Source: an uncultured Woeseiaceae bacterium
Lineage (GTDB): Bacteria; Pseudomonadota; Gammaproteobacteria; Steroidobacterales; Woeseiaceae
NCBI GenBank assembly: GCA_905182415.1
Contig: CAJJBK010000024.1
Coordinates: 1-40,934, forward strand
Reading direction: 5' to 3'
Length of the DNA stretch: 40,934 bases
In this document: piece by piece, positions 1-40,934 of the stretch
Position numbering within the stretch: position 1 is the stretch's first letter
Layout: every line of letters starts with the position of its first letter
Made by a program: the position numbers and the translations under genes
Notes under the pieces: model-generated
What the model was told of the DNA's origin: nothing
The model's input: the letters and a program-made list of their open reading frames with translations, nothing else
Database searches by the model: none

Positions 1-24
1 TAATCCTTTGGAGTGCTATTTACA

Positions 25-1428
25 ATGATTCTTGGTGAATGGGAATATATTTCTTTGTTGCCACTGGTAATTACATTATTGCTGGCCTTTGTAATGCGGT
101 CTGCACTTATCGCAATGTTGGTAGGGACATTTATAGGCACTTTATTGATCGGATTGACCCCGGGGGTGGGGCTTAACCAAATCTTTCAAGCATCTTTGGG
201 GAATGATGATTTTATATGGATTTGTGAAATTATCATTCTAATAGGAATTTTATTTGAGTTATTCAAAAGTTCTGGAGCACTTAATTTGCTTGCTGAGCGT
301 GTAATGAAACGGCAGAAAAAAAGACGCAATGTCGAATTATCAGCTTGGGCAATGGGTTTTATGATTGTTGATGACTATTTTAGCCCATTATTGACCGGGG
401 CAATTATCAGACCGATTTCTGATCGAGTGTCGATACCAAGAGAAAAATTAGCTTTTATACTCGATGCTACTACCGCTTCAGTATGCATACTTTTCCCTTT
501 TACCGCTTGGGGCGCTTATGTGTCTAGTCTAATAGCAGCTCAGGGTGGGCCGGTAGACTCTGTAGAGCAGGCATTATCAATTTATATTTTAGCTATTCCT
601 TATAATATTTACCCAATATTATTAATTATTTTTACTTTATTTATTTGCGCTGGGCTAATTTCAGATTTTGGCCCTATGAAAACAGCTGAGGAGCGCGTTA
701 AGAATACAGGAGCTTTAATTCGCCCGGGATCTGTACCGATGGTATCTGAGGATGATCATATAGACGTAAATGCAAGAATTGGGAGGCAGCCATCTTTAGT
801 TTTTGAATTATTAATGCCAATTATATTAATTATTGGTGTAGGTGTGATTTCAATAGTGGTTTTAGGAAGTGTCAAAATTGTTGAGGCGTTTTTACTAGCC
901 GTAACTTATTTAATAATCGTTGCTACTTATAAAAAACGATTTAAAAATGCTGTTGAGATCGGAGAGTTGATTGTTTCTGGGATGAAAAGTGTTTCTGGAG
1001 CTCTCTTGATTATCGCTTTAGCTTATTCATTGAATACTGTTACTTCGGAGTTAGGCGCCGCCGATTTAATTATTGATTTATTCGCAGAAGACCTAACTAG
1101 CTCAACTTTATTGATTATGACGTTTCTAGTTACAGCTATTATTTCTTTCTCCACAGGAACTTCCTGGGGTGCTTATGCGATGACTATTCCAGTGGTATTG
1201 CCTTTGGCTTATGAGTTAACCGGTGGTCAAATTACACCGTTGATATATCAGACCGTTGCAGCGATAGCAGGCGGGGGTATTTTCGGTGATAATGCCTCAC
1301 CTGTCTCGGATACAACGGTGCTCTCTTCGGTAGGTGCGGGCAGTGATCATATTGATCACGTAATAACACAACTTCCATATGCTCTGTTAATAGGCGCTAT
1401 TTCAATAGTTTTTTATGCGTTAATTTAG
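25..1428 (+). CDS. NhaC-family Na+/H+ antiporter-like transporter
   Basis: This is a polytopic inner-membrane protein of 467 residues with about a dozen hydrophobic segments. Family features visible are the DDYFSPLLTGAI segment around residue 116, an SFSTGTSWGAY motif in the C-terminal half and the GGGIFGDNASPVSDTT motif at about 416-430. All are typical of the NhaC/IT-superfamily Na+/H+ antiporters, which also include malate-lactate or amino-acid exchangers. I chose ATG at 25 because a GGAG sequence at 10-13 lies about 11 bases upstream; a GTG at 13 is also in frame but overlaps that ribosome site. The gene is followed by 173 bases before the next plus-strand gene, so it may be a separate unit. 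Its substrate could be Na+ or an organic acid released by the downstream sugar-oxidising enzymes; the latter is inference only. Confidence 0.88.
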   Translation: MILGEWEYISLLPLVITLLLAFVMRSALIAMLVGTFIGTLLIGLTPGVGLNQIFQASLGNDDFIWICEIIILIGILFELFKSSGALNLLAERVMKRQKKRRNVELSAWAMGFMIVDDYFSPLLTGAIIRPISDRVSIPREKLAFILDATTASVCILFPFTAWGAYVSSLIAAQGGPVDSVEQALSIYILAIPYNIYPILLIIFTLFICAGLISDFGPMKTAEERVKNTGALIRPGSVPMVSEDDHIDVNARIGRQPSLVFELLMPIILIIGVGVISIVVLGSVKIVEAFLLAVTYLIIVATYKKRFKNAVEIGELIVSGMKSVSGALLIIALAYSLNTVTSELGAADLIIDLFAEDLTSSTLLIMTFLVTAIISFSTGTSWGAYAMTIPVVLPLAYELTGGQITPLIYQTVAAIAGGGIFGDNASPVSDTTVLSSVGAGSDHIDHVITQLPYALLIGAISIVFYALI

Positions 1429-1469
1429 TTTCTTATTTTGCTAGAGATCGACCTCTGTGCTAAAAAATT

Positions 1470-1492
1470 ATCTGATACAAGAGTCATCAGAT
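1470..1492. promoter_or_regulatory. Inverted repeat ATCTGAT-N9-ATCAGAT
   Basis: A perfect 7-base inverted repeat with a 9-base spacer lies 41 bases after the antiporter stop and 110 bases before the next start. It is followed by AT-rich sequence rather than a clean T run. It could be a weak terminator hairpin or an operator for the 1602-5341 gene group. The repeat itself is certain; the function is not. Confidence 0.35.
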
Positions 1493-1601
1493 TATTAATA
1501 TCGTTTTAGGTGGTGTATCTTAATTATTGGCGAACTAAAAAAATATAGTTTATATATCTAGGATCAAAGAAATAACCCTTAAGGGCGATGATGAGGAACA
1601 T

Positions 1602-1991
1602 ATGGAGAGAAAAAATTTATTTTTTATGATTTTAATGGGCGTGCTCTGGTTCCATTCGAGCAAAGCACATCATTCGGTATTTGCTGAATACGATATTAAC
1701 GGATCAATCACGATCGAAGGTGTTGTCACAGAGGTGTGGTTTAAGAATCCGCACGTGAGATTTTTTGTCGAAGTTACAAGCAAAAATGGTCAAAAAGTTA
1801 CGTGGAATACCCATGGCCATAACCCCTCGATGTTAAGAAGGGCGGGCTGGGTAAGAGATACTTTAAAAGTGGGAGAGAAAATAATTATGAGTGGAGATCC
1901 AACTTATGATGGTTCACCAAAAATGTTTATTCGTAAAATAACGCTAAGTGATGGGAGTATCTTGCAAAATAAAGTAGGGGGCGTTAATTGA
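1602..1991 (+). CDS. DUF6152-type exported protein
   Basis: A small exported protein of 129 residues. A signal peptide is visible (Lys/Arg followed by a hydrophobic core, likely cleavage after SSKA at residue 22), giving a mature protein beginning HHSVFAEYD. The HHS-x-FAEYD start, the FKNPHVR segment and the late GDP-x-YDGSPKMF segment are typical of the DUF6152 family, a beta-rich domain of unknown function common in marine and soil proteobacteria. A GAGGA ribosome site at 1593-1597 supports the start. The stop overlaps the start of the next gene (TGATG), and these two families are commonly found together, so the two products probably work as an exported pair. No enzymatic motif is visible. 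Confidence 0.8.
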   Translation: MERKNLFFMILMGVLWFHSSKAHHSVFAEYDINGSITIEGVVTEVWFKNPHVRFFVEVTSKNGQKVTWNTHGHNPSMLRRAGWVRDTLKVGEKIIMSGDPTYDGSPKMFIRKITLSDGSILQNKVGGVN

Positions 1992-3070
1992 TGAACGTAA
2001 TATCACTACTTTTTTATAGGATACTCTTATTGGTAGGGTTAGTTTGTGCTCTTAACCAATCATATGCGGTAAATCAAGATTTTATTGGTGAGTGGAATAT
2101 AGAGATAAATCAAGTCACTGGCGGGAAGCGCATTCAAAACGGGTCGCTCTCGATCGATTATAAAAATAATGAATACATAGCTCATGTTCAGGGTGGACCG
2201 ATCAGGATAATAATCAATGGTCAAGATATTGAAATGGCGATTGATGATTGGACTGGCGCAAGTATGCCATTTGAAAGGTATTACAAAGGAACCTTTAATG
2301 ATGGAATATTAGAAGGTAAGTTTGGTCCTGAAACACCGATAACCAATAAACAAAAGGAATTATGTGAAAAAATCCCTTTGGGATGCCCTCATCCTGAAGG
2401 CACATGGAAAGCTGAGCGTCATAATATCCTGCCATCACATTCTAATACATCTGAGGCAATTGATTTGACGGGACGATGGAGTCTTGCCGGAAGAGGGATG
2501 AGACGCTGGACGATGGACATGACAGAAGTTGCAAAAAAATGGAATGAAGATTTTGATGTCGAGCTCGATTTACCAAGACAACGATGTGTTTCGTCTGGTT
2601 TAGTGAATAATTTTGGTAGTGCACCAGAGATATTTCAAGATGAAAATAAAATTACAATGATATTCAGCTCCGAGGTACGGAGAATTTATCTTGATGATAG
2701 AGTACCGCCGGAATTTTCCGATTGGTATCCGCTGGGATTTTCTTCAGGTCATTGGGAAGACGGTGCTTTAATAGTCGAAACATCTAATTTAATGCCATCT
2801 GTGCGTGGATTTATGGGAAGCCCTGTTTCTGGTGACGCCAGAATTACAGAGCGATATGAGTTAGATGAGAAAGGCATGTTACACGCCCACATGACCCTGC
2901 ATGATCCTCAAAATTATCAAAAACCACCAGTATCTTCGGCCATTTGGAAAAGAGTTAAAGATACTACGGTGGTTTTTCCATTATTATGTGATCCGGATTC
3001 GTTCTATCGTCAATTGCATGACGAAGGTAACTTTGAGAAATATATAGAGCGTGCACATCGCAGATATTGA
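1991..3070 (+). CDS. Exported protein of unknown function, partner of DUF6152
   Basis: An exported protein of 359 residues with a hydrophobic N-terminal signal ending near QSYA. The first half is a beta-rich segment with GEWNIEI and a repeated G-x-W pattern (GTWKAER, later TGRWSLAG). The second half carries RRIYLDDRVPPEF, followed by GHWEDGALIVET and a TERYELDEKG segment. These match a widespread uncharacterised domain that often accompanies DUF6152 in genomes with many dehydrogenases. ATG at 1991 overlaps the previous stop; a TTG one codon earlier is possible. The paired cysteines near 125-132 could form a disulfide in the periplasm. I do not know its function. Its place ahead of two sugar-oxidation genes suggests a periplasmic role in the same pathway. 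Confidence 0.75.
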   Translation: MNVISLLFYRILLLVGLVCALNQSYAVNQDFIGEWNIEINQVTGGKRIQNGSLSIDYKNNEYIAHVQGGPIRIIINGQDIEMAIDDWTGASMPFERYYKGTFNDGILEGKFGPETPITNKQKELCEKIPLGCPHPEGTWKAERHNILPSHSNTSEAIDLTGRWSLAGRGMRRWTMDMTEVAKKWNEDFDVELDLPRQRCVSSGLVNNFGSAPEIFQDENKITMIFSSEVRRIYLDDRVPPEFSDWYPLGFSSGHWEDGALIVETSNLMPSVRGFMGSPVSGDARITERYELDEKGMLHAHMTLHDPQNYQKPPVSSAIWKRVKDTTVVFPLLCDPDSFYRQLHDEGNFEKYIERAHRRY

Positions 3071-3130
3071 TTATATAAATAATATACTCATGATTTATTG
3101 CTTTTTACATTAGAAAAGGACGGTAACAAA

Positions 3131-4177
3131 ATGAAAGGTCCAGCTATATTTTTAGCTCAATTTGCCAGTGATACTGCTCCATTTAATGATATTGAGAGTA
3201 TCGCTAAATGGGCGTCTGAATTAGGTTTTAAAGGCATTCAAATTCCATCCTGGGACGCTAGGTTATTTGATTTGAAACTTGCTTCTGAGAGCAAAATATA
3301 TTGCGATAATTTATTGGGAATGTTATTGAAGTATAATATGCAAATTACTGAATTATCGACACATTTGCAAGGACAGTTAGTAGCAGTTCATCCTGCATAC
3401 GATCTTCTTTTTGATCCTTTTTCTGCCCCAGAGGTGCACAAGAATCCACAAAAAAGACAGAAATGGGCAGTTGACCAATTATTAATGGCTGCCAAGGCTT
3501 CACGTAATCTTGGTTTAACTGATCATGTCACTTTTTCAGGAGCCTTAGCTTGGCCTTATTTTTATCCTTGGCCGCAACGGACTGAGGGTCTTATCGAAAC
3601 CGCTTTTAAGGAATTAGGTAAACGATGGCTACCTATTTTGAATGCTTTTGATGAAGCGGGAGTTAACCTTTGTTATGAAATTCATCCTGGCGAAGATTTG
3701 CATGATGGTATAACTTTTGAAATGTTTTTGGAGCAAGTTAACAACCATCCTCGTTGTCAAATGCTTTATGACCCGAGTCATTATGTCTTGCAGGGACTAA
3801 ATTATCTTGAACACATTGATATATATCATGAGCGAATTAAAATGTTTCATGTTAAAGATGCAGAATTTAACCCAACTGGTAGGCAAGGCGTTTACGGTGG
3901 TTATCAACCATGGATCGACCGTGCTGGAAGATTTAGATCTTTAGGTGATGGTCAGGTCGATTTTAAAAATATATTCTCTAAATTCGCTCAATATGATTTT
4001 AATGGGTGGGCTGTCTTAGAATGGGAATGTTGCCTTAAGCACCCAGAGGATGGTGCAAAAGAAGGGTCAATTTTTATCAATGATCATATAATTCGAGTGA
4101 CCGATCAAGCATTCGATGATTTTGCCGGCAGCAAGGCTGATTTAACTATAAATAGAACGATATTGGGTATCGAGTGA
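3131..4177 (+). CDS. Sugar phosphate isomerase/epimerase-type TIM barrel
   Basis: A cytoplasmic TIM-barrel enzyme of 348 residues from the xylose-isomerase-like (AP endonuclease 2) family. Candidate divalent-metal ligands sit at the ends of successive strands: E183 and H185 (YEIHPGED), D214 and H217 (YDPSHY), H240 (FHVKDAEF) and E297/E299 (VLEWE). There is no signal peptide. ATG at 3131 is preferred over an upstream TTG at 3098 because of an AAGGA site just upstream and the normal family N-terminus. It lies 21 bases before a Gfo/Idh/MocA dehydrogenase. Such pairs act on inositols, hexoses or 3-keto-glycosides; in characterised glycoside-cleaving systems the dehydrogenase makes a 3-keto sugar and the metal-dependent TIM barrel eliminates or isomerises. 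The substrate here is unknown. Confidence 0.85.
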   Translation: MKGPAIFLAQFASDTAPFNDIESIAKWASELGFKGIQIPSWDARLFDLKLASESKIYCDNLLGMLLKYNMQITELSTHLQGQLVAVHPAYDLLFDPFSAPEVHKNPQKRQKWAVDQLLMAAKASRNLGLTDHVTFSGALAWPYFYPWPQRTEGLIETAFKELGKRWLPILNAFDEAGVNLCYEIHPGEDLHDGITFEMFLEQVNNHPRCQMLYDPSHYVLQGLNYLEHIDIYHERIKMFHVKDAEFNPTGRQGVYGGYQPWIDRAGRFRSLGDGQVDFKNIFSKFAQYDFNGWAVLEWECCLKHPEDGAKEGSIFINDHIIRVTDQAFDDFAGSKADLTINRTILGIE

Positions 4178-4198
4178 GTTTTTAAAGGCGATAGTTAT

Positions 4199-5341
4199 AT
4201 GGAACGAATAAGATTAGGCATGGTTGGCGGAGGCGAAGGGGCTTTTATCGGTGAAGTGCATCGAATGGCCTCGCGTCTTGATGATCGCTATACCCTTTGC
4301 GCTGGAGCTCTATGTTCTGATGCAAAAAAAGCAGCGAGTTCGGCCTTAAGTATTGGAATCTCTCAAGAACGCAGCTACTCGACTTACCAAGAAATGGCGT
4401 CAACAGAATCTGATCTTGTTGCTGGGATAGAAGTGGTTGCAATTGTTACACCAAATCACCTTCATTATCCAATCGCTAAAGAATTCCTGCTTGCTGGTAT
4501 TCATGTGATATGTGATAAACCAATGACCATCGATACTCAAGAAGCCCGCGAACTAATTGATTTAGCCAAAACATCTAACTTGATGCTTGCCGTGACCTAT
4601 AATTACAGCGCTTACCCGATGATTCGTCATGCCAGGATGATGATTCAATCAGGTGAATTGGGTGAATTAAGAGTAGTGCATACTAAATACACCCAAGATT
4701 GGCTGACCGAACCACTTGAAAATACAAATCATAAACAAGCTCATTGGCGGGTAGATCCAAAAAAATCAGGTGTTGGAGGTTGTGTGGGTGATATTGGGAC
4801 GCATGCCTATCATTTGTCTTGTTTCGTTACAAAGCTTAAGGCAATTTCTTTATGTGCAGATTTATCTTCTTTCGTCGATGGGCGAAGGTTAGATGATAAT
4901 GCGCACATTATGATTCGTTACGAAGGAAATACCAAAGGGATGATTTGGTCCAGTCAGGTAGCCCCTGGAAATGGGAATAATTTAGAAATTCAAATATACG
5001 GCGATAAAGGAGGGCTGGTATGGCGTCAAGAGCAGCCCAATGAACTGATATTCACACCTATAAATAAACCCGGTCAAACACTACTAAGAGGAAGTGCCGG
5101 TTTAAGCGAAAATGCGAATGCGTTATCAAGAGTTCCTGTCGGTCATCCAGAGGGGTATATTGAAGGTTTCGCTAATCTTTACCGTGAAATTGCGGATGCC
5201 TTAATGATCTATCGTAGCGGTAAAAAGCCAAGTTCTGGGGATATTTTGTTTCCAACAGGCGAAGACGGCTATGATGGCGTCTCCTTTGTTGAGGCTGCTG
5301 TAAAATCAAATAACAAAGGATCGGTTTGGGTAAGCTTGTAG
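4199..5341 (+). CDS. Gfo/Idh/MocA family NAD(P)-dependent oxidoreductase
   Basis: A 380-residue cytoplasmic dehydrogenase. The N-terminal Rossmann fold begins with GMVGGGEGAFIGEVHR (residues 7-22). The catalytic lysine is in CDKPM (K107), and the dimer/active-site helix holds GDIGTHAYH with D198 and H202. The GEGAFIG-x-VHR form marks a well-populated subfamily that oxidises or reduces sugars and cyclitols at a ring carbon. A purine-rich AAAGGCG sits before the ATG. It is the second gene of a probable two-gene unit with the TIM barrel at 3131. The stop abuts directly the stop of the convergent MFS gene. The likely reaction is interconversion of a ring hydroxyl and keto group on the substrate imported by the MFS carrier; that link is inferred from context. 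Confidence 0.9.
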   Translation: MERIRLGMVGGGEGAFIGEVHRMASRLDDRYTLCAGALCSDAKKAASSALSIGISQERSYSTYQEMASTESDLVAGIEVVAIVTPNHLHYPIAKEFLLAGIHVICDKPMTIDTQEARELIDLAKTSNLMLAVTYNYSAYPMIRHARMMIQSGELGELRVVHTKYTQDWLTEPLENTNHKQAHWRVDPKKSGVGGCVGDIGTHAYHLSCFVTKLKAISLCADLSSFVDGRRLDDNAHIMIRYEGNTKGMIWSSQVAPGNGNNLEIQIYGDKGGLVWRQEQPNELIFTPINKPGQTLLRGSAGLSENANALSRVPVGHPEGYIEGFANLYREIADALMIYRSGKKPSSGDILFPTGEDGYDGVSFVEAAVKSNNKGSVWVSL

Positions 5342-6490
5342 CTAGCGTTTCCTTAAATACAGCCCACCATAAAGAAAGATCAAAGCAAAAGGCAGGATAC
5401 TCATTTTTTGAATAACTTCTGCGCCGACCGAGTTATCTAGAAAGCGACCCATAAGTGGCAATACTAGAGACACAGAAAGCATTCCCAATCCACCAATCAA
5501 TGACATACCAAATGCACCACTTTCGGGAATATTTTCAGAGATAAAAGCAAGGGTGGTTGGCCAAAAAAAAGTGACACCAATCGCAAAAAAAGCGGCAGCA
5601 ATAAATACGAATGACCCTGAAGAATTTGCTAATAATTGCAAGCCCGCAAACGCGAATATCGAGGAGAGGAAGAGCATTCCTGTGGTTTTGATTTTAATGA
5701 CAATTGAACCAGCTAAAGCTCGGCCAATGATCATAATGCCATTGATAAAAGCTAAAACTAAAAGTGCATTCACACCTGTCTCTTTGAGCAATGATTCAAT
5801 ACGCTGCATCGTACCAAGTTCGGTAGTGGCCGAAAGAAGCATGCAAAATGCAATAAACAAAAAAAGCGGTCTAGCTAAGCTCTTGTATGTATCAACTTGA
5901 TTGATGCCTAGAGATACCCTCTCTGTTAAAGGGAAGTTCTGGCCTATTAACAGGTAGCCATAAAACACTAGCGGTATAAAAAGACTGCCAACCATCATCT
6001 GCCAACTAAGACCCATGATATCCATTAGCATTAAGCTTGCAATAGAACCAATAACGATTCCTGCGGGCCACCATAAATGAAATCGATTTAACATTTTGGT
6101 TTTATCAAGAGGGTACATACTGGCAACCAATGGGTTGCAAACGGCTTCAACCATTCCGTTGCCTAAACCCATGACAATGGTAGCTATAAAAAGTGAAGAA
6201 AAATCATAAGCGGTTAATGTTAATGTAATACCAATGGCGTGACAGATAAAAGCCAGCCACATCCCTTTTTTCATACCTATATTATCCACCAGTTGACCGC
6301 CTAGAATTATGGCTAGGGTAAAACCCCAAAATGCAGGCATAAAGGCATAGCCAATTTGCTCTAAGGATAAGCCCATTCCATCTGGCCCAAAGACAGTTTC
6401 TAGTCTGACTCTTATCGCGAATGTCATGGCTGTAAGTAATAACGAAATGCAACTAGCTGCAAACAGTCTGGTTTGATTGTATTGATGCAT
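5342..6490 (-). CDS. MFS transporter, sugar-type
   Basis: A major facilitator superfamily carrier of 382 residues with about twelve hydrophobic segments. The conserved loop between TM2 and TM3 is seen in GGQLVDNIGMKKGMW (around residues 65-78), and a second-half counterpart is weaker. The overall look, including ETVFGPDGMGLSLEQIGYAF near the N-terminus, resembles sugar or sugar-acid carriers of the FucP/NarK-like branch. It is transcribed against the preceding dehydrogenase with no intergenic base, so no independent terminator exists between them. It is divergent from the Tat-exported TIM barrel at 6629, with a 138-base shared promoter region. It probably takes up the product of the periplasmic oxidation system. 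The substrate cannot be read from sequence. Confidence 0.85.
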   Translation of the reverse strand: MHQYNQTRLFAASCISLLLTAMTFAIRVRLETVFGPDGMGLSLEQIGYAFMPAFWGFTLAIILGGQLVDNIGMKKGMWLAFICHAIGITLTLTAYDFSSLFIATIVMGLGNGMVEAVCNPLVASMYPLDKTKMLNRFHLWWPAGIVIGSIASLMLMDIMGLSWQMMVGSLFIPLVFYGYLLIGQNFPLTERVSLGINQVDTYKSLARPLFLFIAFCMLLSATTELGTMQRIESLLKETGVNALLVLAFINGIMIIGRALAGSIVIKIKTTGMLFLSSIFAFAGLQLLANSSGSFVFIAAAFFAIGVTFFWPTTLAFISENIPESGAFGMSLIGGLGMLSVSLVLPLMGRFLDNSVGAEVIQKMSILPFALIFLYGGLYLRKR

Positions 6491-6628
6491 AAAATAATCC
6501 GTTTGTATTAAGTTATTTAATTATGTCTGCTGATACTAAAATTAACAAATATTTGCCAGTATGGATTCCATTAGTATAGAGTCATGAGCAAGTATTAAAA
6601 AATAAAAAATAGTTGTTGCCATTATATT

Positions 6629-7495
6629 ATGACGAATAGAAGAGAAATTTTAGGACTGTCCTTAGGCGCCGCCTTGACTATACCTTTTGTTGAGGTCAAT
6701 GCACTTGATCAAAACACAGACAAAATCTTACCAGGCTATTTAGCTTGTAATATGGAGTCTTGGTGGACTGAATTACCATTTTTAGAGCGCTTTAAAAGAG
6801 CTTCTGAAAATGGTTTTCAGGCTATAGAGTTTTGGAGTCATTCAGATCCATCTAGGGATATGGCTGAAGTTTCAGATTTGTGTAAGTCACTCAATCTAAA
6901 TGTAATTCAATTCACAGGGTGGCAGGGACCAAGTTTAGCATTAATTGAAAATCATAAAGAGTTTGTTGAGGCAATAGAAAAGGCCATCGATATTGCTCAT
7001 CAACTCAACGCTCCAATGTTTACAGTTGTTGGCCATCAATCTATTAATGGTATTGATCAGGAAACAAGCCTTAAAAATATGGTTCTAGCTTTAAATAGTG
7101 TTATTCCAATGCTTGAGACCTCGGGGAAAAAAATAATCTTAGAGCCATTCAATCCAGTTGATCACGAAGGTCATTTTTTGAATGGCTCTGCCGACGCATT
7201 AGCAATTTGTAGATCTATTGCGTCACCTAATATCAAGATTAACTGGGACCTTTATCATATGCAGTTAAGTGAAGGTAATTTAATTGAAAACCTTGAATTA
7301 GGAATGGATCAAGTAGGTTATATTCAGGTTGCTGATGTGCCTGGGCGAAATCAACCTGGAACCGGTGAGATTAATTATAAATTTGTGTTTGATGAGCTAA
7401 AAAGAATGCAGTACAAGGGTTACATTGGGCTAGAGTGTTGGCCAAAAAATAAAGAAAATATCAAAGCTGTTAACGATCTTTTGAAGGTGATTTGA
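6629..7495 (+). CDS. Tat-exported hydroxypyruvate isomerase-like TIM barrel
   Basis: A 288-residue TIM-barrel protein. The N-terminus has a twin-arginine signal (NRREILGLSLGAALTIP) with likely cleavage near VNA at 25, so the folded enzyme should be exported to the periplasm. Hydroxypyruvate-isomerase-like signatures are clear: E172 in ILEPFNP, D207 and H210 in WDLYHMQ, the ADVPGR-N-PGTGEI segment at 235-248, and E269 in GLECWP. Cytoplasmic Hyi enzymes act in glyoxylate metabolism; a Tat-exported copy beside a dehydrogenase pair is more likely an isomerase or eliminating enzyme acting on an oxidised sugar. The 138-base divergent region upstream contains the promoter. The gene heads a plus-strand run that continues through 12229 with small gaps or overlaps. 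Confidence 0.85.
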   Translation: MTNRREILGLSLGAALTIPFVEVNALDQNTDKILPGYLACNMESWWTELPFLERFKRASENGFQAIEFWSHSDPSRDMAEVSDLCKSLNLNVIQFTGWQGPSLALIENHKEFVEAIEKAIDIAHQLNAPMFTVVGHQSINGIDQETSLKNMVLALNSVIPMLETSGKKIILEPFNPVDHEGHFLNGSADALAICRSIASPNIKINWDLYHMQLSEGNLIENLELGMDQVGYIQVADVPGRNQPGTGEINYKFVFDELKRMQYKGYIGLECWPKNKENIKAVNDLLKVI

Positions 7496-7508
7496 GTGGG
7501 GGTGCTTA

Positions 7509-8087
7509 ATTAAAACAGATCAAAAATTTTCTAGAAGAGAAGCGATTAAGTCTGCAGGACTTTTGTTGGGCGTTAGTATTCCTCTCTCACAATTGGATAT
7601 TTTAGCCAGTTCTTTTGCTGCTAGTAAGGACGATTTTGATCCTCAGTTTTTAGGTAGTAAAAATTTCATTCTATTGCAGCAAATCTCAGATTTAGTGATC
7701 CCAAGAACAGATACGCCGGGTGCAATTGATGCTGGAGTCCATATTTTTATTGATCTGATGCTCAATGAATGGGCATCAGAGGAAACGAAAGTAAAGTATC
7801 TTGCTGGATTTAAGGGTATCAATAATATGGCAATAATATCTTTTGATACCAGTTTTGTCGATTGCACAACAACCCAAAAGATTAGCTTGATTGAAAGCTT
7901 GGATGTGGCAAATGCTAAACTTGATAACGACTCACAGATTTTTTTTAGAGACTTAAAATGGTTTATTATCTCAGGTTATTACTCATCAGAAGAGGGTGCA
8001 TCAGTCGAATTAAATTACGATCGGATGCCGGGCAAATATCAAGGATGCTTACCATTTTCTGAGCAAGATAAGGCATGGTCTTCTTGA
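7509..8087 (+). CDS. Gluconate 2-dehydrogenase subunit 3-type small subunit, Tat signal
   Basis: The small subunit of a periplasmic membrane-linked dehydrogenase. This family (also called the gamma or hitchhiker subunit) pairs with a GMC flavoprotein and carries it through the Tat system; the GMC gene follows here. The body shows LLQQISDLVIPRTDTPGAIDAGV, typical of the family. A clear Tat signal, FSRREAIKSAGLLLGV, is encoded upstream of the first in-frame conventional start (TTG at 7563). The frame is open back to 7491 and contains no ATG, GTG or TTG before the twin arginines. The only plausible start is ATT at 7509, about 7-8 bases after a G-rich stretch at 7498-7502. With that start the protein is 192 residues. 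A rare AUU start or a sequence error are the two readings. Confidence 0.72.
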   Translation: MKTDQKFSRREAIKSAGLLLGVSIPLSQLDILASSFAASKDDFDPQFLGSKNFILLQQISDLVIPRTDTPGAIDAGVHIFIDLMLNEWASEETKVKYLAGFKGINNMAIISFDTSFVDCTTTQKISLIESLDVANAKLDNDSQIFFRDLKWFIISGYYSSEEGASVELNYDRMPGKYQGCLPFSEQDKAWSS

Positions 8088-8109
8088 TGCAAATAAATTG
8101 GGTAATATA

Positions 8110-9807
8110 ATGAATAGTGATTTTGATGCAATTGTCGTTGGCTCCGGTATTTCGGGCGGTTGGGCCATCAAAGAATTAACTGAAAGGGGGCTAAAGGTTC
8201 TCTTGATTGAACGAGGCCCTGAAACGATTCATGGCGAAGATTATATTGGTGAAGGCAAAGCACCTTGGGAGCTGCCTTATCATGGGGCAATTCCTGAGGA
8301 TACATTGAGCAAAGAGTATGCCATACAGCAACAATGTTATGCGCTTAATGATGCCACCAAACAATTTTTTGTTAATGATCATCAGCATCCTTACATCACA
8401 AAAAAAGATAAACCATTTTCTTGGATACGAGGGTATCAATTAGGCGGAAGATCATTATTATGGTATCGACAAAGTTACCGCTGGAGTGAAATGGATTTCG
8501 CTGCAAATAAACTAGATGGGTATGGCGTTGATTGGCCAATACGTTATCGTGATATTGCTCCATGGTATGATCACGTTGAAACATTTGCCGGCATTAGCGG
8601 GTCTAAAGAGGGTTTGGAGCAACTTCCTGATGGCCAATTTCTTCCGCCGATGGAAATGAACTGTGTTGAGCTTGAGGTAAAAAAACAAATTGAGCATCAA
8701 TTCCCAAATAGATCAATGATAATTGGACGCTGCGCTCATCTTACCGAGCCAACAAAAGAACATCTCGAATTAGGAAGAGGTCAATGTCAAAGCAGAGATC
8801 AATGTGAACGAGGTTGTTCGTTTGGCGCTTATTTTAGCACCTTATCAGCAACTCTCCCTGCTGCTAAGAGGACCAATAATTTAACGATCTTGACTGACTC
8901 GATTGTTCAGAGTGTTATCTATGATGATACAAAGAAACGAGCAACTGGTGTAAGAGTAATTGATGCAATAACTAATGAGCGAAAGGAATTAAACGCAAGA
9001 ATAATTTTTTTATGTGCCTCGACGCTTGGCTCAACACAAATAATGCTGAATTCTCGGTCCGCTTCATTTCCAAATGGCATAGCAAATTCAAGTGGCTGCT
9101 TAGGCTTAAATTTGATGGATCACATTTTTGAAAGTGGTGCGAGTGGAGAATATCCAGGATTTAAAGATAAGTATTTTAAAGGTCGTCGACCAAATGGGAT
9201 CTATATACCCAGATATCATAATATAAGTAGCAGAGACGAGAGATTTTTACGTGGCTTTGGTTTTCAGGGCGGAGGAAAACGGCCAAGCTGGAAACGTGCC
9301 AAATCAATGCCGGGGATCGGGGTGAGCTTAAAAGAGCAGCTCAGAAAGCCGGGTTCATGGACATTTAATTTAGGCGGATTTGGAGAAATGTTACCAGATA
9401 AGAGAAACCGTGTATGGCTTGATGAGAATTTAAAAGATAAATGGGGTATACCAGTCTTAAATATTGAATGTACTCTTCGTGATAACGAAAAAAGGATGCT
9501 CAAAGTGATGTCTGAGGATGCTAGAGAGATGCTTGAGGCGTCCGGAATGATTAACGTACAGCCTTATAACAACTCTGCACCCCCTGGGCTTGCTATTCAT
9601 GAAATGGGCACAGCTAGAATGGGGCATGATCCTAAAACTTCTGTATTAAATAAATACAACCAAGCACATGATGTACCAAACTTATTCGTAACAGATGGTT
9701 CTTGTATGGCCTCCAGTGCCTGCCAGAATCCTTCTTTAACTTACATGGCATTAACCGCTAGAGCTTCTGCTAAGGCGGTAGAAATGCTTCAAGAGGGAAA
9801 ACTATGA
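8110..9807 (+). CDS. GMC-family FAD oxidoreductase (sugar/glucoside dehydrogenase large subunit)
   Basis: A flavoprotein of 565 residues. The N-terminal FAD-binding GSGISGGWAIKEL motif lies at 11-23 and a long C-terminal GMC domain holds the active-site H497 (HEMGTARMG) and N540 (CQNPSLTY). A cysteine group, C226, C232 and C236, lies where FAD-dependent glucose and gluconate dehydrogenases bind an iron-sulfur cluster, which would pass electrons to a cytochrome or quinone acceptor. It lacks its own signal peptide, as expected for a partner that rides through Tat with the small subunit encoded 22 bases upstream. ATG at 8110 is preferred over TTG at 8098. Known relatives oxidise glucose, gluconate, sorbitol, or the C3 hydroxyl of glucosides; the last fits the TIM-barrel neighbours. 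Confidence 0.9.
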   Translation: MNSDFDAIVVGSGISGGWAIKELTERGLKVLLIERGPETIHGEDYIGEGKAPWELPYHGAIPEDTLSKEYAIQQQCYALNDATKQFFVNDHQHPYITKKDKPFSWIRGYQLGGRSLLWYRQSYRWSEMDFAANKLDGYGVDWPIRYRDIAPWYDHVETFAGISGSKEGLEQLPDGQFLPPMEMNCVELEVKKQIEHQFPNRSMIIGRCAHLTEPTKEHLELGRGQCQSRDQCERGCSFGAYFSTLSATLPAAKRTNNLTILTDSIVQSVIYDDTKKRATGVRVIDAITNERKELNARIIFLCASTLGSTQIMLNSRSASFPNGIANSSGCLGLNLMDHIFESGASGEYPGFKDKYFKGRRPNGIYIPRYHNISSRDERFLRGFGFQGGGKRPSWKRAKSMPGIGVSLKEQLRKPGSWTFNLGGFGEMLPDKRNRVWLDENLKDKWGIPVLNIECTLRDNEKRMLKVMSEDAREMLEASGMINVQPYNNSAPPGLAIHEMGTARMGHDPKTSVLNKYNQAHDVPNLFVTDGSCMASSACQNPSLTYMALTARASAKAVEMLQEGKL

Positions 9808-10670
9808 GTATGAATAATATTTATCCTATGCGGCGCAGGGACTTTATGAAAAACTCAATGATAATGTTGCCAGCAGTATCTTATCTTCATGCCGGTAAAT
9901 TGAATGCAGCGAGCTTAAGTGAGCATGGATTAGGTAATTTCGGAATCCAGTTATATACAGTTAGAGACCAAATGAAACTGGATGTTAATAGAACGCTGCA
10001 AAGTATAGCTGAGATTGGATATAAAGAGGTTGAATTTGCTGGATATTTTGGGCGTAGTCCTAAAGATATAAAGAATATTTTAGCCGAAAATTCTCTCACT
10101 TCACCCTCAACTCATATAGAAATTCAACTAATACGTGACTATGCGGAACAAGTTATTGATTCAGCCTTAGAAGTCGGGCACAAATATATCGTAATGGCCT
10201 GGTTGGATCCAAGTGAGCGAGTGACTTTAGATCAATATCGTGCCCATGCTGACTTGTTCAATGTATTTGGAGAAAAATGCAAGGCAGCCGGTTTAAAATT
10301 TGCTTTTCATAACCATGATTTTGATTTTCAAGAACTCGAAGATGTGATTCCTATGGATCTACTTTTAGAGAGGACAGATTCGGACGCTGTTGCTTTTGAG
10401 CTTGATATGTATTGGATTACAAAAGCCAAGGCAGATCCAATTCGTTATATTAATAACCATCCTGGTCGCTTCCCTTTGTGGCACATAAAAGACATGGCCC
10501 CTTCCACAAAAATGAGTGATGTTGGAGCAGGCATAATAGATTTTTCAGCTATATTTGCTCATAATAAGAAAGCAGGTCTTGAGCACTTTTTTGCAGAACG
10601 TGATGACCCACCTAATTCTTTGGTTACTGCTTCAAATTGCTTTAATGCAATGTTAAAGTTCGAGTATTGA
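9804..10670 (+). CDS. Tat-exported sugar phosphate isomerase/epimerase-type TIM barrel
   Basis: A 288-residue TIM barrel whose start overlaps the GMC stop (ATGA), implying translational coupling. The N-terminus contains a near-consensus twin-arginine motif (RRRDFMK, residues 10-16) followed by a hydrophobic stretch and an Ala-rich cleavage region near 36. Metal-site candidates are H169/H171 (FAFHNHDFDF), D201 (FELDMYW), H227 (WHIKDM) and E265 (FAERDDP). The GIQLYTVRD start of the barrel is characteristic of a subfamily commonly clustered with GMC and Gfo/Idh/MocA dehydrogenases. A periplasmic metal-dependent barrel coupled to the dehydrogenase would act directly on the oxidised product, for example by beta-elimination from a 3-keto glycoside; this activity is inferred. 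Confidence 0.87.
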   Translation: MSMNNIYPMRRRDFMKNSMIMLPAVSYLHAGKLNAASLSEHGLGNFGIQLYTVRDQMKLDVNRTLQSIAEIGYKEVEFAGYFGRSPKDIKNILAENSLTSPSTHIEIQLIRDYAEQVIDSALEVGHKYIVMAWLDPSERVTLDQYRAHADLFNVFGEKCKAAGLKFAFHNHDFDFQELEDVIPMDLLLERTDSDAVAFELDMYWITKAKADPIRYINNHPGRFPLWHIKDMAPSTKMSDVGAGIIDFSAIFAHNKKAGLEHFFAERDDPPNSLVTASNCFNAMLKFEY

Positions 10671-10699
10671 TTAAATAAGAAGAATTAAAGGGATTGACT

Positions 10700-12229
10700 A
10701 TGCAAAAACCCGATATTTTGATTGTCGGTGCTGGCATCAATGGTCTGGTAGCAGCTAATTACCTGCAAAAAAATGGATGTAATGTAACGATGATGGATCG
10801 TTCTCGTCGCGTGGGTGGGGCTTGTGTTTCAGAGGACATGAATTACGGTAATATCTCACAATCTTATGCATTAGGCGCATCTGTTTTGGGGTTAATGCAA
10901 GACTTTGTTTTTGAGGAAACGGGTTTAGCTCATAAGCTTGAAACTTTTGTCCCATCGCATCCTAAATTAATTCATTTTCCCAATGATCCTATTGTGACGA
11001 GAATTCACAGAGATCCAAAAGATCTGGATATAGAATTAGCAAAGAAATGGGGTGAAAAAGGAGATGTAGAGGGATTTAGGCACGACGAAGGAAGGATAAT
11101 TAAATTTCTTCAACGAGGTTATCGTGAAGCTTGCCCACCAACATTAGAAGCAGCTAGAAGTGAGTTAGGTGAAGTATTAACAGACTTATGGATCAAAGGA
11201 GATGCTAAGACTTTGTTGGATCATTATTTCACTAGTGAACGATCCAAGATGTATATGGCGATGACCGTATCTGAGAGTGGTCCTGTATCACTGGAAGATC
11301 CTTATTCTGCATTCACACTCCCGGTAATGGACTCAGGCTCTATTTTTGATGGTTACTACGGGCACGTAAAAGGAGGTATATGGAAAGTTACGGAGGCCTT
11401 AAGTCATATTAATCACGAGCTAGGAGTAAAGACGCATCTTTCAAGTCAGGTTATCGAAGTAGACTCAAAAAAAGGAAGGGTGTTATTTACGAGAGACGGT
11501 AAAGAAAATCATGTAAATTTTGATTATCTTATCATGGGAACAGACCCCCTGACTGCCCACAAATTAGTCGGCAATGAAGCTGATATAAAAAGCGCTAAGG
11601 AGAAAAAATATCTTGGTAGTAGCGGAAAGTTGAATATGATGTTTAAAAATCCCATTCAATGGAAAGATGCCACAAATCTATCGGATACAGATGCAGCATT
11701 TAGATTTATATTTGGTGTTGAGACTTTAGAAGAATTTGAAAATGCCACGCTTAAAGTAACCGATCCTAACTTTCATTATGTGCCTGGCTATATGCAAATT
11801 TATTGTGAAGGTGGCGCACAACGACAAATGCAAAATCATGAAACATATGATCGTCTAGCTGTATTTTTTAAGAATTTTGCATTAAGTGAAAAGGGTGATG
11901 AGTTGCCTCATATTGAAGAAGAGGCTAAGCAAAAAGTATTAGAATATGTGAATAATCCAGAAGATTGCATTTGGACTAGATTATTAACTCCAAGAGACTT
12001 ACAGAGTTTATTTTACTTTCCCGGGGGTAATCTTGATCACACTATGCTTACGGGTGGTCAAACTTACTTCGATCGAAATTTTTCGAGTGATCCAGAAAAT
12101 TATTTTTATCGTTTTGGTGACAAAGAGAATGTTTATCTTTGTGGGGCTGGAACCTATCCTTGTGGTTCCGTTGCCGGAACTCCAGGTTATATGTGCAGTC
12201 AACAATTATTAAAAGTGATAGACAAATAA
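10700..12229 (+). CDS. PYROXD2/phytoene-desaturase-like FAD oxidoreductase
   Basis: A 509-residue flavoprotein with an N-terminal dinucleotide-binding motif (ILIVGAGINGLVAANYL, residues 6-22), an early VGGACVSED segment and a C-terminal FAD-contact region (LCGAGTYPCGSVAGTPGY). It belongs to the phytoene-desaturase/PYROXD2-like branch of amine-oxidase-type flavoproteins. No signal peptide is visible. An AAAGGGA site at 10687-10693 supports ATG at 10700 rather than TTG at 10694. It follows the Tat TIM barrel by 29 bases and ends the plus-strand run. There are no carotenoid genes nearby, so a carotenoid role is unlikely. It may desaturate or oxidise a product of the sugar or aglycone pathway; the function is unknown. 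Confidence 0.8.
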   Translation: MQKPDILIVGAGINGLVAANYLQKNGCNVTMMDRSRRVGGACVSEDMNYGNISQSYALGASVLGLMQDFVFEETGLAHKLETFVPSHPKLIHFPNDPIVTRIHRDPKDLDIELAKKWGEKGDVEGFRHDEGRIIKFLQRGYREACPPTLEAARSELGEVLTDLWIKGDAKTLLDHYFTSERSKMYMAMTVSESGPVSLEDPYSAFTLPVMDSGSIFDGYYGHVKGGIWKVTEALSHINHELGVKTHLSSQVIEVDSKKGRVLFTRDGKENHVNFDYLIMGTDPLTAHKLVGNEADIKSAKEKKYLGSSGKLNMMFKNPIQWKDATNLSDTDAAFRFIFGVETLEEFENATLKVTDPNFHYVPGYMQIYCEGGAQRQMQNHETYDRLAVFFKNFALSEKGDELPHIEEEAKQKVLEYVNNPEDCIWTRLLTPRDLQSLFYFPGGNLDHTMLTGGQTYFDRNFSSDPENYFYRFGDKENVYLCGAGTYPCGSVAGTPGYMCSQQLLKVIDK

Positions 12230-12232
12230 ATA

Positions 12233-12679
12233 CTAGTGATCGTTAGGAATTTTTGCGATGCATTCTATCTCAAAACTTGCATTTAGAGCCAAGCCATCCG
12301 CACCAAAAGCGCTACGCGCAGGATATGGCTTATTAAAATATTGGATGTATACAGAATTAAATTGACTCCATTTTTCAATATCATCAATCATTACTAAGCA
12401 CTTAAATACATTATCCAAGCTTAAGTTAAGTTTATTTAATGTGATTTGTATATTTTTTAATGCTTGATGTGCTTCAGGCACAATCCCGCCGGATACTATT
12501 GAGCCAGATTCATCCTCACCGACAACTCCAGAGAGATAAACGATATCACCAACTGTGACGGCATCTGAAAAAGGATAGTTATTTTTTTTCGTTGATTCAG
12601 AAACAAAGTAACTAACTTCATCACTATAGCTAGAGATAGATATGAATAAGCCTAAAGTAATTAATATAATTTTTTTCAT
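12233..12679 (-). CDS. Periplasmic RidA/YjgF-family protein
   Basis: A protein of 148 residues with a clear signal peptide (MKKIILITLGLFISIS, cleavage near residue 19) followed by a complete RidA/YjgF domain. Family features are the DIVYLSGVVGED segment and the conserved arginine of the imine-deaminase pocket in YPARSAFG (R122). The acidic position of the last strand is also retained (SFEIECIA). Cytosolic RidA hydrolyses reactive enamines or imines; exported members are less well understood. It converges on the flavoprotein gene with only three bases between stops. It is unrelated in detail to the second RidA-family protein at 20881, which looks like 2-aminomuconate deaminase. Confidence 0.85.
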   Translation of the reverse strand: MKKIILITLGLFISISSYSDEVSYFVSESTKKNNYPFSDAVTVGDIVYLSGVVGEDESGSIVSGGIVPEAHQALKNIQITLNKLNLSLDNVFKCLVMIDDIEKWSQFNSVYIQYFNKPYPARSAFGADGLALNASFEIECIAKIPNDH

Positions 12680-12811
12680 TTGTATGAGTTCATAATTTTA
12701 TTTATAACTACTGTATAGAAAATATATTTTTATAGAAAGTCATATTATAATTGTACAAATAAAGGGTTTATTAATGAGGTATCCATTCTTTAATGAATAG
12801 TAAAATATATT

Positions 12812-13384
12812 ATGTGCGGTAGATTCACACTCAGAGGCACCAATAGAGTGCAAGATGAATATGGAGTAGAGCTTGACCCTAATTATAATTTAGCTCCTGG
12901 ACAAAAAATTTTTGTTGTCAGTCGAAAAATTGAAATGATGAAATGGTCTTTTAGTCCATCTTGGGCTAGTAAACCAATGAATTTGATTAACGCAAGATCA
13001 GAAACCCTTCACGAAAAACCAAGTTTCAAGGGGTCGAAGCGTTGCGTTATTCCAGCAGATGGGTGGTATGAGTGGCATCGAAAAGACAATAAAAAACAGC
13101 CGTTTTATTTTCATAATGATCATGAGTTATTTCTTTTTGCTGGAATATACAAGGAATATAATGATGAGAATGGTTGTGCTCTTATCACCAAAAAAGCTAA
13201 TGATCACTTAGCAAATGTACATCATAGAATGCCGATATTACTCGAATATAGCCAAGCTCGTGATTGGTTAAATGGCGAAGATGTATTTGACTCTACCTTG
13301 TCGGATAAAATTAAATATCACCCAGTAGGATCATTTGTTAATAAACCAAGTAACAATAGCGAAGCATGTATAAAAAGGTTGTAA
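12812..13384 (+). CDS. SOS response-associated peptidase family (SRAP, YedK/HMCES) protein
   Basis: A 190-residue SRAP-domain protein. The start MCGRFT places the catalytic Cys at position 2, which after Met removal forms a thiazolidine crosslink to abasic sites in single-stranded DNA. The other active-site residues are present: N60 in LINARSET, E87 in ADGWYEW and H138 in HHRMP. The length is slightly short compared with E. coli YedK (about 220). It shields abasic sites during replication. It is monocistronic, facing the DUF2061 gene, and nothing in the context links it to its metabolic neighbours. Confidence 0.93.
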   Translation: MCGRFTLRGTNRVQDEYGVELDPNYNLAPGQKIFVVSRKIEMMKWSFSPSWASKPMNLINARSETLHEKPSFKGSKRCVIPADGWYEWHRKDNKKQPFYFHNDHELFLFAGIYKEYNDENGCALITKKANDHLANVHHRMPILLEYSQARDWLNGEDVFDSTLSDKIKYHPVGSFVNKPSNNSEACIKRL

Positions 13385-13395
13385 CGCTTGTTGGT

Positions 13396-13677
13396 TTAAA
13401 TTGTTACGCTTTCTGTTTTATTGGCCATTTTGCTTGCCCAGAATTTATCAAGTAAAAAATACCAAACCCCATTAATTAGCGGCTCAACAATGGCATCGGT
13501 AATTGCTGCATCAAATGAAGCTCCAGTGAAATACATGACACAGGCAGCCGCAATGAAAAAGTGACCTATGGTGTAAATGACTGTCCTAAGGAGCGTGCCT
13601 TTATTCTTTCGTATATTTTTTAAGAGATTATTTCCCAGCATAGTAATATTGTCTTTAAGAATGATAATAAGACTCAT
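13396..13677 (-). CDS. DUF2061 small membrane protein
   Basis: A protein of 93 residues with a basic N-terminus and two hydrophobic segments (about 32-50 and 60-80). The pattern LLRTVIYTIGHFFIAAA, then DAAITDAIVEPLINGVWYFLLDKFW, fits the DUF2061 family of predicted inner-membrane proteins. An internal ATG at residue 13 (MLGNNLLKN) is an alternative start close to the family's usual length. It converges on the SRAP gene with an 11-base gap. The function of the family is not established. Confidence 0.8.
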   Translation of the reverse strand: MSLIIILKDNITMLGNNLLKNIRKNKGTLLRTVIYTIGHFFIAAACVMYFTGASFDAAITDAIVEPLINGVWYFLLDKFWASKMANKTESVTI

Positions 13678-13810
13678 TCTAAATTATTATTTGTTATATT
13701 TAAATATTTTTTTATTTTTATTTAGGATTAATGAGTAAATTCAAAGATAATTAGATTTGTTATACAAAGCGGTATGATCAAAAATTTTTTACAACAAGAG
13801 GGGAAACAAA

Positions 13811-13939
13811 ATGGCATGTGGTTGTGGAAGAAGTCCAACAGGTAAATGTATTGGTTGGCATGCACTCTCTGAAAAAGAGTATCAGGAAAAACTAAAAAAA
13901 TATAAGGAAAAAGAATTGGCTAAAAAAACGGATGAATAA
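13811..13939 (+). CDS. 42-residue Cys-rich small protein, CDGSH-like pattern
   Basis: A short ORF with a strong ribosome site (AGAGGGGAAA just before the ATG). The N-terminal half, MACGCGRSPTGKCIGWH, contains C3, C5, C13 and H17, a C-x-C-x7-C-x3-H arrangement. This is one residue shorter than the 3Cys-1His ligand pattern of CDGSH iron-sulfur proteins (C-x-C-x8-C-x3-H), and the conserved Ser and Gly also line up. The C-terminal half is a charged Lys/Glu helix. A zinc or iron-sulfur binding microprotein is a reasonable idea, but the family identity is not established. The gene is followed 16 bases later by another microprotein that shares its tail, so the two are probably cotranscribed. Confidence 0.7.
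   Translation: MACGCGRSPTGKCIGWHALSEKEYQEKLKKYKEKELAKKTDE
13886..13937 (+). repeat. Direct repeat copy 1 (coding tail duplication)
   Basis: This copy lies in the 42-residue protein gene. It shares three exact blocks with copy 2 at 14010-14055: GAAAAACTAAAA, the 18-base GAAAAAGAATTGGCTAAA, and AAAACGGATGAAT. Short in-frame insertions separate the blocks, so the repeat is conserved at the protein level. Confidence 0.85.
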
Positions 13940-13955
13940 ATAACAGGAGAAAAAA

Positions 13956-14075
13956 ATGGGCAAGAAATATCTTCAGAAGAGGTTGCGAAAGAAGGAAGAA
14001 AGGCGCCTTGAAAAACTAAAAGAAAAAGAATTGGCTAAAGAGAAAACGGATGAATCTATCAAAACCAACTCCTAA
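13956..14075 (+). CDS. 39-residue highly charged small protein
   Basis: A second short ORF preceded by a good site (ACAGGAGA, 7-8 bases before the ATG). The product is almost wholly Lys/Arg/Glu (for example KRLRKKEERRLEKLKEKE) and should form one basic helix. Its last 20 or so residues repeat the tail of the preceding 42-residue protein (KLK...EKELAK...KTDE). It looks like an N-terminally divergent duplicate. A real translated gene is supported by the ribosome site and the in-frame conservation of the duplicated tail, but the length makes this moderate evidence. A nucleic-acid-binding role is possible given the charge. Confidence 0.5.
   Translation: MGKKYLQKRLRKKEERRLEKLKEKELAKEKTDESIKTNS
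14010..14055 (+). repeat. Direct repeat copy 2 (coding tail duplication)
   Basis: This is the partner of the copy at 13886-13937, located in the 39-residue protein gene. The block order is the same, and the spacing differences are multiples of three overall, keeping both reading frames open. Confidence 0.85.
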
Positions 14076-14163
14076 TCCCACAAGAGTTTGCTAGTTTTGT
14101 AGGCTGGTGTGATGTATTTTAAGAAACTGTACTTTTGCAATAGTAGCTAGGATGAAAAGTTAG

Positions 14164-14862
14164 ATGATAAAACATGTAATCGAAGGTTCGGTAATAATTT
14201 GTGGTATTTTACTTTCACTTTATATTGGAGAACTAAACACTCAGAAGAACAATATAGAAATAAAAAAGGAACTAATCCAAGATTTAAATCGATCTCTTAA
14301 TGACGACCTTGAGCAAATAAAAATAATTCAAAATATTCTCGAAAATAGTCTAAATCAAATATCAAAATTACAAGACGATATAGAAAGTAACCATCAAAAC
14401 CTATCTGATCAAGAAGCGATAAATCTTATTTTAGATATTGAGGTAGCGGCATCCTTTTTCCCAAGTATTGGTGTCTATAATGAGTTGATATCATCAGGCT
14501 CATACGAACTAGTAAATAATTCGGAACTAAAAAGAACTTTGATCGATTTATATGAAACACAAAAAGAAAGAAACTACACCATGTCTTTATCCCTAGATAA
14601 TTTGGCGCTCCAATACGTAAGGGAAACTCTTGAGAAATTCAATATAAGATTCACATATAATATAAGTGAAGGCGAGGTTTATGGGGATCGAGTTATACAA
14701 AATTATAAATTCGATCAAAAATACTACTCATCAAAAGAATTTTACGGGCTGTTATCGACATTGAGTTATCCAGCTAATAATTACAACAGACTACTAATTA
14801 CAGCTAAAAAATCTATAGAGGGTGCAAAAAAATTAATTATTATAGAAATTTCTGATACTTAA
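14164..14862 (+). CDS. DUF6090-like single-pass membrane protein
   Basis: A protein of 232 residues. Residues 1-22 form one hydrophobic segment (VIEGSVIICGILLSLYIGE), followed directly by a long predicted coiled coil (about 30-85, rich in Asn, Gln, Glu, Lys and Ile). A second helical domain contains FPSIGVYNELISSGSYELVNNSELK, a recognisable pattern in DUF6090-type proteins. The short N-terminus and positive residues suggest a membrane anchor with a large soluble domain. There is no convincing operon partner; the next gene starts 67 bases later. The function is unknown. Confidence 0.7.
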   Translation: MIKHVIEGSVIICGILLSLYIGELNTQKNNIEIKKELIQDLNRSLNDDLEQIKIIQNILENSLNQISKLQDDIESNHQNLSDQEAINLILDIEVAASFFPSIGVYNELISSGSYELVNNSELKRTLIDLYETQKERNYTMSLSLDNLALQYVRETLEKFNIRFTYNISEGEVYGDRVIQNYKFDQKYYSSKEFYGLLSTLSYPANNYNRLLITAKKSIEGAKKLIIIEISDT

Positions 14863-14929
14863 TAAGGAACAAACTCTTTATTTAAATGGTAAATTATATA
14901 AAAGCCAAAATAACACAGAGGAGCTTGAA

Positions 14930-15331
14930 ATGAAGTTATCTACTTTAAATTGGCGTCTAACGGGCGCCTTAATAATGCTAATGACCAGTTTTTCAGTCAA
15001 TGCTGATACACGACTGGAACAGGTCTGGACTTGTACACTATATGATGGCAAGACATTGGAGGAATTCAGTGCTATTCATAGCAAGTGGATTGCGTGGGCG
15101 AATAAGCAAGACTATGGAGGGGATATTCGAGGTCATGTTTCTACTCCATTCGTGGGAGATGAATTTAGCGTGGTACTGCTTACCGATTCCTACCCTGACC
15201 TAGTAACCTATGCGGCCGATATTGCTGCTTACTATGCGGGTGAGGGTGCAGCGCTGGACGCCGAATATGACGCTGTGGCCAACTGTACCTCGAGCGTGCT
15301 ATATAATGTGACCGAAAGTGGTAGCGATTAG
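14930..15331 (+). CDS. Secreted protein of unknown function
   Basis: An exported 133-residue protein. The signal peptide runs to about residue 25 (LTGALIMLMTSFSVNA), giving a mature start DTRLEQVW. Two cysteines (in WTCTLYDG and VANCTSS) could form a disulfide in the periplasm. The mature part alternates short beta and helical segments (TLEEFSAIHSKWIAWAN), reminiscent of dimeric alpha-beta barrel domains, though I cannot assign a family. The ribosome site GAGG lies before the ATG. The 3' half of the gene is visibly richer in G and C than the preceding genes and marks the left edge of a compositionally different stretch. No function is proposed. Confidence 0.7.
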   Translation: MKLSTLNWRLTGALIMLMTSFSVNADTRLEQVWTCTLYDGKTLEEFSAIHSKWIAWANKQDYGGDIRGHVSTPFVGDEFSVVLLTDSYPDLVTYAADIAAYYAGEGAALDAEYDAVANCTSSVLYNVTESGSD

Positions 15332-15891
15332 ACTACCCCCTCCTTTGGGTGGACGCGTGTGGTTGTTGATGAAGGACTCGATATAGCGAAAATAAACTAT
15401 TGGGCACTACATCTATTTACTTGTATCGTCCTCGAACAGCACACTAGGACTGCCATATTCATAATACCCTAAAGGGCCAGCTTCTATATTTTCGAGATGG
15501 TCAGATACTCTTTTTGATTATGTCTCTTGTTGTTCCAATCTTTCTTAGGTGGTTGCTGACTGGTAACTTTCACATCATCCCATTAACTTTAACACCCTAA
15601 AAGAATTAAAGAAGCCAGTGCTTGATAAGTCAGAAGAAGATTAGATCTAGTTTACAACCATTTTCTACAAATTCTGAGCGAGCAGTTAATATATACCCCT
15701 ACTATTGAATGGGCGCTTGCCTATCCCCACCTAGAAACTTTGCCTTCCCTGCAACAAGAGCTGACTTTGCGTCAGTAATTTTTGAGACTGATGATAAAAA
15801 TAGGTGTTTGTAATACATAATATACTACATCTGTACTACATTTATGTTGAGTAACTATTTAAATTATTGATATATATGAATATTTTAATGA
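15332..15891. other. Gene-free stretch, probably decayed DNA next to tRNA-Ser
   Basis: No intact gene is visible in these 560 bases. A 49-codon open stretch at 15629-15778 on the plus strand ends in a coherent-looking tail (WALAYPHLETLPSLQQEL) but has no start, so it may be the remnant of a lost gene. Close to the tRNA, the 8-base word TACTACAT occurs twice (15823-15830 and 15834-15841), an 11-base period like integrase arm sites, though that may be chance. The mixed base composition and lack of ORFs fit the debris of an element once inserted at the tRNA 3' end. Confidence 0.5.
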
Positions 15892-15982
15892 TGGCGGAGA
15901 GGGAGGGATTCGAACCCTCGAAGGGCTACAAACCCTTGCTGGTTTTCAAGACCAGTGCATTCGACCACTCTGCCACCTCTCC
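15892..15982 (-). tRNA. tRNA-Ser (anticodon UGA)
   Basis: On the minus strand the 91-base sequence folds as a class II tRNA: acceptor GGAGAGG pairs with CCTCTCC, followed by G and an encoded CCA. The anticodon stem CTGGT/ACCAG encloses the loop CTTGAAA, so the anticodon is TGA, reading UCA. A long variable arm (GCAAGGG...CCCTTCG) identifies serine, and the T loop GGTTCGAATCC is standard. The 3' end faces the decayed region at 15332-15891. tRNA-Ser genes are frequent integration targets, which fits the neighbouring foreign-looking DNA. Confidence 0.97.
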
Positions 15983-16170
15983 AAGTCTATATCAATCGGC
16001 TATGCGTGAGGTTCTGTTTTACTAAAGTTATTCTAAATTAATCATTAAAATAACCTAATTTTTAAGCCCAAGATAATTCAGCGATGAATTGTAGCATAAA
16101 GATTATTAATCTCATCTATTGTATTAACTGAATACGATGTTTATTAATAAATAATAAAATTTTGTGGTAA

Positions 16171-16380
16171 GTAACTTTAAGGCTTGAATCAAATTTAGTG
16201 TTTGCGGTTGCCAGGTATGCTGCGGATTGGGAGATACCTTGCCTGACTGTATACGATGAGTTTATTGTGGCTGAGGAGCATCAAGAAACTATGCGAGAGC
16301 TAATGTATTCCGTTTATTCTCCAAAGGAAGATGATTTTGAAGACCTCTTGGATCGCAAAGAATACATACGACCACCGTAA
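16171..16380 (+). pseudogene. Broken ORF, C-terminal remnant of a replication-type protein
   Basis: The frame is open from 16171 to the stop at 16380 with no good start; the first usable codon is GTG at 16198. The readable tail contains LTVYDEFIVAEEHQETMREL, reminiscent of the V-[HY]-D-[SE]-F-IV motif near the end of replication or polymerase-like proteins of plasmids, phages and integrative elements. Only about 60-70 residues remain, so the gene is 5'-truncated. With the tRNA-Ser on its left and the GC-richer gene on its right, it supports an old mobile element. The family assignment is tentative. Confidence 0.4.
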
Positions 16381-16441
16381 CCTTATGTTTTTGGTGGACC
16401 TAAGGTATAGTTATTATCTAGAAAAAATAAGGGGTATAGAG

Positions 16442-18121
16442 ATGGAAATAAGTCTGCGCCAATTCTCAGACCGGGTGGGCAAAATGCATTCGAAACATCT
16501 GATGCTCAGTCTGATCATCGTTACCTTAATTAGCAGTTGTAGTAAATCTCAACCATTCGATTATGATCTCCTGATACGTGGCGGCACAGTCTTTGACGGA
16601 AGCGGCAATCCTGGCGTTGTCGGCGATGTTGGGGTCCGCGGTGATCGTATCGTGGCAATTGGCGGTATTAACGGAAGAAGCGCCCGCACTATTGAGGCAA
16701 GCGGCCTGTATGTGACACCCGGCTTTATCGATATGCATAGTCACTCGGAAAGCTTTCGTCTCCTCAATGGTGGGCAAGGGCCTTCCTTCGCTTTCCAAGG
16801 CTTCACCACTGAAATCTACGGCGAGACCGTTTCGATGGGTCCTCTTGGCGGTCAACGAAGGAACGAATTACCTGACGAGTTATTGGGCAAGTGGGAATCA
16901 TTCGGGGAGTTTCTCGACTATATGGAGGAAGTAGGAATCTCGATCAACGTCGCTTCTTATGTAGGTTCTGGAGGAATTAGGGCCAACGTCATGGGCTACG
17001 ATGATCGCCCACCGACCGACGATGAACTCGTGCAGATGCTAGAGATAGTGCGAAAGTCCATGCGCGAGGGTGCGTTGGGCGTTTCCGCCGGCATGAGCTA
17101 CGTGCCGAACATCTATATGACTAGCGATGAACTAACTTCAATCGTACGAGAAGCCGCTAACATGGGGGGAATCTTTGCGAATCATGCTCGTACCATGAAC
17201 GGTACGGATCCTGACGCGATCTACGAGGCCATTGCCATCGGCGAGCAGGCAGGTGCCGCAATACACTTTTTTCATCTCAATTCGACATCATCAACAGAAG
17301 CCGACACATTCCTCGCGATAATCGATGAGGCACGAGAGCGTGGCTTAAAAGTCACCGGCGACAGCTATACCTATACCTGGGGCATCACTGGGCTGAGGGC
17401 ATACATTCCAGCCTGGGCACAAGCGGGAGGCGTGGAAGCGATGCTCGAGCGCCTCCGCGATCCAGTAGTGCGCGAACGCATCGCTGCTTCATTTGTCACC
17501 GAGCCACCCTACCTTGCGAACATCGGCTGGCATCGCGTTCGCTTGGGCGTCGATAACCCCGATGTCAATGGCAAGCTGGTATCCGAAGTTGCAAGCCTCA
17601 CTGAGCGATCACCGGAAGAAGTTTTCATGGACGTGGTGCTTGACCAGGAGGGTCGGGGCATCGTTATCGACTGGAACAATGAGGAGGACACATTAAAGAA
17701 AGTCCTGGTTCAGCCCTATGTCGCCGGAGGGACCGATGGCAGTGCCCTCGATCTCGATTCCGAGAATTTGCCGCCGCTGGTGCATCCGCGTCACATTGGA
17801 ACGATCCCGCGGTTGCTGGGCACCTATGTTCGAGAACAGGGACTGTTGACTTGGGAGGAGGCAATTCGCAAGTTGACGACACTGCCCGCTGGTATTCTCG
17901 GACTCAAGGACCGTGGAGCATTGGTGGAGGGATACTTAGCTGACATCGTCATCTTTGATCCGGATTCAATCCAGGACATGGCTACATTTGAAGATCCATT
18001 CCACTACCCAACCGGGATGCGCTACGTAATTGTGAACGGCACCGCCGTAGTCGATGAAGGTGAGTACACGCGTGCGTTGCCAGGTCGTGCATTACGCGGA
18101 CCAGCGTATGTCATACAATAA
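16442..18121 (+). CDS. D-aminoacylase/N-acyl-D-amino-acid deacylase-like lipoprotein
   Basis: An amidohydrolase-superfamily protein of 559 residues. A lipoprotein signal is visible (MLSLIIVTLISSC-SKS), so it is probably membrane-anchored outside the cytoplasm. Superfamily features are GGTVFDGSGNPGVVGDVGVRGDRI, the metal motif DMHSHSE, HFFHLNS, and a late GGTDGSALD aspartate with PPLVHPRHIGT, as in D-aminoacylases. The usual GNCG motif with the metal-bridging Cys is replaced by YGETVSMG, so metal binding may differ. I chose ATG 16442 (AAGGGG seven bases upstream); ATG 16484 gives a more standard 19-residue lipoprotein signal. The gene is strikingly richer in G+C and codons ending in C or G than all its neighbours, indicating horizontal transfer. 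Confidence 0.85.
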   Translation: MEISLRQFSDRVGKMHSKHLMLSLIIVTLISSCSKSQPFDYDLLIRGGTVFDGSGNPGVVGDVGVRGDRIVAIGGINGRSARTIEASGLYVTPGFIDMHSHSESFRLLNGGQGPSFAFQGFTTEIYGETVSMGPLGGQRRNELPDELLGKWESFGEFLDYMEEVGISINVASYVGSGGIRANVMGYDDRPPTDDELVQMLEIVRKSMREGALGVSAGMSYVPNIYMTSDELTSIVREAANMGGIFANHARTMNGTDPDAIYEAIAIGEQAGAAIHFFHLNSTSSTEADTFLAIIDEARERGLKVTGDSYTYTWGITGLRAYIPAWAQAGGVEAMLERLRDPVVRERIAASFVTEPPYLANIGWHRVRLGVDNPDVNGKLVSEVASLTERSPEEVFMDVVLDQEGRGIVIDWNNEEDTLKKVLVQPYVAGGTDGSALDLDSENLPPLVHPRHIGTIPRLLGTYVREQGLLTWEEAIRKLTTLPAGILGLKDRGALVEGYLADIVIFDPDSIQDMATFEDPFHYPTGMRYVIVNGTAVVDEGEYTRALPGRALRGPAYVIQ

Positions 18122-18238
18122 AATTGACTACGATAGTTTAAGGGGCTCGGGCGCAAACTCGGATAAACCATTAAAAAAAGTGTTTTATTAAAAGGCTTAT
18201 TTGACTATGTTATTAAGATGTAAAAAATTGTTTTGTTT

Positions 18239-19135
18239 TTAACTATGTTTTTTTAATTGTAATTTTTCACGAACTTCTTTTGGTTTTAATATATTTGAGC
18301 CAAGATTATTAATTATTGATACTGCTCTGTCTACAAGTTGTGCGTTTGTGGCAAGCACTCCTTTTTTTAGGTAAATATTGTCTTCTAGACCAACTCTAAT
18401 ATTCCCACCTGCAATTAATGCTGCCGCTACATATGGCATTTGTTGTTGACCAATTGAAAATGCTGAAAATATCCATTCTTCTGGAATATTATTAACCATA
18501 GCCATTAATGTATTTAGATCATTAGGTGCGCCCCAAGGGATACCCATGCAGAGCTGCAGTAAAACAGGGTGATGAATGAGTTTTTCTGCAACCAATTGTT
18601 TTGCAAACCAGAGATGGCCCGTATCAAAGGCTTCAATTTCGATTCTTACGTCATGATCGGTCGCAATTTTTGCCATACTACGAAGCATTTCAGGTGTATT
18701 CGCCATGACATCATTAGCGAAATTCATAGTACCGCAATCTAAAGTACAAATTTCTGGACGGCACTCTATGACATGTTGCATACGTTCTGTTGCGCCCACC
18801 ATATCGGTATCTGGGGTCAGCGGAAGTGGGGATTCTGATGGTCCAAATACAACATCCCCACCCATTCCGGCAGTAAGATTTATAATTACATCAGTTCCTG
18901 AATCACGGATTCTATCAGTTAGTTCTTTATATAACGCTAGTTCTCTCGCTGGTTCACCTGTCTTTGGGTCTCTAACATGACAATGAACAATTGCAGCTCC
19001 TGCTTTCGCAGCAGTTATTGCACTTTCGGCGATTTCTTTAGGGCTTCTAGGGACCAATGAAGATTTATTATGTGATGCACCTGATCCAGTTACAGCACAG
19101 GTTATAAATACGTCTTTTGATGGATTTAGTGGCAT
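18239..19135 (-). CDS. Beta-keto acid cleavage enzyme (BKACE, DUF849)
   Basis: A 298-residue TIM-barrel enzyme of the BKACE family (prototype Kce, 3-keto-5-aminohexanoate cleavage enzyme). These condense a beta-keto acid with acetyl-CoA to give acetoacetate and a new CoA ester. Zn ligands are visible in VHCHVRDP (H51 and H53) and in VGLEDN (E251), with the start FITCAVTGSGAS typical of the family. Details such as LDCGTMNF and DTGHLWFAKQL are reminiscent of the branch acting on quaternary-amine keto acids such as dehydrocarnitine, but I cannot confirm this. It is divergent from an HpaB-type oxygenase with a 154-base shared promoter region holding a perfect inverted repeat, suggesting joint control. 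Confidence 0.9.
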   Translation of the reverse strand: MPLNPSKDVFITCAVTGSGASHNKSSLVPRSPKEIAESAITAAKAGAAIVHCHVRDPKTGEPARELALYKELTDRIRDSGTDVIINLTAGMGGDVVFGPSESPLPLTPDTDMVGATERMQHVIECRPEICTLDCGTMNFANDVMANTPEMLRSMAKIATDHDVRIEIEAFDTGHLWFAKQLVAEKLIHHPVLLQLCMGIPWGAPNDLNTLMAMVNNIPEEWIFSAFSIGQQQMPYVAAALIAGGNIRVGLEDNIYLKKGVLATNAQLVDRAVSIINNLGSNILKPKEVREKLQLKKHS

Positions 19136-19200
19136 AATTAACCTTATATTTATATTGACATAATCAGCAAGTATTCTATTTTATAATTGTATTAGTAAGC

Positions 19201-19223
19201 TATTTGTAAGAACATTACAAATA
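19201..19223. promoter_or_regulatory. Perfect inverted repeat in divergent promoter region (operator candidate)
   Basis: TATTTGTAA and TTACAAATA form a 9-base perfect inverted repeat around a 5-base spacer. It lies roughly mid-way between the BKACE start (19135, minus) and the HpaB-type start (19290, plus). A TATAAT at 19182-19187 lies just upstream on the plus strand and would place a transcript start close to the repeat, as expected for a repressor site. It resembles a dimeric regulator operator. No regulator gene is adjacent. Confidence 0.7.
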
Positions 19224-19289
19224 TCAGTAACGTAAATTCTAGCATATAGAAAGAAACACACTCAGTTAGATAATTTAGGAGATTGCATC

Positions 19290-20852
19290 TTGAGCTTTGA
19301 CGCACCTGAAAAAATATTAGAAGGTAAGAATCGTCCGTTTAATGGTAAAGAATATATTGAGTCTCTCAAAGATGATCGTGAGGTATATATATACGGTGAG
19401 CGTGTCAAAGATGTGACAACGCACCCTGCGTTTAGAAATTCAGTGCAATCTATAGCTAAATTGTACGATGCATTACATGCTGACAGTACCAAAGAAATAT
19501 TGACGTGTGAAACTGACACAGGTTCAGGGGGTTATACACACCGATTTTTTAAATATGCTCATAATAGTAAGGAGTTATTTTTGCAACGCGATGCAATGGC
19601 GGAATGGGCAAAGATGACTTACGGATGGATGGGAAGAACTCCTGATTATAAAGCTAGCTTCACTAACACACTTGGTGCAAATTCAGATTTTTATGGAAAA
19701 TTTTCAGGCAATGCTAAGGACTGGTATAAACGTTCTCAGGAAGCAGTTCCATTTATTAATCATGCATTAGTAAATCCTCCAATTGATAGAGATAAAATTG
19801 CAGATGATGTTAAGGATGTTTATATATCTATCGATAAAGAAACCGATGCTGGGATTTATGTGTCTGGTGCAAAAGTAGTAGCAACATCATCAGCGTTGAC
19901 ACATTATAATTTCCTTGGTCAAAACATGGCAGCTGAGATTAATGACGACTCAATGGCGATTATGTTTATTGCTGATATGCGAACACCGGGAATTAAACTA
20001 ATTTGTCGGCCGTCTTATGAGTTAAATGCAGCCGCAACTGGTTCACCTTTTGATTACCCATTATCCAGTCGTTTTGATGAGAATGATGCTATTTTTATTT
20101 TTGATAATGCTTTTATTCCCTGGGAAAATGTTTTTGTGCATCGTGATATAGAGATGCTCAAGGCATTTTACCCTCGCTCTGGTTTTGTTAATGGATACAC
20201 TTTTCAGAGTGCTACTAGAATGTCTGTAAAACTTGATTTTATCACAGGACTTTTAAGTAAAGCCTTGAAAGCCGCCGGAACAGAATCTTTTCGAGGCGTG
20301 CAAGTTTTGTTAGGTGAGGTTGTAGGTTGGCGCAATCTATTTTGGTCATTGACTGATGCGATGGCAGGAGCGCCAGAACCTTGGGTGGGCGATGCTGTTC
20401 TCCCAAGCGCCAAAGCAGCAGCTGCTTACCGAATTTTTTCAACTGAAGCTTACCCACAAATAAAAGCCATCATTGAGAAAATTGTTGCCTCTGGTCTTAT
20501 TTATCTGCCATCGAGTAGCCAAGATTTTAAAAACCCAGAAATTAATAAGTATTTAGAAAAATACGTTCGTGGATCCAAGGGAATGGGGCATGTTGAACGA
20601 ATAAAAATTATGAAGTTGTTATGGGATGCAATTGGAACTGAATTTGGTGGTCGCCATGAACTTTATGAAAGGAATTACGCCGGTAACCATGAGTTAATTA
20701 GGATCTCAGCTCTCATGAATGCAAAAGGAACGGGCGCTTTAACAGAAATGGAGGCGTTAGCAGAAGCTTGTATGAGTGATTACGATGAAAATGGTTGGGT
20801 TGGTGGTAGTTATCATAACGGAAGTGATATTTCGATAATAGGCAAGTTATAA
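19290..20852 (+). CDS. HpaB-family FADH2-dependent monooxygenase, oxygenase component
   Basis: A 520-residue protein of the 4-hydroxyphenylacetate 3-monooxygenase large-component family, which hydroxylates phenolic or heteroaromatic rings with FADH2 and O2. The residues corresponding to the catalytic triad of Thermus HpaB (R100, Y104, H142) appear as R116 and Y120 (RTPDY) and H158 (NHALVNPPIDR). The FAD-binding core (HYNFLGQNMA...) and the C-terminal GGRHELYERNYAGNHE segment are also present. It starts with TTG, supported by AGGAG at 19277-19281, eight bases upstream. No HpaC-type flavin reductase is encoded in the window, so reduced flavin must come from elsewhere. It is followed 28 bases later by a 2-aminomuconate-deaminase-like gene, suggesting an aminophenol or hydroxyanthranilate-type substrate. 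Confidence 0.88.
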   Translation: MSFDAPEKILEGKNRPFNGKEYIESLKDDREVYIYGERVKDVTTHPAFRNSVQSIAKLYDALHADSTKEILTCETDTGSGGYTHRFFKYAHNSKELFLQRDAMAEWAKMTYGWMGRTPDYKASFTNTLGANSDFYGKFSGNAKDWYKRSQEAVPFINHALVNPPIDRDKIADDVKDVYISIDKETDAGIYVSGAKVVATSSALTHYNFLGQNMAAEINDDSMAIMFIADMRTPGIKLICRPSYELNAAATGSPFDYPLSSRFDENDAIFIFDNAFIPWENVFVHRDIEMLKAFYPRSGFVNGYTFQSATRMSVKLDFITGLLSKALKAAGTESFRGVQVLLGEVVGWRNLFWSLTDAMAGAPEPWVGDAVLPSAKAAAAYRIFSTEAYPQIKAIIEKIVASGLIYLPSSSQDFKNPEINKYLEKYVRGSKGMGHVERIKIMKLLWDAIGTEFGGRHELYERNYAGNHELIRISALMNAKGTGALTEMEALAEACMSDYDENGWVGGSYHNGSDISIIGKL

Positions 20853-20880
20853 TTCATTTTTATATTCATTGAGAGCAGAT

Positions 20881-21300
20881 ATGACAACAACAGCAACAAC
20901 TTTAAGTGATAAAGCAAAACCTAGGGGAAGATATCCGCACATCAAGAGGGTAGGGGACTTATTATTTGTTTCTGGTGTCTCCTCTAGAAGAGTGGATGGT
21001 AGTTTTCGTGGTGCAACAGTAGATGAAATGGGGAATACAGAGCTTGATATCAGTGAGCAAACAAAAGCTGTCCTTGAAAATATTGACGATATACTGTCTT
21101 CTGAAGGTGCGAGCTTGAAGGACGTTGTAGATTTAACGAGTTTTTTGGTAAATATGAATGACTTTAAGGGCTATAATGAGGCCTATGGAAATTACTTTGA
21201 TCAGAACGGCCCAACACGAACAACGGTTGCTGTTCATCAATTACCTCATCCATTGATTTTAATTGAAATTAAGGTAATCGCGTATAAACCTTTACCTTAG
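20881..21300 (+). CDS. 2-aminomuconate deaminase-like RidA-family protein
   Basis: A 139-residue RidA/YjgF-fold enzyme. It matches my memory of 2-aminomuconate deaminases from aminophenol, nitrobenzoate and 3-hydroxyanthranilate degradation in length and sequence. It shows KPRGRYPHIKRVGDLLFVSG at the start, then SSRR, and the end GPTRTTVAVHQLPHP with pocket Arg at R113. Those enzymes hydrolyse 2-aminomuconate to 4-oxalocrotonate and ammonia. ATG 20881 with GAGAG five bases upstream is preferred over TTG 20869. It is in the same direction as, and 28 bases after, the HpaB-type oxygenase, probably one transcript. No ring-cleavage dioxygenase or semialdehyde dehydrogenase is next to it, so the rest of such a pathway would be elsewhere. 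Confidence 0.85.
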   Translation: MTTTATTLSDKAKPRGRYPHIKRVGDLLFVSGVSSRRVDGSFRGATVDEMGNTELDISEQTKAVLENIDDILSSEGASLKDVVDLTSFLVNMNDFKGYNEAYGNYFDQNGPTRTTVAVHQLPHPLILIEIKVIAYKPLP

Positions 21301-21320
21301 AAATTAATTATAATTATATG

Positions 21321-23402
21321 TTAATTAAGGTATTTTTTATACCAATCTAGATATCTATCCAGCACATCTTGCTCGTAACTAGGCGTACTGAATGAGTGAT
21401 GCTCATCCGGATAAATAATAAGTTGAGTTGGTATTGATAGGTATTTTAATGCCTGATACATTTGTTCTGAGCCAATTAATGGGACGTTATAATCTTTTTC
21501 TCCTACCAAAAATAGTGTTGGTGTAATTATTTTATTGGCATTAAAGAAGGGGGTTGAAACATTTAACCATTTTTCGGTATCTTCCCATGGGAGTCCGAGC
21601 TCTATTATATAATCTCTAATATATTGGTCATCACCAAATCCACTCAATATATTACTAATACCAGCTCCAGATGTCGCAGCTTTAAAACGATTGTCCTTTG
21701 CGATGACATAATTGGTTAGCATCGATCCATAACTCCAACCACCAATCCCAAGCTTTTCTTCGTCAATAAATCCAGTTGAGATTGCATAATCTGCAGCTGC
21801 CATAATATCTTGACCATCGATATTACCCCAATCTCCATAGATGGCTTTTTGGAAATTTTCACCTCGGCCCGAGCTACCTCTTGGGTTTACCGCTAATACA
21901 ATATAGTCATTACTAGCAAATATTTGCCATTGAAGGTAAAACTGTAAATCATATTGGGAGACTGGACCTCCATGTATTCGGATTATTAGTGGATATTTTT
22001 TATCTGGGTTGAAATCAATCGGTTTAACCATCATTCCATTGATCTCAGTTCCATCAAAGCTTTTGTAAGAGATATACTCTATCGGGTTAAAAATTCTAGT
22101 ATCCAAGAATTTATTATTATGAGTGGAAATTTGCTCTAGACCATTATCAGTGACTAAGAATATTTCTTTTGGTGCTTTAGATGTTGCTAAATTTAGTGCT
22201 ATGGTTCCATTTTTAACAACAAAATCCTTTGAATAATTCGAAATAAAGTATTCTTTGGTAGTGATTAGTTCAATTGATGGCTGCCAATAATCACATAATT
22301 GCTCAGTTGAATAACTATCGATGTCCATAGATGAGGTGTGTTTGCAAAAGTCAGAAATATTATTTGTATAACGGACAAGCTGACTATTAGTGTCATCCTC
22401 TAAAACAAAAAATAGCTCATTATTATCCTTACCCCACGCTGGAAAAGTTGTATTTCTATCTAGATTTTGAGTTATTAATTCTGTTTTTCTAGTATCGACA
22501 TCAATGATAGCTACTTGAATTATTGAATACCAAAGTAAATCGGGCTCCCCGTTTCTCATGTAAGCAATTTTAGTACCATCTGGACTCCATTGTGGTCTTG
22601 AGCCCCAATCTGGATCTGCGTCAGCGCCAATATGTGTCGTCAGTTGAGATGCGTTTGATTCTAAATCAGTAATATAGATATCCCAATTATTATGCCTATC
22701 AAAATCTCCTTTTTTTGACGTGTAAGCTATTTTAGTACCATCTGGAGACCAGGCTGGGAGCTTTTCATTGAATAAACCAGACGTTATTTGATTGATTTTT
22801 TTTGTTTTAATAGATATTACATAGATATGATGTTGTTCATTACCGAGATATTCATAGCCGTCTTTTTTGAATTGAAAGCGATCAATCACATAAGGTAAAG
22901 GCGTCCCTTCTTTTGCTTTCATTTTCGCTTTTGTACTGATAACCAATGCAATTTTCTGACTATCTGGGGACCACTGAAAATCAGTAATATTATTCTCTAT
23001 TTTCGTGAGCTGTCGCTTAACTTTGTTTTTTGTATTTAATAGCCATAATTGCTGAAAATCAGAAGTTCGTCCTTTCCCGGCAGCTAAATAAGCAATATAT
23101 TTTTCATTTGGTGAGAATCTAGGTTGCTCCAGAGAAACAGAGTCTTTTAAGACCGCTTTTAATTGTTTTTTTACAGTATCATGCAACCACAATGAAGAGC
23201 TGTAATTATCTTTGTCCTCGTTTGCGGAAGTGGTCACATAGAGTAATAATTTCGCAGATGAAGATAGATCAAGAGAATGAGTATCTTGTATTCTATATAT
23301 ATCACTTGAATTAAAGTCTAACTTTTCAATGTTATTTGCGTAATTATGATTATTGTATAGTAAAATTAAAATTATTAATGACAGCTCTGTTAATTTTTTC
23401 AT
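21321..23402 (-). CDS. S9-family (prolyl oligopeptidase/acylaminoacyl-type) exported peptidase
   Basis: A 693-residue serine peptidase. An N-terminal signal (LTELSLIILILLYNN, cleavage near residue 22) implies export. Residues about 30-420 form a WD40-like beta-propeller with repeated PDGTKIAY and WSPD segments, which filters peptide access. The alpha/beta-hydrolase domain carries the nucleophile S557 (GGWSYGSM), D637 (GEKDYNVP) and H669 (DEHHSF). Overall it resembles dipeptidyl-peptidase 5 or acylaminoacyl peptidase of marine heterotrophs, which trim oligopeptides in the periplasm. It converges on the aminomuconate deaminase gene with a 20-base gap and stands alone transcriptionally. Confidence 0.92.
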   Translation of the reverse strand: MKKLTELSLIILILLYNNHNYANNIEKLDFNSSDIYRIQDTHSLDLSSSAKLLLYVTTSANEDKDNYSSSLWLHDTVKKQLKAVLKDSVSLEQPRFSPNEKYIAYLAAGKGRTSDFQQLWLLNTKNKVKRQLTKIENNITDFQWSPDSQKIALVISTKAKMKAKEGTPLPYVIDRFQFKKDGYEYLGNEQHHIYVISIKTKKINQITSGLFNEKLPAWSPDGTKIAYTSKKGDFDRHNNWDIYITDLESNASQLTTHIGADADPDWGSRPQWSPDGTKIAYMRNGEPDLLWYSIIQVAIIDVDTRKTELITQNLDRNTTFPAWGKDNNELFFVLEDDTNSQLVRYTNNISDFCKHTSSMDIDSYSTEQLCDYWQPSIELITTKEYFISNYSKDFVVKNGTIALNLATSKAPKEIFLVTDNGLEQISTHNNKFLDTRIFNPIEYISYKSFDGTEINGMMVKPIDFNPDKKYPLIIRIHGGPVSQYDLQFYLQWQIFASNDYIVLAVNPRGSSGRGENFQKAIYGDWGNIDGQDIMAAADYAISTGFIDEEKLGIGGWSYGSMLTNYVIAKDNRFKAATSGAGISNILSGFGDDQYIRDYIIELGLPWEDTEKWLNVSTPFFNANKIITPTLFLVGEKDYNVPLIGSEQMYQALKYLSIPTQLIIYPDEHHSFSTPSYEQDVLDRYLDWYKKYLN

Positions 23403-23608
23403 ATCAATATTTATCTTGTTTTAGTGACTAAAAGGAAATGAATACTCGGGATTATCAAAGTAATTATTTTAATATTTATTCTATTATTAAAAAATAAACC
23501 CTAATCCATGTTCAACATGCTTTTAAATATACATTACGATAAAATATACGACAAAGGTTATTGCATTATATCTCTAGTGTCTTATGCCAGATTAAACTAA
23601 AATAAATA

Positions 23609-23899
23609 ATGATTAAGATAAACGGAAAAACATACAATCAGAGTCCATTTGCAAAAGTTGCGATGGCAATCATTGGTATCATTACTCTTGGTATCTTAGT
23701 TTTTCTTGGCGTGATCGCATTTTTTATTGTAGGTGGTTTTATTTTGCTTGCCTCATCAGTTATAGCCATGCGTTTTTGGTGGCTAAAAAGAAAGATTGGA
23801 ATATTCAATGAGCAAGCTCCAAGAAATAAAAACCAAAGAACTAATGAGACTGATATTCTTGAGGGCGAATATAGTGAAGTTAAAGATAAAGAATCTTAA
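23609..23899 (+). CDS. Small two-helix membrane protein
   Basis: A protein of 96 residues. Two closely spaced hydrophobic helices occupy about 17-55 (VAMAIIGIITLGILVFLGVIAFFIVGG split by a short turn), followed by a basic WLKRKIG stretch and an acidic tail (EGEYSEVKDKES). Such small proteins often precede envelope or phosphatase genes in gammaproteobacteria. The next gene, a membrane-anchored histidine phosphatase, begins 36 bases downstream, so the two may be cotranscribed. I do not recognise a characterised family. Confidence 0.6.
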   Translation: MIKINGKTYNQSPFAKVAMAIIGIITLGILVFLGVIAFFIVGGFILLASSVIAMRFWWLKRKIGIFNEQAPRNKNQRTNETDILEGEYSEVKDKES

Positions 23900-23935
23900 T
23901 AATTAGATTTATATGTTGAGGAAGAGTTATCTGTC

Positions 23936-24553
23936 ATGGTGAATAGCCAATTACAAGATTTGAAAAGAAAGAAACGTCGACAAAGACGGCTTCAGATTGC
24001 TATCTTATATGTCGCAGCTGCCATCGGATTAGCTTGGTTTTTTGAGTCACAAGCTACCACAACCATTATTTTTGTACGTCATGCCGAGAAAGATCTTACA
24101 GTCACTGAAGATCCCGGTCTCACCGAAGCTGGAGAACGCCGTGTCTTTGAATTAACAAGACAAATGCGAGATGCAGATGTTGTGGCTGGTATCGATGCGA
24201 TATATTCAACTTCCTACAAAAGAAACATGGAAACAGTAAGACCCTTGGCTGAAGTTCTTGGGCTGCCTATATTTGAATATAATAAAAATGAACACGAGCA
24301 AGTATTTGAAAGAATATTAAGCAATCATAAAGGTAAGATTATCCTAGTGGTAGGGCACAGTGACACCCTTGCAGAGTTAATGGCTGAGCTTGGTGCAAGT
24401 AAATCGGTTCCAAAAATAGCAGATACCGAATACGATAATATTTATATAGTCACAATCCCCTGGTTCGGAAAAACAAAAACAATTAGGCTACGCTACGGGA
24501 GACCTTATGACCCAGATGAGGCGATAAGATCAATCAAGCAAGGCCAAGAATAA
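23936..24553 (+). CDS. Membrane-anchored histidine phosphatase (phosphoglycerate mutase-like)
   Basis: A 205-residue protein with a very basic N-terminus, one transmembrane segment (about 21-37) and a histidine-phosphatase domain outside the cytoplasm or at the membrane. The phosphoenzyme motif VRHAEKD has R48 and H49, R96 lies in STSYKRNMET, and the second histidine H141 is in VVGHSDT. The compact domain resembles SixA-type phosphatases, which remove phosphate from proteins or small molecules. It follows the two-helix membrane protein by 36 bases. The true substrate is unknown. Confidence 0.88.
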   Translation: MVNSQLQDLKRKKRRQRRLQIAILYVAAAIGLAWFFESQATTTIIFVRHAEKDLTVTEDPGLTEAGERRVFELTRQMRDADVVAGIDAIYSTSYKRNMETVRPLAEVLGLPIFEYNKNEHEQVFERILSNHKGKIILVVGHSDTLAELMAELGASKSVPKIADTEYDNIYIVTIPWFGKTKTIRLRYGRPYDPDEAIRSIKQGQE

Positions 24554-24566
24554 CTCAAGAAATATT

Positions 24567-25022
24567 TTAATTTTTACTGTATTCCATGATTTCGTAACCC
24601 GCATTTACCATACCTAATTTCGAATATGTTTCTGCAGCGCGTGTATTATTTTTCTCTACGTAAAGTCTAATACCGCAACAATCATGATCAGAATCGGCTA
24701 AATTAACTAGATTTTCGTACAATGAAGAATAAACACCTTGTCTGCGATACCCCTCCGGAACAAAGACACTTTGTATCCACCACATAGTTCCATTACGCCA
24801 GTCACTCCACTCGTAAGTGATCATAAGTTGGCCCACTAAATTATCATCAATTTCCATGACCCAATAGATTCCTTTTACACGATCATTGATGATCGATGAG
24901 ACGCCTTGGGTTATGGTATCTTTGTTGAGTATTTTATTTTCGGTTTCCATGGCCATAGCAATATTATTTTCAGCAAGAATTGCAATGTCTTTAGGTTCGC
25001 CTATTCTTATGATTTGTGACAT
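24567..25022 (-). CDS. GNAT-family N-acetyltransferase
   Basis: A 151-residue acetyltransferase domain. The acetyl-CoA-binding motif is seen in VFVPEGYRRQGVYSSLYENLVNLA (the R-R-Q-G-V core at about 92-96), followed by GIRLYVEKNNTRAAETYSKLGM, the classic GNAT end (N-x-R-A-x-x-x-Y-x-x-x-G-M). The conserved N-terminal IRIGEPKDIAILAE strand-helix is intact. It converges on the histidine phosphatase gene (13-base gap) and is divergent from tRNA-Arg. The acceptor substrate cannot be inferred. Confidence 0.88.
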   Translation of the reverse strand: MSQIIRIGEPKDIAILAENNIAMAMETENKILNKDTITQGVSSIINDRVKGIYWVMEIDDNLVGQLMITYEWSDWRNGTMWWIQSVFVPEGYRRQGVYSSLYENLVNLADSDHDCCGIRLYVEKNNTRAAETYSKLGMVNAGYEIMEYSKN

Positions 25023-25113
25023 AAATTTAAACTCATTGTTAGGTTCAATTTAATATAATAAGCGAAATAAATTTAATAAACAGTATAATTTAGGCAGTTC
25101 AAAATAATACTAT

Positions 25114-25190
25114 GCCCCGGTAGCTCAGTCGGATAGAGCACAAGGTTCCTAACCTTGGGGTCAGAGGTTCGAATCCTCTTCGGGGCACCA
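25114..25190 (+). tRNA. tRNA-Arg (anticodon CCU)
   Basis: A 77-base standard cloverleaf: acceptor GCCCCGG pairs with TCGGGGC followed by discriminator A and encoded CCA. The anticodon stem CAAGG/CCTTG encloses TTCCTAA, giving anticodon CCT (reads AGG). The T arm GAGGTTCGAATCCTC is normal. The 260 bases after it, up to the hydrolase gene at 25451, hold no gene that I can see. Confidence 0.97.
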
Positions 25191-25450
25191 ATTTATTAGA
25201 TCAATTTAATTAGAGCAAACTACTTTAATATAGGTGAGTTTGATCTGAATCATTGAGATGATCTTTGGATCTTATAAGTGATTTATACCCGAGCATTAAA
25301 TTTATTATTTGATTTAAGGATTTTACCTTTTTGAAGCTGATGATAAGTTCTCGTTAATAAGTAATATATTTTTGTTTGAAAAAATGTACAGAAAAAATTA
25401 TGAAATTATAAAATAATGATATTTATTTAAATTCATGGTCAAATTGGATA

Positions 25451-26254
25451 ATGAAAATATTCTATTTAACTTTATTATTGCTCGCCTTTGTTGAAACTAG
25501 CTTATCAAACGAAAATGTAAATGATGTTTTACCGTCTTCAATTATCGGGGAAGCGGGTCCGCTTCAAGGCATGATGGTTGATTATTATTCATCAGATGAT
25601 TTGACTGAAGGCTATCTGTCGATGCCAAAAGGTTCCGGACCTTATCCTTCTGTAATTTTAATACATGAATGGAATGGTTTAACACTGAGAGTTAAAGAAA
25701 CTGCTGATTCATTTGCAAAAGAAGGTTATATCGCTCTTGCTGTTGATTTGTATAGTGGAAGAATCGGCCAGAATCGTGATGAGAATATGCAGCTAGTTCA
25801 AGAGACACTAGGGCAACCAAATATTATTATAGATAATTTGAATGCAGCTGTTCAAATGTTAAAAGCTAGAAGTGACAGTAATGGAAAAGTGGCTACCATA
25901 GGATGGTGCTACGGAGGAGGCGTCGCTGTATCATTTGCATTGGGCGGCGATGATCATGATGGTACAGCAATTTTCTATGGAAAATTAGTGAATGACCCAG
26001 AGCAATTAAAGCATGTTGAGCATAATTTTTATGGAACATTTGCTCGTAATGATCGAGGTATTCCTGTGGCAGAGGTTGAGAGATTTGCTGAAACTCTTGA
26101 CGCTGTTGGTATTAAAAACGATATTCATATATATGACGAAGTAAATCATGGTTTTTGGCTTCATGTTGACCGAGATCCGAAAATAAATACCTCACCCGCT
26201 ATTGATGCTTGGAAACGCTTAAAATCGTTCTTGAAAATTAATCTTTCTACCTGA
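25451..26254 (+). CDS. Exported dienelactone hydrolase-family alpha/beta-hydrolase
   Basis: A 267-residue protein with an N-terminal signal (FYLTLLLLAFVETSLS). The dienelactone-hydrolase fold is shown by the Cys nucleophile C153 (GWCYGGGVAV), acid D201 (FARNDRGIP) and H233 (NHGFWLH), with the oxyanion-loop segment IHEWNGL near 71-77. Members hydrolyse dienelactones or short esters; exported ones are mostly uncharacterised. It begins a plus-strand series of closely spaced genes (18-base gap to the hydroxylase) running to 31360. Confidence 0.9.
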   Translation: MKIFYLTLLLLAFVETSLSNENVNDVLPSSIIGEAGPLQGMMVDYYSSDDLTEGYLSMPKGSGPYPSVILIHEWNGLTLRVKETADSFAKEGYIALAVDLYSGRIGQNRDENMQLVQETLGQPNIIIDNLNAAVQMLKARSDSNGKVATIGWCYGGGVAVSFALGGDDHDGTAIFYGKLVNDPEQLKHVEHNFYGTFARNDRGIPVAEVERFAETLDAVGIKNDIHIYDEVNHGFWLHVDRDPKINTSPAIDAWKRLKSFLKINLST

Positions 26255-26272
26255 CCCTTACGAGTTTTTTTA

Positions 26273-27523
26273 ATGGATAAATCAATAATTATATTTTTAG
26301 CAATTCCAGTATTTTTTATAATGATACTAATTGAACTTGTCTATGGAATAGTGAAAAAGAAAAATACGTATCGAATTAATGATGCATTTACCAGTATTTC
26401 AATCGGTTTAATTAGCCGTTTTCCAGTCATACTTAATCTGGGCTTTCAAGGCGCCATATTTATTTACTTTGCAGAACAATTCAATATTGATTTAATGCCA
26501 AAAAATGAAGTAATTACTTGGTTGATAGCTTTTGTTTTATACGATCTTTGTTACTACTGGATGCATCGTTTACATCATGAAATAAGAGTTCTTTGGGCGA
26601 CTCATGTTGTCCATCATCATGGCGAAGATTTTAATTTGGCAACAGCATTAAGACAAACAAGCACAGGTTTTATCTGGAAATGGATTTTCTTCCTTCCAAT
26701 GATCATGATAGGTATACCTGGTGAGGTTTTTGTTTCCGTGGCTGGAGTTAACCTAGTTTATCAATTTTGGGTCCATACTAGACATATTGGCCACCTTGGT
26801 TGGATGGAAAAAATATTCGTCACTCCAATGAATCACGGTGTACATCATGCAAAAAATAAAGAATATATTGATGCAAATTATGGCGGTGTATTTATTCTAT
26901 GGGATAGATTCTTTGGTACCTATATTGCAGAAGTTGATTCGATCAAGCCAATTTATGGGACAGTTTCAGAGCTAAAAAGTTGGAATCCTATCTGGGCAAA
27001 TATGCAAGTTTTTTATCAAATGATAAAAGATACATTTGAGACCAAGAAAACATCTGATAAATTTAAAATTTGGTACGCAAAAACTAATTGGAAGCCAGAT
27101 GATCTTGCAGCTAAAGCACTTGTTGATTCGATTGTCACGACTCCTAAAAAATACAATCCAGCCATGACACTATCAATGAGGTATTTTACAATATTCCAAT
27201 TGATCATGTTAATCGGGGCTTCTACAGTTGTTCTGCTTACTTTGGCTCAACAACAAAGAATAGATACTCTTTTTTATGCCATTATCACTGTTATTTGCTC
27301 AACTTTTACTGGAATGTTGATCCAAAATGGATGGTTTACGTTTAAATCTTTTTTTGTGTTCTCGATTACACTCTTGTGTTTAATAACGCTTTCACCATTC
27401 ACGAATCTTGATCTTATAGCTACTCAGTTTTTTATAGTGTACGTAGGGTTAAATATTCTTTTCACTGGCCTTGTCTTGTTGAAAAAAGATAACCCATTAA
27501 AGCAAGTGCTTCATGAGAGATGA
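26273..27523 (+). CDS. Sterol desaturase/fatty acid hydroxylase-family membrane di-iron protein (AGMO-like)
   Basis: A 416-residue integral membrane oxygenase. All histidine boxes of the superfamily are present: HRLHHE (98-103), HVVHHHGEDFN (111-121), HTRHIGH (168-174) and NHGVHHAKN (188-195), binding a di-iron centre. The C-terminal third adds several hydrophobic segments beyond the catalytic domain, as in alkylglycerol monooxygenase (TMEM195)-like proteins, so an ether-lipid or lipid-chain hydroxylase is possible. It is 18 bases after the dienelactone hydrolase and 27 bases before the MtnA-like gene. Its coupling to a nucleoside salvage set is unexplained. Confidence 0.87.
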   Translation: MDKSIIIFLAIPVFFIMILIELVYGIVKKKNTYRINDAFTSISIGLISRFPVILNLGFQGAIFIYFAEQFNIDLMPKNEVITWLIAFVLYDLCYYWMHRLHHEIRVLWATHVVHHHGEDFNLATALRQTSTGFIWKWIFFLPMIMIGIPGEVFVSVAGVNLVYQFWVHTRHIGHLGWMEKIFVTPMNHGVHHAKNKEYIDANYGGVFILWDRFFGTYIAEVDSIKPIYGTVSELKSWNPIWANMQVFYQMIKDTFETKKTSDKFKIWYAKTNWKPDDLAAKALVDSIVTTPKKYNPAMTLSMRYFTIFQLIMLIGASTVVLLTLAQQQRIDTLFYAIITVICSTFTGMLIQNGWFTFKSFFVFSITLLCLITLSPFTNLDLIATQFFIVYVGLNILFTGLVLLKKDNPLKQVLHER

Positions 27524-27550
27524 ATTAAATTTACTTAAAAATTATCTAGC

Positions 27551-28639
27551 ATGATTGTGACATCTAAAGATGAATCTCTTGGGCTAGATGGTTTTTATAA
27601 GGAATCTGAATTACCACTTCTCATTCAACGTAAGGGTATGGCCGTATGGAATGATGGTGTTGTAGAGATACTTGATCGAAGGAAATTGCCCCACTTGCAA
27701 GAATACATTAATTGTCATAATACTGAAGAGGTAGCAATAGCAATAGAGGAAATGGTTATTCAGGGAGCCTTTTCTATTTCTATTGCAGCTGGTTATGGCT
27801 TGGCATTATCAGCTCAAAATTCCATCACATCCATGGATGGAATTTGCAATGCTGCACTCAGGTTAAAAAAGACCAGACCGACAGGCTTAGCCTTATCTCG
27901 AGTTCTAGACTTATGCATGATTAAAGCAAAAAATGCCATAAAAAATAATTTATCTGTATTAAATGAAATAATTAAAACCACAGATGCAATCGCATCAGAT
28001 TTGGCTATGCAGGCCCGTAAGACGGCACAATTTGCTCTTACAAAACTCAATAGTGGTGATACATTGCTAACTCATTGCTTTCCTGATCGGTCATATGTGT
28101 ATCTTCTGATGGAAGCCAAATACAATAATATTATGTTGAATGTTATTTGTAGTGAAACAAGACCTTATTTACAAGGTACAAAGTTATCTTCTTGGTGTGC
28201 CTCTGAATTGGGTTTCAATACCTACGTCATCTCAGATGGAATGGGGGGTGCACTGATGAAGCAAAATAAAATTAATGCTTTTATTACGGCTGCTGATACT
28301 GTCTGTATGGATGGATCTATTGCGAATAAAGTAGGGACATACCAATATGCATTAGCTGCAAATTCAAATAATGTGCCATATTATGTATTGCGCCAATCTG
28401 GCCCGGATATGGAATATAACAATGGCGATAGTGTCGTTATCGAAGAACGATCTGGGGATGATTTGCTATTTATAGAAGGTGATAGAATTGCACCTGAAGG
28501 TGTCCAAGGCTTATATCCGTGCTTTGATATTACCCCTCCTGAGTTAGTTAGCGCTATAATTACAGACAGAGGCATATTCGAGCCAGCTAAAATTAGCACA
28601 TATAAAACAAGCAAGGCATTTTTAGACAGCCAGATATAA
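27551..28639 (+). CDS. MtnA-like 5-(methylthio/deoxy)ribose-1-phosphate isomerase
   Basis: A 362-residue member of the eIF2B/MtnA family. It shows the RRKLPH start, R109 in the RPTG segment, the catalytic C176 (THCFPD) and D249 (ITAADTV), and the DGSIANKVGTYQYAL and FDITPPELVSAIITDRG segments, all diagnostic of aldose-1-phosphate isomerase members rather than translation initiation factors. MtnA converts 5-methylthioribose-1-phosphate to the ribulose form; the same enzyme accepts 5-deoxyribose-1-phosphate. The neighbours, a phosphorylase 25 bases downstream and a class II aldolase after it, give the steps on either side. No downstream methionine-salvage gene (mtnB, C, D or W) is present. Confidence 0.9.
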   Translation: MIVTSKDESLGLDGFYKESELPLLIQRKGMAVWNDGVVEILDRRKLPHLQEYINCHNTEEVAIAIEEMVIQGAFSISIAAGYGLALSAQNSITSMDGICNAALRLKKTRPTGLALSRVLDLCMIKAKNAIKNNLSVLNEIIKTTDAIASDLAMQARKTAQFALTKLNSGDTLLTHCFPDRSYVYLLMEAKYNNIMLNVICSETRPYLQGTKLSSWCASELGFNTYVISDGMGGALMKQNKINAFITAADTVCMDGSIANKVGTYQYALAANSNNVPYYVLRQSGPDMEYNNGDSVVIEERSGDDLLFIEGDRIAPEGVQGLYPCFDITPPELVSAIITDRGIFEPAKISTYKTSKAFLDSQI

Positions 28640-28664
28640 AGTGATCTCAATTGAGTAAAATTTT

Positions 28665-29444
28665 ATGACAAAAGCATGGCCGGAAACTAAAGATTTACCA
28701 GACGCAAATGATCCGACGCGATCACAGTATCGTGCTCTCCGTTGTATTCCTGGTGAAATAGCACCTAACGTATTAGTTCCTGGTGACCCAGGAAGAGCAG
28801 CTAAAATCGCCTCCGAGTGGCTTACTGGGGCAAAATTAATGATGGTGCAAAGAGAGTTTCATTCATACACAGGTGAATACAAGGGTATGCCAGTTTCAGT
28901 CATTTCTACAGGTATTGGTTGCCCGAGTGCGGCCATGGTGATGCAAGACCTAGGAAAGCATCAATGTAAAAATGTAATTCGAGTAGGTACAGCAGGTTCT
29001 TGTCATATAGATGTTCGACCGGGCGATAATGTTATTGGTATCGCCGCGGTCAGGGATGAGGGTCTTACAGAGAAGTTTCTGCCAGCAATTTATCCAGCAG
29101 TCGCAGATCTAAAGGTTATTAATGCATTGAAGCTAGCGACCAAAAAACAAAACATTAAAACGCATACTGGTGTAGTGCATACATCTGATGCATTTAGCAG
29201 TCCGAAGCTTGAGAATGATATCCAGTTGGCACAAACGGCAGGAATATTAGCTTTTGAGATGGAGGCGGCAGCAATTCTGATGTTAGGTGCTCTCTATAAG
29301 GTTAGGGCGGGCTGTATATTTAGTATCGATGGTTTTGTAAAAAATATCTCCGACGGAGATGTTAAGCCCGACTCTAATGCATGCAATCGGGGAATCGAAA
29401 GTGCTATAGAAAGCTCACTAGAAGCCATGTTGATGCTGTCCTAA
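28665..29444 (+). CDS. Nucleoside phosphorylase (NP-I family; probable 5'-deoxyadenosine/MTA or purine-type)
   Basis: A 259-residue trimer/hexamer-type phosphorylase. Family features are VLVPGDPGRAAKIA, STGIGCPSAAMVMQDL, the phosphate-site VGTAGSC, HTSDAF, and the ribose-binding FEMEAAA. Overall it is closest in look to uridine phosphorylases. However, the base-specificity region reads FSIDGFVKN, with Asp at the place where DeoD-type purine phosphorylases have VSD, suggesting purine substrates. With MtnA and aldolase partners the logical reaction is phosphorolysis of 5'-deoxyadenosine or 5'-methylthioadenosine to adenine plus the sugar 1-phosphate. Specificity is inferred, not shown. Confidence 0.87.
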   Translation: MTKAWPETKDLPDANDPTRSQYRALRCIPGEIAPNVLVPGDPGRAAKIASEWLTGAKLMMVQREFHSYTGEYKGMPVSVISTGIGCPSAAMVMQDLGKHQCKNVIRVGTAGSCHIDVRPGDNVIGIAAVRDEGLTEKFLPAIYPAVADLKVINALKLATKKQNIKTHTGVVHTSDAFSSPKLENDIQLAQTAGILAFEMEAAAILMLGALYKVRAGCIFSIDGFVKNISDGDVKPDSNACNRGIESAIESSLEAMLMLS

Positions 29445-29458
29445 AGAGATTATTTATT

Positions 29459-30118
29459 ATGCTATACCAGTCTGAACGAAAACTTATTGTTACTATATTA
29501 AAAAAAATGGTGGACGTAGGTTTGGTGATCAATACTTCGGGAAATGTAAGTATTAAGATTAATGACTATTTTCTAATCACCCCAAGTGGGGCAAGTTACG
29601 ACAATTTATCGCCAGCTGATATATTAGTGATGGACCATAATAAGCAAATTATTGAAGGAAAATTATTACCTTCATCAGAAACAGACCTTCATTATTCGTT
29701 GTATGAGAATCGTAGTGATATCAAAGCAATTGTTCACACGCACTCACTTTATGCTACAGCTGTCTCATCAATCACAGATGAGCTTCCTGCGATTCACTAT
29801 CAAATAATCGATTTAGGTGGACCAGTACCGGTAGCGCCATATGAAACATTTGGTTCTCCTGAGCTGGCAGCTGCAGTAGTCGATAAAATAGCAGATAAGA
29901 ATGCAGTTTTGATGCAAAATCATGGTGCCGTTACAGTAGGTGATAACCTCGATATAGCATTACAGCGATCAATTTTACTTGAATGGATTGCATCACTTTA
30001 TTTAATTTCACTGCACTCGGGACAACCATCATTTATTGATAATAAAAAATTAAAAAATGCGGTTGAGCAAAAACAAAAATACCTTACTTTAAGGCAAGAT
30101 AAAAAAAAACAATCATAA
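29459..30118 (+). CDS. Class II (fuculose/ribulose-1-phosphate type) aldolase
   Basis: A 219-residue class II zinc aldolase. Zn ligands are H93 and H95 (VHTHS) and H155 (QNHGAV); the catalytic acid is E74 in PSSETDLH; and TPSGASYDNLSPADILV is the usual phosphate-loop region. An upstream ORF extension overlaps the phosphorylase and is rejected because ATG 29459 gives the normal family N-terminus. In DHAP shunts the aldolase (Ald2) splits 5-deoxyribulose-1-phosphate or 5-methylthioribulose-1-phosphate into DHAP and acetaldehyde or methylthioacetaldehyde. The gene order phosphorylase-isomerase partners and 14-base gap support this role here. Confidence 0.9.
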   Translation: MLYQSERKLIVTILKKMVDVGLVINTSGNVSIKINDYFLITPSGASYDNLSPADILVMDHNKQIIEGKLLPSSETDLHYSLYENRSDIKAIVHTHSLYATAVSSITDELPAIHYQIIDLGGPVPVAPYETFGSPELAAAVVDKIADKNAVLMQNHGAVTVGDNLDIALQRSILLEWIASLYLISLHSGQPSFIDNKKLKNAVEQKQKYLTLRQDKKKQS

Positions 30119-30160
30119 TGTTATTTTCAGCCTTCGTTACAAAATCGGTCAGGAAAAACA

Positions 30161-31360
30161 TTGTACAAAGATAATTACGGTTTAAAAATTACAGCAGGGA
30201 GTGAGGATGCTCATCGTCATTTTTTAATCGGTCTTGATGAATCTCTAGGCCTTGATGATTCAGGGATAAGTAGTTTTAAAAGAAGTTTGAGTTTTGCACC
30301 TGATTTTGCCCTGGCTTATGCTTTATTAGCCAAACAATTAGCAATATATGAGTCACCATCTAAGGCTAAAAAATATCTTGATTTAGCATTGCACTACAAG
30401 AAAAGCTCCTCATCAAGGGAGCAAAGTATTATAAATATTATTTCGATGCTCTTAGGCGCTAAATCAGTATGTTTAGACGTTGCTATAGCACATATTAAGA
30501 TTTACCCAAATGACACCATCGTGCTGTCGCTAATAGTTGGGCCATTTGGGTTACTGGCATTTTCAGGTTCTTTGTATTGGCGGGAAAGGAATTTAAAAAT
30601 TCTTAAAGAAGTTGAGACATCTTTTTTCAGTGAGGACTGGTGGTTCAAAACAACACAAGCTTTTATGTTAGTAGAAAATGGTGAGATAAAAAAAGCTTCG
30701 AGGTACGGCCAAATGGCTTGGGATATAAAAAATACCGGTAATTGTGCTCATACGTTAACCCATCTTCATTATGAATCGGCAAGGTATAGAGATGGGCGTC
30801 AATTTATAAAAAAATGGAGGTCTTCTTTCGGTAGTAGCTCAAATATGCTGCATCACATAGACTGGCATGATGCATTGTTATCCTTGAAATTAAATAAAAA
30901 AAATGAGGTTTTTTCTATTTTTGAAGATTTAATTTCTAATAAAGATGGCGTCGCACCTCTTGAGTATCTGGCTGATAATGTATCGTTGCTTTGGTATTGT
31001 ATTATTAAAGATATAAATGTTCCGCATACTTGGAATATTGAAATGCATGAATATATTGAAAAACACTTCCCTGATATCGGTTTTAAATTCGTAGATTTGC
31101 ATCGCTCAATGTTGGTAGCTTCAGCTTCACATGAAATAAGAGAGAATTATTTCATGAAAATTGAGTCTGAAGATAGTCATATCAAATCAACACTTAAGGA
31201 GTTGACTGAAGGTTTTATATCTTTTTTTGATGGTAATTACTCTGATGCAATTCGTTATTTAGATAAAATAGAACCTCAGAATGCAATTTATGGCGGCAGT
31301 AATGTGCAAAGATATATTATTGGAGAGACGAATAAAATAGCCCATATAAAAAGTTTATGA
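30161..31360 (+). CDS. TTC38-like tetratricopeptide protein
   Basis: A 399-residue, mostly helical protein. The repeated helix pairs (for example FKRSLSFAPDFALAYALLAKQLA and the segment at 330-380) and the motifs AHTLTHLHYESARYRDGRQF followed by HHIDWHDALLSL are characteristic of the TTC38 family. It begins with TTG preceded by CAGGAAA, and the usual family length is somewhat greater (about 430-470). It is last in the plus-strand run starting at 25451, 42 bases after the aldolase. TTC38 proteins have no established function. The His-rich motifs invite a metal-binding idea, but nothing proves it. Confidence 0.78.
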   Translation: MYKDNYGLKITAGSEDAHRHFLIGLDESLGLDDSGISSFKRSLSFAPDFALAYALLAKQLAIYESPSKAKKYLDLALHYKKSSSSREQSIINIISMLLGAKSVCLDVAIAHIKIYPNDTIVLSLIVGPFGLLAFSGSLYWRERNLKILKEVETSFFSEDWWFKTTQAFMLVENGEIKKASRYGQMAWDIKNTGNCAHTLTHLHYESARYRDGRQFIKKWRSSFGSSSNMLHHIDWHDALLSLKLNKKNEVFSIFEDLISNKDGVAPLEYLADNVSLLWYCIIKDINVPHTWNIEMHEYIEKHFPDIGFKFVDLHRSMLVASASHEIRENYFMKIESEDSHIKSTLKELTEGFISFFDGNYSDAIRYLDKIEPQNAIYGGSNVQRYIIGETNKIAHIKSL

Positions 31361-31423
31361 AAAAATAAAAAATTCATATTTATTAGATATTTATATGATT
31401 ATTTTAATAATAATTATAATTAA

Positions 31424-31436
31424 TTACATAATGTAA
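31424..31436. promoter_or_regulatory. Palindrome TTACAT-A-ATGTAA upstream of the lipid-modification operon
   Basis: A perfect 6-1-6 palindrome lies 108 bases upstream of the first methyltransferase start, in the 183-base gap after the TTC38-like gene. It could be an operator for the 31544-37034 operon, or part of the AT-rich background. No regulator gene is encoded in this part of the window. Confidence 0.3.
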
Positions 31437-31543
31437 ATATTAGGTAAATGTAGGTACAAAAATGTATGATGTTGTAACAAACATACTTGTCACTTCCTGT
31501 GAAAATTGATTCTGATTTATAGTTGTAATCATGGAAAATAAAC

Positions 31544-32608
31544 ATGTATAAAAAATTAAATAGAATGCTCATCAAGTTGGTGGAATTAGGTTTTGTTCCT
31601 GATTTTTTAATAAGACTAGGAATTCGTTTACTGCTTGAGAAGAGGTTGAAAGAAATTAGCAGTTCAAACTGCGAAGAATCAGATGCACACCAGTCATCCA
31701 TGATCTCTATGATGCTGGAATCTCCCATTGCTGTTAACACAGATTCTGCAAATGATCAGCATTATGAGGTTCCTGTTGAGTTTTATAGTTATGTTCTCGG
31801 TAACAAATTCAAATACAGCTGTTGTCATTGGGGTGATGATGTTACAAACCTAGATTCTGCTGAAATAGCAGCACTTAAAAAATCATGCGAACGAGCTGAA
31901 ATAAAAGATGGATTGAATATACTTGACCTCGGTTGCGGATGGGGCTCATTGTCACTTTGGATTGCAGAAAACTATCCTAATTCCTCGGTTACTTCAGTTT
32001 CTAATTCTGCAACTCAGCATGACTTCATTATGAATCAAGTAATTTCAAAAAAACTTTCTAATGTGAAAGTTATTGTGGCAGATATGAATGATTTTGATAT
32101 CGATGAAAAATTTGATCGAATTGTTTCGCTGGAGATGTTCGAGCACATGAAAAATTATCAAAAACTATATCAAAAAATATCTGGATGGTTAGTTGATGAT
32201 GGGTTATTTTTTATGCATATATTTTGTCACAAATCATCCCCTTATGAGTTCCTGGACAAAGGGGTAAATGACTGGATGACCCGTTATTTTTTTACTGGCG
32301 GAATTATGCCAAGTGATGATTTGCCTTTATTTTTTCAAGACTCACTAACCATTCAGAGAAGATGGCGCTGGAATGGGGTGCATTATGCCAACACGAGTAA
32401 CGCATGGCTGAAGAATATGGATCAAAAGAAAGATGAATTAATGCCAATTATTGCGGATGTATACGGTGAGGATTCGTCAAAAAAATGGTGGCAACGATGG
32501 CGTATTTTTTTTATGTCTTGTGCTGAATTATTTGCATTTAACAATGGTCAAGAATGGTATGTAGCACATTACTTATTCAGTAGAGCAGCAAAAAAGAGAA
32601 GAGATTGA
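31544..32608 (+). CDS. CFA-synthase-superfamily SAM methyltransferase (coclaurine-NMT-like)
   Basis: A 354-residue methyltransferase. The SAM-binding motif is ILDLGCGWGSL (126-136). The bicarbonate/active-site residues of cyclopropane synthases are retained: C93 (KYSCCHW), E200 and H201 (MFEHM), and H225 (FFMHIF). The FLDKGVNDWMTRYFFTGG-type segment and the length are closest to plant coclaurine N-methyltransferase-like and related bacterial proteins, a class found in lipid-modification operons. It is the first gene of a tightly overlapping operon; the next start overlaps its stop (TTGA). It could methylate an unsaturated acyl chain; the specific product is unknown. Confidence 0.87.
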   Translation: MYKKLNRMLIKLVELGFVPDFLIRLGIRLLLEKRLKEISSSNCEESDAHQSSMISMMLESPIAVNTDSANDQHYEVPVEFYSYVLGNKFKYSCCHWGDDVTNLDSAEIAALKKSCERAEIKDGLNILDLGCGWGSLSLWIAENYPNSSVTSVSNSATQHDFIMNQVISKKLSNVKVIVADMNDFDIDEKFDRIVSLEMFEHMKNYQKLYQKISGWLVDDGLFFMHIFCHKSSPYEFLDKGVNDWMTRYFFTGGIMPSDDLPLFFQDSLTIQRRWRWNGVHYANTSNAWLKNMDQKKDELMPIIADVYGEDSSKKWWQRWRIFFMSCAELFAFNNGQEWYVAHYLFSRAAKKRRD

Positions 32609-33132
32609 ATAATATTATAAATTTTATTTGTTTTCAGGTAGGTTGGTTCGCGGCCGTAGCTAGTGCCGCAAACAATACCCCATGGATTGGGATTATGGTT
32701 ATTGTGGTGATCATTGCCTTGCATTTGTATAGATCATTAAATGCCAAGAATGAATTGTATTTAATTTTGCTGGTAGGTTTGTTGGGTGGATCGCTCGATA
32801 GTCTCTTTGTTTTCTTTGATTGGATTTATTATCCTTCAGGGCAGATACATGAAAGCTTCACTGCATATTGGATTATTGCAATGTGGATGTCTTTTGCAAC
32901 TACTTTAAATATATCGATGGCTTGGCTCAAAAAATACAAATTTTTATCTATTATATTTGGTTTTATAGGCGGACCTTTAACATACTATGCTGGCTATAAT
33001 CTTGGTGGTATATATTTTCTTGATTTTAATTCAGCGATGATTGCTTTAGCTTTTGGTTGGGCTGCTATTATTCCGCCTTTATTATTTTTGGCGGATAAGT
33101 TTAATGAACCACCGATCACAAAAACCCTCTAA
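32605..33132 (+). CDS. DUF2878 membrane protein
   Basis: A 175-residue protein with five or so hydrophobic helices. The start NFICFQVGWFA matches the DUF2878 family N-terminus, and the GLLGGSLDSLFVFFDWIYYPSG segment with GGPLTYYAGYNLGG is also typical. It uses a TTG start overlapping the previous stop (TTGA), which implies translational coupling; no conventional start gives the family N-terminus. DUF2878 is regularly found with CFA-type methyltransferases, lipocalins and DUF1365 genes. Its biochemical role is not known. Confidence 0.87.
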   Translation: MNNIINFICFQVGWFAAVASAANNTPWIGIMVIVVIIALHLYRSLNAKNELYLILLVGLLGGSLDSLFVFFDWIYYPSGQIHESFTAYWIIAMWMSFATTLNISMAWLKKYKFLSIIFGFIGGPLTYYAGYNLGGIYFLDFNSAMIALAFGWAAIIPPLLFLADKFNEPPITKTL

Positions 33133-33689
33133 TGAAAGGATATCCAGCATTGAATAAATCTATAAAGCGAATAAAAATTTCACTCATATTAGTATTATTA
33201 GCGGGATGCACCATGCAGAATAATGAGTTAAAAACAGTTGAGTATATTGATGTCAATAGATTCATGGGCGATTGGTATGTGATTGAGAGTATTCCAACTT
33301 TATTGGAAAAAAATATATTCAATGCAATCGAAAATTATAAGCTTAATCCAGATGGAACCATACAAACCACATTTACATATAATGCTGGTGGTTTTGATGG
33401 GAAACGAAAAACATATTCACCCAAAGGCTTTATAGCTAATGATGGTTCTAATGCAATTTGGGGCATGCAGTTTATTTGGCCTATAAAAGCAGATTACAGA
33501 GTAATTTATGTGGCATCAGATTATTCATACACTATCATCGGGAGAAATAAACGTGATTATGTTTGGATTATGGCCCGCACACCAATAATGACTGATGATG
33601 ACTTAAAATTTGCATTTAATTTTATTGAAAATGTTGGATATGATTCAACAAAATTAGTTCATGTTCCTCAGAATTGGTCTTCTGAATAA
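33132..33689 (+). CDS. blc: Blc-type bacterial lipocalin lipoprotein
   Basis: A 185-residue outer-membrane lipocalin. A lipobox (LLAGC, Cys at about residue 26) follows a short hydrophobic signal. The lipocalin signature is in NRFMGDWYVIESIP (G-x-W), and the later segments (SNAIWGMQFIWPIKADYRVIYV, SYTIIGRNKRDYVWIMARTP) match Blc lipocalins that bind lysophospholipids. The start overlaps the DUF2878 stop (TAATG). It probably carries or stores a lipid product of the operon or repairs membrane lipids. Confidence 0.93.
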   Translation: MKGYPALNKSIKRIKISLILVLLAGCTMQNNELKTVEYIDVNRFMGDWYVIESIPTLLEKNIFNAIENYKLNPDGTIQTTFTYNAGGFDGKRKTYSPKGFIANDGSNAIWGMQFIWPIKADYRVIYVASDYSYTIIGRNKRDYVWIMARTPIMTDDDLKFAFNFIENVGYDSTKLVHVPQNWSSE

Positions 33690-33741
33690 CTAAATTGTCC
33701 TTCTGTAATATTTGATTATCTTGATTGATTTGGGTTTAAAA

Positions 33742-35004
33742 ATGAGTGGCAAAAGACACAAGATTGCAATTATTGGTGCCGGTGTGGCTGGGAATGTTGC
33801 CGCTTATTATCTTAACAAACACCATGATATAAAACTATTTGAAGCCAATAATTATATTGGTGGGCATGTAAATACCATTAATGTATGCGATGAAATTGGT
33901 GATTTGGCAATTGATACTGGCTTTATCGTTTTTAATAATAAAACTTACCCTAATTTTTTATCTCTGTTGAGTGAGATTGATCAAGAACATCAAGATAGTG
34001 TGATGAGCTTTAGCGTTTCAAATAAACTAAAGAACATCGAATATAATGGATCATCGCTTAATGGAATATTTACACAGCGATCTAATATCTTTTCTCTTTC
34101 TTTTCTTGAAATGATCAAGGATATACTTCGATTTAATAAAAATAAACTCAATGATAGACAGTTAAGTGATTCATTGACTGTGGGGGATTTCTTAAATGAA
34201 CATGCTTATTCGGTTCAATTTTCAGAAGATTACTTGCTCCCAATGGCTTCTTCTATCTGGTCTGCCGAGCAAAAAGAAATTCTGAAAATGCCAATTAATT
34301 TTTTGCTTAATTTTTTTAATAACCATGGTTTGTTGCAAATAAAAGATCGTCCTCAATGGATGGTTGTTTCGGGTGGTTCTCGAGAGTATATTAAAAAATT
34401 ATCATTCAGTTACAAAGAAAAAATTGTATTAAATGCGAAAATTGAGTCTATTAATAGATATAAAGATTTTGTTACTTTGAAAGAAAATAATAAAACTCCT
34501 GAAAATTTTGATTATGTTTTTATTGCAACTCACAGTGATCAAGCCTTAAAAATGCTTAATGATCCAACGGATTGTGAGCGTGAAGTGTTATCAGCAATAA
34601 AATATCAAGATAATGAAGCAACTTTACATACAGATTCAACGCTGATGCCAGCTAGTAAAAGAGCTTGGGCTGCATGGAATTACAGGGTTGATGGTAACGA
34701 AAATAAACGCGTTAATGTAACTTATAGTATGAATATACTGCAAAATCTAACCAGTAAAACTGAATATTTTGTGACGTTAAATAATAGCCAAAGTATTAAC
34801 CCAAAGAACGTTATAAGAACATTTAACTACTCTCATCCGATATTCAGCAATCAGACGATCAAAGCCCAAGCGAGACATAAGGAAATTAACTCAGGTTATC
34901 GAACGTTCTATTGTGGAGCTTATTGGCGTAATGGTTTTCATGAGGATGGCGTTGTAAGTGCTAAAAATTCAATAACTCACTTCAAAGATCAGTTGATAGG
35001 ATGA
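33742..35004 (+). CDS. FAD-dependent amine-oxidase-like protein of the DUF1365/CFA cluster
   Basis: A 420-residue flavoprotein beginning with AIIGAGVAGNVAAYYL (Rossmann motif) and EANNYIGGHVNTI, typical of the NAD(P)-binding amine-oxidase family always found beside DUF1365 and CFA synthase. Its C-terminal HEDGVVSAKNSI segment provides the second FAD contact. ATG 33742 is preferred over an in-frame TTG at 33712. Its stop overlaps the DUF1365 start (ATGA). Relatives have been linked to desaturation or oxidation steps on methylated or branched acyl chains (as in furan-fatty-acid biosynthesis); the role here is inferred. Confidence 0.88.
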   Translation: MSGKRHKIAIIGAGVAGNVAAYYLNKHHDIKLFEANNYIGGHVNTINVCDEIGDLAIDTGFIVFNNKTYPNFLSLLSEIDQEHQDSVMSFSVSNKLKNIEYNGSSLNGIFTQRSNIFSLSFLEMIKDILRFNKNKLNDRQLSDSLTVGDFLNEHAYSVQFSEDYLLPMASSIWSAEQKEILKMPINFLLNFFNNHGLLQIKDRPQWMVVSGGSREYIKKLSFSYKEKIVLNAKIESINRYKDFVTLKENNKTPENFDYVFIATHSDQALKMLNDPTDCEREVLSAIKYQDNEATLHTDSTLMPASKRAWAAWNYRVDGNENKRVNVTYSMNILQNLTSKTEYFVTLNNSQSINPKNVIRTFNYSHPIFSNQTIKAQARHKEINSGYRTFYCGAYWRNGFHEDGVVSAKNSITHFKDQLIG

Positions 35005-35750
35005 AAAGTGCCATTTACGAAGGGTCTGTAACCCATTCAAGAGCCAGTCCGATTCGACATATATTCTCATATCGAGTTTTTATGCTTTATCTTGATCTTG
35101 CTGAATTGCCAACATTATTTAATGATTTTTTATTCTGGGGTACACATCGATTTTCTTTGGCTCGCTTCAAAAGGGCGAATCATTATGGGGACAGAGATAG
35201 ATCATTAGATCTTGCTGTACGTGATCTTGTTGAAAAGGAAACCGGTAAATCGATTAAAGGTCCAATTCGGTTGCTGACTAATCTGAGTTATTTTGGCTAT
35301 TGTTTTAATCCTGTTAGTTTTTATTATTGTTTTGATGAGCATGAGGAATTGCAATATATTGTTGCTGAGGTTACTAATACGCCCTGGGGTGAGAGGTGTT
35401 GCTACGTATTAAGCGATAATTTAAACAAAACCACGAGCTCGATTAAAAAATACCAACCTATAAAAAAGATGCATGTATCACCTTTCATGCCTATGGAGAT
35501 TGATTATGAATGGACTTTTACAAAGCCAGAGCAAAAAATCAATGTCAGTATGTCTAATAGTGAAGAGGGGAATAAATTTTTTAATGTTGGTTTGAGAATG
35601 AAACGAAATAATATTTCCTCATATGCTCTTGCACGTATTCTTTTGGTCTACCCATTAATTACATTGAAAATAATATTTGGCATTCACTGGCAAGCACTGA
35701 GATTATGGCTCAAAAAATGCCCTATATATGTGCATCCCTCAAAAATATGA
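35001..35750 (+). CDS. DUF1365-family protein
   Basis: A 249-residue protein with the DUF1365 signature throughout: YEGSVTHSRASPIRHIFSYRVFMLYLDL at the start, RFSLARFKRANHYGD, the middle GPIRLLTNLSYFGYCFNPVSFYYCFD (F-N-P-V-S-F-Y-Y-C), and TNTPWGERCCYVL. The start overlaps the flavoprotein stop (ATGA). The family nearly always occurs between an amine-oxidase-like flavoprotein and a CFA synthase, as here. A role in modified fatty acid formation is suspected, but its chemistry is not known to me. Confidence 0.93.
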   Translation: MKSAIYEGSVTHSRASPIRHIFSYRVFMLYLDLAELPTLFNDFLFWGTHRFSLARFKRANHYGDRDRSLDLAVRDLVEKETGKSIKGPIRLLTNLSYFGYCFNPVSFYYCFDEHEELQYIVAEVTNTPWGERCCYVLSDNLNKTTSSIKKYQPIKKMHVSPFMPMEIDYEWTFTKPEQKINVSMSNSEEGNKFFNVGLRMKRNNISSYALARILLVYPLITLKIIFGIHWQALRLWLKKCPIYVHPSKI

Positions 35751-35783
35751 ATACTGGAATAACCTCATAAAAAGACTCAATAA

Positions 35784-37034
35784 ATGAAAACGAAAATCAA
35801 TAAAAAAAATATCCATTTATCCAAATTAGATAAATTAGCTAAACGTTTAATATTCTCTAAATTAGCTAAAATTACTGTTGGCCAATTAATAATTCATGAA
35901 AATAGAAATACACATCAGTTTGGCACTAGTAATTCTGCGTTGTCCGCTGAGATTTTCCTGCATGATGGTAAGTTTTTTTCTGAAGTTGCTTTTGGAGGCT
36001 CTATTGGAGCTGCTGAAGCCTATATATTGAATTATTGGTCAACTGATGATCTTACTATGATTGTAAGGATATTATTAAAAAACCGCACAGTGCTTGACGG
36101 ATTTGAGGGTGGGGCAGCTAAGTTAGTTAAACCCATTCAGAAATTACTACATTGGCTCAATCGAAATTCTCATTCTGGCAGCCGTAAGAATATAGCTGCT
36201 CATTACGATTTGGGTAATAGTTTTTTTCAAGCATGGTTAGATAAAAAAATGATGTACTCATGTGCTGTATTCGAAGATTCTAGTAGTACTTTAGAAGAAG
36301 CTTCAACCATGAAATTGAAGCGTATTTGTGAAAAATTACAATTAAAAAAGAGCGATCATGTTATTGAAATTGGTTCTGGTTGGGGGGGTTTTGCAATCTA
36401 TGCGGCTCAAAATTATGGTTGTAATATTACTACCACAACAATCTCTAAAGAGCAGTTTTTAATGGCGAAAAAAAGAATATCACAAGCAGGATTATCTGAA
36501 AAAATTACTATACGCTTAGATGATTATCGAGATCTTGATGGTCAATACGATAAACTAGTGTCGATTGAAATGATCGAAGCAGTTGGTCACAAGTATTATA
36601 AAAATTATTTCAATAAATGCTCAGCCTTACTCAAAGAAGACGGCTTGATGGTGATACAAGCAATTACTATCTCAGATCAACAGTATAAGAGGACAATTAA
36701 ATCCGTTGATTTCATACAAAAATATATTTTCCCTGGCGGTTGCTTACCGTCAGTTACCAAGATCGCGAATGTCATTACTGATAATACCAATTTAAGAATG
36801 ATTAATATTGAGGATATAGGTCCCCATTATGCTACGACATTGAAATATTGGCGTGATCGTATGTATGAGGAAATAGAAAGTATAAAAAATATGGGCTACT
36901 CAGATCAATTCATCAGAATGTGGCACTATTATTTGTGTTACTGCGAAGGTGCATTTATTGAACGTGTGATTGGTGACGTTCAAATTACTGCCATAAAACC
37001 AAAAAATAGAGATGATGTTTATTTGAGATTCTAA
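35784..37034 (+). CDS. Cyclopropane-fatty-acyl-phospholipid synthase family protein, divergent active site
   Basis: A 416-residue SAM-dependent lipid methyltransferase. CFA-type features: HYDLGNSFFQAWL (140-152), C160 in MYSCAVF (equivalent to E. coli Cfa C139), SAM motif VIEIGSGWGGFA, E265 in MIEAVG (E239), I294 (I268) and the FPGGCLPS segment. The bicarbonate-binding His of classical synthases (E. coli H266) is Gln here (VIQAITI, Q292), and the His after the Glu is Ala (A266). This suggests altered chemistry, possibly methylation without ring closure. It is the last gene of the overlapping operon, 33 bases after DUF1365. Confidence 0.88.
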   Translation: MKTKINKKNIHLSKLDKLAKRLIFSKLAKITVGQLIIHENRNTHQFGTSNSALSAEIFLHDGKFFSEVAFGGSIGAAEAYILNYWSTDDLTMIVRILLKNRTVLDGFEGGAAKLVKPIQKLLHWLNRNSHSGSRKNIAAHYDLGNSFFQAWLDKKMMYSCAVFEDSSSTLEEASTMKLKRICEKLQLKKSDHVIEIGSGWGGFAIYAAQNYGCNITTTTISKEQFLMAKKRISQAGLSEKITIRLDDYRDLDGQYDKLVSIEMIEAVGHKYYKNYFNKCSALLKEDGLMVIQAITISDQQYKRTIKSVDFIQKYIFPGGCLPSVTKIANVITDNTNLRMINIEDIGPHYATTLKYWRDRMYEEIESIKNMGYSDQFIRMWHYYLCYCEGAFIERVIGDVQITAIKPKNRDDVYLRF

Positions 37035-37207
37035 AAAAGCTCTTAAATTCAAAACCTGCATTGACTCTATAACTCGACGAAGGTGGCGCGCCAAATCCTT
37101 AGAAATAAACCTATTCTAGAAACCTTGGGTAAAATAGAGGTAATAATTAATTTCATTTTGGTGTAGAAATTATTTTTGTAATGAATACTCCTAACATAGA
37201 TTTTTGG

Positions 37208-38539
37208 TTAAGTACCCAATTCTTGATTATTTTTTCTCAAAGCTCTGCGAGCTATCCCGTAAAGGATTAGCCCAAAAGCCAATAAGCTAATAGTTAATAT
37301 CCAGGCATCTAAATTAGATTGAGCTGTTATCCATAAGCATATAATTAACGCTATTACAGGTATGGTGTAGCCGCCGACTAACTTATATGCTCCTGCCTCG
37401 GTTTCTTTGTTGGCTTTATTTTTTATTATTGGAAGCGCTGCGATACTTATTATATAAGCTAATAGACGTGTGAGAGAGCTTGCAATTACCAGATAGACAA
37501 ATGATCCTGATAATGCAAAACAGAGACTTAATACTCCTAAAAATATAATTGAGTTTCCAGGTGTGGCGTAATCTTTATGAATAACTCCAAACCATTTGGG
37601 CAGCATATTTTGTTCTGCTAGAGCCAAGGTTAATCTTGGGACTGCGAGCATGATGGCACCAAGATTACCTCCTATAGAAAACACGGCTGCCCAAGTCATA
37701 AGGATAAGGCCGGTTGGCCCCAACAGATTCTCACCAAGGGCCACTAAAGCGCCTTTATTACCCGCTGTCTCTGGAACGACTGAAACGTAAACAACCATAA
37801 TTAAGAAGTAAAATAAACATACAAATAAACTTGTTTTTGCCATCGCTCTTGGTAATGAGGTTCGAGGATTTTTGGTTTCTCCCGATATAAACGTGGCTCC
37901 TTCAAAGCCAACATAAGCATAAATAATAATCAAAACGGTTGGTCCAAGCCCTTCTATTGGTGGAAATGAAGCATTTGTAATAAAATCAACGGGAATGTAC
38001 TGTAATCCAAGTAAAATCAGTAAAAGAATGGGTGTTAATTTTATAAAGGTGAAAAATACAAGCATTTTTATACCATCTTTGATGCCTGTGTAATTAATCC
38101 AAGTAAGCAAACTACAAATACCGGTTATCAATATAATACGTCCAGGGCCTTCGCTAAACCAAGGCCATATAGTGCCAAGATAGAATGCCAGTACTCCAGA
38201 ATTAGCTGCAAAGGCGGTGGCTCTACTGATATATAAAATCCAACCGGTGCTAAAACCTACGGCCGGTCCAAATGCTGTGGTGGTATAGAGTACCGGACCA
38301 CCCGAATCTTTGAAATAGCTGGCCAGCTGACCAAATGTTAATACTATCGTTATGATAGAGACACCAACAATCAAGAATAACCAGGGACTTGCGGCACCAG
38401 CTTGTTCTAGTACTACGGAAGGAAGTTTGAATATTCCCGAGCCAATTGTTGAGTTAAGTGCTACCAGTGCTATACCGATTGAGCCTACTGCTCTAATTAA
38501 GTAATTTTTTTTCTTAGTCTCATTGGTGATATTATTCAA
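37208..38539 (-). CDS. APC-superfamily amino acid permease
   Basis: A 443-residue polytopic transporter with about twelve hydrophobic segments. The TM1 unwound motif NSTIGSGIFKLPSVV (about 29-43) and a TM6-like GFEGATFISGETKNPRTSLPRAM segment are typical of APC amino-acid permeases (LeuT-like fold). No substrate-specific residue pattern allows a precise name. It converges with the CFA gene (173-base gap containing a 10-base palindrome TGGCGCGCCA at 37084-37093, oddly GC-rich for this genome) and is divergent from the phosphatase-like gene at 38632. Confidence 0.9.
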   Translation of the reverse strand: MNNITNETKKKNYLIRAVGSIGIALVALNSTIGSGIFKLPSVVLEQAGAASPWLFLIVGVSIITIVLTFGQLASYFKDSGGPVLYTTTAFGPAVGFSTGWILYISRATAFAANSGVLAFYLGTIWPWFSEGPGRIILITGICSLLTWINYTGIKDGIKMLVFFTFIKLTPILLLILLGLQYIPVDFITNASFPPIEGLGPTVLIIIYAYVGFEGATFISGETKNPRTSLPRAMAKTSLFVCLFYFLIMVVYVSVVPETAGNKGALVALGENLLGPTGLILMTWAAVFSIGGNLGAIMLAVPRLTLALAEQNMLPKWFGVIHKDYATPGNSIIFLGVLSLCFALSGSFVYLVIASSLTRLLAYIISIAALPIIKNKANKETEAGAYKLVGGYTIPVIALIICLWITAQSNLDAWILTISLLAFGLILYGIARRALRKNNQELGT

Positions 38540-38631
38540 AACTACATTCCCTTGCTGATATTAAAAATTATTTTGTGCTTAAATGATGAATTTTTTTGAT
38601 ATTTACACAACTTAAAATTACGGTGAATACG

Positions 38632-39213
38632 ATGTGTTTAAATTTGACTATACCTAAGAAACGTTTTTATTGGTTATTTATTTTGTGCGTACTTTTTAAT
38701 TCCTCCATTACAAATGGTGAGACTCATGACGACGACTCGCTGAGTAAAATAAATAATTATAGAGAGTACTCACCTATTTTTTCGAGTTCCGGTCAGGTCT
38801 CTTCGAATGATTTAAATAACGTTATGAAATCAGGGGTTAAACGGATAATTTATCTTGCTTATAATAATCAAGAAAAATCCTTACCCAATGAAGACCGATT
38901 AGTTAGGAAACTTGGCATGCAGTATATTCATATTCCCGTTGAGTGGAGCAGTCCAGAAATTAATGATTTTCAATTATTTGCAGCTGTGATGCAGCAAAAT
39001 CCTTCAATGCCTACCTTATTGCATTGCCAGGTGAACTACCGAGCAAGTGTTTTTAGTTTTTTGTACCGCGTGATTTATTTGGGGGTTGATATGAAGGAAG
39101 CTAAGTCAGACATGAATAGTATCTGGAAACCAAATGAAACTTGGACGAAGTTTATTTTTCAAATACTTGAGATGAATAAAATAGACCCAGCTTGCGATCA
39201 ATGCACATGGTAG
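38632..39213 (+). CDS. Exported dual-specificity phosphatase-like protein (CX4R)
   Basis: A 193-residue protein with a signal peptide (RFYWLFILCVLFNSSITNG) and a phosphatase-like domain. The loop LHCQVNYRAS contains C132 and R137, four residues apart, rather than the CX5R loop of true tyrosine phosphatases; DUF442/BLH-like families show such a short loop. A preceding IPVEW segment sits where WPD-type acids lie. The start at ATG 38632 is preferred over an in-frame TTG at 38596 because it gives a normal signal. Two cysteines at the C-terminus (DPACDQCTW) may form a disulfide. Catalysis is doubtful. Confidence 0.75.
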   Translation: MCLNLTIPKKRFYWLFILCVLFNSSITNGETHDDDSLSKINNYREYSPIFSSSGQVSSNDLNNVMKSGVKRIIYLAYNNQEKSLPNEDRLVRKLGMQYIHIPVEWSSPEINDFQLFAAVMQQNPSMPTLLHCQVNYRASVFSFLYRVIYLGVDMKEAKSDMNSIWKPNETWTKFIFQILEMNKIDPACDQCTW

Positions 39214-39249
39214 TCATCTCACTAATCTTACTGATTAAAAAAGAATCTT

Positions 39250-39924
39250 TTAATTTCCAAAAAGTTCTATGTAAGTTGATGGCACTGGCTCATCATTAGT
39301 GTAAGCCGGAATATACAGACTATTATTGATAGTGGAATTAATCGAACGATTGCATTTCTGATTGATATCTATTCCGTTTAGCGGGGTAACATTGGCGTTG
39401 CTTGCGATCCCATTCGGACTAACATGGGCTTTACTTAGAAGTCTATAACGGTTGTATTTAGGGCAATATTTTTGCCATTCTTCTTTGCCTAAGACTCTTT
39501 GTGCACCTATGTAATCGATTCCATAGGCATTAACATTTTCCTCGTAACCTGTATTTGAAATCAATTTTATTGTCCTATCATTTTTATCCTGCTTAAAAAA
39601 AACTCTAAATTGCAGAAATACTTCTACGGTTTTTTTGTTTATGACCGCAGGATTGAATCTGGATTTTTTTATTGCTCTATATATTTCTTGAATATAAACC
39701 TCATCGCCAGCTTGATTTTTATAGCAAAGAATTTGATCTAATTTCTTATTTTTTTTAATAACGCCCGAACAACTAATTAATACTGATGTAGTGCCTTTTA
39801 TTTCTGGGAAATTTAATCTAGAGAGTAGGGAATTTTCATTAACTTCAAAATTTGCTGATTGATTATCGGCAAAAACTACATTCATCATTAAGATTGAAAA
39901 AAATAATAAGTAAAAATGAGTCAT
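39250..39924 (-). CDS. Exported TonB-C-like protein of unknown function
   Basis: A 224-residue exported protein with an obvious signal peptide (cleavage near residue 19, VVFA-DN). The segment from about 48-115 (ISCSGVIKKNKK, then IYRAIKKSRFNPAVINKKTVEVFLQFRVFF) has the length and RFNPA-x5-V-x-V pattern of a TonB C-terminal domain, without the N-terminal TonB anchor or Pro-rich linker. Its start overlaps the upstream lipoprotein stop (TAATG), so it is the last gene of a three-gene minus-strand operon beginning with an S41 peptidase. The function is unknown. Confidence 0.65.
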   Translation of the reverse strand: MTHFYLLFFSILMMNVVFADNQSANFEVNENSLLSRLNFPEIKGTTSVLISCSGVIKKNKKLDQILCYKNQAGDEVYIQEIYRAIKKSRFNPAVINKKTVEVFLQFRVFFKQDKNDRTIKLISNTGYEENVNAYGIDYIGAQRVLGKEEWQKYCPKYNRYRLLSKAHVSPNGIASNANVTPLNGIDINQKCNRSINSTINNSLYIPAYTNDEPVPSTYIELFGN

Positions 39925-40298
39925 TAATTTGATTCAGCCTTACACTGACCTTTGAATAAAAACCATTGAAGCTTAGTATTCTTATCCTGAATAAAGCATT
40001 GGCCATTATCACTGATTGTTAGTCGATAATGTATTGGTTTGATTGCGGTTCGATCATTTTTATATTTCTCTTTCATCACTGGGTTTTGCTCTATAATTAA
40101 AAGGCTATTTTCCAGAAAAGCCGTTTCTGAAACATTCACTTTTGAACCGTTGGATGACGCACTAATAATCTGTTCAATTTCCAACTTAACTTCAGGGTCC
40201 ATATTGGTTAATAAAGCATTTACATCTTGCTTGGCTACCAGTAAAAAGCAACCTGATAATATTGTTAAGGTAAAAAAAATTATCAAAGGAGATTTCAT
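39924..40298 (-). CDS. Small lipoprotein of unknown function
   Basis: A 124-residue lipoprotein. The signal (PLIIFFTLTILSGC) ends with a lipobox, Cys at residue 17. The mature part is mixed helix and strand, with a conserved-looking YRLTISDNGQCFIQDKNTKLQWFLF segment near the C-terminus. It overlaps both the upstream S41 peptidase gene stop (ATGA) and the downstream TonB-C-like start (TAATG). Translational coupling of all three suggests a shared envelope complex or pathway, but no family name is clear to me. Confidence 0.65.
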   Translation of the reverse strand: MKSPLIIFFTLTILSGCFLLVAKQDVNALLTNMDPEVKLEIEQIISASSNGSKVNVSETAFLENSLLIIEQNPVMKEKYKNDRTAIKPIHYRLTISDNGQCFIQDKNTKLQWFLFKGQCKAESN

Positions 40299-40934
40299 TG
40301 GTATTTCACCAATGCAATTTTATTACTAAGCCATTGCGGCTTCATTATCTTCATCGAATCAATACTGTAACGCTCTATACTCTGTTCTGATAGAGAAGTA
40401 GCATCAGAAGGGCAGTTATTTGTATTTCGAAAATGGAGAGCAGCTGCAAGTCTGCTTTCATTGATATCCCCCAATTCATATTTTAAATCATCATCGATCA
40501 AGCAGCCCCTTGGCATATTCATATTACTAGCATTTGTTCTTGGTGAAAATCCGTCTGCGTAATCACCGAACCCTTTATTATTAATACCTTTAAATTGTAC
40601 CGTAAAGTAGGTTGTACCGCAGTTATCAGCCGGATAAAAGCCATAGGGTTTTCCGCATGTTTTTGCTCCTATAAGAATCACTTCTATATCCAAACCAATA
40701 AGACTATTGATAATTGACTCACTTGCAGAGCAGCTATCGTTGCCCGAAATGACAAATACTCGATTGTTACCAAGGCTTCCATTATTTAAATTTAATGAGG
40801 GCAGAGGCGTATTGTTGTTCATTGATGACAGTCCAATTGTTGAAGAGTAAAATGGTATTCCATTAATGGTCGATCCTGTAATTGGGTTAGTGACAGGATG
40901 TTTATCGTTAAATACCATTTTTTCGAATATTTTA
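40295..40934 (-). CDS. S41-family (C-terminal processing-type) peptidase, partial at window edge
   Basis: The 3' part (213 residues) of an S41 peptidase; the frame stays open to the window end, so the start lies beyond. The nucleophile region is GNDSCSASESIINSL, matching the S-x-S-ASE loop of S41 peptidases, followed by IGAKTCGKPYGFYP, the lysine/structural region, and FSPRTNASN. An internal ATG at 40918 is not the start, because S41 enzymes need an N-terminal domain of 200 or more residues. It probably degrades or processes periplasmic proteins. It leads a three-gene overlapping minus-strand operon. Confidence 0.82.
   Translation of the reverse strand, partial: KIFEKMVFNDKHPVTNPITGSTINGIPFYSSTIGLSSMNNNTPLPSLNLNNGSLGNNRVFVISGNDSCSASESIINSLIGLDIEVILIGAKTCGKPYGFYPADNCGTTYFTVQFKGINNKGFGDYADGFSPRTNASNMNMPRGCLIDDDLKYELGDINESRLAAALHFRNTNNCPSDATSLSEQSIERYSIDSMKIMKPQWLSNKIALVKYQ

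Follow-up and report, generated by a model that had tools for sequence, protein, structure and literature searches.

Gene content of the locus

The stretch of DNA analysed here (the window; 40,934 nt) comes from an uncultured Woeseiaceae bacterium (GCA_905182415.1, contig CAJJBK010000024.1) and carries a gene cluster at positions 3131-12229, for which an earlier note on this DNA had named a set of proteins. Each of these corresponds to an open reading frame at the position given, and Pfam returned the families as first called. The genes are:

3131..4177, + strand: 2-hydroxy-3-keto-glucal hydratase of the AtHYD family, predicted, cytoplasmic (AP_endonuc_2 TIM barrel without leader)
4199..5341, + strand: Gfo/Idh/MocA oxidoreductase, putative 3-keto-glucose reductase, cytoplasmic (Pfam)
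5342..6490, - strand: MFS transporter, proposed keto-sugar importer (MFS_1; substrate by inference only)
6629..7495, + strand: Tat-signal TIM barrel of the hydroxypyruvate isomerase / 2-oxo-tetronate isomerase type (structure model, NCBIfam)
about 7509..8087, + strand: Tat small subunit of the GMC dehydrogenase, Gluconate_2-dh3 (PF13618, E 2.5e-27)
8110..9807, + strand: GMC flavoprotein, proposed catalytic subunit of a glycoside C3-dehydrogenase (similarity, motifs)
9804..10670, + strand: predicted Tat-signal 3-keto-beta-glucoside 1,2-lyase of the AL1/BT1/AtOGE type (phmmer, AlphaFold model, active site)
10694..12229, + strand: amine-oxidase/CrtI-like FAD oxidoreductase (PF01593), outside the named pathway

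The GMC protein is similar to the fructose dehydrogenase large subunit (E 8e-39) and to glucose dehydrogenase (E 1.2e-31), and possesses a C-x5-C-x3-C motif from residue 230 as well as His501 and Asn544 (numbering from 8098). Among 96 relatives of at least 45% identity, the window's own gene included, C-x4/5-C-x3-C is present in all 96, the His motif in 91 and the Asn motif in 87. The adjacent small subunit carries the twin-arginine motif SRREAIK; no ATG, GTG or TTG occurs upstream of this motif, and ATT may serve as the start codon. A relative of the small subunit was found in 76 of 80 GMC loci. A GMC protein adjacent to a Gluconate_2-dh3 Tat subunit is an arrangement of the LacA/LacC and GlycDH type (we take the GlycDH flavoenzyme to belong to GMC), and by analogy we propose a putative C3 oxidation of a glycoside as the function of the pair.

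Relationship to enzymes of oxidative glycoside cleavage

Oxidative, non-hydrolytic cleavage of glycosides has been elucidated in Agrobacterium as well as in gut bacteria. The earlier note found no named system to which the enzyme set could be matched, and this was wrong: the set matches the AtHYD/AtOGE/Gfo pathway, and the cluster is the known route of oxidation, elimination, hydration and reduction. In Agrobacterium tumefaciens, the pathway comprises GlycDH, AtOGE, AtHYD and Gfo (Bitter et al. 2023, PMC10628242; PDB 8BVK, 8RO4), and GlycDH is described there as a flavoenzyme dehydrogenase co-expressed with a TAT-signal protein, both from Rhizobium sp. GIN611. Steps and gene types are the same in our cluster (dehydrogenase with TAT protein, TIM-barrel eliminase, hydratase, Gfo), and the chemistry envisaged in the earlier note, namely C3 oxidation by the GMC pair, elimination followed by other conversions through metal-dependent TIM barrels and a Gfo step, agrees with that of these closest characterised relatives (PMC10628242). 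The cluster differs in having an extra Tat TIM barrel; it also contains an MFS carrier gene, the carriers of the A. tumefaciens operon being outside the comparison.

The product of 3131-4177 matches crystallised AtHYD (8ro4_A) with a phmmer E-value of 2.3e-167 and is similar over its full length, with 231 of 346 aligned residues identical (67%); on this basis it is predicted to hydrate 2-hydroxy-3-keto-glucal. The Gfo protein, comparable by gene type to that of the A. tumefaciens operon (PMC10628242), has as its nearest solved relative 3v5n (E 1.7e-134), the title of which is merely 'Oxidoreductase', with no function given. Its gene adjoins that of the hydratase, here as in relatives and in alphaproteobacterial plasmid records. 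By analogy its most plausible role, with the direction inferred, is to convert 3-keto-glucose to glucose in the last step of the pathway; a Gfo/Idh/MocA step had been rightly placed in the pathway by the earlier note, but is better seen as this reduction than as an oxidation. A levoglucosan pathway was also considered and rejected: levoglucosan dehydrogenase is the best NCBIfam match of the Gfo protein, but at 116.2 of 650 bits.

As NCBIfam yields matches to myo_inos_iolE and iolG, the hydratase and Gfo genes might instead belong to an inositol or cyclitol pathway of inosose dehydration and inositol oxidation. This is most improbable, and we reject it, because the hydratase scores 60.5 bits against a cut-off of 290 and the Gfo protein 57.3 against 355, both far too low, the hydratase has a 67% identical solved relative, and the nearest folds of the lyase are 3-keto-glucoside lyases.

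Cleavage of a keto-glucoside is the role predicted, from sequence and model, for the product of 9804-10670, which we interpret as a lyase for 3-keto-beta-glucosides. It matches 8tcd (phmmer E 2.7e-32) and 8bvk (E 6.1e-23), and its AlphaFold model gives Z-scores of 31.6 to 8tcd (Alistipes AL1), 31.4 to BT1 (B. thetaiotaomicron) and 25.4 to AtOGE (8bvk). Unlike AtOGE the protein is Tat-signalled, and just 65 of 230 residues (28%) are identical between the two, but the active site is kept: all eight AtOGE residues checked (E39, H66, H132, H134, E161, D163, H189, E233), among them the metal site H132, D163, H189 and E233 and the catalytic H134, are identical, and the same eight are invariant across 20 aligned rows. 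The closest folds, AL1/BT1 (PDB 8TCD, 8TCR, 8TCT; Z 31-32, about 30% identity), are titled 3-keto-beta-glucopyranoside-1,2-lyase. Their partner dehydrogenases are reportedly NAD-type Gfo enzymes and not GMC proteins, unlike the GMC partner here. The 271-residue chain of 8tcd aligns over residues 30 to 294; an N-terminal piece is therefore missing from the structure, and AL1/BT1 may be exported too. Identity as a C-glycoside lyase (CGE) was rejected, as the protein has a histidine at the position of AtOGE His132, where CGEs have a glutamate (PMC10628242).

The second Tat TIM barrel (6629-7495) misses both isomerase equivalog cut-offs of NCBIfam (173.1 of 353.45 and 166.3 of 325 bits). Its model is nearest to 1k77 and 3ngf (Z 26.5), followed by Art22 (Z 24) and 6wn6 YcjR (Z 23.2), and E172, D207 and E269 are invariant in 17 of 17 rows. 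This barrel would probably isomerise or epimerise a keto-sugar, which would broaden the substrate range.

Leaders, carriers and conserved neighbourhood

The lyase has a clear leader of twin-arginine type (RRRDFMK). Leaders were called with an in-house rule that asks for RR together with a hydrophobic stretch, and not with SignalP; on this basis 49 of 52 lyase relatives from the loci examined have a Tat-like leader, or 47 of 50 once two duplicate contigs are removed. Every row of the first lyase profile carried an RR leader, so the profile was rebuilt without it, and the count remained the same. The hydratase relatives had no such leader in any of 48 cases with the N-terminus present, the other two of the 50 having no N-terminal anchor. 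The rule flagged 5 of 48 Gfo relatives (matches below 38% identity having been removed beforehand), which we judged to be artefacts on inspection, and the Gfo protein of the window is itself leaderless.

One might argue that the entire pathway acts on imported glycosides and that the lyase, despite its Tat-like leader, stays in the cytoplasm. AtOGE, with at most about 11 residues ahead of its core, and two alphaproteobacterial plasmid relatives have no leader; in Rhizobium beringeri, a leaderless lyase relative adjoins ABC sugar-importer genes, a hydratase and two Gfo genes, and on a Phaeobacter plasmid an unsignalled one adjoins ABC genes. We nevertheless think it quite unlikely that the present cluster works in this way, as its lyase leader is clear and shared by nearly all relatives, the small subunit of the GMC dehydrogenase is also of Tat type, and a scan of ten cluster proteins gave no ABC match.

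Outside the Woeseiaceae, 47 loci were sampled with about 10 kb on each flank, the sole basis of selection being a relative of the GMC gene. Relatives of the hydratase, Gfo and lyase are all present in 27 of these, which come from several phyla, and not in the other 20; judged on this proportion alone, chance is an unlikely cause. The MFS gene keeps its position in loci of the genus and family, and an MFS-type carrier, counted as either the window's own type or a nucleoside-permease-like type, occurs in 26 of the 27 outside loci with the full set versus 1 of the 20 without. The window's own type accounts for 3 of the 27 and the different, nucleoside-permease-like type for 23. Conservation of the neighbourhood, for which the reading in the earlier note had called, is thus found both in Woeseiaceae loci and beyond, and its division of the pathway between periplasm and cytoplasm, with import in between, fits the contrast in leaders between lyases and hydratases as well as the distribution of carriers.

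It is also unlikely that two pathways merely lie side by side and share no transported intermediate, one a periplasmic oxidative module with products that are used in the form released and the other a cytoplasmic hydratase/reductase pair for keto-sugars of different origin. Such pairs do occur in Azospirillum, beside xylose and ABC genes, and in Phyllobacterium, with ABC genes, the stretches examined containing neither GMC nor lyase, but the modules are co-located in over half of the outside loci and the MFS-type carrier tracks the full set.

LacB of LacABC is a cytochrome c. The present cluster encodes no such partner: CXXCH is absent from every open reading frame of at least 50 aa overlapping window positions 1-14000, and PF13442 has no match on the cluster's contig and has matches on other contigs. 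By contrast, 15 of the 27 full-set outside clusters contain a protein related to the cytochrome c of Pedobacter. A DUF1080 protein is encoded in 18 of them and could perform the cleavage there. The lactose 3-dehydrogenase LacABC of Caulobacter is membrane-bound and oxidises C3 in the periplasm, with periplasmic cleavage proposed for DUF1080; in Pedobacter, a related dehydrogenase matters, and no DUF1080 mutant is reported to have had a lactose phenotype (PMC9007349). Our cluster resembles this system in that oxidation and cleavage would both be periplasmic, and differs in that cleavage is assigned to a TIM-barrel lyase and not, as there, to DUF1080 (PMC9007349). A separate GMC/DUF1080 cluster is located on contig C45 of the same genome.

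A pathway proposed to span two compartments

We consider it likely that the cluster serves a non-hydrolytic cleavage of glycosides that takes place partly in the periplasm and partly in the cytoplasm. On the periplasmic side, the GMC flavoprotein, co-exported with its Tat small subunit, would oxidise the C3 hydroxyl of a glycoside, with electrons passing via FAD, and probably via an Fe-S cluster as well, to a presumed acceptor, a cytochrome c with its gene outside the cluster. The Tat-exported lyase would then expel the aglycone by metal-dependent beta-elimination, leaving 2-hydroxy-3-keto-glucal, which would be the species imported across the inner membrane, with the MFS protein as the likeliest carrier. 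In the cytoplasm, the hydratase would add water to give 3-keto-glucose, and the Gfo/Idh/MocA protein would reduce this to glucose for glucokinase, a gene for which is present in the genome. The ten cluster proteins scanned include no glycoside hydrolase that might point to a substrate.

The bond would be broken by oxidation and elimination, not hydrolysis, probably on the periplasmic side of the inner membrane; the sugar would then be rebuilt inside the cell. The enzyme set is now seen in Bacteroidota, Alphaproteobacteria and marine Woeseiaceae, where the cleavage step is apparently exported, and adds a marine route of glycoside breakdown that is invisible to searches for glycoside hydrolases. 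If the split is real, import of the whole glycoside is unnecessary, an unusual keto-glucal becomes the transported nutrient, and the carrier genes accompanying the full set are the place to seek its transporter. More tentatively, the pathway may be vectorial, with 2-hydroxy-3-keto-glucal, a reactive and unsaturated keto-sugar, crossing from the periplasm as the nutrient itself ahead of hydration and reduction, and with the second Tat barrel acting as a keto-sugar epimerase on the same pool. A literature search did not find the split arrangement, but the most relevant papers were outside its reach, so it may already be published.

The amine-oxidase/CrtI-like gene at 10694-12229 fell within the range covered by the earlier note, where it was left undescribed. 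No relative of it follows the lyase in three loci from another genus of Woeseiaceae (L133, L113, L114), and it is present in all seven of the Woeseiaceae loci L005-L011.

A known glycoside route and its enzymes

The earlier note had proposed that the region 3131-12229 specifies an oxidative glycoside pathway split between periplasm and cytoplasm. An ORF and family check of the window found every protein it had listed in place, in the following order:

3131-4177, hydratase of the AtHYD family
4199-5341, Gfo protein
5342-6490, minus strand, MFS carrier
6629-7495, Tat-signal TIM barrel (TIM2)
7509-8087, small subunit (Gluconate_2-dh3 family)
8110-9807, GMC protein
9804-10670, Tat-signal TIM barrel, lyase (TIM3)
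10694-12229, further flavoprotein

From the small subunit to the last flavoprotein, neighbouring genes either overlap by 4 bases or leave gaps of 10 to 30 bases, the exact spacing varying with the choice of start. The nearest named relatives of the window are Woeseiaceae, and the GMC protein shows 98% identity to isolate AM-375-N10; the source genome comprises 1.82 Mb in 73 contigs (completeness 99.4%).

We consider the finding to be real and the proposed chemistry to be well supported. The hydratase, a cytoplasmic TIM barrel, matches the Agrobacterium tumefaciens 2-hydroxy-3-keto-glucal hydratase AtHYD (PDB 8ro4) with an E-value of 2.3e-167 and is identical to it at 231 of 346 aligned residues. 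The Gfo protein matches 3v5n, deposited under the bare title “Oxidoreductase”, with an E-value of 1.7e-134. Large subunits of fructose dehydrogenase and glucose dehydrogenase are the nearest solved structures to the GMC protein. It contains C-x5-C-x3-C, of the kind that serves an Fe-S cluster in those dehydrogenases; among 96 GMC matches of at least 45% identity (including the window's own gene), the Cys motif occurs in all 96, a His motif in 91 and an Asn motif in 87.

TIM3 matches 8tcd, 8tct and 8bvk by sequence, and its AlphaFold model (mean pLDDT 89.5) is closest to Alistipes AL1 (Z 31.6) and B. thetaiotaomicron BT1 (Z 31.4), the structures of which are titled 3-keto-beta-glucopyranoside-1,2-lyase. 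The A. tumefaciens eliminase AtOGE follows at Z 25.4, and Foldseek also places the AL1, BT1 and AtOGE entries high. Identity to AtOGE is low (65 of 230 residues), which counts against the reading. All eight AtOGE residues named in PMC10628242 (His132, Asp163, His189 and Glu233, the catalytic His134, and Glu39, His66 and Glu161 of a shifted metal site) are identical in TIM3 and invariant across 20 selected aligned rows. All 52 lyase-like matches retain an H-x-H whose central residue is N or H.

The earlier note could not match the enzyme set to a named system. The pathway is in fact already known, being the A. tumefaciens route of PMC10628242, in which oxidation, elimination, hydration and reduction are carried out by the flavoenzyme dehydrogenase GlycDH, AtOGE, AtHYD and a Gfo oxidoreductase. 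The GlycDH actually produced there was the Rhizobium sp. GIN611 enzyme with its TAT-signal protein, and the evidence for the role of AtHYD is described as preliminary. It counts against the reading that no cytochrome c gene was found in the window's cluster and that the glycoside substrate is putative.

Conservation of the neighbourhood

The survey began with 467 relatives of the GMC protein and was narrowed to the best 80 loci, many of them with truncated flanks. Relatives of the small subunit occur in 76 of the 80, of the hydratase in 37, of Gfo in 36 and of TIM3 in 40. The neighbourhood is conserved in relatives, as the earlier note had asked: of 47 loci outside Woeseiaceae spanning at least 21 kb, 27 carry the trio of hydratase, Gfo and TIM3 and the remaining 20 lack the full set, and a TIM2-type barrel is also present in 17 of the 47. 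An MFS-type carrier accompanies 26 of the 27 full-trio loci vs 1 of the 20 others; 23 of these 26 are nucleoside-permease-like and 3 window-like.

Cytochrome c relatives occur in 15 of the 27 full-trio loci and DUF1080 proteins in 18, where the latter could be alternative cleavage agents, which again counts against the reading. PMC9007349 proposes for Caulobacter that lactose is oxidised in the periplasm by LacABC and cleaved there by a DUF1080 protein; in Pedobacter a similar dehydrogenase matters, and DUF1080 is without phenotype. The order in Pedobacter locus L042 is small subunit, GMC, Gfo, hydratase, cytochrome c, a Tat-type Gfo like BT_2158, DUF1080, nucleoside-permease-like carrier, Tat TIM2-type and Tat TIM3-type.

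Within the window's family the hydratase is found in 18 of 107 genomes, and within its genus in 6 of 9. In another genus of the family the last flavoprotein is absent and the order Gfo, MFS, TIM2, small subunit, GMC, TIM3 is retained; in that case a contig edge truncates Gfo, and TIM3 is spread over two frames. The window's genome has a glucokinase gene. It also has a second 3-keto-glycoside-type cluster on another contig (C45; L093 12372-14113), made up of a Tat small subunit, a DUF1080 protein whose start is leader-like, and a GMC fragment running into the contig end.

Leaders and compartments

Tat-like leaders were called by a simple home-made rule (RR with a hydrophobic stretch after it) in loci picked by GMC gene or by kinship; that predicted leaders rest on such a rule counts against the reading. 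Leaders were called in 49 of 52 TIM3 relatives, whether or not the leader was included in the profile, or in 47 of 50 once two duplicated contigs (L009/L123 and L011/L125) are allowed for. In two of the three exceptions the ORF start is doubtful, and in the third it is Sec- or lipoprotein-like. By the same rule none of 50 hydratases has a leader (N-terminus present in 48); 5 of 48 Gfo matches were flagged and were judged on inspection to be artefacts of cut ORFs or of a Rossmann start.

A Rhizobium and a Phaeobacter plasmid (the pair L135/L137) differ from these GMC-chosen loci. The former carries ABC sugar-importer genes, a Gfo, a TIM3-type protein starting directly at the core, a hydratase and then another Gfo, and the 12.7 kb covered contain no GMC; in the latter a leaderless TIM3-type protein adjoins ABC genes. 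AtOGE likewise has at most about 11 residues ahead of its core. Two layouts therefore exist, import then cleavage and cleavage then import: the plasmids represent the cytoplasmic layout of the same pathway, and the window shows cleavage before import. Given the enzyme locations and the carriers, the imported species would be the keto-glucal. The combination of exported lyase, internal hydratase and reductase, and MFS-type carrier, found across phyla, is a variant of the known pathway, and we found no description of this split arrangement in the literature open to search.

TIM2 and adjoining genes

The TIM2 model is of moderate confidence (pLDDT 74.7). Its closest folds are 1k77 and 3ngf (Z 26.5), of hydroxypyruvate-isomerase type according to family score, followed by Art22 (Z 24) and the 3-keto-glucoside 4-epimerase YcjR (Z 23.2). 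TIM2 misses the cut-offs of both named isomerase families, and our best guess is a keto-sugar epimerase or isomerase. It occurs in 8 of 107 genomes of the family and in 2 of 369 sampled over the class, one being the window's own.

In four of eight sequences compared (window, L006, L007, L008) the small-subunit gene, at 7509-8087 in the window, lacks any ATG, GTG or TTG from the closest stop upstream up to the twin-arginine motif, with ATG in three relatives and GTG in one; ATT is a possible start codon. The amine-oxidase/CrtI-like flavoprotein at 10694-12229 lies 3' of the lyase in all seven Woeseiaceae loci L005-L011, and no relative of it was found in L113, L114 and L133, from another genus of the family. 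At 1602-3070 a DUF6152 protein overlaps by 4 bases with a 360-aa protein (leader-like start, no Pfam match), a pair that lies upstream of the hydratase in those loci of the genus extending that far. The RidA-family protein at 12233-12679 has an N-terminal hydrophobic stretch resembling a leader, to our knowledge unusual for this family. At 18239-21300 a beta-keto acid cleavage enzyme, an HpaB-type hydroxylase and a second RidA-family protein adjoin one another.
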